Of a stretch of 64,000 bases of DNA, positions 1 to 64,000 are shown piece after piece. The stretch is from Zingiber officinale. Its lineage: Eukaryota; Streptophyta; Magnoliopsida; Zingiberales; Zingiberaceae. The notes under the pieces were generated by a model. The model searched no databases. It was not told the DNA's origin and saw only the letters and a program-made list of their open reading frames with translations. Each line of letters opens with the position of its first letter. The first letter of the stretch is position 1. The translations under genes were made by a program, and so were the position numbers. The stretch lies in NCBI RefSeq assembly GCF_018446385.1, contig NW_024589879.1, positions 1 to 64,000 on the forward strand. The letters are read 5' to 3'.

Positions 1-771
1 GAAGCTTCTACCTCCGGATCCAAAGAAAAAGATGCCACCCCTACAAGCAAAGGTATAAATATTTCAATTAATAATAAAAATCATATTATATGCTTTGAAT
101 GTAGGGAACATGGGCACTACAAGAGCAAGTGCCCTAAATTAGCCAAGAAGAAGGGCCAAGTGGCACAAAAGGGCAAGGTGAAGCCCAAGGAGACCATCCC
201 CAACACAAAGAAGAGCAAGGAGCATATTATATGCTTCTCTTGCAATCAAAAGGGGCATTACCGGAGTCAATGCCTCAAGGGGAAGAAGATGGTCAAGGCT
301 CAAGGAGGCATTAGTCAAGGGGGAGCCTCCAAGGTAAAGAAGAAGGTAACATTTATTGAGCCTACTCCTTTAAATTATGGTAAAAAGCATGATAGTTCTA
401 ATTTTTATCATTTTAATGCGATTTACCATAAGAATAGGAAGCATGAGGGCTTTAAGGAAAAGCATGTGGCCCTACATGCCAAAACTACTACACCTAAGGC
501 TAGGAATGTAGGTAAAAGTCTAGGCAAGAACTCTAAGGATTGTAGATACAAGCCTAGAAACAAAAATGCTCATGGACTTAATGAAAAACCAAATTCTAAG
601 GATTTAATGATAGAAAATCAAGTCTTGAGATCAAGACTTGATAAAATTGAAAAGACCCTAAAAAGGATGGAAAATATCCTAAAAGGGCAAAATGAGCAAA
701 ACCTAGGGCTAGGAAAGTCAAAGCCATCAAATAGCCATAGAGGTTTGGGATACAAACCAAAGGCTAAGAAG
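1..771 (+). pseudogene. gag of element B, first visible part, split by insertion of element A
   Basis: Frame 1 is open from the window edge to base 771. It encodes a Gag-like nucleocapsid region: a Ser/Thr/Glu-rich linker, a first CCHC zinc knuckle (bases 91-132, C-x2-C-x4-H-x4-C), a Lys-rich spacer, a second CCHC knuckle (232-273), a basic tail and a coiled-coil-like stretch (about 605-690). Two knuckles with these spacings are typical of retrotransposon Gag, which binds element RNA in virus-like particles. The frame breaks exactly where element A begins and resumes in phase at 24258 after the 5-bp target duplication AGAAG. The gag was therefore open when A landed. The amino-terminal part is outside the window. 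Confidence 0.85.
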
Positions 772-2195
772 TGTTGGTGCAAAATCCCTCAGGTCAAGGT
801 TGACCTGGTTAACCAAGCTGAGTCTTGGTTTGGGTTTAGATGTTTGACAATAAGATATTGATCGAAGAAGAGTCAAGTAGGTCAAGATTGACCGGATACT
901 TGACTAGGAAGTCCTAGTGAGTGAAGCTAGGCAGATGGAAAATCCTAGTGAGTGAAGCTAGGTGGAAATCCTGGTGAGTGAAGCCAGGTGAAAGTCCTAG
1001 TGAGTGAAGCTAGGCAGAAGGAAGTCCTAGTGAGTGAAGCTAGGCAGAAGGAAATCCTAGTGAGTGAAGCTAGGTGAAAGTCCTGGTGAGTGAAGCCAGG
1101 TGAAAGTCCTAGTGAGTGAAGCTAGGCAGATGGAAAACCCTAGTGAGTGAAGCTAGGTGAACGTCCTGGTGAGTGAAGCCAGGCAAGGAAGGAAATCCAG
1201 ATGGATCAAGGATGATCGGACATCTGGTGTTGGGAAGTCCAAGTAGGTCAAAGGATTGACTGGATACTTGGCAGGAAGGAAGTCAGATGGGTCAAGGTTG
1301 ACCGGACATCGGTGGAAGTCCAAGTAGGTCAATGGAGTGACCGGATACTTGCACGACGAGTAAAAGTCCAAGTGGGTCAAAGGGATTGACCGGACACTGG
1401 TGGGGAGTCCTAGCAGGTCAAGGGAGTGACCGATGCGAGGCATGATGTACCAACAGGTCAAGGTTGACCGGATGTTGGTTAGGGAGGATTGGGACTTGGT
1501 TTTGGGCAAAATCAAGTCCGGATCGATCCGTGGATCGATCCGGTGGATCGATCGGTGGATCGATCCAGTTCTTCTGGAAGCTCCGGATCGATCCGTGGAT
1601 CGATTCAGAGGTCCCGATCGATCAGCCGATCGACGGCTGCTTCGCGCGATAAGCGCTGGATCGATCCGTGGATCGATCCAGCGCGCTTCTGAGCACGGGC
1701 TCGGATCGATCCGTGGATCGATCCAAAGCCTCCCCGATCGATTCGGAACATTCGAATCGATCGGGATCCGACCGTTGCGTCGGGTTTAAAGCCGCAGGCG
1801 AGCGTGGTCTTCGGCAATCCTTTTACAAGCTCTTCTCAGATTCATTCCAGCTCCTCCACAGCTCTCTACAAGCACGTGATCGCCAGTTCTTGAAGGTTCT
1901 TGGAGGCTTTCCAAGTCAAGAGGCGGATCTATTGCAAGAGGAAGAAGTTAGGGTTAGGGTTTTTACTGCACATCTTGTAAGCTTTTGCTTAACTTGTATT
2001 TCCCTTTCTTCTTCTTGTATTGAGAGTGTTGTAGGGCTTCTCCACCTTTGGTAGTTACCATAAAGGAGTGTTATTCATAGTGGAGGGTGTGTGCGTTGGT
2101 GTGGATCCTTGGATTAGTCACCTCTTGTGAGGTGGATACCAAGTAAAATCCTAGTGTTAGCGTTTTGTGTTTGTTTCTGTATTTTCCGCTGCACA
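772..2195 (+). repeat. 5' LTR of element A, left part (hairpin arrays)
   Basis: It begins TGTTGGTGCAAAATCCC, as do the 3' LTR of A (22735) and, with one change, that of B (26938). In order it holds a GGTCAAGGTTGACC-type hairpin region, ten units of CCTAGTGAGTGAAGCTAGG or its CCTGG/CCAGG variant (913-1183), longer hairpin units (1197-1478), a dense cluster of GGATCGATCC palindromes (about 1513-1775), and a U5-like segment with GTTAGGGTTAGGG near 1950. Open frames on either strand here are by-products of the repeats. Confidence 0.92.
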
Positions 2196-2420
2196 CACTA
2201 CAAGAATTTTTGCATTCAACAACACCCAATAGACAACGCTTTTTAATAAAAACGTTGTCGTTCTTTGTTTTACAACGCTTTTAGTGAAAAGCGTTGTCTA
2301 TGGTATTTACTTTTTACTAAAGACAACGGTTTTTAATGAAGTGTTGTCTTTAGTGTTGTTGTTTATGGTCAAAGACAACATTTTTTTAAAAAACGTTTTT
2401 TAAAGTGTTGTGTATGTTTC
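2196..2420 (+). repeat. CACTA left terminal inverted repeat and subterminal repeats
   Basis: After the terminal CACTACAAGAA come several copies of ACAACGCTTTT in both orientations, often paired as short palindromes (AACGTTGTC, AAGCGTTGTC). In CACTA elements such subterminal motifs are binding sites for the TnpA-class protein. That role here is inferred. The same motif fills the right end at 17985-18386. Confidence 0.85.
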
Positions 2421-4313
2421 CCCTAAACTCACTTAAAATAAATTCGCAGCCCTCGCTTTGCTAAACTCTAAACCCTCAACGCGCGCGCGCCTTCTCCTCA
2501 CCACTCCTCTCCACGAGTTCTCCTCTCCACTCCTCTCCACGAGTGCCTTCTCCTCTCCTTCTCCTCTCCACGAGCGCCTTCTCCTCTCCACTCCTCTCCA
2601 CGAGCGCCTTCTCCTCTCCTTGCCGCGTGATCTCCTCTGAACCCTAATCTCGACCCAAACTCCTCACGCAAAACTCCTCACGCCGGCCCAACTCCTCCAA
2701 GTCGAGATCCCTAATCTCGCATTTCCCCATCTCCTCAATCAAAGTCAGCTTACCCTTCCTAATCTTCTCACGGCGGAGGCGACGGAGCCGAGATCCCTCA
2801 ATTTCTTCTACTATCCGACGGAGCCGTAGCACTGCCACGCGGTTCTTCGATCCGGCTCCTCGATATCTTTGCTCTTGCCCTCACTGTTCCTCCCTCTCTC
2901 TGCTCTTCCTTACCTTCACTGCTCGTTCTCGACTTCGCTCTCTCATCCCTTCGTAATGGCGTCTCCACGAGTGCCTTCTCCTCTCCTTCTCCTCTCCACG
3001 AGCGCCTTCTCCTCTCCACTCCTCTCCACGAGCGCCTTCTCCTCTCCACGAGCGCCTTCTCCTCTCCTTGCCGCGTGATCTCCTCTGAACCCTAATCTCG
3101 ACCCAAACTCCTCACGCAAAACTCCTCACGCCGGCCCAACTCCTCCAAGTCGAGATCCCTAATCTCGCATTTCCCCATCTCCTCAATCAAAGTCAGCTTA
3201 TCCTTCCTAATCTTCTCACGGCTCCTCAACTCCTCTGAACCCTTCGATCTTAGTTCCTTCCTCGCAGAGCAGATTCGAGAGTAGGAGGAACGGAAGAAAG
3301 AAAGGTAAAATTTCTTCCATCCCTCTAGAATAAGATTTTGTTTATTTTTGATTATTTTCCGAACTAGCCATTTTGCCGGATTCATACTGCATCAATTTTC
3401 CCCCTCCCCTGATTGTATTTTCTCATGATTTAATCTGGAATTTTTAAACGTTTAGCTATAGACTTTGGCAGTAGGTATTAATCCTTAAAAATAGCATGAA
3501 GCATATAACATGCTATCCTTTTTTCTCAAATTCAGTGTGAAGCTGTTGGCCAAGTTGCAGATATTATTCACATTCCAGCCTTTCTTTGTCGTCAGGTATA
3601 ATGTGCAGCTTGAAATTAATCAATCTCTAGTGTTATTCTACTATTATTTTTATTGTGTACCCTTAATGCGCAGAGAATATCTCTCATTTTTATTGTATCT
3701 AAAACTTGTGTTCTGCATTATCTCATCTTAATTCTGGGCAGTGACTTGTGCCTACTCAGTTTGTTGAATTTATATCAACTACTATTGTTATATTTATGTC
3801 ACATGCCTTCTAAGAGCTTAATGGCTTAAGTATGATTTAATACATCATGCACTATTGCATTGAGTTGCTTATGTTGATGTCCCTTTGAGGAAGTTGCAGA
3901 TTCTCAAGTGCTAAAGAAACAAAGTTGCTTATTATAAGTTATAATTCAAGCATTTTCCTGGAATGGTTTCATTTTTCAACTAAAGGTTAACATGTTTCAA
4001 TAGAGAATATGTTTTGGTGAATGCTCCAATATTATATGACTCTACAATTTATACCAAGGCAAAAGTACCTAACTACCTATACGTAGACTCTAACAAACAT
4101 GTACATATGGATAATATAGATAACTAGGTTATCTCCCCAAGTGAGAAAATTGCTATTGGGATTGCATTTTGATGAGAAACCTGTATGGTCAAAAATTTTC
4201 AGGTAGAAATACAATTTTGATTAATTGTTTAAATATTTTGTTATACTTTCACACTATTGTTTGTGTTAATATTTTTAGGTATTAGCTCATTGTTGATTGA
4301 TTAGTTATAAAGA
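2421..4313 (+). other. CACTA 5' region: GC-rich duplicated leader and probable first intron
   Basis: Bases 2500-3080 are rich in the unit GAGCGCCTTCTCCTCTCC. A block of about 150 bp at 2636-2785 is repeated almost exactly at about 3070-3225. The GC-rich block ends at a good donor-like site (AAAG then GTAAAATTTC, near 3305), and an acceptor-like TTTTTAG lies near 4280, shortly before the transposase ATG. I read this as an untranslated first exon plus an intron of about 1 kb. Short open frames in the GC-rich part look like repeat artefacts. The rest is AT-rich with nothing recognisable. Confidence 0.5.
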
Positions 4314-7300
4314 ATGGACAAAGATTGGATGTCAAAGGATAGACTATCACGTGAATATGAGAATGGAGTTGAGTCTTTCTTGCAATTTGCAATGGAAAAC
4401 ACTAATGATCCGAATATGGGAATATCTTGCCCATGTGCAAAATGTGGCAATCTAAAGAAGAAAAATATACAAACTATCAGGGCACATCTGTATTGTAACG
4501 GTATAGATATGACATATCATACATGGATATGGCACGGCGAAAGATCTACGATAGGGATTTCACAAAATGAAAGTGACCAAGTAGGGCCAAATGAATATGT
4601 TCGTGAGGAACCAATAAATATGGTTCATGATGCATATGATAGTTATGCTGAGAATCCAACCCAATTCAATAAGCTTCTTGAAGATGCCGAGACACCTTTA
4701 TATCCGGGATGCACTAAATTTACAAGGTTATCTGCAATTGTGAAATTATTCAACTTGAAGGCCAAATATAGTTGGAGTGATAAAAGTTTCACTGACCTAC
4801 TCAGTTTGTTAGGAGAAATACTTCCAGATGACAATAAATTGCCTTTATCTCTGTATGATGCAAAGAAAAGCTTATCTGCATTAGGGATGGATTATGTAAA
4901 AATTCACGCTTGTCCTAATGATTGTATCTTATACCGGAAGGAGTATGAGGATTTAACTAATTGCCCTACTTGCGGGATGTCAAGGTGGAAGTTGGGAAAA
5001 AAAATATGATAAATGAAGGAATTCCTGCCAAGGTTTTGTGGTACTTCCCCCCTATTCCAAGATTTCAAAGAATGTTTCGGAATAAAGAGATATCTAAGGA
5101 GTTGACTTGGCATGCCGAAAAAAGACTTTGTGATGGATATTTACGCCATCCAGCTGATACACCTTCTTGGAAAATAGTTGATCGCAAATGGCCAGATTTT
5201 GGTATTGAGGCAAGAAATCTCAGATTGGCTATATCAGCTGATGGGATGAATCCTCATGGTTTAATGAGTTCTGCATATAGTTGTTGGCCAGTTTTAATGA
5301 TTACTTATAATCTTCCTCCATGGTTGTGTATGAAGAGAAAATTTATGATGCTCACATTGTTAATTTCTGGTCCCAAACAGCCAGGAAATGATATTGATGT
5401 TTACTTAGCACCTCTAATTGATGACTTAAAATGCTTATGGGATATAGGTGTCGAAGCATATGATGCATATCGCCAAGAAACTTTTATGCTTAGGGCTATC
5501 TTATTATGGACGATCAATGATTTTCCTGCATATGGGAACATGTCAGGATGCATTGTGAAAGGATATCATGCATGTCCTATTTGTGGTGAAGATACCTATT
5601 CAACAAGGTTGAAGCATAGTAGGAAAATGTCTTATACAGGTCATAGAAGGTTTCTACCTGCAACTCATCCTTATCGAAGGCAACGGAAGGCATTTAATGG
5701 GAACCAAGAATTTAACCCTGCTCCAAAACCATTAAGTGGCGATGAAGTTTTTGAAAGAGTTGAAAGAATTAATTGTCATTGGGGAAAAATGAGTAGAAAG
5801 TCTCAGTCGAATGATGATGTAAAATCATGCTGGAAAAAAAATCAATTTTCTTTGAACTTCAGTATTGGAAACATCTATACATTCGACATGTTCTTGATGT
5901 GATGCACATTGAAAAGAATATTTGTGAAAGTCTTATCGGAACGTTACTTGATATTCCAGGAAAAACAAAGGATGGAGTAGCAGCGAGATTAGACCTTTTG
6001 GAAATGAATGTCAGGACAGATTTGGCACCAAGGATGGGGGAGAAGAAAACATTTTTGCCAGCAGCCTGTTATACACTTAGTAAGGATGAGAAAAGGAAAA
6101 TTTTGAATTCTTTGTTTGGAATACAACTTCCATCATGTTACTCATCTAATGTTAAAAACCTCGTGTCGTTGAAGGACTTAAAACTTATTGGCCTTAAGTC
6201 ACACGACTACCACGCTTTAATGCAACAATTGCTTCCTGTTGCGATACGTGGTGTTTTGCCCAAACATGTTAGAGACACTATCACTCGCTTGTGTTTCTTC
6301 TTCAATGTGTTATGTAATAAAGTGATAGATGTTTCAAGGATGGATGATATGCAAAGAGAGATTATGACAATATTGTGTTTACTTGAAAAGTATTTCCCCC
6401 CTTCATTTTTTGATATAATGATTCATTTAAGTGTTCATCTTGTGCGGGAGGTGAAACTGTGTGGACCGGTTTGGTATAGGTATATGTATCCATTTGAAAG
6501 ATACATGAAGATTTTGAAAGGTTATGTGCGAAATCGCAATCGACCTGAAGGGTGTATGGCTGAATCTTATATTGCTGAAGAGGCTGTTGAATTTTGCTCA
6601 GACTATCTGTCTAGTGTGCACACAATTGGGATCCCATCAAGTCATCGACAAATAGAACTTACTAAGCCTTTATCAGGTGCAGTAGTCTACTCCACTACTC
6701 ACGATGAGTTGACGCAAGCACATCGTTATGTATTGGCAAATGATGCTGAGATTGATCTCTATATCGAGTAATGTATCTAACTTATTAATATTTTAATGTG
6801 GTTTGCTTACATTCTGTTGGTTTATTTATACCAAATAATTTGATTAGGGAACACATGACGTATTTGAATGCAAGATTTCCTCGTAAGGCTAAGTCCAAGA
6901 AGTGGTTACAAGATGAGCATAATCGAACGTTTATTACTTGGTTGCGTGATCGTGTAAGTTTCTTTAGTATTACATATTGGCATACATTCATTTTCATATT
7001 TATGCATAATTAAATATTTATTGCATAAAAAATTTAGGTTGTTGATGTAGTTGACCATTCCACTCATCAAGTTTCAGAAAGATTGATGTGGATAGCTCAT
7101 GGGCCTAACAAGCAAGTACTAAAATACTCTAGCTATTTGATTGATGGGGTTACTTATGCTACAAAAGAGCGTGATGCTATACGAGTTGTTCAAAACTCCG
7201 GAGTCAGCTTAGTTGCAAAGACAATGCAAGTTGCAAGTGCAAAGGATAAAAATCCTATTGTGTCAGATATGGTTTTTTATGGAGTTATAGAAGAAATATG

Positions 7301-7685
7301 GGTAGTTGATTACCATAAATTTCAACTTCCAATGTTTAAATGTAATTGGGTGGAGCATAATAACGGCATTAAAGTAGATGATCTTGGTTTCACATTGGTA
7401 AACCTCAATAGACTTGGATTCAAATCTGACGCTTTTATCCTGGCAAGCCAAGCAAAGCAAGTATTTTACATTGAAGATCCTGAAGATCCTTTATGGAGTG
7501 TTGTACTTGCAACACCAAACAGAGACTACTTTGAATACCTAAAGGGCGAAGAGTTAGAGGACACTGCTATCCACTATCAATGTTTTAGTAGGGGGTTACC
7601 ATCAATGGATATTGACGGAGAAGATGATAATGAACCACCATGTATTCGTGAAGACTGTGATGGAAGTTGGATTGACAATATTTAA
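4314..7685 (+). pseudogene. TNP2-type CACTA transposase (two 1-nt frameshifts)
   Basis: Family knowledge: this enzyme cuts and joins the element ends in the nucleus. Probable exons are 4314-6767, 6848-6953 and 7038-7685, all with GT-AG introns that keep the frame. Visible order: an amino-terminal Transpos_assoc-type region (MDKDWM..., with CPCAKC and HTWIWHGE), the TNP2 core with Cys pairs (CPNDC, CPTCG, CPICGED), a DUF4218-type segment (about 6340-6610, with YPFERYMK), and a DUF4216-type region in the last exon. The frame shifts at the A8 run at 4997-5004 and again at the A8 run at 5832-5839. In both places one missing A explains the break. The start is the first ATG after the intron. It is either inactivated or affected by homopolymer errors in the assembly. 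Confidence 0.88.
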
Positions 7686-7943
7686 TTGCTGAATTTTTGC
7701 TTTTGATTATAAGTGTGTAAACAATTTACCTATGAGGATGAATTTGTGGACAATATTAATATGTTATATTCCTCACTTTAATTCGAATCAGATATGTTGT
7801 GATGTTATTGCAAGTTTCTGCTTTTATCTTTTATTTTTTTTCATACTGTTGTGAATTTGTTGGTGTAAATATATCATCTTGCTGTGAGTTTATGCATGTT
7901 TCTAACTAAACTTATGTTGATCAGTCTAAGTTGTTACAGATCA
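7686..7943. other. Spacer between the two CACTA genes
   Basis: AT-rich spacer of 258 bp between the transposase stop and the ATG of the second gene. It probably contains the transposase 3' end and the leader of the next gene. No coding signal seen. Confidence 0.4.
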
Positions 7944-9061
7944 ATGGATTCTACTAGAAAGAGTAAGAGAATAGGGCAACTTGCAAAGTTGGACAAGGGT
8001 AAAGAAGTCATTACAGCTGCCCGTGAAGAGAGTTGCGAGGGTGATAAAGTGTTGGATTCCAAAGACACTATCTCCTCAAGAACTTCTAGAGGTCGCACAC
8101 AGTTGGATAAGATTACAAAGCAAAGAATGCAAGGTATTAGAAATGAGGTGTCATTCAATAATTTTGGACAACCGATAGGACCAGCTGCTGTAGCCATGCA
8201 AAGTTACATTGGTGTCTTGGCTCGGCAAAAGGTTAATATTAAATACAAGACATGGAAGCAAGTCCCAATTGCTGTCAAAGAATTAATATGGGAATCAGTC
8301 AATGTAAGCAAGTTAGCATGTTTTAACAATTATAATATTTCACTACTAATGATAGATATATTTTATGTTTGTCTTAATTAATCTTATTAATGTTTTCCAC
8401 TTATTTGATGTACAGTTGATTTATAATGTTGACTCAAAGTGGAAAAAGGGATGTTTGAGGTCTGCAAACAGTAAGTGGAGGCAATACAAGACCCATCTCA
8501 CCCAAAAATTTATTTTAAGCAGGCGTGACAAACCTGAGGAGTTGAATGAGCCACCTATTGGCTTTGAAATTACAAGAGAAGATTGGCGTGCGTTTGTCAT
8601 TAGTCGCATTTCTGAAGATTTCATTGTAAGATTCTAAATTTTTTCTTTTGAAACTATTCGATCATAATTCATTATGTATTATTCAAATTTGATATGTCGC
8701 CTGTTTGAAATAACTAGAAACTCAGTGATCAACAAAAAGAGCGAAGGAAAAAAAATAGATATCCTCATCGACTCTCACGCAAAGGGTATGCACGCTTTGC
8801 TGAAGAAATTGTAAGTATTTTTAAAATATATTTCCTCTAAGAACCCTCTAATTGATTCACATTAAATTATTTCACATTTGTTATTTGATTTTTCTTTGTT
8901 GTAGGGGACTGAATTATGTGATGATAATGACATCAATAGAGCTATTATGTGGAAGAAAGGACGCGCCAACAAAGGAGGAGAGTTTGAAGGTGAAGATTTG
9001 GTGGACACAGTACACAAGATTGTAAGTAAATTTTCATGTTCTTCTGATAATGACTTCAATA

Positions 9062-9260
9062 TATCTTCTAGTTTTCGAGAGTAAAGTTGCATGCATGCAT
9101 ACCCTTTGCGTGAGGAAGCCAAGGCAAGCAGTGCAATGAGGAGTTTAACAGCCATTCCTTGCATAGCTTGAATTCTCAGTACTAGAGCATGTATTGAGGA
9201 AGTAAATGGTGAATGAATGCATTGAGAGCTTAGAGGTGACGGGTTTATATAGAACAGATG
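9062..9260 (-). pseudogene. Probable captured promoter and signal-peptide exon (antisense, in CACTA intron)
   Basis: On the minus strand a TATA-like TATATAAACCC (about 9250-9240) is followed after about 85 bp by ATG GCT and a hydrophobic leader beginning MAVKLLIALLALASS, then by an abrupt change of sequence. This layout, core promoter plus leader plus secretory signal start, looks like the 5' end of a host gene and has nothing to do with the transposon frame around it. The coding part is too short to name the gene. A 19-nt inverted copy of a transposon exon sits exactly where the leader breaks off (9096-9114). Confidence 0.45.
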
Positions 9261-10700
9261 TGGATTTACTAGGTATCTAGGTTTGAAATGTTCTTACTTG
9301 GAGAAGAGATCAAGTCGAAAAGTCTATTACATGCAGTGGTTTCCTTTTGCTGCAATCAATTAATGGTGAATGCATTGAGAACTTAGAGGTGATAGCTAGA
9401 GTTTCTATAGAACAGATGCAGATAAATCAACCAGGTTTGAAACGTTCTTGGCAGTAAGAAATTTGTAAGCTTCAGTAACCCAAGGGCCAGTAAAGTTGTT
9501 CCCCAGACCACTGCTCTGAAGCTTCTATTATGTTTTCCCACTTAGGAAATATAGATTAAAGAATATATAACAACCATTGCTAAATGTGTATAACTTTTAT
9601 AATTTCACATCGTTTATTTATTAATTGTTTACGTACATATTTTCATCTTAAATTTATTTTTCAGTTTTTTCTTGATAAGTATAACTTTGATTATTCTCAT
9701 GTCTTATATTTTTCATTGTCATATGTCCACATATTCATCCTAATATTCTCATCTACATTTCCTTATAAATAACTCATTATCTCCTATTTTAATACCGATC
9801 TTATTATTATATTATATGCTTATAGAAAATGGAAGGTGTGATACGCATGCACTTACATTACATTTCACAAAAAGCTAATTCTATAAGCAAAAATTAGATC
9901 CAGAAGAAGAAACAAAATTGAGATAAGATAAAGGACTGAAGGAGAAGTTTGTTTGGTCTACCGGCCCGCCTAACATTACAAAATTGAGATAAGATAAAGG
10001 ACTTAAGATAAACAAAATTTGTTTGTTTGGACTTACATTACATTTCATGCATGTCCGATACTTCCCTAACTTCTCCTACTGGCCCGCCAGTTAACTACAG
10101 GTAACAGCAACAAAAGAACAAACAGTGCTTTTCATTCACATTCATTGTTAATTTGTATAAAAGAAAGAGAGGGAGCTTCAGAGAACTAACTCACCTCCTT
10201 TAGCATCAAAGACTTCGGAATAACACTGCATACAAGGACATAAGTGCATGAGGCACAACTCAATTAATAAGTTAATAAGAAACGATATATTAAAATGAAC
10301 TCTTTAATTTGTATACACATTTAGCAGGTTTACTTTTGATTATTCTTTCCTGCAACTCCAGACAATTAGCTTCAATTATGTGGTGGTCCTCTCTTTATGG
10401 GTTTGTGTAGTGAAAATTTATTAAAATTTTGTCATTTTATTAAACTTGTAGTCAATTGCTCAATCAAATATGTGCCTTTTTTAGAACTGTGCAGAAGTAA
10501 ATATATGATTGAATGCCAAAAAAGGAAAAAATATTTCAAAGTCAACTTCATATTTGTTCAATATGACTTACTAAGCACTTGACTTGAGCTATCACGGGAA
10601 GAACCGACCTGGACATCAGTATTTTTTAAACCAATATTGCATATCCTTGGTAATTATCCTTGGTAAAGTACTGATAATTCTTTTTAATGTTGCATTACAG
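9261..10700. other. Foreign-looking filler in the large CACTA intron
   Basis: Bases about 9188-9290 and 9358-9440 are diverged copies of one promoter-like sequence (shared CATTGAGA, TTAGAGGTGA, AGAACAGATG, AGGTTTGAAA). Bases 9911-9937 and 9978-10004 share ACAAAATTGAGATAAGATAA, and TACCGGCCCGCC recurs nearby. No gene can be named. The block ends at the acceptor TGCATTACAG before the exon at 10701. Confidence 0.4.
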
Positions 10701-13579
10701 GATGAATATATACAGCAAAAGAGGGAGGGTAAGCTGCAATGCGAAGGAGCAAAAGAGGATATTCTTACCAAGGCACTTGAAACTCAGGAATATTCTGGGC
10801 GTGTCCGGGGTATCGAGGTCATATCAACCCAACAATCTATTTCAATGTTGGTAGAACAAGGAAGAAATATGATGTTACCCTAGATATAATCGCTGAGCAT
10901 AAAAGGGAGCTGAAGGAGGCGAAGATGCAAATTTTAGAACAAGATGTACGCATCCAAAAACTTGAAGCATTAATGCATAAAAGGGGTGCATGGGACAATT
11001 CAATTGATGACAAAGGCAGTTGCTCGGTGAAGTTTCATCAGAAGAATATTGAAGAAGATGACGTACAGATTGTGGGTAAAGACGAAGTTTTACAGGTAAA
11101 ATACAAGTTATAGTGATATTCATTATTATTATAGCATTATAAACTAAATATAATCAACATGTTTTTTTTTAATATTTTAGGGTCAATCAGTTGCATTGAC
11201 ATTGGAATCTTGCTCAAATATTGCATATGGTACAATTGTTTGTTTCAATGGCATGGAAAAAATGCTTCATGGTATTCCATTTCCCAAGAATTGCATTCGA
11301 GTCTCCATTGATCAAGCAGTGGACAAATCCGCTCCTTTGCCATATCCAATTCCAAGTGAATGTGAAGTAATTGGTGATGCCATAGGAACTGTTGTGGCTT
11401 GGCCTGAACAGCAGATTGTGAAGCAAGATGAGGTATATGAGATATTATATTTCTAATTATATTGTCACTTTATTATTATATTTCTAATTATATTGCCACT
11501 TTATTATTATTCAACCTAGCTATCTAACTTGTTTATATTTGAAATTATTAGAAGCCTAGAAGGAAGAAGTTTGAACGAAAAAAATCAAAACCTACTTTGT
11601 CAACAAGTGTCCCAAGATCATTACATATGTTATATTGTTACAGTAAGCATGCTCTAGATGGAGGAAAATGTATATCAATGTGCTTAGATAATGAAGTGTT
11701 TGATGAAGATTGTGAACTTTTTCTTGACCTTGAGGACATCAATTCTTTGTATCATTTGGAGGCAATTTCAGGAAATTTGATCGTTGCCTACATATGGTAA
11801 GTAAGTTTATTTAAGCAATTTCAGCAACTTTTTCATCACATGTTTGCTTCCCAATTTTAGCAACTTATTATGGTTTATTGTTACAATTTCACCAACTTAT
11901 TATGAGTGATCATTATTTTTTAATCCACATGATTGTTTTGTTAGTAAATTTTATTATTTAGTATCTAAATATTATTTTCTCGGTTGCAACTGCATTGCTT
12001 TACTTATGCTGGGAAATTACTGCATTGCTTTATGTTTGCTGGGAAATTCTAATATCTAGCAAGACAGAAAATCCCTGATTTGAACTGCAAGAAGTTTACT
12101 AATATTGTTGTGTGAACAAGTTTACTCTTGAAAAATTCAACTTCTAGTAATTTTCTCATACCATGTTATTCTCATTAAGTTAATAGTTCATCATTTCTAT
12201 TGAGAGGTTTACTAATATCAATTGATGTGGTACACTTTACATAAATATAGCTCATTCATTTTCAACCGGCCCTTAATGTTTGGCTTCTGCCATTTGTTCT
12301 TCTAGACAGGAAGTACTTTGCTCATATCTTTTTTCTTGTATATTTTTAAGTATCTTAAATGTGCTTGTCCTCAAGAAATAAAAGAATTTGCATGTATACA
12401 TTTCTGGTATGTTTAATATGCAAGACTGTTCATAGTAAGTTCTCATGTATGGATGTTACTATCATCAACCATAACTTAGTGTTATGAGTGATCATTATTT
12501 TTTCCAACTTATTATGAGTGTTTTGTATCTAAATTTTATTATTTAGTATCTAAATATTTTTTTTCTTTGCAATGATAGGTGTCTGTATAAAAAGATGGTG
12601 AAAGATACCAAGACAAAGAAATTCAGATTTATGAATCCTCACAAACTCCCATATCTGGCAAAAACGGCACAAGACAAATCAGTTAAGCTTGAAACCCTGA
12701 ATCAAAGGGCAACTCTTTTAGCAGATAAGCTGACAAGTGCATCAATAGATCAACTAGTGTTAGTGCCATGTAATGTCGGGTAAGCAAGAAGTAAAACATC
12801 ACTTTCAATTGCTTCCTTTCGATAATTTATTCAATTTTATGATCTAATCCTATGTATTTGCCTAGTTTCCATTGGAATCTTAGTGTTATTGAACCTTACA
12901 AGGATGCTATTTACCTGCTGGATTCCCTAAGTTGCCGCATTCGCGATGATGATTCAAAATACGTAATGGAAATGTGAGTTCAGATTTCTTTTAGTAAATA
13001 TTTATTATAATAAAAATCTTATTTAACAAATATTCTTAACGTATGAAGGGCCTTAAAATTGTTTAATTCAACCAAGGGAAGGAAAGGTAGGAAAAATGTT
13101 AAGTGGGAAGTAGTTAAGGTATGTGTACTTTTGTTTAACATATATTGTAATGTGTATAATTTTCATTAACAATTTGACTCTAATTACTATATATAGGCTC
13201 CTCAACAACCGGATGCGAAACAATGTGGTTTTTTTGTGATGCGCTTTATGAGAGAAATTATTGAAGAAGTTGAGACTATTGAGAGAGATTCACTGCAATC
13301 AATAGTAACATTATTTAGCTTATCTCAAATTATTTGACATAAACTATTTAAAATTGCAAAGTGATCAGTGTTGATTATTTTTTCCATTAACATAAATTGT
13401 GTATGCTCACAGTTCACAAAAAAAGGGTACTCTCGTGAACAAATTGATGAGGTTCGGTCCGAGTTGGCGGAGTGCATACAAGATCATATTTATGAATAGG
13501 TATGGAATGATAGTTGCCATAATTCTATTTAGATTTAAGTTCATGGAATGGTGGTTTTTTTTGGTGGAATCATAGTTAA

Positions 13580-13760
13580 TGCCAATTTTTTTGATGCAGT
13601 GCATAGTTACCAGATCGACCTTGAGCAGTTGACCCCAAAGAAAAGTTGTCATTGAAGTTTAAAAACTTGTGAAAATTTTTAGTGAATGATGATGTTTTGT
13701 GAATGATGATGTTTTGGAAAAATTGTCACTTAGGTGAAAGGATGTTTTCTGGATTAATAT
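13580..13760 (+). repeat. CACTA 3' segment, first copy of a diverged duplication
   Basis: It contains GCCAATTTTTTTGATGCAGTG, then CTTGAGCAGTTG, AAAGAAAA and TTGTCA, followed by a run with GATGATGTTTTG and GGATTAATATG. The same order of motifs returns at about 17400-17830. The two copies flank the block that holds the captured host gene fragments. Confidence 0.5.
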
Positions 13761-15059
13761 GCAAGTACAAAGCACTGTATTATATGTTATTCTGTAAAGT
13801 TCTGTCAGTGTAAATTATCTAGTTTCTTTATCAAGCTTTTGTTCCACTATTGGGTTTGTTTTTCTAATAATTACTCGTGCAGCAATATACTGAGCAAGAA
13901 GCTGTAGATCTTATAATCAGGTAAAGTAGAAAAAGTTAACTACTTCATTATGCTTTCATCTTAGTATTTGTATATTTGATTTGTCTTCTTTGAACCAGCT
14001 TCAAGTCAAAAAGCCAGATCCTCTAGATAGCTGTTAAAAATAAGGTATTATTTGGTTTGTCAGTGATCTTAATATTTGGTAATATTTGGTCTTTGATGCT
14101 CACGACAGAGTTCCAACGCTGCATGATTACCTTGTTCAAGCAGATTGCTCGCTGCCTCAGTAGCTCGCATTTTCAGGTTTGTTTCATCATTGATATTCCT
14201 TCTTTTTAGTGTTCTATATTAAAAGGAAATACTAACTGTCGATGAGATTGTTATCCTCTTGCTTGAACATGAACCAAAGTATTAGTGTTCAAGCAGATTG
14301 TTCTATATTCCTTGCTTGATGTGTTTAAGGCATTCAAAGCTATTGGCCTCATCCGGTGGGTGGCTGTTCAGAAGACTGCTCGTGAGGGGATGCAGTGGGT
14401 TTCAATTGGCAATGAGGTGACATAGTAGGTTTCAACCGACAAAGAGGAACACATGAGGTGTTAAAGGCGGCAAGCGGTGGTGCAGTTCATAGGAGCATAC
14501 CAGTAGTTTTGTTCTTTTTCGTGTGCCAGTTGGCAGATGGAATGAATTTTTTTTCCCTGTGCCAACCAGCATGGACAAAATTTAAAACTTCGAGGCTTCT
14601 AAAGTTGTTGGTCTCTTCCTGATCAATACTTTTAATCTTCCATCTTAACTAAGGTAATATTTCTTCGCCATTTCGTGTTCTGGTGTTTGGATTGCTATGG
14701 ATGGAGAAGTTGTGCAATAATTCAGAGTGATGCCACCGTTGGGATTCGAGGTGATAAGTTGCAAATTTCTAGGCTAACCAAAACAATGTGGGTGCTTCTC
14801 ATGTGGTGTGGTAGGATGTCTTAAAAAGAATAGGACAGTAAGATGAGTAATTTACTTTTTTTGATTGCTTGATCAGATGGCCTTTGGACAAATGCATAAC
14901 CATAAAAGATGGATAATTCAGAATATTGGTTATTAGGGAGAAAGGTGATAGAGATCTCATTTACGATGAGCCACACAATCTTTTCAAGAAAATAAAGTTC
15001 TTATGTGCTTTATATTAACTTGGTTTTTCTCTAATGATTTCTATCTGTTTGTATTGCAG
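13761..15059. other. Captured or filler DNA in the CACTA 3' part
   Basis: Apart from the PP2A B' exon at 14111-14176 no coding piece can be named. Short open stretches around 14310-14430 look exon-like but match no family I recognise. The DNA just before 15060 ends in a proper 3' splice site, so it may be intron of the captured palmitoyltransferase gene. Confidence 0.35.
14111..14176 (+). pseudogene. Captured exon of a PP2A B' (B56) regulatory subunit gene
   Basis: A 66-bp exon-like block, preceded by an acceptor (CACGACAG) and ending in CAG before a GT donor, encodes a 22-residue peptide containing MITLFKQIARCL and ending SSSHFQ. This matches from memory the highly conserved B56 stretch (C-M-x-P-L-F-x-Q-I-x-R-C-L-x-S-S-H-F-Q) of protein phosphatase 2A regulatory subunits. 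It is only one exon with intron edges, in sense orientation with the transposon, so it encodes no protein by itself. Its presence shows acquisition of genomic DNA rather than a cDNA. Confidence 0.75.
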
Positions 15060-16340
15060 GTTCTAAAATATAGTAAGCATTGTAGAGTCTGTGACAAATG
15101 CGTTGATGGCTTTGATCATCATTGCAGGGTGAGGGTTTTCTCCATTCACAACCTTATATGTTTTGTTATCTTGTAGTAATATGCAGTATTCATCTTTCCT
15201 TGTAGTGGATCAATAACTGCATAGGAAGAAAAAATTACAAAAGGTTCTTCATCCTCATGGTGTTTGCTCTTCTCTTGGTAAGCACAAATATTTCCTACCA
15301 TTCCAATAGTTGTATTCATTAATCATGCATAGTGATTGACACTATTTTCTTAGTGTAGATTTATCATCTGTGTGCATCAACTTAGAAGATACTATTTTCT
15401 TAGTACGTGAAGGACCTGATACATAGAATGCATTTTATGTCAGGTCCTTTTCATTCTGATTGACTATTGATTGGTCTCCATGCTTTGTGCACCTTGGGCC
15501 AGCTTATTCTGCAGTGGGCTGTTGGGATGCTTGTGCTGATACTGTGTTTTGTTGAGAGAAGGAGATTTTCTGCTGAAATTGTTTCAAAGCTGGGTAGTAG
15601 CTTTTCCTTGGCACCCTTTATCATTGTGGTGGTGAGTACTCAGAAGAGAAAATGAATGAAAATCACACATCATAATGAGGATTTTTCAAGGTTCTGATAC
15701 TAATTTGATAATGTCTCTATAATGCAGGCTGTGTGCACTTTATTAGCCATGGTTGCTACTCTTCCAGTTGCACAACTTTTCTTCTTCCATATTCTTTTAA
15801 TAAAAAAGGTACACTACTTTCATATTTCTACTTGTGACACAGCAAACACTACCAGTTACACAGCTCCTACATTTATATAAAACAAACCTATGTATCCGGT
15901 CAAATATCTCTATTTCAAGGAATATATCTTTTATATTTTCAAATTCTTTGCATTCATCCATACACTGAGCATTACTGAAACTTATTATCCAACTGAACTA
16001 TTACAGCTTGTTATTTAACTGATAGATTTTCCATAGTGGAAAACAAATAGTAGAATTTGAACGATATGGTGTTGTTTATTCATCAATTCTGGAGAAAATT
16101 GACACTTTAACTAGCTCATGCTACTCTACATGGATGCGCTTACAGGGAATCAGCACCTATGATTACATTATTGCTTTGAGGAAGCAAGATCAGGAGCAGG
16201 AGCAACTTGCTGTTGGTGGGCAGCAAAGTCCGCAAATGTCCCAAGTGAGCTCTTTTACTGGACTAAGCAGCACCAGTTCTTTCAATCAATTCCATCGCGG
16301 TGCATGGTGTACTCCGCCAAGATTATTCCTTGAGGATCAG
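15060..16340 (+). pseudogene. Captured fragment of a DHHC-type protein S-acyltransferase gene (introns retained)
   Basis: Exons: 15060-15128, 15206-15277, about 15484-15631, 15728-15808 and 16146-16340, each with GT-AG borders. The first two encode the Cys-rich DHHC core ([17 protein letters not shown], then WINNCIGRKNYKRFF), which in intact enzymes forms the palmitoyl-transfer centre. The next two carry hydrophobic membrane segments (AVGMLVLILCFVE; LLAMVATLPVAQLFFFHILL). The last begins GISTYDYIIALRKQ, the motif following the last membrane helix in plant PATs of the PAT19-22 type. The amino-terminal membrane helices and the carboxyl end are missing, so it is a truncated copy. Exon junctions look undamaged, suggesting a fairly recent capture or capture from an intact donor gene. 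Confidence 0.85.
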
Positions 16341-17144
16341 GTATCATACTTTCATTATTTAGAAAGTTATTGTGAATGTAATTTACCATGGTTAAGATTA
16401 TTTTTGAAAAACCTTTTAATAAGATTTTTTTTACTGTACGAGGCAAATCCATTTAATTAAAAGTTTTTTTTTGGTAAAAAAGCCTAGTTGTAAATCTTTA
16501 TCAGCACTTCATTCATTTCTCCTTATTCATCATTATCGTATTTTTGAATAAAAATTGAAATAACAAATGTAATCCACTTGCTTATTGTACACTTGGTTCA
16601 ATGGTTAGCGAACTTAGGTGTGTGCTGTTTGAATTTTGTTTTCATGCATTGACCTCTTTAGATGATTTGTTTCTTGTGAACCTATTTTGAAAGATGCAAT
16701 ATATCTTTTAATATGGGTAGTTAATGTTGTTATAATTAACCCGTTTTTATGGAATTTCGTGAACTAAGAATCTTGTACACTGCATGCGATTTCTTATTCA
16801 AGCTCTCGCTGGAAAGCTAACCAAAATCAACTTAGTTGATCATTAGCTATTCATAAATTGAACTGCATTCACATTTCCATTGCCAACTTCTGACTTCTGA
16901 GAATTTGATAGTAGGATAATGTCTACAGTTTGTTAATATATATATTTCCATGACGCATGGGTGTTGGAAGGGAATAGAATGTCGTCCTCGATTTTGGGAC
17001 TGTGAATGTGTCATGTCAAGTTGAACTTTTACCTTGCTTCAGCTCAATTGTGTAAATAATTGTCAATCTCATGGTATAACTTAAGTTAGATTCTATTACA
17101 GAAATTCTAGTTCAAAATTAATTCTAGTTCAAAATTAATGTCAA
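16341..17144. other. CACTA interior without recognisable features
   Basis: AT-rich sequence downstream of the captured palmitoyltransferase fragment. It may include intron of the donor gene. No coding exon, terminal repeat or RNA gene could be seen. Confidence 0.3.
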
Positions 17145-17290
17145 TAGCACTCGTTGCTTTTTCACGTTCGTTTAAAAACAATTGAGTAAAATGCAGCAGA
17201 ATATAAGTTAAGTAAAAACAATTGCTAACATAGTTTATTTTTACTTGGTTCGGAGTCTACAGCTAGCACTCTCGCTTGGTTAATATATAT
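17145..17290 (-). repeat. Copia LTR fragment inside the CACTA element (D-like)
   Basis: The string AATAGCACTCGTTGC, TTTCACGTTCGTTTAAAA, then a GCAGC-type site and TTTTTACTTGGTTCGGAGTC follows the same order as the start of the element D LTR at about 41835-41960 (AATAGCGCTCGTGGC, TTTCACGTTCATTTAAAA, GTAGCGGAATAAA, TTTACTTGGTTCGGAGCC). Only this edge of an LTR is present, in the same (minus) orientation as D. Confidence 0.6.
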
Positions 17291-17399
17291 GCTTAGAACT
17301 TGTAAAGACAGGTCAAACATTAATATGCTTGGTTAATATATCCATCTACAACACTCCCGCTTTTTCCTTTAAATATGATTTTCATTTAGCACAGAACTA

Positions 17400-17830
17400 A
17401 TGCCAATTTTTTTATTTTGATGCAGTGTTTAAAGAGCTTGAGTAGAAGTTGGCCCTAAAGAAAACTTGTCAGTTCTATATAAACACACTTACGGTATGAA
17501 TTACATGTATATATAACATTGACATATTATTTAGTACGAGATTTACATGTATGAAAGTTTTCATACAAAATTTCTTGATTGCCTACAACCCCAGGTGTGC
17601 TGATGACAAGTTGAAGAAGATGGCTCTAAGAGTGATAGCTGAAAGCCTTTCAGAAGAAGAGATTGCTGGACTATAAACAATGAATTGCATGCGATGGACA
17701 CCAACAACAGGGGTTAGTCAATGATGAGGTTTTGTAAAACTTGTGTGTTTGAAAAATTATTGTCATGAAGTTAAGGATAACTTGTATGATACAAATTTAA
17801 TTTGTGGATCAATATGTATACATTTTGTTT
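17400..17830 (+). repeat. CACTA 3' segment, second copy of a diverged duplication
   Basis: The motif order TGCCAATTTTTTTATTTTGA, TGCAGTG, CTTGAG, AAAGAAAACTTGTCA, then GATGAGGTTTTG and GGATCAATATG repeats that of 13580-13760. The CDPK fragment lies inside it, which lengthens it relative to the first copy. Confidence 0.5.
17595..17714 (+). pseudogene. Captured exon fragment of a calcium-dependent protein kinase (CDPK) gene
   Basis: After an acceptor-like CCCCAG the frame reads DDKLKKMALRVIAESL then SEEEIAGL. This is the junction between the autoinhibitory segment and the first EF-hand in plant CDPKs (usual form LKKMALRVIAxxLSEEEIAGL). A stop follows directly, but a shifted frame continues with AMDTNNRG, the start of an EF-hand loop (AMDTDNSG in typical CDPKs). 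It is therefore a decayed exon with a frameshift. No kinase domain is present. Confidence 0.75.
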
Positions 17831-17984
17831 GTATAATATAAAGTTTTATTTATTTGTTAAATAGTCTTCTTATAAAAATGATTGTGGTTGTGGATATTCA
17901 ATTATATGTAAATTTTGAGTATTTTTTATAATTTTTGCTATTTAATTAAGAAAAACACTATTTTTTATAAATTTAAAAAGACAA

Positions 17985-18386
17985 CGTTTTTAAGTAATAA
18001 AAGACAACGCTTAAAAAATAATGTCTTTGAGACCAACCACAACGCTTTTAAAGCGTTGTCTTTGATATGGGCATTTTTACAACAGCATCTTTAACAACGC
18101 TTTTTAAGAACGAATAGACAACGCTTAAAAAGCGTTGTCTTTGTGACCAACCACAACGCTTTTAAAGCGTTGTCTTTGATATGTGCATTTTTACAACAGC
18201 ATCTATAACAACGCTTTTTAAGAACGAAAAGACAACGCTTAAAAAGCGTTGTCTTTGTGACCAACCACAACGCTTTTAAAGCGTTGTCTTTGATATGACT
18301 TTCTACAACACCATCTACAACATCACTTTTTAAGTACATACGACAACGCCAAAAAAGCGTTGTTGTTTAGCTTTTTTCTTGTAGTG
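17985..18386 (+). repeat. CACTA right subterminal repeat array and terminal inverted repeat
   Basis: Three copies of a 114-bp unit (ACCAACCACAACGC recurs at 18032, 18146 and 18260) are built from palindromic AAAGCGTTGTC / GACAACGCTT motifs. The element ends TTTTTTCTTGTAGTG. On the minus strand this reads CACTACAAGAAAAAA, the counterpart of the left end. Confidence 0.88.
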
Positions 18387-18389
18387 ACA

Positions 18390-18483
18390 TCCAAGAAGAA
18401 ACAAGCAACGCCAAGCAACGAAGCGCACCGAGCGAACGCGACGAGCTATTCACCCCCCCCTCTAGCTACTTTTGGTCCTAACA
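18390..18483 (+). repeat. 5' LTR of element A, right end after the CACTA insertion
   Basis: It continues the LTR seen uninterrupted at 24159-24252 (AAGCAACGAAGCGCACC ... CTAGCTACTTTTGGTCCTAACA). It ends in CCTAACA, which pairs with the TGTTGG start, and is followed two bases later by the primer binding site. Confidence 0.93.
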
Positions 18484-18485
18484 AG

Positions 18486-18501
18486 TGGTATCAGAGCGAG
18501 G
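18486..18501 (+). promoter_or_regulatory. Primer binding site of element A (initiator tRNA-Met type)
   Basis: TGGTATCAGAGCGAGG starts two bases after the LTR end. TGGTATCAGAGC is complementary to the 3' end of plant initiator tRNA-Met, the usual copia primer for minus-strand DNA synthesis. It fixes the LTR end and the plus orientation. Confidence 0.93.
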
Positions 18502-18615
18502 CCGCTCTTCACCGGAATCATCGCCGGAAGGGTCAAGCGTAACAAGAAAAGCTAGAGGGTGAAGAAGTTGAAGCAAATTCATCAAAGTCAAAGAATTCAC
18601 AAGCTCAACTTCAAG

Positions 18616-20371
18616 ATGCAATTCCAAGATGGACTTGGATTTGACACGAGGGTGGCTCCACCATACACCTCCACGAGCTTCGATTTTTGGAAATCAAGAA
18701 TCGAAAATTTTCTTATGATGGAGATAGAGCAATGGTTTGCTCTAATGGAAGGCTTCAAGGCTCCAAGAAATTCAAAGGGTAAAGTTCTCAAGAGGAGCAA
18801 GTGGAGCCAAGAGCAAGTCCAAAGGTGCGAGGCTAATAACAAAGTGACCAAGCTTTTGGTCAATCTATTGCCAAGCACCATCCTTTGCAAAATTGGAGAA
18901 TTTGAAGATGCAAAGGATTTATGGAGCAAATTGGCCAAGCTTCATGAAGAGATCCCCTCCACTGTACCGAATCAAGAAGTATCTAAAGAGGGTGACTCTT
19001 TGGAGCAAGACCAAGAGGAGGACTCCGAGGTTGAGAGATGCTCAACCTCCGAAGAAGAGGAAATCCAAGAAGCTTCATCCTCAAGGGAATGCAACGAAGG
19101 GAACAAGGAGGGAGCATACTCCTTGTTTCATATTCAAGATGATGAAGCCTCCACCTCTAGGATTGAGGGGGAGCAATCCTTGGTGACACCGGATCAAGAA
19201 GAAGGAGAAGCTTCTACATCCGGGTCAAGAGAAAAAGAGGAGGAAGAAGCTTCTACCTCCACAAGTCAAGAAAAATCAAATGGAGAAGCTTCTACATCCA
19301 AAACAAGTGCCACCCCTACAAGCAAAGGTATAAATATTTCAATTAATAATAAAAATCATATAATATGTTTTGAGTGTAGGGAAAGTGGGCACTACAAGAG
19401 CAAGTGTCCTAAATTGGCCAAGAAGAAGGGCCAAGTGGCACAAAAGGGCAAGGTGAAGCCCAAGGAGACCATCCCCGAACAAAGAAGAGCAAGGAGCATA
19501 TTGTGTGCTTTTTTGCCATCAAAAGGGACATTACCCTAGTCAATGTCCCAAGGGGAAGAAGATGATCAAGGCTCAAGGAGGCACCAGTCAAGGGGGAGCC
19601 TCCAAGGTAAAGAAGAAGGTATCTTTTATTGAGCCTACTCCTTTACATTATGGTAAAAAGCATGCTAGGTCAAATTTATATCATTTCAATGCTATTTACC
19701 ATGAACATAGGAAGCATGATAGCATTAAGGAAAAACATGTAGCTCTTCATGCTAAAACTACCACTCTTAGGGCTAGGAATGTAGGTAAAAGTCTAGGCAA
19801 GAACTCTAAGGATTGTAGCTACAAGCCTAGAAACAAAAATGCTCATGAACTAAATGGAAAAACAAAAACTAAGGACTTAGTGATGGAAAATCAAGTCTTG
19901 AGGTCAAGACTTGATAAAATGGAAAAGACCCTAAAAAGGATGGAAAATATCCTATTAGGGCAAAAAGAGCATAACCTAGGTTTAGGGGTACAAAAGCCAT
20001 CCAATGGCCATAGAGGTTTGGGATACAAACCAAAGGCTAAGAAGGATGTGCCCTCTTACCATAGAGTTCCATATAGTTATGGAACAAACCCTAGGTCTAG
20101 TGGTCAAGCCAAAAATACTAGGGAAGTCATCCCTAAGAGTATTTTTGCAATAAATGTGACTAAGGCTTCTAAGAAGTCTAAGAAAGTCACAAACAAGGTC
20201 ACAAGGGAGGCTATCCCTAGAGTTGACCTAGAAAGTGTGACCAAGGCCTCCAAGAAGCCAAACAAGGTCACTAGGAAAGTATCTAGGGAAGTTATCCCTA
20301 GTGAATACCTAGAGCATCCAAGGAGCATCAATAGGTGTTGGGTTCCTAGGAGCATCTTCTCTACCCCATAA
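18616..20371 (+). pseudogene. gag of element A (two small deletions)
   Basis: The first ATG after the primer site opens a Gag protein. A copia capsid-type (UBN2-like) region follows, with FDFWKSRIENFL near residue 17 and KDLWSKLAKLHEEIP near residue 105. Next come an acidic Ser/Thr/Glu-rich stretch with repeated EASTS, a CCHC knuckle (CFECRESGHYKSKC), a Lys-rich spacer, a second knuckle (CHQKGHYPSQC) and a coiled-coil-like segment. Compared with B, one base is missing near 19475 and another near 19515. The first frame ends at 19539 and the remainder is read in another frame to the stop at 20371. The carboxyl end has repeated KASKKSKKVTNKV-type motifs. No pol follows. Confidence 0.85.
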
Positions 20372-22720
20372 ATGGGTTAGAGAGTGTCAACTCCGATTAG
20401 AAGGGTAGTTAACCCAACTTTGAGGAAATTGACACTCAAGGAGCATTTTCAAGGTTTTTGTTAACCTTTGAAAATGAAATGGGACTATTATTTACTCCTT
20501 GAAAGAGTAAAATGTGCCTAGTGGTGAAAAAGTGATTTAATCTTTAAATGGCACATATTGGGAAATTCATAAGAACTACCAAGTTGGGATTTTGGTATGT
20601 TCTTAGAAAATTTAAGGCAATCCGGGCCTTAATATAAAAGTGCTACTCTTGTGGAAAAATGAAATATGCCAACATTTGAGGAATATGCTTAATTTCAATT
20701 GGCATAAATTAATCAAGGGAATTAGAAATGCCAATTTAGGTTTTGGCATTTTCTTGAAGCACTTTAGGGCAATCTAGGTTTAAGTTGTAAGTTTAGCTAA
20801 TGGTTTAAGGATACTTAGATAGTTAATCTAGGTATATTTTATTTATGCTAAATCTTGCCATGATTGTTTGCCCATCATATGCCATGACATCATGTCTATT
20901 TTTGCATTCATGACTTATTATGAAAAAGACAAAAATACCATGTCATGACATTCATACATCATGTAGCTATAGGATATCTTTCTTTTGAAAGTTATTTTAT
21001 TTTGATGTATGCCATAACATTATCATGCATTAAGTTTAATTCCTTGTAATTAAGGACAAATGGCATTTAACAACACTTATTAACAAGTGACATCCTTGGT
21101 GGATGTCTAATATATATCTAAAATGCCTAGATAGATATGCATGATCCCTAGATTAGGGCAAAACCAAAATCTACATCTCACAAGACCTATAAGATGACTT
21201 GTATGTGTTTTAGTGCACATTAGATACAAGTGAGATGTTAGGATGATGAACAAAACTCAAGATGTTGATTTAGTGCATTCTTTTGAGTTTTAGGTTCATC
21301 AAAACACATAGTTATGTGTTTTCCCATCATTGGGAAAGCTAATGTACAAGTCATGTGCATTAAGCCCAAGGAATATGGTGGGATATTGGTTTTGAAAATG
21401 TTTTCAAAATGATTTTGGAAAAACCTTGGTGAAGGCTATCTTTTGATAGTAATCACCATTGAATAGTTAGACACAAACTTGAAGAAAACACTAAAGTTTT
21501 TGGAAGTTTTCAAGTTTGTGTCAATCTTTGAAAATATGATGTATTTTCATAGAAAACTATTTTTCCTTGATAGTATATGCCCTAACTAATGTCTACACGA
21601 AATTTCATAATTTTTGGATTTTTGTAGAATTTTCTAGGGGTTTCTGAAGTTGACTGAAATGGAATTTCAGCAACTATCAGAGCTCCGATCGATCCATGGA
21701 TCGATTGGAGTTGCTGAATCGATCCATGGATCGATTCAAACGGCAATTCCCGCGAGCGATCAGTCGATCGATCCAGGGTAGTTTGAATCGATCAGTGGAT
21801 CGATTCAGCAAGGTTCAATCGATTGGAACCCAACTCCAATCGATCCAAGTTGCTGATTTTGGCTGGGAAAGCCTGATTTCAGCACTTTGAACCTATTTTA
21901 GTCAATGTAACCTTTCCAAACCCCTAAATATACATTTGTATACATAAGGAGGGTGTTTTCATGTGAAAACAAGGATGGATTGGTTAAGGAAGGCTAAGTT
22001 GAAGTTTAGGTTGAGGTTTGTTTCAAATTTTGAATATTTGAACCTCAAAACTTCTACAATTGGGTTTCCTAAAGGTTTAGGGATTCCAAGTCATTGTTGG
22101 TGCAATGACAGAAGTTACCACCATGTCTTTAGGGGGAGGGACTCTTTAAAGACATGAAAATTATTTTTCATAAACCTTGGAAGGTGGTTAACCTTCTGTT
22201 AAGAGAATGCTCATGGATGAGCAGTTGAACTTGAAATGGGGAGTGGATATCCTCATTATTTCAAGTGGGAACTCAAGGGGGAACTCAAGTGGTTAGAAAA
22301 TGCTCAAGGTTGGGTATTTGTCTACATTGAGGGAGAAGTTAAGGATAAATGAAGGGTATGAGACCTTCATTATTGTGTTGATCACAATGAGTGAGGTTGT
22401 GATCACGATGAGCAACTCTTCAGGGGGAGAGTCTTCAACAGATGAAGTTGTTGAAGTGTGCCCAAAATTGGAGCATAGGTTGATGTGTGTCCAAAGACGG
22501 GTTGATGTGTTTTATGAGTAGGGGGTTGATGTGTGCCAATAGGGGGAGAATGAAAGGAAGTAAGTTAGGTTTTCATTACCTAGAGGGAGTTTGCCCTCTT
22601 AGGGGAGAATGAAAAGCTTAACTTATGTGTTCATTACCTAGTGGCATGAAGAAGAAGGCTATAGGATTAGCCTAACTTACATGTGGGATTGTAAGTGTTA
22701 TTGTGGTATTGTCAAACATC
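20372..22720 (+). other. Non-coding internal region of element A in place of pol
   Basis: About 2.3 kb conserved with B (24585-26923) but without a long frame on either strand. It includes a cluster of GATCGATCC palindromes (21686-21846) like those in the LTR and, near the end, pieces with GGGGGAG. Conservation between siblings without coding capacity suggests cis-acting sequence or simple recent common descent. Confidence 0.6.
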
Positions 22721-22734
22721 AAAAAGGGGGAGAT
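22721..22734 (+). promoter_or_regulatory. Polypurine tract of element A
   Basis: AAAAAGGGGGAGAT lies directly before the TGTTGG of the 3' LTR. It is the expected primer for plus-strand DNA synthesis. The same tract precedes the LTR of B and, on the minus strand, the LTRs of C, D and E. Confidence 0.88.
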
Positions 22735-24252
22735 TGTTGGTGCAAAATCCCTCAGGTCAAGGTTGACCTGGTTAACCAAGCTGAGTCTTGGTTTGGGTTT
22801 AGATGTTTGACAATAAGATATTGATCGAAGAAGAGTCAAGTAGGTCAAGATTGACCGGATACTTGACTAGGAAGTCCTAGTGAGTGAAGCTAGGCAGATG
22901 GAAAATCCTAGTGAGTGAAGCTAGGTGGAAATCCTGGTGAGTGAAGCCAGGTGAAAGTCCTAGTGAGTGAAGCTAGGCAGAAGGAAGTCCTAGTGAGTGA
23001 AGCTAGGCAGAAGGAAATCCTAGTGAGTGAAGCTAGGTGAAAGTCCTGGTGAGTGAAGCCAGGTGAAAGTCCTAGTGAGTGAAGCTAGGCAGATGGAAAA
23101 CCCTAGTGAGTGAAGCTAGGTGAACGTCCTGGTGAGTGAAGCCAGGCAAGGAAGGAAATCCAGATGGATCAAGGATGATCGGACATCTGGTGTTGGGAAG
23201 TCCAAGTAGGTCAAAGGATTGACTGGATACTTGGCAAGGAAGGAAGTCCAGATGGGTCAAGGTTGACCAGACATCTGGTGGAAGTCCAAGTAGGTCAATG
23301 GAGTGACCGGATACTTGGCACGACGAGTAAAAGTCCAAGTGGGTCAAAGGATTGACCGACACTGTGGGGAGTCCTAGCAGGTCAAGGGAGTGACCGATGC
23401 GAGGCATGATGTACCAACAGTCAAGGTTGACCGGATGTTGGTTAGGAGGATTGGGACTTGGTTTTGGGCAAAATCAAGTCCGGATCGATCCGTGGATCGA
23501 TCCAGCCGTTTTTCCAGAGGACAGATCCGCACTGAATCGATCAGATCCACGGATCGATCCGTGGATCGATCAGAGGTCCCATCGATCGTCGATCGATCGG
23601 GACGATGCTTCTTCGCGCGATAGCGCCGGATCGATCCGTGGATCGATCCAGCGCGCTTCTGAGCACGAAGCGCTGGATCGATCCGTGATCGATCCAAAGC
23701 CTCCGATCGATTCGGAACATTCGAATCGATCGGGATCGACCGTTGTGTCGGGTTTAAAGCCGCAGGCGAGCGTGGTCTTCGGCATCTTTACAAGCTCTTC
23801 TCCGATTCATTCCAGCTCCTCCACAGCTCTCTACAAGCGTGATCGCCATTTCTTGAAGGTTCTTGGAGGCTTTCCAAGTCAAGAGGCGGATCTATTGCAA
23901 GAGGAAGAAGTTAGGGTTAGGGTTTTTACTGCACATCTTGTAAGCTTTTGCTTAACTTGTATTTCCCTTTCTTCTTCTTGTATTGAGAGTGTTGTAGGGC
24001 TTCTCCGCCTTTGGTAGTTACCATAAAGGAGTGTTATTCATAGTGGAGGGTGTGTGCGTTGGTATGGATCCTTGGATTAGTCACCTCTTGTGAGGTGGAT
24101 ACCAAGTAAAATCCTAGTGTTAGCGTTTTGTGTTTGTTTCTGTATTTTCCGCTGCACATCCAAGAAGAAACAAGCAACGCCAAGCAACGAAGCGCACCGA
24201 GCGAACGCGACGAGCTATTCACCCCCCCCTCTAGCTACTTTTGGTCCTAACA
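22735..24252 (+). repeat. 3' LTR of element A (1518 bp, uninterrupted)
   Basis: It is the complete reference copy for the disrupted 5' LTR: TGTTGG start, hairpin units (22836-23440), GGATCGATCC cluster (about 23478-23738), U5-like part and CCTAACA end. It is followed by the TSD AGAAG and then, in phase, by the gag of B. Confidence 0.94.
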
Positions 24253-24257
24253 AGAAG

Positions 24258-24584
24258 GATGTGCCTAGTTATCATAGGGTTCCATATAGTTATGGAACAA
24301 ACCCTAGGTTTAGTGGTCAAGTCAAGAATACTAGGGAAGTCATCCCTAAGAGTATTTTTGCAACCAAAGTGACTAAGACTTCTAAGAAGTCTAAGAAAGT
24401 CACTAACAAGGTCACAAGGGAGGCTATCCCTAGGGTTGACCTAGAAAATGTGACCAAGGCTTCTAAGAAGCCCAACAAGGTCACTAGGAAGGTATCTAGG
24501 GAAGTTATCCCTAGTGAGTACCTAGAGCATCCAAGGAGCACCAATAGGTGTTGGGTTCCTAGGAGCATCTTCTCTACCCCATAG
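24258..24584 (+). pseudogene. gag of element B, part after the insertion of element A
   Basis: It resumes the frame broken at base 771, beginning DVPSYHRVPYSYGTNP, and runs 109 codons to a TAG at the position homologous to the TAA that ends the gag of A. It contains the basic repeats KASKKPNKVTRKV. No frameshift or internal stop is present in the visible B gag, unlike A. Confidence 0.82.
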
Positions 24585-26923
24585 ATGGGTTAGAGAGTGT
24601 CAACTCCAATTAGAAGGGTAGTTAACCCAACTTTGAGGAAATTGACACTCAAGGAGCATTTTCAAGGTTTTTGTTAACCTTTGAAAATGAAATGGAACTA
24701 TTATTTACTCCTTGAAAGAGTAAAATGTGCCTAGTGGTGAAAATTTGATTTTAATCTTAAAAGGCACATATTGGGAAATTCATAAGAGCTACCAAGTTGG
24801 GATTTTGGTATGTTCTTAGGAAATTTAAGGCAATCCGGGCCTTAACTTTAAAGTGCTACTCTTGTGGAAAAATGAAATATGCCAACATTTGAGGATATGC
24901 TTAATTTCGACTGGCATAAATTAATCAAGGGAATTAGAAATGCCAATTTAGGCTTTGACATTTTCTTGAAGCACTTTAGGGCAATCTAGGTTTAAGTTGT
25001 AAGTTTAGCTAAGGTTTTAAGGATACTTAGATAGTTAATCTAGGTATATTTTATTTATGCTAAATCTTGCCATGATTGTTTGCCCATCATATGTCATGAC
25101 ATCATGTCTATTTTTGCGTTCATGTTTTATTATGAAACATCCAAAAATACCATGTCATGACATTCATACATCATGTAGGTATAGGATATTTTCTTTTGAA
25201 AATTATTTCTTTTTGATGAATGTCATAACATTATCATGCATAAAGTTTAATTCCTTGTAATTAAGGACAAAAGGCATTTAACAACACTTATTAACAAGTG
25301 ACATCCTAGGTGGGTGCCTAATATCTCCAAAATGCCTAGATAGATATGCATGATCCCTAGATTAGGGCAAAACCAAAATCTACATCTCACAAAGACCTAT
25401 AAGATGACTTGTATGTGTTTTAGTGCACATTAGATACAAGTGAGATGTTAGGATGATGAACAAAACTCAAGATGCTGATTTAGTGCATTCTTTTGAGTTT
25501 TAGTTTCATCAAAACACATAGATATGTGTTTTCCCATCATTGGGAAAGCTAATGTACAAGTCATGTGCATTAAGCCCAAGGAATATGGTGGGATATTGGT
25601 TTGAAAAAGTTTTCAAAATGATTTTGGAAAACCTTGGTGAAGGCTATCTTTTGATAGTAATCACCATTGAATAGTTAGACACAAACTTAAAGAAAACACT
25701 AAAGTTTTTGCAAGTTTTCAAGTTTGTGTCAATCTTTGAAAATATGATGTATTTTCATAGAAAACTATTTTTTCCTGATAATATATGCCCTAAACAATGT
25801 CTACACGAAATTTCATAATTTTTGGATTTTTGTAGAATTTTCTAGGGGTTTCTGAAGTTGACTGAAATGGAGCTCCGATCGATCCATGGATCGATTAGAG
25901 TGCCTGAATCGATCCGTGGATCGATTCAGAAGGCAATTCCCGCGAGCAGAAGCTCGCTGGATCGATCAGCCGATCGATCCAGGGAGTCTGAATCGATCAG
26001 TGGATCGATTCAGCGAGGTTCAATCGATTGGAACCCAACTCCAATCGATCCAAGTTGCTGATTTTGGCTGGGAAAGCCTGAGTTCAGCACTTTGAACCTA
26101 TTTTTAGTCTAGGTACTCATTCCAAACCCTTAAAATACATTTGTATACATAAAAAGGGTGTTTTCGTGTTGAAAACAAGGATGGAATGGTAAAGGAAGGC
26201 TAAGTTGAAGTTTAGGTTGAGGTTTGTTTCAAATTTTGAACATTTGAACCTCAAAACTTCTAAATCTGGGTTTCCTAAAGGTTTAGGGATTCCAAGTCAT
26301 TGTTGGTGCAATGACAGAAGTTTCCACCATGTCTTTAGGGGGAGGGACTCTTTAAAGACATGAAAATTATTTTTCATGAACCTTGGAAGGTGGTTAACCT
26401 TCTGTTGTGAACTTGCTCAAGGTTGAGCATTTAAACTTGAAATGGGGATAAATGGGGAGTGGATATCCTCATCATTTCAAGTGGCAACTCAAGTGGTTGA
26501 AAATGCTCAAGGTTGGGTATTTGTCAACATTGAGGGAGAAGTTAAGGATAATGAAGGGTATGGGACCTTCGATATTAAGTTGATCACAATGAGTGAAATT
26601 GTGATCACGATGAGCAACTCTTCAGGGGGAGAGTCTTCAACAAATGGAGTTGTTGAAGTGTGCCCAAAATTGGAGCATAGGTTGATGTGTGTCCAAAGAC
26701 GGGTTGATGTGTTTTATGCGTAGGGGGTTGATGTGTGCCAATAGGGGGAGAATGAAAGGAAGTAAGTTAGGTTTTCATTACCTAGAGGGAGTTTGCCCTC
26801 TTAGGGGGAGAATGAAAAGCTTAATTTATGGGTTCATTACCTAGTGGCATGAAGAAGGAGGCTATAGGATTAGCATAACTTACATGTGGGATTGTAAGGG
26901 TTATTGTGGTATTGTCAAACATC
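24585..26923 (+). other. Non-coding internal region of element B
   Basis: It is homologous along its length to 20372-22720 of A with scattered small changes. No pol domain. A cluster of GATCGATCC palindromes lies at about 25874-26050. Confidence 0.6.
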
Positions 26924-26937
26924 AAAAAGGGGGAGAT
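26924..26937 (+). promoter_or_regulatory. Polypurine tract of element B
   Basis: AAAAAGGGGGAGAT directly precedes the 3' LTR, as in A. Confidence 0.88.
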
Positions 26938-28456
26938 TGTTGGTGCAACATCCCTCAGGTCAAGGTTGACCTGGTTAACCAAGCTGAGTCTTGGTTTGGG
27001 TTTAGATGTTTGACAATAAGATATTGATCGAAGAAGAGTCAAGTAGGTCAAGGTTGACCGGATACTTGACTGGGAAGTCCTAACTGGCATGTTAGGCAGA
27101 TGGAAAATCCTGGTGAGTGAAGCCAGGTGAAAGTCCTAGTGAGTGAAGCTAGGCAGATGGAAAACCCTAGTGAGTGAAGCTAGGTGAAAGTCCTGGTGAG
27201 TGAAGCCAGGTGAAAGTCCTAGTGAGTGAAGCTAGGCAGATGGAAAACCCTAGTGAGTGAAGCTAGGCAAGGAAGGAAATCCAGATGGATCAAGAATGAT
27301 CGGACATCTGGTGTTGGGAAGTCCAAGTAGGTCAAAGGATTGACTGGATACTTGGCAAGGAAGGAAGTCCAGATGGGTCAAGGTTGACCAGACATCTGGT
27401 GGAAGTCCAAGTAGGTCAAAGGATTGACTGGATACTTGGCAAGGAAGGAAGTCCAGATGGGTCAAGGTTGACCAGACATCTGGTGGAAGTCCAAGTAGGT
27501 CAATGGAGTGACCGGATACTTGGCACGACGAGTAAAAGTCCAAGTGGGTCAAAGGGAGTGACCGGACACTTGGTGGGGAGTCCTAGCAGGTCAAGGGAGT
27601 AACCAGATGCGAGGCATGATGTACCAACAGGTCAAGGTTGACCGGATATTGGTTAGGGAGGTTTGGGACTTGGTTTTGGGCAAAATAGCGCCGGATCGAT
27701 CCGTGGATCGATCAGTGGGATCGATCGCTGGATCGATCCGCATTCTTCTGTCGCGAAGCTCGGATCGATCCGTGGATCGATCAGAGGTCCCGATCGATCA
27801 GCGATGGACGCGGCTGCTTCGCGCGATAAGCGATGGATTGATCCGTGGATCGATCCAGCGCGCTTCTGCACGCGGGATGCTCGGATCGATCCGTGGATCG
27901 ATCCAAAGCCTCCCGATCGATCGGAACATTCGAATCGATCGGGATCCGCTGCGTCGGGTTTAAAGCCGCAGGCGAGCGTGGTCTTCGGCATCTCTTCACG
28001 AGCTCTTCTCAGATTCATTCCAGCTCCTCCACAGCTCTCTACAAGCACGTGATCGCCAGTTCTTGAAGGTTCTTGGAGGCTTTCCAAGTCAAGAGGCGGA
28101 TCTATTGCAAGAGGAAGAAGTTAGGGTTAGGGTTTTTACTGCACATCTTGTAAGCTTTTGCTTAACTTGTATTTCCCTTTCTTCTTCTTGTATTGAGAGT
28201 GTTGTAGGGCTTCTCCGCCTTTGGTAGTTACCATAAAGGAGTGTTATTCATAGTGGAGGGTGTGTGCGTTGGTGTGGATCCTTGGATTAGTCACCTCTTG
28301 TGAGGTGGATACCAAGTAAAATCCTAGTGTTAGCGTGCTTGTGTTTGTTTCTGTATTTTCCGCTGCACATCCAAGAAGAAACAAGCAACGAAGCGCACCG
28401 AGCGAACGCGACGAGCTATTCACCCCCCCCCCCTCTAGCTACTTTTGGTCCTAACA
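26938..28456 (+). repeat. 3' LTR of element B (1519 bp)
   Basis: Same family as the A LTRs (TGTTGGTGCAACATCCC ... TTTTGGTCCTAACA), but with fewer CCTAGTG units and an extra copy of the longer hairpin unit. A novel stem variant, CCTAAC / GTTAGG, appears at 27079-27096. It is followed by element D LTR sequence. Confidence 0.92.
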
Positions 28457-28493
28457 ATTCAGCCTTGTTAGACAACAAGTAACCTGAACTTTG
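28457..28493 (-). repeat. Element D left LTR, short piece between B and C
   Basis: These 37 bp (ATTCAGCCTTGTTAGACAAC ... CTTTG) match the intact D LTR at about 42943-42979. The last five bases, CTTTG, are the TSD of element C. Confidence 0.85.
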
Positions 28494-29575
28494 TGTAAGA
28501 CCGTTGAATTCGATAGAGGGGGGGTAAATATCGATTCGAAAATCTCGAGTTAAAACGCAGCGAAAAAGTAAGGAAGTAAAGAGATGAACACGGTTGATTT
28601 TTACTTCGTTCGGAGCCTGTGACGACTCCTACTCGAAGGCCCGTACTCCTTGAGTACTTTCGTTGGGCAATTCACTAGCAATTCGGATAATTACAATTTA
28701 CGTACAAATATTGCTAATGAAAGAAAAACAAAGCTATACCGACAACTAATGAATTAAAAGAAAACCGGAGTGAGTCGTCGAAGCTTTGTGAACGTCGTTG
28801 GAGCGCAGAGTAGCAGAGTGATTGAGCTCAGAGTTCTCAGAAAGCAGATGTATTGAAGCTCCTGCCTGGGGCTTCTTTTATATGCTGCTCCGGGCGCCTG
28901 GATCCCTTCCGGGCGCCTGGATCCCTTCCGGGCGCCTGGAATGTGACGTAACACTCCCAACCAGCATGCTCCAAGTGTCAACGTCGTCCTGGGGATAAAA
29001 CTTGCCTCCGGGCGCCCGGACCCCTCTTCTCTAGAAAGTCCTTCTCCTGTAAGAAAAGGTTAGTCCGAGGTAAAATGTACCCTGCAGCAAAGATTGTTAG
29101 CACAGTTTTATAGATAAGCAAAGTATGACTTAGATTCCGTCTTTCCGAGACCGGAATCTAGTCACGATCTCGACTTAGATATCCGAAATGGATCTAAGCC
29201 GGATCGACGCCTAATGTTCCCTTCCCGGGAACGCGTCCTCGCAGTCACTCCCCTCCAGTGACTTACCTTACTTACCTGCCAGACGTCCGGTCAGCCCTTC
29301 GACCCGTCTGGACTTCTCGCCAGCTATCCGGTCAGCCCGTCGACCTACCTGGACTTCTCGCCAAGCGTCCGGTCAGCCCGTCGACCCGCTTGGACTTCTC
29401 GCCAGCTATTCGGTCAGCCCGTCGACCTAGCTGGACTTCGTGCCAAACATCTGGTCGACCTGTCTGGACTTCTCCTGCACACTTTATCAAAGTGTCAGAC
29501 AACAACAGACTAACTTAACCTGATTTGTCATTCATCAAAACCTGGGTTAAATCGTTAGTGCTAACCGCACCAACA
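28494..29575 (-). repeat. 3' LTR of element C (left side)
   Basis: On the plus strand it runs TGTAAGACCG ... CGCACCAACA. It contains three copies of the GC-rich CCGGGCGCCTGGA unit near 28890-28940, where the right LTR has one, and a hairpin array (29279-29474) with stems such as CCAGACG/CGTCTGG and CCAAGCG/CGCTTGG. Confidence 0.94.
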
Positions 29576-29590
29576 ATCTCCCCCTTTTTG
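29576..29590 (-). promoter_or_regulatory. Polypurine tract of element C
   Basis: The plus strand reads ATCTCCCCCTTTTTG next to the LTR. On the minus strand this is a CAAAAAGGGGGAGAT tract, the same as in A and B. Confidence 0.88.
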
Positions 29591-30987
29591 ATGGAATGAC
29601 AACCTGGTTAAGTTAGTGAAAACATATGCAAGAAAAAAAACAAGCATTTAAAGGGTTTTTAAGTTAGTTTGTATTTTCAATTCTGGTTTAGCTAACTTAA
29701 CCACCTAACTCTCCCCCTTTGGCATTCATCAAAAAAATAAGCAAGAGTAAACAAGCATAGTGTAGAGTTACTGAAAACAATAACACTTAATCTTAAAAGA
29801 TAACTGAGTTTGGTTCAGAATTCAAGGGAAAAAAATATAATTTTTAAATCCAAGAAAATAAGTTGATTTGGGGGAGTATAAAGTTTTCAAAACTTGTATA
29901 AAGCAGTAGCTTTTAGCTTTTAGAAAAACCAAAATTCCAAAACTAAGTTTGAAAAAATCTATTTTTCAAAACTAATTGAAATTTATTTTTCAACACTAAG
30001 TTTGTAAAAGATTCAATTTTCAAAATCAAGGAAAATGAGTTTGAGAAGCTTTAGTAAAAAAAAAAAATTTTGTAAAATTTAACCTTCAAATCAAAATGCC
30101 AAAATTAAGTAAAATCAAATTTTAAGAACTAGATTCAGGACAATTTTCAAAGTAAAGTTAAATTAAATTTAAATCTTTACTTTTAGTTTTCAAAGGAGTT
30201 TGGTAAAAGTAAGATCATATTTTTAGAATCTTTTTGTAAATTTTTTTTTTCAAAATCAAATTTTCAAAGTTTAAAAGTATTAGATTCAAAACCTTTCAAA
30301 CTTTCAAATTTTTGTAAAAAATTTCACAATTTTAAAAAAGTTGTTTGTAAACTTTGATTTTCAAAATTAAGCTTAAAATTCGTTTTGAAAAACTGAATTA
30401 GTTTTATTTCTCCCCCCTGAACCTGATATCTAAGATAAAGCTTTTGAAAATATTTGCTAAGAATTTTTAATATAAGATTTTCAAAGTAATTGGAGTAGAA
30501 TTTTCAAAAGAAATTTAAAAAAAACGCTTTAGTTAATCCTCCTGAATTTGATACTCAAATTTACATAGCTGTCTAACCAATCAGTTACTAACTAACTATC
30601 AGAAAATAGCAGTTTTCACTTGGTTAGTCAGATTAAGTTGATTATAAGCAGTCAGTGTTTGATTTGACTGATGAGCTTAATCTGATTAATATCTGAGTTG
30701 TATTTAACGTCCAGACTTATGCCGATGCACTGATATAAGCATCTTAAGTCCAGACAGTTGACCTATGCATCTCACCCCTTTCTATGTTTTTCAAACACAA
30801 GCAAGGTAAACCTAAGGTGTTGGTGAGATGCTCAAAACTAATCCTATGGGTACATGCTTTCTAAGGATTCAAAAACTAATCTAAGGCCAAAACTGTTTTT
30901 GAAAATCTAAAAATGGAAAGTTTTGAAAATAGACAAATTTAACCTATAATTTGATGAAACCATTTTTGAGAGTATTTTTGAAATTTC
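29591..30987 (-). other. Non-coding 3' region of element C
   Basis: AT-rich, with runs of A and T and no coding frame. It includes an inverted repeat, GCATCTCACC (30767-30776) and GGTGAGATGC (30822-30831), 210 bp beyond the pol stop. Confidence 0.55.
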
Positions 30988-33900
30988 CTAGTCTATTGAG
31001 CACATCCCTAATTGTCGTCGTAAGTTGCTAAATTCACTTTCAGGGAGTGGTTTTGTAAAAATGTCAGCTAAATTTGATTTAGATTCAATGTACTTGAGTT
31101 CAATATCACCTTTAGTAACATGATCCCTGATGAAGTGGTGCCTGATTTCAATATGTTTGGTTCTTGAATGATGCACAGGATTCTTGGTTAAGTTAATTGA
31201 ACTTATATTGTCAATTAATACTTTTACATTTGTGATATTTAAGTTGAAATCTTTTAGAGTATGCATCATCCATAATAATTGTGCAACACATTCGCCTATA
31301 GCTATGTATTCTGACTCAGTTGTAGATAGTGCAACACAGTGTTGCTTTCTACTAAACCAGCTGACAAGGGATGGACCAAGTAGTTGGCATCCACCACTTG
31401 TGCTTTTGCGGTCTAATTTGCATCCGGCATAATCTGAGTCAGAATATCCTATTAATTCAAAGTTGTTGGTCCTAGGATACCAAATTCCTACATTTGTGGT
31501 TCCCTTGAGGTATCTAAAGATTCTTTTGACTTGAGTCAAATGAGATTCTTTAGCACAGGTTTGGTATCGAGCACACATACTAACTGCAAATAAAATGTCA
31601 GGTCGGTTTGTAGCTAAGTAAAGTAGACTACCTATTGCGCTCCGATAATGTTTTAAGTCTACAGATTTCCCATTAGGATCATCATCTAGGATTGTGTTTA
31701 CGGCCATAGGTGTTTTTATTTCTTTAGCATTTTCCATTCCAAATTTTCTAAGTAACTCCTTAGTATATTTTTGTTGATAAATATAATTTCCCTCATTTGT
31801 TTGTTTGACTTGTAACCCTAGAAAATAAGTTAATTTTCCTACCAGACTCATTTCGAATTCGTGTTCCATTAGGTTTGTAAATTCGTTTAAAAATTCTGAG
31901 TTTGTCGAACCACAGATGATATCATCTACATAGATTTGAGCTATAAAAATATCTTCTTTTATTGATTTCACAAATAGTGTTGGGTCAACTTGACCTTGGT
32001 TGAACCCTTTAGAGATTAAGTAAGAGGTTAGTCTTTCATACCATGCCCTAGGTGCCTGTTTAAGTCCATATAATGCCTTTTTTAATTTGTAGACATAATC
32101 AGGGTGTTCTAGGCTTTCAAAACCAGGTGGCTGACCTACATAAACTTCTTCTTTTATCAATCCATTAAGAAAGGCAGACTTGACATCCATTTGGTATAGT
32201 TTGAATCCTTTATGGGCTGCATAGCTTAGTAACATTCTAATGGACTCTAGTCTAGCTACCGGGGCATAAGTTTCATCATAGTCAAGTCCTTCAACTTGAC
32301 TGAACCCTTTGGCAACTAACCTGGCCTTGTTTCTAGTAATTTCTCCAGTTTCACTTAACTTGTTTCTAAATACCCATTTGGTTTCTATTATTTTCTTATC
32401 GTTAGGTGGAGGTACTAGGTCCCAAACTTCATTGCGCTCAAATTGAGCTAATTCTTCTTGCATAGCTATGACCCAGTCTGGGTCAAGTAGGGATTCAACT
32501 ACAGTTTTGGGTTCAATATTTGAGATTAACGAGATTTGACTTAGGTTTCTGAAAGATGACCTAGTTTGGACCCTAAGGTCTGGGTCACCAATTATTTGAT
32601 CAGTAGGATGGTTTGGGTTGACTCTTATGGTTCTAGAAGGTTGACTTTCTTGTAGTTGTTCTTCTTCTTCATGATTTTGGGTTTGGTTTGTTCCTTCAGA
32701 ATTGATATGTTCATGAACAGGGTCAACTGGTTGAGGTTGGGGTTGTTCTAGGTTTTGATTGGATTCTTTGAATTTTACATTGGTGGTTTCCTCAATTCTT
32801 AAGGTAACTTTATTATAAATTCTGTAGCCTCTGCTATTCAGAGAATACCCTAAAAAAATTCCATTTTCTATTTTGGAAGTGAATTTGCCTAAGTGTTCTC
32901 TAGTATTTAGGATAAAGGCTGGGCAACCAAATACCTTAAAGTGTTTTATATTAGGTTGTTTGTTGTAAAATATTTCAAAAAATGTTTTATTGTGTTTTTT
33001 GTTTAGTGTTGTTCGGTTTTGTACATAGCAGGCTGTACTAACAGCTTCTGCCCAAAAATATTTAGGTAAGTTGTATTCGTTTAGCATAGTTCTAGATGCT
33101 TCAAGTAAAGTTCTATTTTTCCTTTCTACAATTCCATTTTGTTGGGGAGTTTTAGGGCAAGAGAATTCATGATGATAGCCATTTTCAAGGCAAAATTTAT
33201 CAAAATTATGATTTTTAAATTCTCCTCCATTATCACTTCTGATTCTTTTAATTTTTATGCCTTTTTCATTTTCAATTTGTTTGCAGAAATTTGTAAAAAT
33301 TTCAAAGGTTTCATCTTTATTTTTTAAGAATTTGACCCAAGTGAACCTAGAATAGTCATCTATTATAACTAAACAGTATAGACTTCCATTTATTGATTTA
33401 ACTCCATGGGAGTCAAATAGGTCTAAGTGTAAAAGTTCTAGGACTGAGTTGGTTTGGGATTCATTAATTGGTTTGTAGGTAGATTTTGTTTGTTTGCCTT
33501 GTTGACAAGCATTACATATCGTTAAATCTAAGTTAGGTAATTTTGGTAAGCCTCTAACTAGACCATTTAATTTAGTTATGTTTCTGAAATGTGTGTGTGA
33601 CATTCTTCTATGTCATAACCAGGTTTCTTCTTTTTGTGTTAAATAACACTTGACTGAAGAAGTGGTTAAGTTAATGGCATAAATATTGTCTTTTCTAAAG
33701 CCTTTTAGGTTTATAGTTGGATTATCTAGATGTTTGATCAAACATTCTGTAGATAGAAATTTTACCTTATACCTAGTGTCACATAATTGACTTATGCTCA
33801 GAAGATTGTATTTAAAATTTTCAACAAGTAGAACATTTGTAATTATGAAATCTATTTTTAATTCAATATTACCTATACCAATTATCTTGAGTTTACCGTT

Positions 33901-34008
33901 GTTTCCAAAGGCAACTGTTCCTAGGCTTTTGTAGGTTAATTGAGTGAACTTGGTGTGATCTCCAGTCATATGTTTGGAGCAACCACTGTCCAAAATCCAC
34001 TTGGTTTC
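30988..34008 (-). pseudogene. pol of element C: protease, integrase, reverse transcriptase, RNase H (one nonsense codon)
   Basis: Read from 34008 leftwards. Order: aspartic protease motif DSGCSKHMTG; the pre-integrase Cys/His region (CNACQQGKQ); integrase core with catalytic Asp in LHLDLF, Asp in RSDNGGEF and Glu in GIVERKNRT; copia reverse transcriptase from about WVFRNKL through [11 protein letters not shown] to the YVDDI active site; RNase H with [10 protein letters not shown] and STTESEYIA; and the end [19 protein letters not shown]. Integrase, then reverse transcriptase, then RNase H is the order defining Ty1/copia. A TGA at 33615-33613, where the family has a tryptophan, separates protease from the rest. 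No other break is seen in 1006 codons. A stop lies just upstream of the protease, so gag and pol are separate frames. Confidence 0.93.
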
Positions 34009-34943
34009 CTACAACAAGTAGGATTTTTATGTTAGTCTTAGTTTATCAATTTTTAATCAATCATTATTTAAAAAAAATCTTAATTTTGAAATTAATTTAA
34101 GTTTAAAATTTTGAAGTTAATTTTTAAGTTAAAATTAAAATTTTGAAATTAATTTTTAAGTTAAAATTAAAATTTTGAAATTAATTTTTAAGTTACAATT
34201 AAAATTTTGAAATTAAGTTAAAATTAAAATTAATTTTTAAATTAAAATTAAAATTTTGAAATTAATTTTTAAGTTAAAATTAAAATTTTGAAATTAATTT
34301 TTAAGTTAAAATTAAAATTTTGAAATTAATTTTTAAGTTAAAATTTTGAAATTAATTTTTAAGTTAAAATTGAAATTAATTTTTAAGTTAAAATTAAAAT
34401 TTTGAAATTAATTTTTAAAGCTTTATTCATCTCACCCGAACTATATTATCAATCAGGGAATCCTATGATTTTGTGAGATGAAATTGGTTTGATTACAGAC
34501 TTTTGGTTTAACTTGTGTTAGATTCAGACTTAGCTTTGGTTTCCACAAATAGACATTCTTCGGATAAACTTCTAAGCTTGGTGAGTCACAAGGACATCAT
34601 TAGGAGTAACCAACCTTTCGAGGTTTTCCGAATAGTCCTATCCACGGAACTTAGTACTAAATCTTGGTCTAACTAGTTAGGATTCATTTAAGGGTAGTTT
34701 CGGTTAGTTCCACTTGGCCAAATGCACCAGATCGAAACCATATCTTTCTAGACATGCGATGCCCAAGTTTCCCTAATGTACTATCATCCAAAAATTTCAC
34801 CAATACCATGATTCAAGTTAAACTTGGTCTCTAATTCTAATTGCCCTGCCGGGTTTGTTAGTTTTGGGTTACCCTGTCGGGTAAGTTAGTTTTTGGAGGT
34901 GCCAGCTATTCTGGAGCCTCTCCCTGAATTATTGGCCATTAAT
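34009..34943 (-). repeat. gag-pol spacer of element C with an AT-rich tandem repeat
   Basis: Bases about 34070-34420 repeat a unit of about 33-35 bp, AAAATTTTGAAATTAATTTT plus TAAGTTAAAATT, some ten times. To its right is an inverted repeat, TTCATCTCAC (34426-34435) and GTGAGATGAA (34473-34482). No coding frame links gag to pol. Many copia elements have a single gag-pol frame, so this 0.94-kb break is unusual. Confidence 0.7.
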
Positions 34944-36623
34944 TTAAGTTTTAATTTTAGGCTTGTATCGATTCTTTTTATAGTTATAATCAACTTGGTG
35001 ATAATCTAAATTTTGTTGAGTTTTGAATTTTGATTTTAATTTAGATTTATTTTTTTGTTTTTGATCTGATTTATTCAAGTTTATATAATGTATTTTATCT
35101 TTAGGTATATAGAATTGATTAAGTCCTACTTGCGTGGTTAAGCACGCTTTCGGGACCCAAGCTTGTTTAGTTGCTTTGTGTTGGGTTAATAATGATTTAA
35201 AGGTTTTGTTTGAGTTTGACTTATAACCAAGTCCGGTTTTATTATAGCATGTCTTTTGGTTATTTAGAATTAAATCTAAATTTTTAGATCTTGTTGTGAA
35301 TTTTTCCAACATTTCCTTTAACTTATTAAGTTCATTTTTTAATGATAAATTCTCCTCCTCAAGTGTTCGATCTTGAGTTGGATTCGAATTTTTTAATTGT
35401 TCCTTGAGGTTTTGATTTTCCTCAAGAAGCGATTTATTTTTATTTTCCAATTTAACTAATTTTTTATTTAAACACGAGATAATTCTAAAGAATTTACGAT
35501 TTAAGTTTAGGTATACCTCTTTGGAACCTTCGGAAACGAGTACGGACTCGTGGCTCGATTCGGGTTCGGACCCGTCTTCCGATTCCTCTGATTCGTCTTC
35601 CGTTTCAGCTTCGCGAGCCATCAGCGCGAGGTGACTTTGGTGCTTTTGCCTTTCTCCCTCTGATTCGTCTGAGGAGGAATCGTCCCATGTTGCTTTGAGG
35701 GCTTTCTTCTTTGTTGACTTTGGTTTGTCAAGTTTCAATCTTGGGCATTCGTTCTTGTAGTGCCCCTTTTTGTTACATCCGAAACATGTGACATTTCTTG
35801 AGTCGGCTGGCGAACTGATCTTCTGAAGATCCTGTTTGCTGAAGCTTCTCTTTTTCCTGGTGAACATTTTCCTTACCAGGTTCACCAGGTGTTCTTCGTC
35901 TTCAGAGTCTTGATCGGAATCTTCTTCGGATTCAGGCTTGTTCTTCTTTTCTTTAGAGGAACCTGCAAATAAAGCTACACTTTTCTCGACCCCGGCGTTA
36001 GTTTGCTCATGAAGTTCTAATTCACAAAAGAGTTCGTCCAATTTTAATTTAGATAAATTTTTTGAAATTTTGTAGGCATCTACGATTGATGCCCACAAAT
36101 TGTTTCGCGGAAAAGCATTTAACGCGTACCTGATTAAGTCTCGGTTCTCCATTTGGTGGCCTATCGCGTGGAGACCGTTGAGGATATCTTTGACCCTCGC
36201 GTGGAGCTGACTTGCCGTTTCTCCTTCCTGCATTTTTATATTAAAAATTCTATTTAACAGCAAATCTCTCTTTGTTACCTTCGCGTCGCTTGTTCCTTCA
36301 TGCAGCTCGATCAGTTTATCCCAAAGCTCCTTAGCGTTTTGATGCGGTCCGACCCGGTTCAGTTCTTCTCGTGTTAGTCCGCAGTGTAGTGTATTGATGG
36401 CTTTGTTTTCAATTGATGCCTTTTTCTTCACATCATTTGTCCAGTCTTCAGGGTCTAGTACGTTCCCGGAGTTGTCTACTGGAATTTTGTAAGCCTTTGT
36501 GACGCTCATCCATTGGTCGTAGTCTGTCTTCATGTAGACCTCCATTCTCCTCTTCCAGTATGAAAAGTCATCCCCGTTGAATAGAGGAGGACGTACTGTG
36601 CTGAAGCCTTCTTGTTGAGACAT
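34944..36623 (-). CDS. gag of element C (intact, 559 aa)
   Basis: It starts MSQQEGFSTVRPPLFNGDDF, with the FNGDDFSYWKRRM motif of copia capsids. A UBN2-type capsid region (about residues 60-215: LWDKLIELHEG, LNAFPRNNLWASI) follows, then an acidic linker, one CCHC knuckle (CFGCNKKGHYKNEC, about residue 280), a Ser/Glu-rich acidic stretch and a coiled coil (about 380-450). It ends with a basic tail. The frame has no stops. The protein would form the particle shell and bind element RNA. The start is the first ATG downstream of the primer site, about 210 bp from it, and upstream bases contain stops. The same architecture is recognisable, decayed, in element D. Confidence 0.92.
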   Translation of the reverse strand: MSQQEGFSTVRPPLFNGDDFSYWKRRMEVYMKTDYDQWMSVTKAYKIPVDNSGNVLDPEDWTNDVKKKASIENKAINTLHCGLTREELNRVGPHQNAKELWDKLIELHEGTSDAKVTKRDLLLNRIFNIKMQEGETASQLHARVKDILNGLHAIGHQMENRDLIRYALNAFPRNNLWASIVDAYKISKNLSKLKLDELFCELELHEQTNAGVEKSVALFAGSSKEKKNKPESEEDSDQDSEDEEHLVNLVRKMFTRKKRSFSKQDLQKISSPADSRNVTCFGCNKKGHYKNECPRLKLDKPKSTKKKALKATWDDSSSDESEGERQKHQSHLALMAREAETEDESEESEDGSEPESSHESVLVSEGSKEVYLNLNRKFFRIISCLNKKLVKLENKNKSLLEENQNLKEQLKNSNPTQDRTLEEENLSLKNELNKLKEMLEKFTTRSKNLDLILNNQKTCYNKTGLGYKSNSNKTFKSLLTQHKATKQAWVPKACLTTQVGLNQFYIPKDKIHYINLNKSDQKQKNKSKLKSKFKTQQNLDYHQVDYNYKKNRYKPKIKT

Positions 36624-36831
36624 TATAAACTACACACACGAAATTAACTGGAAAAATATCCCAAGACTTCATCTTGGATTAGCAGTGCGAGAGAAACAGA
36701 AACTCTAAGTTGGTGTTGCACCAATTTAGATTTTAAATGCAAAAAAAATCTTCCAAAAAGATAATAATATCAGTTTTTAAAAAAAATTTCACCCCCTATC
36801 TGTTTGGTGGTTGCACCAAATCAGAGCGGAA

Positions 36832-36847
36832 CTTGGCTCTGATACCA
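36832..36847 (-). promoter_or_regulatory. Primer binding site of element C
   Basis: The minus strand reads TGGTATCAGAGCCAAG, two bases after the 5' LTR end. It matches the initiator tRNA-Met 3' end over at least 12 bases and fixes the orientation. Confidence 0.93.
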
Positions 36848-36849
36848 CT

Positions 36850-37918
36850 TGTAAGACCGTTGAATTCGATAGAGGGGGGTGAATATCGATTCGAAAATCT
36901 CGAGTTAAAACGCAGCGGAAAAGTAAGGAAGTAAAGAGATGAACACGGTTGATTTTTACTTCGTTCGGAGCCTGTGACGACTCCTACTCGAAGGCCCGTA
37001 CTCCTTGAGTACTTTCGTTGGGCAATTCACTAGCAATTCAGATAATTACAATTTACGTACAAATATTGCTAATGAAAGAAAAACAAAGCTATACCGACAA
37101 CTAATGAATTAAAAGAAAACCGGAGTGAGTCGTCGAAGCTTTGTGAACGTCGTTGAAGCGCAGAGTAGCAGAGTGATTGAGCTCAGAGTTCTCAGAAAGC
37201 AGATGTATTGAAGCTCCTGCCTGGGACTTCTTTTATATGCTGCTCCGGGCGCCTGGAATGTGACGTAACACTCCCAACCAGCATGCTCCAAGTGTCAACG
37301 TCGTCCTGGGGATAAAACTTGCCTCCGGGCGCCCGGATCCCTTCCGGGTGCCCGGACCTCCGGGCGCCCCCCGGGCCCCTCTTCTCCAGAAAGTCCTTCT
37401 CCTGCAAGAAAAGGTTAGTCCGAGGCAAAATGTACCCTGCAGCAAAGATTGTTAGCACAGTTTTATAGATAAGCAAAGTATGACTTAGATTCCGTCTTTC
37501 CGAGACCGGAATCTAGTCACGATCTTGACTTAGATATCCGAAATGGATCTAAGCTGGATCGACGCCTAATGTTCCCTTCCCGGGAACGCGTCCTTGCAGT
37601 CACTCCCCTCCAGTGACTTACTTTACTTACCCTTCGACCCGTCTGGACTTCTCGCCAGCTATCCGGTCAGCCCGTCGACCTAGCTGGACTTCTCGCCAAG
37701 CGTCCGGTCAGCCCGTCGACCCGCTTGGACTTCTCGCCAGCTATCCGGTCAGCCCGTCGACCTAGCTGGACTTCGTGCCAAACATCTGGTCGGCCCGTCG
37801 ACCTGTCTGGACTTCTCCTGCACACTTTATCAAAGTGTCAGACAACAACAGACTAACTTAACCTGATTTGTCATTCATCAAAACCTGGGTTAAATCGTTA
37901 GTGCTAACCGCACCAACA
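36850..37918 (-). repeat. 5' LTR of element C (right side)
   Basis: Nearly identical to 28494-29575 apart from minisatellite length changes: one CCGGGCGCCTGGA copy instead of three, a longer CCGGGCGCCC run near 37330-37375, and a missing first hairpin half near 37633. It is followed by the TSD CTTTG and element D LTR. Confidence 0.94.
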
Positions 37919-37980
37919 CTTTGGACCCTTTGCCATAATCAAAACTTACGTTCGATCGTCTGATGCTCCCTGCACCAACA
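37919..37980 (-). repeat. Element D left LTR, part right of element C
   Basis: CTTTGGACCCTTTGCCATAA ... CTGCACCAACA matches the end of the intact D LTR (about 42975-43036). It is followed by the polypurine tract (ATCTCCCCCTTTTTGAT on the plus strand). Confidence 0.85.
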
Positions 37981-40060
37981 ATCTCCCCCTTTTTGATTAT
38001 GATAACTTGGTTCAAAGTTAAGTAAAACATAACAATAATGTAAAGAACTTAAACATGAGCATAAGTGAAACAATTAAAAGAACTTATGCATAAGTAAAAT
38101 AATTTTGAAAAAAAAAATCTCCCTTATGCTCCTCCTTAATTAAAAGTTATATGTTTAACTTAACTTTAACCTTTCTCTCCCCCTTTGTCATACATCAAAA
38201 AGATACTAAGTGATAGAGAAAAATTGATTTGAAAGGATAGTTAAAAAAAAACTAACCCCTTTTTAATTTGAAGCTCCCTTTGAATTTATCATTGTAAACA
38301 TTTAGCTTAAAAGGGATTAAAAATACTTAGTTTTTGAAAGATTAAAAAGTTTAACTAAATGCTTAGTTTTAGAAAAGATTTTCTTAAAAAAAATAACTAA
38401 ATACTTAGTTTTAGAAAGATATTCTTCTTTTTAAAAATTTAGCTAAATACTTAGCTTAGAAAGATTTTCTTTAAAAAATATAACTAAATACTTAGCTAAA
38501 ATATATAACTAAATACTTAGCTTAGAAAGATTTTCTTTAAAAAAATATAACTAAATACTTAGTTTTAAAATTTTCTTTTTAAAATACTTAGCTAAGAAAA
38601 TGAATATTTAAAAATACTTAGCTTTATTGAAACGATTTAAAACAACTTAGTTAAGTACATAAAAACTTAGTTAAAAATACTTTTTCAAAAACTTATTTTT
38701 CCAGATAGAAATATTTGAATTTTCTTTTTCAAAAAAAATATTTAAAGTTACATTTCAAAAATAGTTAGTCTTTCTTTTCAAAAATAATTAAACCAAAGGA
38801 AACAAAAGAAATAACTTAAAGAAAATGCTTTTAACTTAAAAGAATATTTAATTTTGAGAGTAATTAACAAACTCTAACTTTGAGAAAATATTTAACTTTT
38901 AGAAAAATGTTTGACTTGAGTTCTTTCACTCTGCCTTGATCAATGTCAAAAAAAATTACGAAAATTATTTAATTTTTAGGGTCATAGAATCCAAGCAAAT
39001 AAAATAAGATAAAAGTAATTACCTATTTTTTTGATTTTTCATCCCACCTTTTCTAGGTTATCAAACATGTTAAATTTATGAGTTTGTGTGAGATGGAAGA
39101 TTCTAAAAGATATTTAAGTGTAAGGAGAATAGTTTGATTTTGAATATCAAAATAGATTAAATTTGAATTTTTAAGTTTAAATTTTAATTTGAAAAATAAC
39201 TAAGTTTGAATTTTAAAAGTTATGTTTTGAAAAATAATTAAATTAATTATATTTTTGAAATTATTAGGATTAATTATTCTATTGAAATTGATTAAGAATT
39301 TGAAATTAATTATATTTAAGAATTTGAAATTAATAATTTAAAATTAATTATACTTTTAAAATTAATTAATAATTTAAAATGAATTAATAATTTGAAATTA
39401 ATTATACTTTTAAAATTAATTAATAATTTAAAATTAACTATACTTTTGAAATTAATTAATAATTTAAAATTAATTAAGATGACTTCGATTAATTGAATTA
39501 GTTTTAGTCGAATTTTAGTTAACTTAATTGAATTGAGTTTAATTAATTTGAGTTAACTACTTTATTATTTTAAACCTAGATCCATCTCACCCTTTTCTAG
39601 ATTTTCAATTAGGGAACCTTATAAGGTTTATGAGATGGTTACTTTTAATTTTTAATTTAAATTCAAATCTAATGATTGATTTTTATTTAAGTTAAACTAA
39701 GGTTTAACAGTTAGTCAATTAAATATTTATTTCAATAATTGACTTCCAGATTGTGACGAGGCACTAGACCTTCTTGAGTATTAGATCATCAACCATTTCT
39801 AGACAAAGCCTTTTAAAGAAATTAAATATTTAGTTTTCTTTCTGAAAATCCTATGTCTAATTAGTCAAGTATATATCAAGCCTAAGTCCTTATCTATCCT
39901 AATCTAAGCATGCATAAGAGAAAAACAGTAAATCAAGCATCAATCAGGTTTATTTATAAAGATGGTCTTTCTATTTTAATCCTTGAGAATCTAATATTGA
40001 TCAAGTCTGACTTGATTAATCAAGTTAGATTTGGGGACTCATGCTTGAACTAGGTTCTTA
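37981..40060 (-). other. Non-coding internal region of element D; pol absent
   Basis: AT-rich, with repeated AACTAAATACTTAG units (38290-38660) and repeated AATTAATAATTTGAAATT units (39230-39470). Hairpin-like motifs related to those flanking pol in C occur at 39039-39096 (imperfect) and at 39582-39589 / 39631-39638 (CCATCTCA / TGAGATGG). Only about 0.5 kb lies between them, where C has a 3-kb pol. Confidence 0.55.
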
Positions 40061-41534
40061 GTTGATCGATTCACTAAAAATAAGTAAGATTCGAATCAAT
40101 TTTTGGCCTTGTATCCAAGTCCGATTTGGTTGTATACGGCCTTTTGTTTTCCAAAATCAGATCAAGATTCTTGGAACTCAAGGTGAACCATTCCAACGTG
40201 TCCTCAAGTTCCTTGACTTGACTTTTCAAAGTGGAATTCTCTTCCTTAAGTTGTTGGACTTGAGTTGAGGTTCCTTCTTGAATTTTCTCAATCAAAGAAA
40301 TCGAGTTAGTCACTTCCTTAAGGACTGTTACATCCTTTTGGAGTGACTTGGCCTAGAGATTGGATTTAGTCAATTTTCTTAACAAGTATTCAATTAAGTT
40401 TTGTAATTCATCTATTTGAGTACCAGTGAACAGAGAACTTACAAAGTGGTTTGGCCCTTTGGAAACGGATACGGATTCGTGACTTCTTTCGAACTCAATT
40501 TTTTATTCTGCGCGGGTTTTGGACTCAGACTCAGTTTTGACAATGTACGCTTGTGCTGGCAGAGCAATAAAGCTTGCTTGCTCGTGTTCTTCTTTGTCCG
40601 ACTCTTCCGATGAATCGGACCATGTTGCCTTTAACACCTTCCTTTCTTCTGGTTTGAACATTCAGGCTTATAGTATCCCTTCTTGTTGCAGTCCTAGCAG
40701 GTAATTAACTCCAAACTTAGCATTCGTGTTCAATTGAGTCGCCTTCTTCTTCTTAAGTACTTTCCGGACTAGTTTGACTAGTTCGGTGGTGATTTCGTCT
40801 TTTGAGTATGATTCATCTTCGGACTCGGGTTTAGTCTAGTGCTTGGTTTTTGGTTCTCATGTCCTACTTATTTCTGCAATCAAAGCAATACCTTTCTCGA
40901 TCAATGTAGTATTAGTTTGTTCGTGAAGCTCGAATTCGGAAAATAATTCATCTAATTTTATTAAGGAAAGGTCCTTAGATACTTTATAAGCATCTACCAT
41001 GGATGCCCACAAAGTGTTCTTCGGAAATGCATTTAGTGCATACCTGATGACATCGCGGTTTTCCACCTTCTGACTGATTGCGTGGAGGTCGTTGAGCAGG
41101 TCTTGAATCCACTCATGAAGTTGGCTTTTTGATTCACCTTCCTGTATTTTTATATTATAAAGTTTATTTAATATCAAATCACATTTTCTTACCTTCGTGT
41201 TGGAAGTTTATTCGTGCAGCTCGATCAACTTTTCCCATAGCTGCTTTGCGCTTGAAAACGAGCTGGCTCAATTAAGCTCTTCTTTTATCAAGCCGCATTG
41301 TAGAGTTTGAGTAGCTTTGGTGCCAACCTTGATCTTCTTTCTAGTTGGTGCATCCAATTGGTCGCACGGGATGAGGACTCCATCTTCGGTGGGATATGCA
41401 AATCCCGTTTGGATGATTATCTACATCTTAACTTGTGTTTTCAAGTGATACTCTATTCGGCTCTTCCAGTAGCCAAAGTCTTCGTCGAAGAAGAGGGAAG
41501 GGCAGGCAGTGCTATAACCTTCTTGGTGGACCAT
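40061..41534 (-). pseudogene. Decayed gag of element D
   Basis: Reading leftwards from an ATG at 41534, the frame resembles the gag of C: FGYWKSRIEYHLKT, then LWEKLIELHE, LNAFPKNTLWASMVDAYK (about 41010-40960) and a carboxyl part with LKSQVKELEDTLEWF and SSKNLDLILENK. Several stops interrupt it. The zinc knuckle is damaged near 40700-40660 by a stop, and the usual His is Tyr. The longest undamaged pieces are 41177-40857 and 40313-40074. Confidence 0.8.
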
Positions 41535-41806
41535 TTGAAAAGGAGATCTTGAACAAAAAAAAAAGAACTTGTCCCAAGACTAAGTCTTGGTTTAGTAATG
41601 TGGGATAAAGAATTTAAATAAACGAACTCGAGTGGTGTTGCACCAGCTTCAAGAAGGAAGAAAACTTGATTGAGATAAAACTAATTGAGAAGAGGCATCT
41701 GTACCAATTCCAATCGACTCTAAAAATTTAAAAGATTAATACCACGAAAAAAAATTACTTGAATGGTGGTTTCATTGATTCGAAGCGCCCCCGCTCTGAT
41801 ATCAAT

Positions 41807-43036
41807 TATAGAATCGTTGCACTAGAGGGGGGTTGAATAGCGCTCGTGGCTTTCACGTTCATTTAAAATAGTCAAATAAAACGTAGCGGAATAAAGATAG
41901 AAACGAAAAACAAACAATGCTAACACGACCAAGATTTACTTGGTTCGGAGCCTGTGGTGAGTCCTACTCCAAGGCCTACACGTGAGAGTGCTTTCGATGG
42001 ACAATCACTAATCAATAGTAAAGATTACAAGTACAATTTGAAACAATTACAAGTAATTAGAAAACTAAAAATACCAACGACTTGGTGGGATGAAAACTTC
42101 AGCAGAGTCGTCGTCGGAGCTTTTGGACGTTGTAGAGGCTTTATCAGAGAAGTGCAAGTGCAGAAGTCGTTTTGAATGTTGTTATTTAGCCTTGGTCAAA
42201 TGTTGTTTATATAGGTTGTTCTGAGCGCCTGGAACCCCTCTGGGCGCCTAGATCATGTGTCCCAGCCAATCGACGCACTCTATATAGGCTTATGGATTAT
42301 TTTTTGGGTTCGAGCGCCTGGACCAAGTCCGGACGCCCGAATCGCTTGGGGCCTGCCGCCCACCTTGGGCGAGACTGGTCCGGGCGCTCGGAGTCCAGAC
42401 GCTCAAACTAGTTTTTTCCACCCTTGCTTTTCCCTGCAAACTGAAGTTAGTACAGACAACAAACCATATATATAATATAAATTTGATAGTCTCTGACTGT
42501 CCGGTTCTGACTTTGAGTTTCGTTGAAACTCTAGGTCGAACTGACACTTACTATTCCCTCTTCGGAGTAACACGTTCTCACCTACTCCTCTCACGAGAGT
42601 TTACATTTTGCCAGATCAGTCCTCCACGACCATCTGGACTTTTGCTCACCGTCCAATATTTCAAGTTTTCATGTTGAATGTCCGCTCCACGACCCATCCA
42701 GACTTCCACCTAATCTGTCACCACCAAGATTTTCACCTAGAGTCCCCGACTCTAGGATTTCGCCCAAGTGAGTGCTCGACCTGCTAAGACTTTGCTTTGT
42801 CTAACCGCAGTTAGGACATTCCACCGGCCACCTAGGGTTATCTCCCCCTAAAACCTAGGGTTATCTCTCCCTAGGATTTTCCACCTGCCTAGAATTCACT
42901 AGGACTTTTGCCTAAGCACACTTAGAACTTTCTTGCAAGCTCATTCAACCTTGTTAGACAACAAGTAACGTTAACTTTGGACTCTTTGTCATAATCAAAA
43001 CTTAAGTTTGATCGTCTCATGCTCCATGTACCAACA
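41807..43036 (-). repeat. 5' LTR of element D (right side, 1230 bp)
   Basis: On the plus strand it starts TATAGAATCG (TGTAAGACCG in C) and ends GTACCAACA. A degenerate primer site, CTCTGATATCAA, lies at its left. It carries weak GC-rich units (GAGCGCCTGGA, GGGCGCCTAGA) and a hairpin relic CCAGAT / ATCTGG (42611-42637). Confidence 0.85.
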
Positions 43037-43044
43037 ATATATGG

Positions 43045-43606
43045 GTTCAACCTTTTTAACTCCTTTGGATTTGTCACCTTTGTTTATGTCTTAGCGTGCT
43101 AGTTTAGATGGTAGAAGAAAAGCTGAGTTTGTGAGGCAAATGCATGTCAAAGTTCGGTTGTAAATTGAAAAGAGAAATGAACGATATGCTAGCAAGCCAA
43201 CAAGGGACTAATGAACCTGGAGATTGGGTTTGGGTTTATATGAGAAATGATAGATTCCTTACTAAACATTATACTAAGTTGCATCCACGAGAAGATAGGT
43301 CATTTCAAGTCATTGTTCGAATCAATGATAATGTCTACAAACTTGACTTACAAGGTGAGTATAATGTAACTGCACATTTAATGTCTTTGATCTTTCTCTC
43401 TTTGATATAGGTGATCAAGTTTCGAGAATGAATCCTTTTGAGGAGAGGGGGAAACATGGAATTAAAGATAGAGATCAAGTTAAGGACATGAAAGAAAAGG
43501 AGCATCCCACTGTACATGTTGTTGACAATCTATTATGCATCAATGGATGCCCAATTTTAAGGGTTAAGGCAAAAACCATGAATGAAGTGTTTAATGTGCT
43601 AATGTA
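43045..43606 (+). pseudogene. Ty3/gypsy integrase carboxyl end (fragment with stops)
   Basis: Several frames together read LTPLDLSPL, RASLDGRRKAEFVRQMH, GDWVWVYMRND, KLHPREDRSFQVIVRINDNVYKLDL and GEYNVTAHLMS, followed by pieces like RVKAKTMNEVFN. This order, ending in the integrase chromatin-proximal tail, is characteristic of gypsy pol proteins in plants. Stops at several points and frameshifts near 43400 show it is dead. Element D interrupts it at the left. The rest of pol must lie beyond the inserted stack, outside the window. Confidence 0.8.
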
Positions 43607-44200
43607 GACATATGCTTGAAATGTAAGCTTAATTTTTACCTTAATTTGGGTTGTAATGATATCATAAGCTCAAAATGGCTAAGTAGTCTACATAACCCTT
43701 TATTAAATGGACTTACTTTTGACTTTTTAGGATTTTTAGGTCATCCTATAACTATAAATAAAGGGGATGACAGTCACACATATATCTTTCACTTGTTTCA
43801 ATCTAAAGCATTGTGAGACTCTCACTTGTTGAATTAGTACTTATCAAGACATCCCCTTGTGGTGTTCAAAGACTTATCAAACTCCATCCCAAAGTTATGA
43901 TGTCTTCCATTTTCTATACCAAGGTTCATGCTTTCTTAAGAATTGGGTCAAGGTTTTTTTCATTCATCTTATTGATTTAGACTTTTCTTCTTTATTTCTT
44001 CAATTTGTTATAGGTTCTTGAGATTTCTTCTCTTTGGGTTCACATCACTGTTACAATTCGCGTTGCAATAGTTATGAATTCATATCTGTTACAATACGAA
44101 CTTGATATATTGATCTAACATTCACTTTATACCAACTATCATAACTAGTACAACACAGACTTATCTTATTTAATAACATTTATGTTATAGTAGCAACAAA
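43607..44200 (+). repeat. Probable 3' LTR remains of the gypsy element
   Basis: Directly downstream of the pol tail comes AT-rich sequence with a TATA-like CTATAAATAAAGGGG near 43750, then TTGTGAGACTCTCACTTG. This order is usual for an LTR promoter and leader. No second LTR is available in the window for comparison, so the boundaries are unknown. Confidence 0.4.
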
Positions 44201-46029
44201 GTTATTGTAAAATACGACAACAAATATTAATTACATAATAAGATTAAATAATGAAATAACCTTAACGGAATTTTTCAGAATTTTTAGGAACTTTCTAGGA
44301 ATTTTTCAGAGGTCGTATGGTGTAAATTACGGGGATAAATATTATATCACGAGAAAGCCTATTTAAGTTACCTCACTAGAACGAGGAAAAATTTTATTCT
44401 CTTTTCCTTTTCTATTTCTTCCCGTTGTCAAACCCGTGCCCGACCCTTCTTCGCTTCCTCTTCTTTTCTCTCCCCAATTCCTTTTATAATTCCTCTTCTT
44501 CTTCCCTCTGTTCTCTGCGTCCCCACGCGAGCAGCCAATGATCACCGGGATCCTCCTCATCAACGCTGAGCCCTAGACGAGCCGTTGCCGATCTCCCCGA
44601 CTCCAGCCTCTACCGATCTCACTGTCGATCGTCGATCGCATGTACCTGCCTCCAACTGACAGCGACCTTCCCCTTCGCTGGAGACCATATCGGTCATGCA
44701 ATCGACCCAGCATGCCCTCGCTGTGCCCTAGTCCCGAATCACCGCCGACCATTTCTAGTTTTCAGATCCGAGGCGCCTACTTTCCCCGATCCTTCGCTGC
44801 CACCACCACGATCGTCGACGCCTCCTCTCTTCACTGCACCAATTTCTGTTAGCCCTAGCCTCTCTTCACTGCGCTGATTTCGGCCAGAGAGGGAAATTGT
44901 CGGTTGGGTAAGTCTGTTTGCTTTTGGGTTCTAGATTGGTAGAGGCTTGTGTTTTGATATCATTATGGGAATTGTCTGATGGTGAAGGATCCCTGGCAGT
45001 GGGTTCTGGATAGTGTCGGCTATAAGTTAGGCAACAACTTGACCTAGTGCCACCACCAGCATCTGATCGGATCTACTGCCATCACCGAGGAAGAGGAAAG
45101 TTAGGTAAAGATCCTTGCTAACTTCAACAGCGATGTGGATTTAGGTATATTATTGTTAGAATTCTTAACTAATTGGATTTGGGATCGTTTTTCAAATGGA
45201 GTGGAGGGTTGAGTACAGTTGCTTGGTTCCAGCTTTGGACCCAGCCGCTATAGCTCCGGTTGTGAGTAACAGCATGAACAAATTTTTGGGTAAGTTGTGC
45301 TATGAAATTCTTACATTTAGTATTGGTTTAGATAAGTTGTTGTGATTGATTATACTTATTACAAATCCTAATTCGAATGAGTTAGTTAGGATTAATTAAG
45401 GAGTTAGATAATCTAATTAGGGTTTATATTTGAATTTGGATTTAGGTTAACTTCTCAGGGATTTGATCTAGTTAATTAATTTATATGTATTAGCTAAATC
45501 CGTATATCATGTATTGTAGGACTTTGATTCGAGACGAGCGTCTCGACGTGGGGTCTATTTCGGAGACGATCTCCACTTTTTAAAGCGAGTACCTTGACTT
45601 ATCTCTTTTGATATGTCATGTTGATATGCATAGTAGGTTATAGCCTTTAGTAATAATTATGTTTATCTTTGCTTTAGTATGTCACTACATGATACCTGTT
45701 GCATACTTTTATTTATTCTGCATTCATGTTTTATACCTTTTGTTTATTGCCATGATTATTTTTGCTCATGGTGGTAGTGACATACCATGCCTTAAGATAC
45801 ACTAGACTAGACATTTACCATATTCGACCCGTGTAGCTAGATCTATTTATTTTGACCCATTTATTTTGATACATGTTTTATGGAGGTAGATATGGTCAGG
45901 ATTTTCATGCTTAGTATCACGCACCATTTCGCATGATTGTATGCTGAGTGATTGTCGGCTCCATTATTATTGAGCACATCGCCAGTTACATGGATCTGCA
46001 CACACAACCACTCGTGAGTTAGTGGTTTT

Positions 46030-47081
46030 TGTTGGAGTGTCGGCGGCCAGCTAGAAGGGGAGTTGAATAGCCTGACAAAACAAAAACACAAATCCTTCTC
46101 GAACTCTTAAACTAACACTTGCATAAATTGGCTAAACAGAAAATAAATCAGAAAAAGACGAGGCACACCGTGATTGATTTGGTTATAATCGGGGAGGTTG
46201 TTAATCCAAGGAAGATGCTTGCACTAAAAACTCCTTCAGGTAGAGAAGCCTCGTACAACGATGAAGCGCACAAAAAGAAGCTAAACTACAGACGAAGTAC
46301 AAGTGTTGAAAGAATTGCTTGAGTTCTGATTGTTGAAAAAACTTTTGGACCAAGGCTATATTTATAGCCTTGGTTGGGGTGCCCTAAGGGTTCCGGGCGC
46401 CCTAAGGGTTCCGAGCGCCTTGGGGGGATAAACTTTATCCCCCAACGTTCAGATCGAGTCAAAACTCGATCCTGTGAAAAAGTCAACTCCGGGCCCCCGG
46501 AAGGGCTCCGGGTGCCTTGGACTGCTCCGGGCGCCCCGGACTGTTCCGGGCGCCCTGGCTGGAAAAGTCAACCCTATTGACTTTTTCACCCCGGGTCTTC
46601 TGCTCCGGCTCCGTTCGCCTCAGACCGAGTCTTCCGCTCGCTTGGGTGATCTCTGTCATCCGGAATAGGACTCACCCGAACCCAACTTCCGGTCTTCTCT
46701 AGCAGGCTTCCGTTCCGGCTTCTCGTCTCTCGGAATCGCCGAATGTTTCCTTCTCGTTCGCCAGCGTACTCATCCGCAGTCTTCGTCCCTCAGTCGTACC
46801 CCGTGCCGACCTTCTCGCTAGCTGCATCTCTTGCTCCCCGAGCAATCTTCCACTCCGGCTTCTCGTCCCTCAGAACCACCGCACGCTTCGTTCTCGTCCG
46901 CCGGTGTACTCTTCCGCAGCGCCTCGTCCCTCGGACACACCGGGTGCCGTCCTTCGCTAGCTTCGTATTTCGCTCGACTACCTGTGCTCCTAAGCTTCTG
47001 CACACTTAGACACAAGGTTAAAAATACACAGCACCTAACTTAACTTGTTGATCATACTAAAACAACCTTGGAGTTCCAACA
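46030..47081 (-). repeat. 3' LTR of element E (left side)
   Basis: 1052 bp. It is GC-rich between 46370 and 46980, with repeated GGGCGCC and TTCTCGTCC motifs. Open frames in it on both strands are unsupported. It is followed by ATCTCCCCCTTTTT, the polypurine tract read on the minus strand. Confidence 0.88.
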
Positions 47082-47569
47082 ATCTCCCCCTTTTTAATGT
47101 GATCAACCCAAGTTAAGCTAGGGTAAAAATAGATATTAAAATAAATTAACTAATTTTTGCAATTAAGTGCAAACAGATAGAAAAATTATTTTTGGTCTAC
47201 CTACCTCCCCCTAAACTTATACTTTTCCTCTCCCCCCTTTGATCACATAAAAAAATGGGGTTGCAAGAAAAAATTTAAGGGTTAAAACTTAAAAAATTTT
47301 GAGAACATTGAAAATTTTTGTAATAATTTTCACAGAAGCAATCTCAAAAAAAAATTTCTAAGTATCGCTTTAAGTAAAAACAATTCTGACTTAGGCAATT
47401 TTGTAAAAAAAGTTTTTTGAAAATTCTAAGTAAAAAATTTAAGCAAAAATTTTCAATTTCAGAAAAACTTTTAACTTAGGCAAAAATAGTTATTTATTTA
47501 TTTTTATTTAAACAAATTTCGTTCTCATGTTATTGCCATTTCTTTAATATCATTATGATATCTAAATTT

Positions 47570-48526
47570 CTATTTTAGTCTATCATAATTTCTCAAATCA
47601 TAATTTTTCAGATTTAAAACAAACAATATTAAGCATGCAGAAAATTCTTTCGACAACATAATTGGTAAAAAATCTTTCGACAATGTTTTTAGTTTGCAAG
47701 ATTCGTTCGACAAAGTATTTTGTAACTCACAAGAATCTTTTGGCAATGTTTCTAATTTGCAAAATTCTTTCAACAAAATGATTGGTAAACAATCTTTCGG
47801 CAATGTTTCTAATTTGCAAGATTTGTTCGACGAAATATTTTGTAACTCACAAGAATCTTTTGGCAATGCTTTTAATTTGCAAAATTCTTTCAACAAAAGA
47901 TTTTCTAATCCGAAAAACTCTTTCGACGATTCAATTTTGAATTTGCAAAAATCTTCAGGCAACTTTTCAATTGATTTATCCAATTGTTCAGAAGGTAGAG
48001 ACCATACCTGACTTACCTTGTCAACTGTTGATTCTCCCCCTATTGTGTTGCTTTCTTCCGAAGATTCTCGCCCTTCATTGATGCTCATCTGGGATGAACT
48101 TTCTGTGTCCTCGAGATGGAGTTCGGCTGTCTCGACAGTTTCCTCGTTCTCAGACTGTTCTGATGGTGACTTGGTGTCCATCGAAGAGTTAGATTCGACT
48201 TCAGCTGGTTCTTCGTAGATCTTTAAGAACTTTTCTCAAAGTTCTTTTACACTTTTGTATTCTCCGACTCTGTCTATATCTTCATCTGGTATTACACTTA
48301 GAAAATGAAATTCATCCCGAGCGTTTGCCATCGATTCGTTACGTTGCTTCTCGTTCAAGAGATATTTCTTGATTTCTTCTCCATTCGTTGTCTTTGGTGC
48401 TTCATAACCAAATTTCATAATTACTGAAATACCAAAATCTGTGTTTAGATATGCCTTCATGTGTTTCTTCCATAAAGCAAACTCCCCCTCGAATGCTGGT
48501 AGGTATATGCTAGCTACGACCATCAT
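47570..48526 (-). pseudogene. gag-like protein of element E with a tandem-repeat tail
   Basis: It reads leftwards from an ATG at 48526: MMVVASIYLPAFEGEFALWKKHMKAYLNT, of the FxGxxFxxWKxxM type seen in copia gag. A TGA at about 48238-48236, where a Trp is usual (KELWEKF-type motif), interrupts it. The same frame then continues through an acidic Ser/Glu-rich stretch to 47570. The tail repeats a unit of about 41 residues with LPKDSCELQN, CKLETLPKD and LLKEFCKL (DNA period about 123 bp, 47690-47960). There is no zinc knuckle and no pol. Confidence 0.65.
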
Positions 48527-48582
48527 TTTGTTGCTTCAGTCGGCGGTTAGTCCTTCTGAGGCGCCTCGGCTCTTATACCACG

Positions 48583-49600
48583 TGTTGGAGCGTTGGCGGC
48601 CAACTAGAAGGGAGGTTGAATAGCATGACAAAACAAAAACGCAAACCCTTCTCGAACTCTTAAACTAACACTTGCATAAATTAGCTAAACAGAAAATAAA
48701 TCAAAAAAAGATGAGGCACACTGGGATTGACTTGGTTACAATCGGGGAGGTTGTTAATCCAAGGAAGATGCTTGCACTAAAAACTCTTTCAGGCGGAGAA
48801 GCCTCATACAACGATGAAGCGCACAAAAAGAAGCTAAACTACAGACGAAGTACAAGTGTTGAAAGAATTGCTTGAGTTCTGATTGTTGAAAAAGCTTCTG
48901 GACCAAGGCTATATTTATAGCCTTGGTTGGGGCGCCTTGAGGGTTTCGGGCGCCCTGGGGGGATAAACTTTATCCCCCAACGTTTAGATCGAATCAAAAA
49001 TTGATCTTGTGAAAAAGTCAACTTCGGGCACCCGGAAGGGTTCCGGGCGCCCCGGACAGCTCCGGGCGCCCCGGCTGGAAAAGTCAACCCCGTTGACTTT
49101 TTCTAGCCCGAGTCTTCTGCTTCGGCTCCGTTCGCCTCAGACCGAGTCTTCCACTCGCTTGGGTGATCTCTACCATCCGGGATAGGGCTCACCCGAACTC
49201 AACTTCCGGTCTTCTCGAGTAGGCTTCCGCTCTGGCTTCTCGTCCCTCGGAATCGCCGCGTGTTTTCTTCTCATCCGCCAGCATACTCATCCGCAGTCTT
49301 CGTTCCTCAGTCGCACCCCGTGCCAACCTTCTCGCTAGCTGCGTCTCTTGTTCCCCGAGCAGTCTTCCGCTCCGGCTTCTCGTCCCTCGGAACCACCACA
49401 CGCTTCCTTCTCGTCCGCCGATGTACTCTTCTATAGCGCCTCATCCCTCGGACCCACCGCGTGTTGTCCTTCTCGCTAGCTGCATCTTCCGCTCGACTAC
49501 TTGTGCTCCTAAGCTTCTGCACACTTAGACGCAAGGTTAAAAACACACAGGATCTAACTTAACTTGTTGATCACACCAAAACAACTTTGGGGTTCCAATA
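48583..49600 (-). repeat. 5' LTR of element E (right side)
   Basis: 1018 bp, homologous along its length to 46030-47081 with length changes in the GC-rich middle (for example fewer GGGCGCC units near 48930-49080). The visible differences suggest an older insertion than C. Confidence 0.88.
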
Positions 49601-50661
49601 ATTTTTATTCAGGCAGGGTGTGTTGCAGCAGGTTGCTCTGTTTGGCTCCGCTGGTCCGCTCATGGGTAGTGTGACTGCAGCGTGGTAGCACGTCAGGGAT
49701 CCCTCCTCTGGACTGGCTCAGGGAGATGAGAGCATTGAGCTCCCCCACTTATGATTTGGGATAGGAGGATAGGTGTACTCCGACAACATCCTGTCCACTC
49801 GGTCTCTCATCAGGAGCAGTGATGACAGAGTGCACAGTTGTCATAGCCCTACCCACTCGGTCTCACCATCGTGTGTGAGATGGCTGACTGGCATCAGAGG
49901 TGACCAGGACATGTCATTGGCATCATATGCATGATTGCATTTATTGCTTGTGTTTACTGCATTTTATTTGTTGCATATTGGTTGGATGCATATGTTTGAC
50001 ATGCATACAGGGGCATGTTACCTTTGGTCTGACGACCATATCATTCTGATAAGAGATCCTGGTGAGTACAGTTTCTTCTTATCTTACAGTTTTGCATTTT
50101 CCATTACTCCAGGAGACTGTACACATATTTATTACTATTAGTTATAGTTTACTATGCATGTCAACTTGGTATCCGCTGAGTGTTGGATTCACCCTATTGA
50201 TATTTTCTTATTTCAGGTTGAGGCCGCCAGTAGGTTCCAATCGCTAGTCCCCACTTCGGGTCGCGTCGATTTTCTACTCTTTAGTCTTTTTGTTCCTTGT
50301 TACATTTTATATATGTGTGTGTGTGATGCGTATGATTTGTACTCGGGGAATTTTTATCGAACTTTGGGTTTACTACTTATTTTTTGTTGCGTTGGTTTCT
50401 CTGTTGTGTTTTGCCTTTTCCGTTGTAGTAGTGGAGTATGTGGTTTTCAAATAAACTGCGTGGTTGTGTAGTCAGCCAGAGGTTGATTTATTATTAACTG
50501 TGTGGATTGTTTAGTTATGTTTATTATTATTGTTTCGGCCGTGTTGGCCGAGGTTTGTGTGGCCCAGAGGGTCTTGTAGTAAAGTTTTATATTATCACCC
50601 GTACAGGGGATGTGCTGCCGAAATTTCTTCTGGCAAGGACTACCTGGGGCGTGACAGTTAT

Positions 50662-52870
50662 TGTTGGGGAATGCCCGATATGGTGTGTGCTAAAATATAT
50701 TTCATAAACATATGCAGCGGAAATAAAAATATAATAATTTCTAATGATTACAATACACACACCACACGAATATAAGATATATCTCATGCACCACACGAAT
50801 ATAAGATATATCTCATACAGACATGATCATAATATTAAAATTTTACGGAAAGTAAATTTACTTTAGGTATACCTAACCATTCATTAACGAACCTTGTAGA
50901 AAATGTTTGCTAGCCTCGCAAGGCAAATCTCCTTCAGAATCAATGAGCAAACAACAAATTGATGAGGAGTGGAATTGGAATCAACCAAGCGACACTCTAA
51001 AACCTTACCTCTATTTGTATTTACGCCGAGCTATTGTCAAGACGACCTCAGAAGTCACGAGTTCCATCTTCGCGAAAGGTATTAGTCTTGCGTGCGAAGG
51101 CGGAACAATCTGAGAGAATTCCCACGGTATGATTTGGAGAGTGGCGCGACACTAAAATCGTCAACATTGAATTCGCCGACATTGAATTCATCGGCACTAA
51201 ATTTGTTGGCACTGAATTCGTTGACACTGAATTCGTCGACATCAAATTTGGTAGTTGGAGGTGGCCGACGGTAACTCTTGGGCAATAGCTAGAGAGATGG
51301 AGAGGGAGAAAAGGATGTTAAGAAACCCTAATTAAAATAGAGTTTTCTCTCAAAGAATAAAATCACTTCTCTCTTCTCCTCATAGAAGGTATTTATATAC
51401 TCCTACATGACTTGGGGAGTAAGTCATCTCCCAAACCTAATAAGCAAAGTCAACCATGATTCATTACCATTTAGATTAAGTTTGGCTCAAAACTAAATCA
51501 TCTTGGTTCATAATTAAACCAAACACTTTTGATTTATTATTAAACTAAATTATTTCATAACTAAATCAAACCCCTTTTGATTTATTATCAAACCAAAATG
51601 AATACATATCTCCTATAATAGTCATGGCTAATTCGGGGTTTTGTTTCGATAAATAACTTTTCATATTTGTCCTTTTTGTTTGGTTCAACTAAACTCTATC
51701 TCTCTCTTGATTTAAGAATTCAATTCTCAAACTCATTTTAAGTCTCTAAGATAAACTCGCAGTGCGTGTAACTTTATAGGTTCCCGATTATGTTAGTCAT
51801 CTATAATTAACCATTAATTATAGAACGATCATGAGTGACACCTAGTAGCATATTATGATATCAAATTTATCAAAAAATCACAGTTGATTCCAGAACCACT
51901 TTTGAACCCTTCAATAACTACAATGAGTCGTGTCTCATTTCCTTCACTCGTCTTATACCCACTTGGTTCAAGACATGGTCTATGTGTTAGTCCCCACTAG
52001 GCTGACTATGTTACACCTAGCTCAAGTAATATTTTTTTATCCTGTAGATTCAAATTACTCGTATATGTGTCAAAAAGTCTCATCCTTTTGACATATGATG
52101 CTTTGGCTAAAATTTGAGTAACAATCATGACAAGTGTCATAGGGTATACATCTCCTTTTACAATGAGTGGTGAATCTTTTATTGGCTATTCAAATGCTTT
52201 CGAACATTTCAATTTATACCCAATCATCTCGGGTCCACACCTCCATGGAGATGTTTGTTTAAGATAGCAAAGTATAAGTGGTCATGACCAAGATAACTTG
52301 AATATCTCAAGTCGAAGGAAACTTACACTCGAATAATAATAAGAGTTTCATTGACATATCTATATATAGAGAGAACCATATGAAGTCTTATAACATGTCA
52401 CTCCAATGAACTAGTTACCATAACTAACATCTATGTTTAACTCTCGATATTTCAATATCTTCAGCTAGTGAGGAATAACTGTAGTTAGATCAAGGAGTAT
52501 AATCCGTGCTAGTATCACAGAATCGATAATGTTCGAACTCATCAATTCATCAAGTATGAACTATTTCAATACATTCATAATTGCACATGTAGAGATGCTC
52601 ATAAGTTGTGATCTAATCACAAGTTCTCTTATGTTATGAATCATATTACAGATATTCAATAAATAAATTTAAGATCCAATCAAACACATATAGACTATAC
52701 ACTCAAATAGTGAATTTTTATTTATCTAATAAATAGGTATAAACTATAAGATAATTATCTCAAACATAACAACGGTAAATACTATAACTACGATAACAAC
52801 TACAAAATTATATAATTGTTATAACTATGATAATAAACATGTAGCTGTTATCAAAATTATAGGGGTCATA
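50662..52870. repeat. Non-coding repeat, probably LTR-derived, minus orientation (right boundary unknown)
   Basis: It begins TGTTGGGGAATGCC directly after the GTTAT duplication, with ATGCAGCGGAAATAAA shortly after, as at the starts of the C and D LTRs (GCAGCG). The reverse strand of GTATTTATATACTCC (about 51390-51405) is a TATA-like signal. Near 51160-51240 the unit ATTGAATTCGTCGACA recurs five or more times with changes. Beyond 51770 it is AT-rich and non-coding. No second copy lies in the window, so type and right end are uncertain. Confidence 0.4.
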
Positions 52871-53076
52871 ATTTTATAATCGTTACAATATGGATTAATA
52901 TAACTATCTGATCAATTTAGAATTGAATGTGTAGTATGAAAAATAATGTAAAATAATATTATTTTACCGTGTCTGTGTGATGGTTTTTGATAAAATAAAA
53001 ATCAAAAAGAGACCTTCATAATTTTTTAAAAAACTTTTTCTTTTTATTTTTATTTTTATTTTTATTTTTATCCATT
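52871..53076. repeat. AT-rich spacer with a (TTTTTA)n microsatellite
   Basis: Bases 53041-53070 are five TTTTTA units. The rest is AT-rich, and I see nothing else in it. Confidence 0.7.
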
Positions 53077-53560
53077 TTATATGAGATTTAATTGTAACTT
53101 GGAAGGGAGCTTTGTGAGTCCTATTCCACTCACTGTCGCGTCCCTTTCGGCGAGAGCAGAGCAGCTCGAGCCGCGTGTTGGCATTCTGGTGACCGCTCTT
53201 AGCTCAAACAGTGACAGCGCACGCGGTAGGTGTTCGCCAGATTGCCCCTGTGACCGGAAAGCCACCGCCAATAGGTGTTCGACGGATTGTCTCAACCAGC
53301 AATAACTCTTTAATCAGCAGGTGCCGCTGCCTCCAAGTCTCCCTGTTCAATTCTAAATCCCGCCAATCGTTTCGATTCTATCTATTAATTGCGCCAGTGC
53401 TTTTCTTTCCGCATCCACGTTTGATTTGCTCGATCGGCTGTTGAGCCGTCTGCTCCCTGTGGTCGACAAATCAGAGAGCGCGTTCGATACTTTTAGCTCG
53501 GTGGAGGAGGTAAAGAACACAAAGTCGGTAGGCCAGTGCTGTCGCAGCAAGCAGTAAGCA
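53077..53560. other. GC-rich island, unassigned (possible leader exon or gene relic)
   Basis: An abrupt rise in GC content inside AT-rich DNA. Both strands carry open frames of 60-83 codons (for example 53211-53444 + and 53550-53353 -). None shows a domain I recognise or clear splice partners. CAGCAG then GTGCCGC near 53320 could be a donor. It may be the 5' exon of an unannotated transcript or a degraded gene. Confidence 0.3.
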
Positions 53561-56068
53561 AGCCATAAAATCTTACACTTTCAGTTGATTATTAAGCTCT
53601 GCCACGGAAAAAGCCTACGTCAAAGTTGCACGTAGCAGATGTATTTTGACAATTCTCCGTGCTTAATCATGCAGAGGCAACTAAATGAAGCTTTAGATTT
53701 GGTATGGGTTGCTGTCTTCGCTAGAGTAGTTGAAGGTCAAGAATTAAATTAGGAAGCTGCAGCAGATGAGGATTTCTAATTTGTTTGTTCTGGGCATTAA
53801 AAGTTTGGTGAGGAGGCAACCAACTAGTCGAGTGTCCGAGGACACCTGCCCATTTGATCGAGACCAATGCTCCATTAATTGCCCTTTTTTGCAGGCAAGC
53901 AATGCTAGTGGTTGATCTAACTCCAAACTAAAGAAGCCGTGTTAGTATCCCAACACTCGCTGATCATTATCCGTCTATCCCCTTTAATAATTCAGGCTTT
54001 TGATTGTGAAACTGATGCTGATCATGCACCGTAGTGAAGCATTGTTTATCTGAATTTTATCCTTTTAGATGATGTGTGTTGTTTGGTAATTCTGCATCAC
54101 TGGTCAAAGTCTCTCTCTCTGCTTTTACTCTTTATTTTTGGGGATTGAACGCTGTAAACTGTTAGCCTGGTTTTGCAAAAGCCGCCATGAAAGATGATGA
54201 TGAAAAACTCTACCACACTTTAGCGTGCTTTTCGTTTAGTCATACTTTAGGATACTCAAAGTTGGATTTTTCCTTGACTTTTGTTTCATTTCTACGACTT
54301 CCGTAAATCTGCTCTGTTTAACCTAAAAACTTTGTACTCGCTCAACAATTGTCTTGAATGAAGTACGTAATTAGTCAAACTCGGAGAAAATTAGCAGCAT
54401 GATTTTAGGTTTTTGTTGGCGTTTCTCTCGTAAGGCTTTGCCAATATAACGCCGGCTCTAGTTGGGTTTAGTGTTTGATTTGATCAATATATATAAATTA
54501 AATGAATGAATAATGATTTTATGTATTTATCTTTCTCTATATTCATGAACACCCTAAGGATGATTTATGTGGCAATTCCATATTTTTAAATAACATATTA
54601 AACTAAATAAACATGTATGAATATATTTGTATTTAACTCGTTAATATTCATAATAAAAGTTTTGAGTTGTCCGTGAATAATATTTGTGAACAATATTTAT
54701 AGACAAAATTTTTTTAATCATATTCATCAATAAAAAAACTTATTAAATAAATAAACAAGTTTATATTATAGCTCAACAATCAATTAAGTTTAAAAAATTA
54801 AAAATTTTAATCAATTAAATTTGAGTGAGAGAACCAAGCTCAACTCAAATTGAACCAAACTTAAATTTGGAAAAAAGAAATCAAATTAAGTTTAAACAAC
54901 AATTTTAACAACTTAAATCATTTCAAGCTCAACTCAATCTATTTTGTGCAATGTAGATATTAAAGGGTATTATAATAATCGCTTGTTAAAAACATTAGAA
55001 AAAGGGTGTTATAACATCCTTTGTTAAAACACATTCAAAGTCTTGAAGGCGTTCGTGTGAATATGAGGTGGGTCAACCCATGTCTATATTTTTTTTAGTT
55101 TTTAAATTTTAATTATAAACAATTATAAATTTTAAATTAAAAATTAAATAAAACGGTTAATTTATTAATGACTATTTTTAACGACTATTTTTTAGCGACT
55201 AATTCGAAATTCTATCTATAAATACCCATCATTTTTATTTTCACAACTTTGTAATTTTATTTTCTCACATACATCTATTTTATTTAATAAATATATTTTT
55301 TTTTAAATAATAAAATTATATTTTTAAAAGTAAGATTATTATTAAAAAAATAATAATAATTTAAATATTTTAAAATATATTTAAAATGTATTTATTCAAT
55401 ATAATATAATTTTAAGATGATTAAATGGATTGTGAGAATTATAAATAATGAATGTTAATATTAAAAGAAATATAAATGAAAGAAAGATATTATTATAATG
55501 AGTATATGCATTTCATACTTTTTGACGAGATGATATATAGATATAATATTATGGATGCTCTTATTAAATAAACTTAAATATGGTACAATTTAATCCGGAT
55601 TAATTCGTTTACGATCTGGACACTCATAAAGAAAAAAATCTATTTTCATTCGATGCTCCATCAAATTTATCTAATCAAAATTGAAGAATTAAAGGTTCTT
55701 GCACTTGCTCCTATCGTTTTAAATACTTCCCAAGATTTTTGTATTGATTTTACGTTACGTGGCAAGATTAATAAGAGGTCCCACCTCTTTAAACACATGC
55801 CGTATTCTGTTTAGTCCATACGAATTATGAAATTATCTATTTGTTCTCTTCCGCAGGACACCCAAGTGGTCCCCTCTCGGTTAACCAAGTAACCATTCTA
55901 ACCTCCTCTGGCCCCACCGCGGTCAAAATTTAGGTAGCCGACACGAACAATTTAACGGCCGTCGGCGCCGTCATTTCCACCGTTACGGCCCGCAATAAAT
56001 TCCGCCCCGCTCCTCCCCCATCCGCTCCTCTCTATCCCTTTCCTCTTCTCGCCTTTCCGCTCTCATCT

Positions 56069-56070
<2 letters not shown>
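53561..56070. other. Intergenic DNA upstream of the ARM-repeat gene
   Basis: About 2.5 kb without a coding frame. 54480-55600 is strongly AT-rich. From about 55850 GC content rises towards the gene (ACGGCCGTCGGCGCCGTC), marking its promoter side. No clear TATA box: GCAATAAATTCC near 55990 is the best candidate but weak. Confidence 0.5.
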
Positions 56071-56100
<30 letters not shown>

Positions 56101-56104
56101 CCTC
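56071..56104 (+). promoter_or_regulatory. CT-repeat leader before the ARM-repeat gene
   Basis: About thirteen CT units lie immediately before the ATG, extending a longer pyrimidine-rich stretch from 56020. Such CT/GA tracts are common in plant 5' leaders and core promoters. A role here is inferred. Its length probably varies between individuals. Confidence 0.6.
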
Positions 56105-57387
56105 ATGGGATCGTCAGAGAACTGGGCCTCCACCGAGAGCTCGAGCAGCCGCGGCCTCTACGGGAGGGTGTCGGCGGCGGAGCTCGAGGGCATCATCGTC
56201 CGCGTCGGGTCCGGAGAGGAGGAGCAAAAAGTTCAGGCGGCGATGGAAATCCGGCGCCTCACCAAGACCTCCTCCAGGAACCGCCGCCACCTCTCCCTCG
56301 CCGTCGACCCTCTCGTGGCGATGCTGCGGTCGCCGAGCTACGAGTCCTGCGAGGCCGCCATCCTCGCCCTCCTCAATCTTGCCGTCAAGGACGAAAGGTG
56401 CGATCTTTCGTGCTTACTAGGGTTAAAAATCGCTCCTTTTTAAGCAAATTCTTGTTCCCTAATCTATCCTTGGTCCCAAAAGTAAAGAGGATACGAATTG
56501 ATTTTTTTTTTTCTTCTTGAATTTTCAGGAACAAGATCAGCGTCGTGGATGCAGGTGCCCTGGAACCATTAATTAGCTTCTTGGATTCTACAAATTTGGA
56601 TTTGCAAGGGTTTGCTACTGCTGCACTTTTTACGCTGTCGGCTTCAAACGTGAACAAGCCAAGAATCAGTGCTTCCGGAGCTATCCCCCTTCTTGTCAAG
56701 GTCGTCGAGGAAGGAAGCCAGCAAGCCAAGATGGATGCCATTGCAGCCCTCCAAAATCTCTCCACCATCCAAGACAACCTCAGAAGTATCCTCTCGCTTC
56801 ATCCCATACCTTCTCTGGTCAGCTTCCTCAAATCCTGCGACAAGTCCACGAAACCAGCTGAGAAGTGCTGCGCCCTTCTGGAATTACTAGTCAATTTCGA
56901 CGAAGGGAGAACCGCTCTGACGCGCGAGGAAGGTGGGGTTCTAAGCGTGGTGGAAGTTCTCGAAGAAGGATCCCCTCCGAGCCGCGAGCACGCGGTCGGA
57001 GCCCTCTTAACGATGTGCGAGAGCGACCGGAGTCGGTACCGGGAAGTAATTCTCCGAGAAGGCGCCATTCCTGGCCTCCTCGAGCTGACGGTTCAGGGGT
57101 CAGTACAGTGCCAAGCGAAAGCCCGACGGCTGCTGGAGCTGCTGAGGGAGTCCCCCTACCGGAGACGCCAACTGGAAGCCGACACGCTGGAGAACATCGT
57201 GAGCAGCATCGTCTCGAAGGTCGTCGACGGCGACGAGCAGACAGAGAAGGCAAAGAAGATGCTGGCGGAGATGGTTCAGATCAGCATGGAGCAGAGCCTG
57301 AGGCACTTGCAGAGGAGAGCTCTGGTGGTGTGCACTCCCACTGAGCTCCCCCTTGCCAATCGACCATCCCAAGTCCCCTCAAAATAG
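56105..57387 (+). CDS. ARM-repeat protein (U-box 4-like family, no U-box), 383 aa
   Basis: Two exons, 56105-56397 and 56529-57387, with a GT-AG intron of 131 bp. The spliced frame is 1152 bases. After a Ser-rich start (MGSSENWASTESSSSRG) come about seven to eight armadillo repeats. Recognisable repeat ends are AILALLNLAVKDER, ATAALFTLSASNVNK, AIAALQNLSTIQDN, CALLELLVNFDEGR and AVGALLTMCESDR, and the last ones include the K-A-R-R-L-L-E-L-L-R motif. ARM repeats form a superhelix that binds partner proteins. The family is close to Arabidopsis ARM proteins of about 355 aa that resemble U-box ligases but lack the U-box, so ubiquitin-ligase activity is not expected. The start is the first ATG after the CT leader, with G at +4. 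Partner and process are unknown. Confidence 0.93.
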
Positions 57388-57993
57388 CAAAAGAGAGAAG
57401 AGAACGCCATTAACTCTCTTTGTTAGAAGAAAATTGATCAGATGATGCCAGTCCAGGCCAGCGATGGTACGAGTGACTGGTGAAGTGTTCGTCTGCGACT
57501 TCTGTGCATAAATTGTTACTTCCCCTGTTTTATTGGGCGATTGAAAGCTTGCATTCTGTACAATACTTGTCTCCCTCTCTCTCTACCTGTATTACTGTCA
57601 ATTCACTGCCATGGCAGAAGAAGAGTTTATATGCATTGTAATATTGATCAATAAATATCTAGAATATAAAGAAACTTTGGAATTTGAATACTAAAAATAT
57701 TGATGTAGCATAGTACAATTTGATTGTAACCTCAATGTTTTTTCGTATAAGGATATGATTGTTTTTATATGAGAATGGTATAAAATTTCGTGGTGGGAGA
57801 ATGAGAGTATCCTGAGAGATTTTAAATTTAAAATAAAAAAAAAAACATTAATACCAAATGAAAACAAAATTATATGTGAGGGTGAAATTTAAATTTTTAG
57901 GATGACTTAGGTTTAAAATAGTTTTTGGAATGAAATTGGAAAGAATAATAATCAAATTGAAGAGTTTAACAGAAGAAAAGACATATAAATTAA
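57388..57993 (+). other. 3' region of the ARM-repeat gene and spacer
   Basis: AATAAA at 57650-57655 is the best polyadenylation signal, about 260 bp after the stop. TGTAATATTG just before it fits a far-upstream element. The rest is AT-rich without features. Confidence 0.55.
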
Positions 57994-59010
57994 GGGGGTG
58001 TTTGGTTTATTTAGGAAAATAATAGTGAAGAATGAGAATAGCAATCATTAATTGTCATTGTTAATATTTGAATTACAGGAATAGGAATACAAATAAGAAA
58101 ATGAATCCTTAAAATTGGATAATAACTTATTCTCATGTACCCCTTCAATGAGTCATTACTTTATTTTCAACAATCAAAATATTCTCTTATTCCAAAAACA
58201 CCCTTGACCTAAAACTAAAATTTTCTCCCTTAATATCAAATATCAAAATATATTTATTTAATTTTTCTTTCATATCACTTTCTCTCTCCTTATTCTCTCT
58301 CCTCATTTTATCATACACTTTCTCTCTTCTTAATCTCTTCCATCAGACTCTCTTTCCTCTTTCTCTCTCGTTACACTTTCTCTCTCCTTAATCTCTTCCA
58401 TTACACTCTCTTCTCTCTTTTTTTTCTCATCATACTTTCTCTCTACTCAATCTTTCTCATCACACTCTCTTTTCTTTTTTTTTCTCATCACACTTTCGCT
58501 CTCATCATGTTTTCTCTCTCATCACACTTTCTCTCTCCCCAATCACTCTCATCACACTCGTTTTTTTCATCACACTTTCTCTCTTATCATACTTTCTCTC
58601 TCCTCATTTTTTCTCACTACACTTTCTCTCTCTTCATCCTCTCCCATCATACTTTCTCTCACATCATATTTTTTCTCTCATCATACTCTCTCTCATCACA
58701 CTCTCTTTCCTCATTTTCTCTCATCACAATTATATTTCTCTCTCTTCATTCTTTCTCAGCACATTTTCTCTCTCATCATACATTCTCTCTCATCATATTT
58801 TTCTCTCACATTCAACTTTCTCTCACATCTAATTTTTTATCTTATTTTTCTTTAAGGGTAAAAAAAAAAAATTGATTTATTCTGATAGAAAATATGCAAC
58901 TAACTAAACATTACTTTTAAGAGTGATATCCATGCTCATGCTCATTCTCATTCCACAATACTATGATTCGCATTTCGATTCCTATTCCTAGGAAAGAACC
59001 AAACGCCCCC
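57994..59010. mobile_element. Tourist/Harbinger-like MITE, about 1 kb, with a pyrimidine-rich core
   Basis: Terminal inverted repeats are GGGGGTGTTTGGTT at the left and, on the minus strand from the right end, GGGGGCGTTTGGTTC. They are followed inside by TTTAGGAA / TTTCCTAGGAATAGGAAT-like subterminal matches. Flanks TAA and TCA would be a 3-bp TSD with one change, as expected for PIF/Harbinger. The core at 58270-58850 is a degenerate (TCTCTCATCACACTT)n repeat. The open frame in it is low-complexity only. No transposase. Confidence 0.65.
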
Positions 59011-59673
59011 TCAATTTTTCCATATCTTCCTTTTCACTATAAATGGCTAAATTTTATTATATTTAAATCTTTTTATCACGTAAATTTATCTTCATGTATA
59101 ATTTCTGTACTTCAATTTTATTTTTTTTCATTCGAAAGTAACCAAAATTCAATTGAATATTAATACTTTTTATTCAATAAATTTTAAATAACGAAAATTG
59201 AAAAATGTAGTAAAACTTGGATCAATGCTTATTTTATGAGACAAAAACTAGAAAATGGCAAACATTAGAAGTAAAGTAAAGTAAATAAATTGCGAAAACA
59301 ATGAATCTTGTAGAGATATTTGTATAAATTTTATAATCCATCAGACTAAATAGATTAGCTTAGGAAAAAAAATAAATCCAAGAATACACTAAATAAGACC
59401 AAGGACAAAAAAATTAAAAGTGATTAAAGAAATTTCAATATCACATAAAATCTTAGCTTGCATGGAATTCATGTCGATGCTGATTGCTGAGTTCTTGTTA
59501 ATTCCAAACATTCAACTATATATGATTAAAGCATAAAGCGAATATCATTAACCATATTATATTGTTTCTTATTACAGCACAACGTTTACCAAATTACAAA
59601 CCATATCGCAAACAAATAGATAACCATAAATAGAACGATCGATCGATGGAGATGAATGGAGCAGAGCAACCTC
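59011..59673. other. Intergenic, including the probable 3' end of the peroxidase gene
   Basis: AT-rich, with no coding frame. The last 100 bp or so before 59674 are likely the peroxidase 3' untranslated region. No canonical AATAAA is visible on the minus strand there (AATAAG occurs near 59570). Confidence 0.4.
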
Positions 59674-60819
<1,146 letters not shown>

Positions 60820-60865
60820 TCAGAACTAGTTGATTAGCTGATTGCTTGAAGAAGAGTATGGTGGG

Positions 60866-60873
60866 TATTTATA
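60866..60873 (-). promoter_or_regulatory. TATA box of the peroxidase gene
   Basis: The minus strand reads TATAAATA, 49 bp before the ATG in the sequence CCTCTATAAATACCC. A typical plant core-promoter context. Confidence 0.75.
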
Positions 60874-62521
60874 GAGGAATGCGTGGATTAGAATCATTCA
60901 TGCATGCATGCATGCAAGCAGAAGAAGTTAAAGATAAAATAATAGGAAATGAAAAGAAAACAATTGAGGAGACGGTAGAAAAGCGAAGAGTAGTTGTCAG
61001 TAGGTAGGTCGCCCTCTGTTATATTTGCTCGCATTGAAAAGCGATTTGAACATGAATTACTTAACTGCATGCGGTCTTCAAAGAGTAGTTTAATGTTGGG
61101 TGAGTAGGCAGAGTTGCGCGTTAGTTCCTGAATTGATTGCATGAGAAGCAAGCGAATGATTCAAGCAATAGAAGAAGAAGAAGAAGAAGAAGGAAAAGTC
61201 GATCGGATTAGTTTACTTAATTATTTGGAAGGTGATTAAAGTAGTGTTTGATGAGATATTGAGAAAATAAGAGACATGTAGCTAGCTCAGCGCCGAGTAA
61301 AATGGGAGCAGTTGAAAGTACCTAATCCTTTTGACTTGGAATGTTGACCTGGCTATGGTTAAATTAGTTAAACTAATCTACCCAATTACCACCATTCAGA
61401 TGGCGACCATTCGCATTCTTAATCTCCCTTTAATATGAAGGGGGACCAGCCCAACTTTGTTATAGTGTGGGTTAGCTCAGTCGTCTAGAAGTGTAGCCCT
61501 TATGATGAAGGCGAGTTGTGTGCCTGTGCATCCATTCGACACAATTGAATTGCATCTCTTCACCTCAACTCTGTCTGTCAATGTGACTGATCTAAATTTG
61601 TAGTCTCGTAAGTGTGATGAGTCCATGATGTGGTTATATTAATTAGAGAGAAATAACTAGTGGTGTTATCAGGAAATGATCATCACAGTCCCCACAAAAT
61701 GTCCAGTTAGTTGTAATAGACTTGTTATAATGGAACAAAGAATCAATTTCTGAGATATATATTCTTAAAAAAAAACAACTCTTCTCACCCCTTAAATAAC
61801 ATGGTACGTGAGGACGGAATATGAGAGGCATATGAAAGGAGTATAATCACCTTCTACTATAATCAAATGATCACCACAATTCATGTTACGGTAGGTTAAG
61901 AGAAGACTATTCCCAAGTGACTAACGATTTTGGAATAGAATGAACTCCGCTACATAAACGCCAAGAAAGAAAAGGAGAAGAAAAAAACAAAGTTATATTG
62001 ATGTGCTATCAACATAGATTTACATCAACTCATCCAAGAGGGTTTATACTTCTTTAAGTCTCTCAAGAAGCCTAGCTAGCAACGGTTTCTTAATTGCTGC
62101 TAAATGGAAGAAGAATCAAAAGGATTAGGAAAAGACCGCGTGAATGCTAGCCATCATGAGCACTACTACCATCATGGGTTGTTGCGTCAATTCTCCCAAT
62201 GATCAATGAACTAAGAAATGTGATATACGATTTCAGATCAATAAAGTTGCCTAGATTCGAATATTACACTCTTATTTGTGGGCTCGAGATGCAAACTTAA
62301 TGTAAATTATAACAATCCTGTCTTTTTATAGTTTAACTTTTGAGAAAAGGATCTAGCATGGATGAAGGAGAGCACCAATAATTGGTAGTAGGCATCCACA
62401 ATTAGCATAATGCCCATGATTTCCATATCTCCAAGTATATCAGAATTCCACAAGTTTTGTTGAAACAAACCAAAGGAAAAATAAATAAAAAAGCTATATC
62501 ATAAAGCTTGCTCTAATATAA
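60874..62521. other. Intergenic region right of the peroxidase gene
   Basis: It contains the peroxidase promoter, repeated GCATGCATGCATGCA near 60900-60915 (RY-type motif), a (GAA)7 tract (61171-61193) and a weak tRNA/SINE-like stretch near 61448-61520. The rest has no coding signal. Confidence 0.45.
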
Positions 62522-62947
62522 CCTCTTGATAAAGTAAGCGTGCAATACAATGTGCACGCCATTGAAGGATGGGTTAAAAAACTAATGCAATTGAGTCAAG
62601 TTGGAAACTTGCCAAAAAAATGGGATTCAAGTGCAACTTCGGAACTGCTTTATCATTTCGCGAGGGAATATCCAGAGTGTACAGTCGCCATTCAGCTTCC
62701 CAGCTCAAATTTTCATGTACATTTTTTCTGGACTAGTGAATCTACAAAAGGAAAAAATATGACAGAAAAGACAGTCTGCCAGGAATTAAAAACGATGCTC
62801 ATAAACAAATTTCCAAGAACTTTATATCTACTACAGCATACCTCTTATGACAATGTGAACTACAGATCTACATTAGTGTTAATGCATATCATTGGAGAAA
62901 ATTTTATGAAATATTCACCCAGGGATATTTTCAAATCCTTGGTGTAA
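62522..62947 (+). CDS. Unidentified open frame or exon (141 codons)
   Basis: The frame is open from a stop at 62519-62521 to TAA at 62945-62947 and has no ATG near its start. It could be an exon (AG precedes 62539) or a relic. The protein contains HAIEGWVKKLMQLSQVG, LLYHFAREYPECTVAIQLPS and VLMHIIGENFMKYSPRD. Composition is protein-like, not low-complexity, and the frame is long for DNA of this AT content. I do not recognise the family. Neighbours on both sides are on the opposite strand. It may be a fragment of a gene, or an inserted sequence. Function unknown. Confidence 0.4.
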   Translation, partial: PLDKVSVQYNVHAIEGWVKKLMQLSQVGNLPKKWDSSATSELLYHFAREYPECTVAIQLPSSNFHVHFFWTSESTKGKNMTEKTVCQELKTMLINKFPRTLYLLQHTSYDNVNYRSTLVLMHIIGENFMKYSPRDIFKSLV

Positions 62948-63103
62948 CATAATATGATGAAACAAATCGAAATTACCTCTCTGAAATAAAACATTAAAGT
63001 TGCCAAGTAGAATCAAAATTCCCAAATTGATAGAAAAAATCGATGTGGCATGGTATTTATAAATGAGAAGTCCATGTTTACCTAGTCATCAATGCTTTTT
63101 TTA
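62948..63103. other. Spacer, likely 3' region of the minus-strand membrane protein gene
   Basis: Short AT-rich stretch between two convergent coding segments. Nothing else seen. Confidence 0.35.
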
Positions 63104-64000
63104 TCAGATTGACCCATATCTAGTCTCCTCTGTCCTTGGGTTTCCTTGTGCTGAAGCAGATGGGCGTTCCCAAGATGTCTGATTTGCAAAATTATGGCTA
63201 TCTACATCTCCTAGTCTATAGCTACGACTTCCAGATACCTTGATCAATGTAAGAAAATGATTAAATGTCTAATGAATTGATTGCGTAACAAATCAGAACT
63301 AAGGGTAGAAGAGATGGAAGTAAATGATGTTCATCCTTTAGCAAAAAAGTCACCCACCTTATCCAGAAGTGCAGAAAGGACTGTAATTCCTGGCAAGGCA
63401 TCAAGACCATGCTGCAGATTAGTGCGGTTAATTTATCAAGTCACATCCATTTTCCCAAAGCAAGTTCACTATGTATTGCCAATTTAACAAGTAAATTACC
63501 TGATGTTCTACACGGGATTTATAGAAAAACCCTCCACAGCAAATAATCATAGAGGAGACAATGAAGCTGAATTAAACAGATAGAGATTTCATAACTGAAG
63601 ACAAAAATGAGAAGAAAGAACCAGAATTTAAGGAGAAATGCTTATTTAGACCCGCTTGATAAACAATTGCTCAAATATCCATCCCATTCGTACATAATAT
63701 TTTTCCAACACTTTCTCAATGGTATAACACTAACAATTGTGGCTTATAAAAATCTTCTAATGTTCGTTACTTAACTAACATTATTTTTGTCAGATATTGA
63801 ACCTGTGTTTGACCAATAGAACGTAGGAGGCACTTCCAAAAGAAAAAGAAAACATATATATGTATCAAATACCAGCAATTTGTCAAATATTGATTGCTGA
63901 CGTACATGCAAGAAAGCACTCCAAATGTAGCCCATCCATTAGTAGAATCATCCTCTCTTTCTTGCCTATAATCTGCATATGATGCATTACAGAATTGGCA
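63104..64000 (-). CDS. Carboxyl end of a spliced single-pass membrane protein (partial, unidentified)
   Basis: Four exons on the minus strand join without breaking frame: 64000-63906 (continues outside), 63566-63500, 63411-63358, 63238-63104. Borders are GT-AG (donors GTACGT, GTAATT, GTGGGT; acceptors TTCAG, CTGCAG, TCAAG). The encoded tail has a Cys-rich stretch (CQFCNASYADYRQ), a hydrophobic segment of about 20 residues (FGVLSCIFIVSSMIICCGG) followed by FFYKSRVEHQ, then HGLDALPGITVLSALLDK, and a polar Ser/Arg-rich end finishing RYGSI. This fits a type I membrane protein with a short cytosolic tail. I do not know its name. The phase match at all three junctions (2, 0, 0) is the main evidence, and the exons are too short to stand out as open frames. 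Confidence 0.7.

Follow-up and report, generated by a model that had tools for sequence, protein, structure and literature searches.

Covarying outer stems and a fixed bulge in a row of hairpins in the LTRs of Sireviruses of ginger

Palindromic repeated motifs are described in the LTRs of 13 Sirevirus elements in the part of PMC2829016 consulted here, and two papers that cite Bousios et al. 2016 (PMC10760457 and PMC5311732, in the sections consulted) relate that the palindromes of Sirevirus LTRs fold and attract small RNAs. PMC10760457 (same sections) also asks why structures that the host can recognise are common in elements. In a window of 64,000 nucleotides of Zingiber officinale, by which we mean the whole stretch of DNA analysed, the U3 of related LTRs carries a row of bulged hairpins that follow the plan CC-N5/GGTC-loop-GACC/GGA/N5'-GG.

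Ty1/copia elements are nested in one another throughout the window, and related LTRs occupy 772-2195 (with the remainder at 18390-18483), 22735-24252 and 26938-28456, at identities of 95% and 88%. We call the 5' and 3' LTRs of element A A5 and A3, and the 3' LTRs of elements B and C B3 and C3, respectively. The TSD of element A is AGAAG (767-771 and 24253-24257), and its host site is the gag of element B, as 1-771 resembles 19285-20044; the 5' end of B lies beyond the edge of the window. The 5' LTR of A is in turn split by the insertion of a CACTA transposon of 16.2 kb (2196-18386; ends CACTACAAGAA; 3-bp duplication ACA) with transposase-associated, tnp2 and DUF4218 domains. On the minus strand we find Sirevirus C, which has LTRs at 28494-29575 and 36850-37918, the duplication CTTTG, a PPT and a PBS, and the domains RVT_2, rve and gag_2; the site of its insertion reads as the start of a further Sirevirus 3' LTR (37919-38000, minus strand) with a PPT octamer at 37983-37990, the rest of which is present within the window only as fragments. 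Element D, also on the minus strand, has LTRs at 46030-47083 and 48583-49602 that are 88% identical and a very short internal part of 1.5 kb; it possesses the PPT octamer, which is the one Sirevirus mark examined in it, as well as GGCGCC palindromes and TATAAA. The features of the elements that carry the hairpins are the following:

772..2195, plus strand: Sirevirus A 5' LTR, part 1, 95% identical to 22735-24169
18390..18483, plus strand: Sirevirus A 5' LTR, 3' end, with a poly-C tract at 18453
18486..18497, plus strand: primer binding site TGGTATCAGAGC, with the LTR/PBS junction CA-AGTGG-TATCAGAGC
22707..22815, plus strand: inverted repeat on either side of the junction between PPT and 3' LTR, with its arms at 22707-22724 and 22798-22815
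22725..22734, plus strand: terminal polypurine tract AGGGGGAG followed by AT
22735..24252, plus strand: Sirevirus A 3' LTR, array parts 22836-22866, 22876-23146 and 23160-23442
26938..28456, plus strand: Sirevirus B 3' LTR, ten bulged (H) units in 27039-27653, including an extra u3/u4 pair
29279..29467, minus strand: C 3' LTR hairpin array, five units with other arm letters, homologous to the A array
37655..37810, minus strand: C 5' LTR hairpin array, four units (a fifth is truncated)

The LTRs with the hairpin row belong to Sireviruses (Ty1/copia), as judged by the marks given in the consulted part of PMC2829016. The AGGGGGAG octamer stands 10 bp 5' of the 3' LTR both in A (22725-22732) and in B (26928-26935), followed by AT and then by the TG of the LTR, and PPT copies are found upstream at 22131, 22422, 22541 and 22725 in A and at 26337, 26624, 26743, 26803 and 26928 in B. 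The inverted repeat around the PPT/LTR junction, with 18-nt arms that are 94% complementary, is present in both A and B; it is known from PMC3601003 (part consulted), and it is a single structure, apart from the hairpin array. In A the LTR end CA, the 5-nt spacer and the PBS read AACA-AGTGG-TATCAGAGC (18480-18497), and in the LTRs of A and B the poly-C integrase signal close to the 3' end appears as C runs at 18453, 24222 and 28423. A TATA box would be expected a short way behind the repeated-motif cluster; a scan for the TATA motifs TATA[AT]A and TTTAAA revealed only TTTAAA in A and B (LTR position 1019/1022), and TATAAA at LTR positions 464 and 694 in C and 718 in D. Most inner palindromes of the hairpins read [AG]GGTC..GACCGG, which is half of the RM-box signature with its CGG-CCG core. 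Element A gives a weak match to Retrotran_gag_2 (E 7e-4, below the curated cut-off) and contains gag-like sequence that is matched by the gag of C in tblastn (E 3e-16), while no match to the pol of C was detected in 18484-22734 of A (tblastn, E 1e-3), nor any pol match with the C proteins in the matching stretch of B (24253-26937). Judging from its coding content, element A is probably a non-autonomous member, and the large number of array copies (3452 first-look candidates) suggests a successful non-autonomous family.

Each unit comprises an outer arm of seven letters, GGTCA, a loop, TGACC, GGA or AGA, and the second outer arm. Eight bulged units are present in each A LTR and ten in that of B. 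In A5 the units, the sister array that lies between the first two of them, and the palindrome cluster that follows the row are arranged as follows:

873..903, plus strand: unit u1, TCAAGTA/TACTTGA, outer arms paired at 7/7, inner arms at 5/5
906..1189, plus strand: sister (T-type) array, in which seven CCTAG/CTAGG and three CCTGG/CCAGG short hairpins follow each other at a period of about 26-31
1197..1227, plus strand: unit u2, CCAGATG/CATCTGG with inner arms GATCA/TGATC, 7/7 and 5/5
1239..1271, plus strand: unit u3, CCAAGTA/TACTTGG, outer 7/7, inner 4/5 with a G.T
1284..1313, plus strand: unit u4, with deletions in both arms in A5; intact as CCAGATG/CATCTGG at 23248-23278
1320..1352, plus strand: unit u5, CCAAGTA/TACTTGC (GG changed to GC in A5), outer 6/7, inner 5/5
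1368..1401, plus strand: unit u6, one base missing in A5, 5/7
1409..1440, plus strand: unit u7, CCTAGCA/TGCGAGG, 6/7; the paired TGCTAGG occurs in other genome copies
1449..1479, plus strand: unit u8, ACCAACA/TGTTGGT, outer 7/7, inner 5/5
1511..1780, plus strand: GATCGATC palindrome cluster, the strongest fold of the LTR

Five of these units (u1, u2, u3, u5 and u8) had been named in the original prediction and are found in their places with the arms given for them, as are the joint change of the inner arms to GATCA/TGATC at 1197-1227, the GGA/AGA spacer, and the recurrence of units in the LTRs that start at 22735 and 26938. That prediction had overlooked three units (at about 1284-1313, 1368-1400 and 1409-1440) as well as the short sister hairpins in the 26-bp repeat and the array of family C. 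The spacer is shortened to GA (2 nt) in u7 of A5 and A3 and in u6 of A3. In the 24 units that were measured, 274 of the 288 stem cells are Watson-Crick pairs and 14 are not; this count leaves out two units with deletions in the outer or inner arms (A5 near 1284, A3 near 23413) and a bulge-free hairpin at about 789. The copy of u6 in B3 (27540-27573) reads CCAAGTG/CACTTGG and pairs at 7/7. Compared with B, element A exhibits several single-base deletions, most of them within homopolymer runs, at 1284-1313, 1368-1401, 23335-23366 and 23413-23442; real decay and assembly error cannot be told apart for these A-copy deletions. As to the T-type hairpins, they use the TCC..GG frame found in the bulged units, and B3 contains seven of them, including one at 27079-27096 (CCTAAC/GTTAGG) with a new stem and a new loop.

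The array of family C resembles that of A at 70% over 165 nt (blastn, E 1e-14) and uses outer arms CCAGACA, CCAGCTA, CCAAGCG and CCAGACG. Its inner arms read GGTCGAC..GCTGACC, without TTGACY, and five of the six aligned units have G.U as their innermost pair when read on the sense strand. A geometry scan of the window found no bulged hairpin units in element D, so that the row is not universal. The same geometry with any letters yields 102 clusters on the plus strand, compared to 28-45 in 10 shuffles, and many of these clusters are A+T-rich. Thus, the geometry is not rare, and the evidence lies in the covariation of the arms.

Within the window, the six stem types of A and B pair at 41 of 42 outer positions, compared to a mean of 25.5 when the arms are re-dealt, and the true pairing stands alone among the 720 possible orders; for the four C stem types the figures are 27 of 28 and 20.0 (1/24 orders), and for the ten types of A/B and C taken together 68 of 70 Watson-Crick pairs and 42.4, with a maximum of 62 in 200,000 re-dealings. 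These tests omit the variants that occur in a single LTR copy (A5 u5, A5 u6, B3 u8, C3 u4 and A3 u6), and therefore for u6 the A copies stand against B3 u6. Retaining all 10 distinct A/B stems gives a mean of 6.3 of 7 pairs for an arm with its own partner and 3.98 for crossed arms. In an alignment of 15 distinct, hand-picked units (A1), 97.1% of the outer and 98.7% of the inner cells are paired, or 97.8% altogether, against 83.5 in shuffled alignments (0/500); two-sided change is seen in 8 pairs versus 4.7 (1/500), among the outer pairs in 6 of 7, and in 32 cells versus 9.6 (0/500), and the score is 0.531 versus 0.232 (0/500). Four of the five whole-structure measures thus beat at least 499 of the 500 shuffles, and the remaining one, the number of further pair types, is not above its control (14 versus 13.2, 213/500). 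When the register of the alignment is slid, at most 38.3% of the cells are paired, and RNAalifold returns the same 12-pair structure from the 15 units. Stem types that differ by one compensated base pair form four pairs, for instance among CCAAGTA/TACTTGG, CCAAGTG/CACTTGG and CCAAGCG/CGCTTGG. Since the units are related by descent, these permutation counts do not amount to probabilities.

With respect to folding energy, the region 772-1510 is far below its dinucleotide shuffles on both strands (z -7.0 on the plus and -9.1 on the minus strand, 0/20 shuffles each), and so are its parts 1190-1482 (z -4.1, 0/200) and the sister array 906-1189 (z -5.3, 0/200). The GATCGATC cluster (1511-1780) reaches z -8.15 (0/200), and even the array-free part of the LTR, 1781-2200, folds somewhat better than its shuffles (z -2.4, 2/100). 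The fold of the C array is modest (z -2.14, 7 of 200 shuffles as good) and no better than that array-free part. According to the rule for miRNA-like structure given in the consulted sections of PMC10760457, i.e. 110-nt windows below -40 kcal/mol, 31 of 141 windows qualify in A3, with starts at 661-961, which places them in the GATCGATC cluster and in the final unit of the array, and 29 of 98 in C3, the array included; the H and T arrays of A3, with a mean of -32.6 kcal/mol, are not miRNA-like by this rule. Further windows below -40 kcal/mol occur in the internal region of A at 21604-21893. Change within element A is locally concentrated in the GATCGATC region (1483-1780), a hotspot where its two LTRs differ at 45 of 292 aligned sites, compared to 0-2.4% elsewhere. 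Independent variation of the arms and folding at the level of shuffled sequence had been named beforehand as outcomes that would speak against the prediction, and neither was seen in this simplified analysis, which compared the arms with re-dealt partners, also across many genomic copies, and the folds with dinucleotide shuffles.

The unit can also be counted in the whole genome (3.09 Gb, 211 contigs) with a frame in which AGTCC, GGTC, GACCGGA and GG are fixed and five positions per arm are left free. This frame has 41,883 + 41,781 = 83,664 matches, and the reversed control pattern has 1. The samples of 100 places discussed below are the first in contig order rather than random ones (contig C1; C1-C5 for the position-4 sample). 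Among the first 100 units listed, all five free positions are paired in 84, versus 16.1 after re-dealing (maximum 30 in 10,000); reduced to their 22 distinct arm pairs, they show 93 of 110 paired cells versus 57.3 (maximum 79 in 100,000). The six commonest arm types make up 80 of these 100 units. Chance pairing within the frame is rejected by the background loci among the matches listed, of which none of 121 (5 viral and 116 prokaryote) is fully paired, compared to 8 of 9 in the window. When position 3 of the arm is forced to be other than A, 6,044 matches are obtained, and in the first 100 listed the letter opposite T is A in 90 of 91 cases, that opposite C is G in 6 of 7 and that opposite G is T in 2 of 2; 48 of these units pair at all five positions and 44 at four, the latter mostly TAGCT/TGCTA. 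With the arms fixed and the spacer free between 0 and 8, there are 16,672 matches, and the spacer is 3 nt long in all of the first 100 listed (90 GGA, 8 AGA and 2 GAA). In 38 loci chosen by similarity, with the outer arms unconstrained, we found 256 units with 55 distinct arm pairs, 193 of which units pair at 7/7; the ten commonest arm pairs all do so with the exception of CCTAGCA/TGCGAGG (6/7). Loci picked by the frame (L160-L189, whose overlaps may cause units to be counted twice) show 7/7 pairing in 86 of 110 units, and changes at position 2 are kept paired in them (CTTAGCA/TGCTAAG and CTAAGTG/CACTTAG). Twenty stretches of 3 kb taken blindly to content contain three units, which share a single stretch and pair at 6/7, 7/7 and 7/7. 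Array copies with the best scores have 97-99% identity with the window, and the unit letters were not found in two scans of viral contigs.

Pairing is kept in the lineages that spread, where letters found in many copies are mostly paired, and probably decays in stray copies. Units with C or T at arm position 4 are rare (409 matches, the listed places mostly scattered), and in the first 100 listed full pairing is absent in 98, with position 4 itself paired in 2; such uncompensated rare letters would reflect neutral decay after insertion. The exceptions that have spread sit at position 7, beside the bulge, namely A.C (2,485) and T.T (TAGCT/TGCTA, common). Many of the A.C units, and a few of the G.U units, come in pairs separated by about 5 kb in the list, the spacing that the two LTRs of a single element should have, which indicates that a mismatched form has spread. 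If selection acted on the sense RNA only, G.U should be tolerated better than A.C. No such wobble signature is seen at position 7 of AAGTR arms, with 289 G.U versus 2,485 A.C, and AGACR arms are about balanced (173 versus 198) and lend no support to RNA. Sense-RNA wobble is thus unsupported as a proof of selection at the RNA level, and the imbalance in AAGTR seems to be dominated by one spread subfamily. The molecule that folds may be DNA or an RNA, from one strand or the other.

In the scenario we favour, with moderate confidence, the likeliest cause of the kept pairing is selection on shape at the time when the elements were active. The array is then the region of palindromic repeated motifs known from the U3 of Sireviruses, in a structural form in which the inner palindrome GGTC..GACC and the 3-nt bulge on the 3' side are near-constant, and the outer stem of about 7 bp varies but stays paired. 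The inner palindrome and the bulge would be recognised by their letters, whether at the promoter by a DNA-binding factor, on the folded strand by Gag or a host protein, or in both ways. The outer stem would be kept just to present them, selection holding its pairing and not its letters; a sequence-read inner part within a shape-giving outer part should show just this combination of near-constant inner letters and near-constant outer pairing. In LTR elements, the U3 of the 3' LTR is located at the 3' end of the genomic RNA, where the array could thus fold. Small RNAs derived from the hairpins may be a side effect, in analogy to the palindromes of maize Sireviruses. It is possible, if distinctly unlikely, that the outer arms record an arms race, in which small RNAs made from the hairpins by the host favour changed arm letters, the element needs the bulged hairpin for its own replication, and the arms hence change only in compensated pairs. 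In that case, the tens of thousands of units in this one genome would be mutants, supplied by nature, of a cis-acting structure whose GGA bulge is read by sequence, and could be used as a mutational scan.

The same compensated arms could be produced by a mutation process, in which the nascent strand folds back during reverse transcription and one arm is copied from the other, in the manner of quasipalindrome-type template switching. Such copying would explain why letters present in many copies are two-sided and rare letters one-sided, and palindromes may provoke rearrangement, as the 45 of 292 differing sites of the GATCGATC cluster would illustrate. However, arm copying should remove or mirror the bulge, whereas the spacer is 3 nt in 100 of the 100 units listed and in both families of alignment A1; nor are the inner letters, nearly constant where the outer ones vary, in its favour. 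We regard this process as the main rival, though rather unlikely. The original prediction read the kept pairing as the signature of selected base-pairing, and the covariation, the fixed bulge and the uncompensated rare letters do favour selection, although templated mutation retains the chance just given to it. 

The near-constancy of the inner letters would also follow if the inner palindrome alone mattered, as a dyad-symmetric transcription-factor site multiplied into an enhancer, with the outer pairing incidental. Candidates for such a site are the W-box-like TTGACC of A and B and the Sirevirus repeated motif, and regulatory palindromes upstream of the TATA box are indeed proposed in the consulted part of PMC2829016. 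TTGACY on either strand occurs 16, 16 and 19 times in the U3 arrays 772-1510, 22735-23473 and 26938-27683, compared to a shuffle expectation of 1.2-1.5 per array (0/1000 each), i.e. it is more than 10-fold enriched, and once in 1511-2199, compared to 0.5 in shuffles. Yet the inner palindrome of C does without TTGACY, and a WRKY W-box array is rejected as the shared principle; moreover, the compensated outer arms would have no explanation, so that a site of this kind as the whole account is very unlikely. There is, finally, a slim chance that pure descent suffices, a few perfect inverted-repeat units of chance origin having been amplified and their pairing reflecting the youth of the copies rather than constraint. 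The dominance of a few arm types (six in 80 of the 100 listed units) and the 97-99% identity of the best array copies agree with this explanation, but in four cases two stem types are separated by a single compensated base pair, and the arrays of the two families align at only 70%, which together require repeated two-sided change.

The original prediction also held that no LTR feature of this kind had been described. This is not so for palindromic motifs and siRNA-dense hairpins, which are published; it may stand for an outer stem that covaries around a fixed bulge, which was not found in the literature searched (Bousios et al. 2016 being known to us via the papers that cite it), and a paper search with the unit letters gave no match. 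The closest described counterpart are the RM boxes (Bousios et al. 2010, PMC2829016), which according to the part consulted also belong to Sireviruses and likewise repeat a dyad-symmetric unit many times within the upper half of the LTR, their place there being upstream of the TATA box, and the inner GGTC..GACC of the hairpins resembles CGGTC(A/T)GACCG and CGGTCGACCG, listed there (Table 3) for Osr8, Osr10 and Vitis. However, an RM box as given there is one motif of 10-20 nt with a consensus per element, and arm covariation is not described in that part; in contrast, the hairpin of ginger is longer, its one-sided bulge is fixed, and its outer stem differs from unit to unit and yet remains paired. 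The palindrome region of maize Sireviruses, for which the consulted sections of PMC10760457 give the consensus CACCGGACNNNGTCCGGTG, is similarly a cis-region of LTR hairpins that evolves fast. It is defined by folding energy and the mapping of small RNAs, and compensated arms or a bulge are not reported in these sections, whereas the present row is known from sequence alone. The GATCGATC cluster satisfies the -40 kcal/mol rule, as do parts of the C array, and the H and T arrays of A3 do not. With 83,664 exact matches the frame offers a scale that allows counting, and a function of the hairpins on the side of the element becomes testable when two-sided changes are counted against one-sided ones. 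In the high-copy forms, it is the pairing itself, and not sequence alone, that is kept through the change of letters, and this bears on the question raised in PMC10760457 (sections consulted) of why elements so commonly contain structures that their hosts can recognise.
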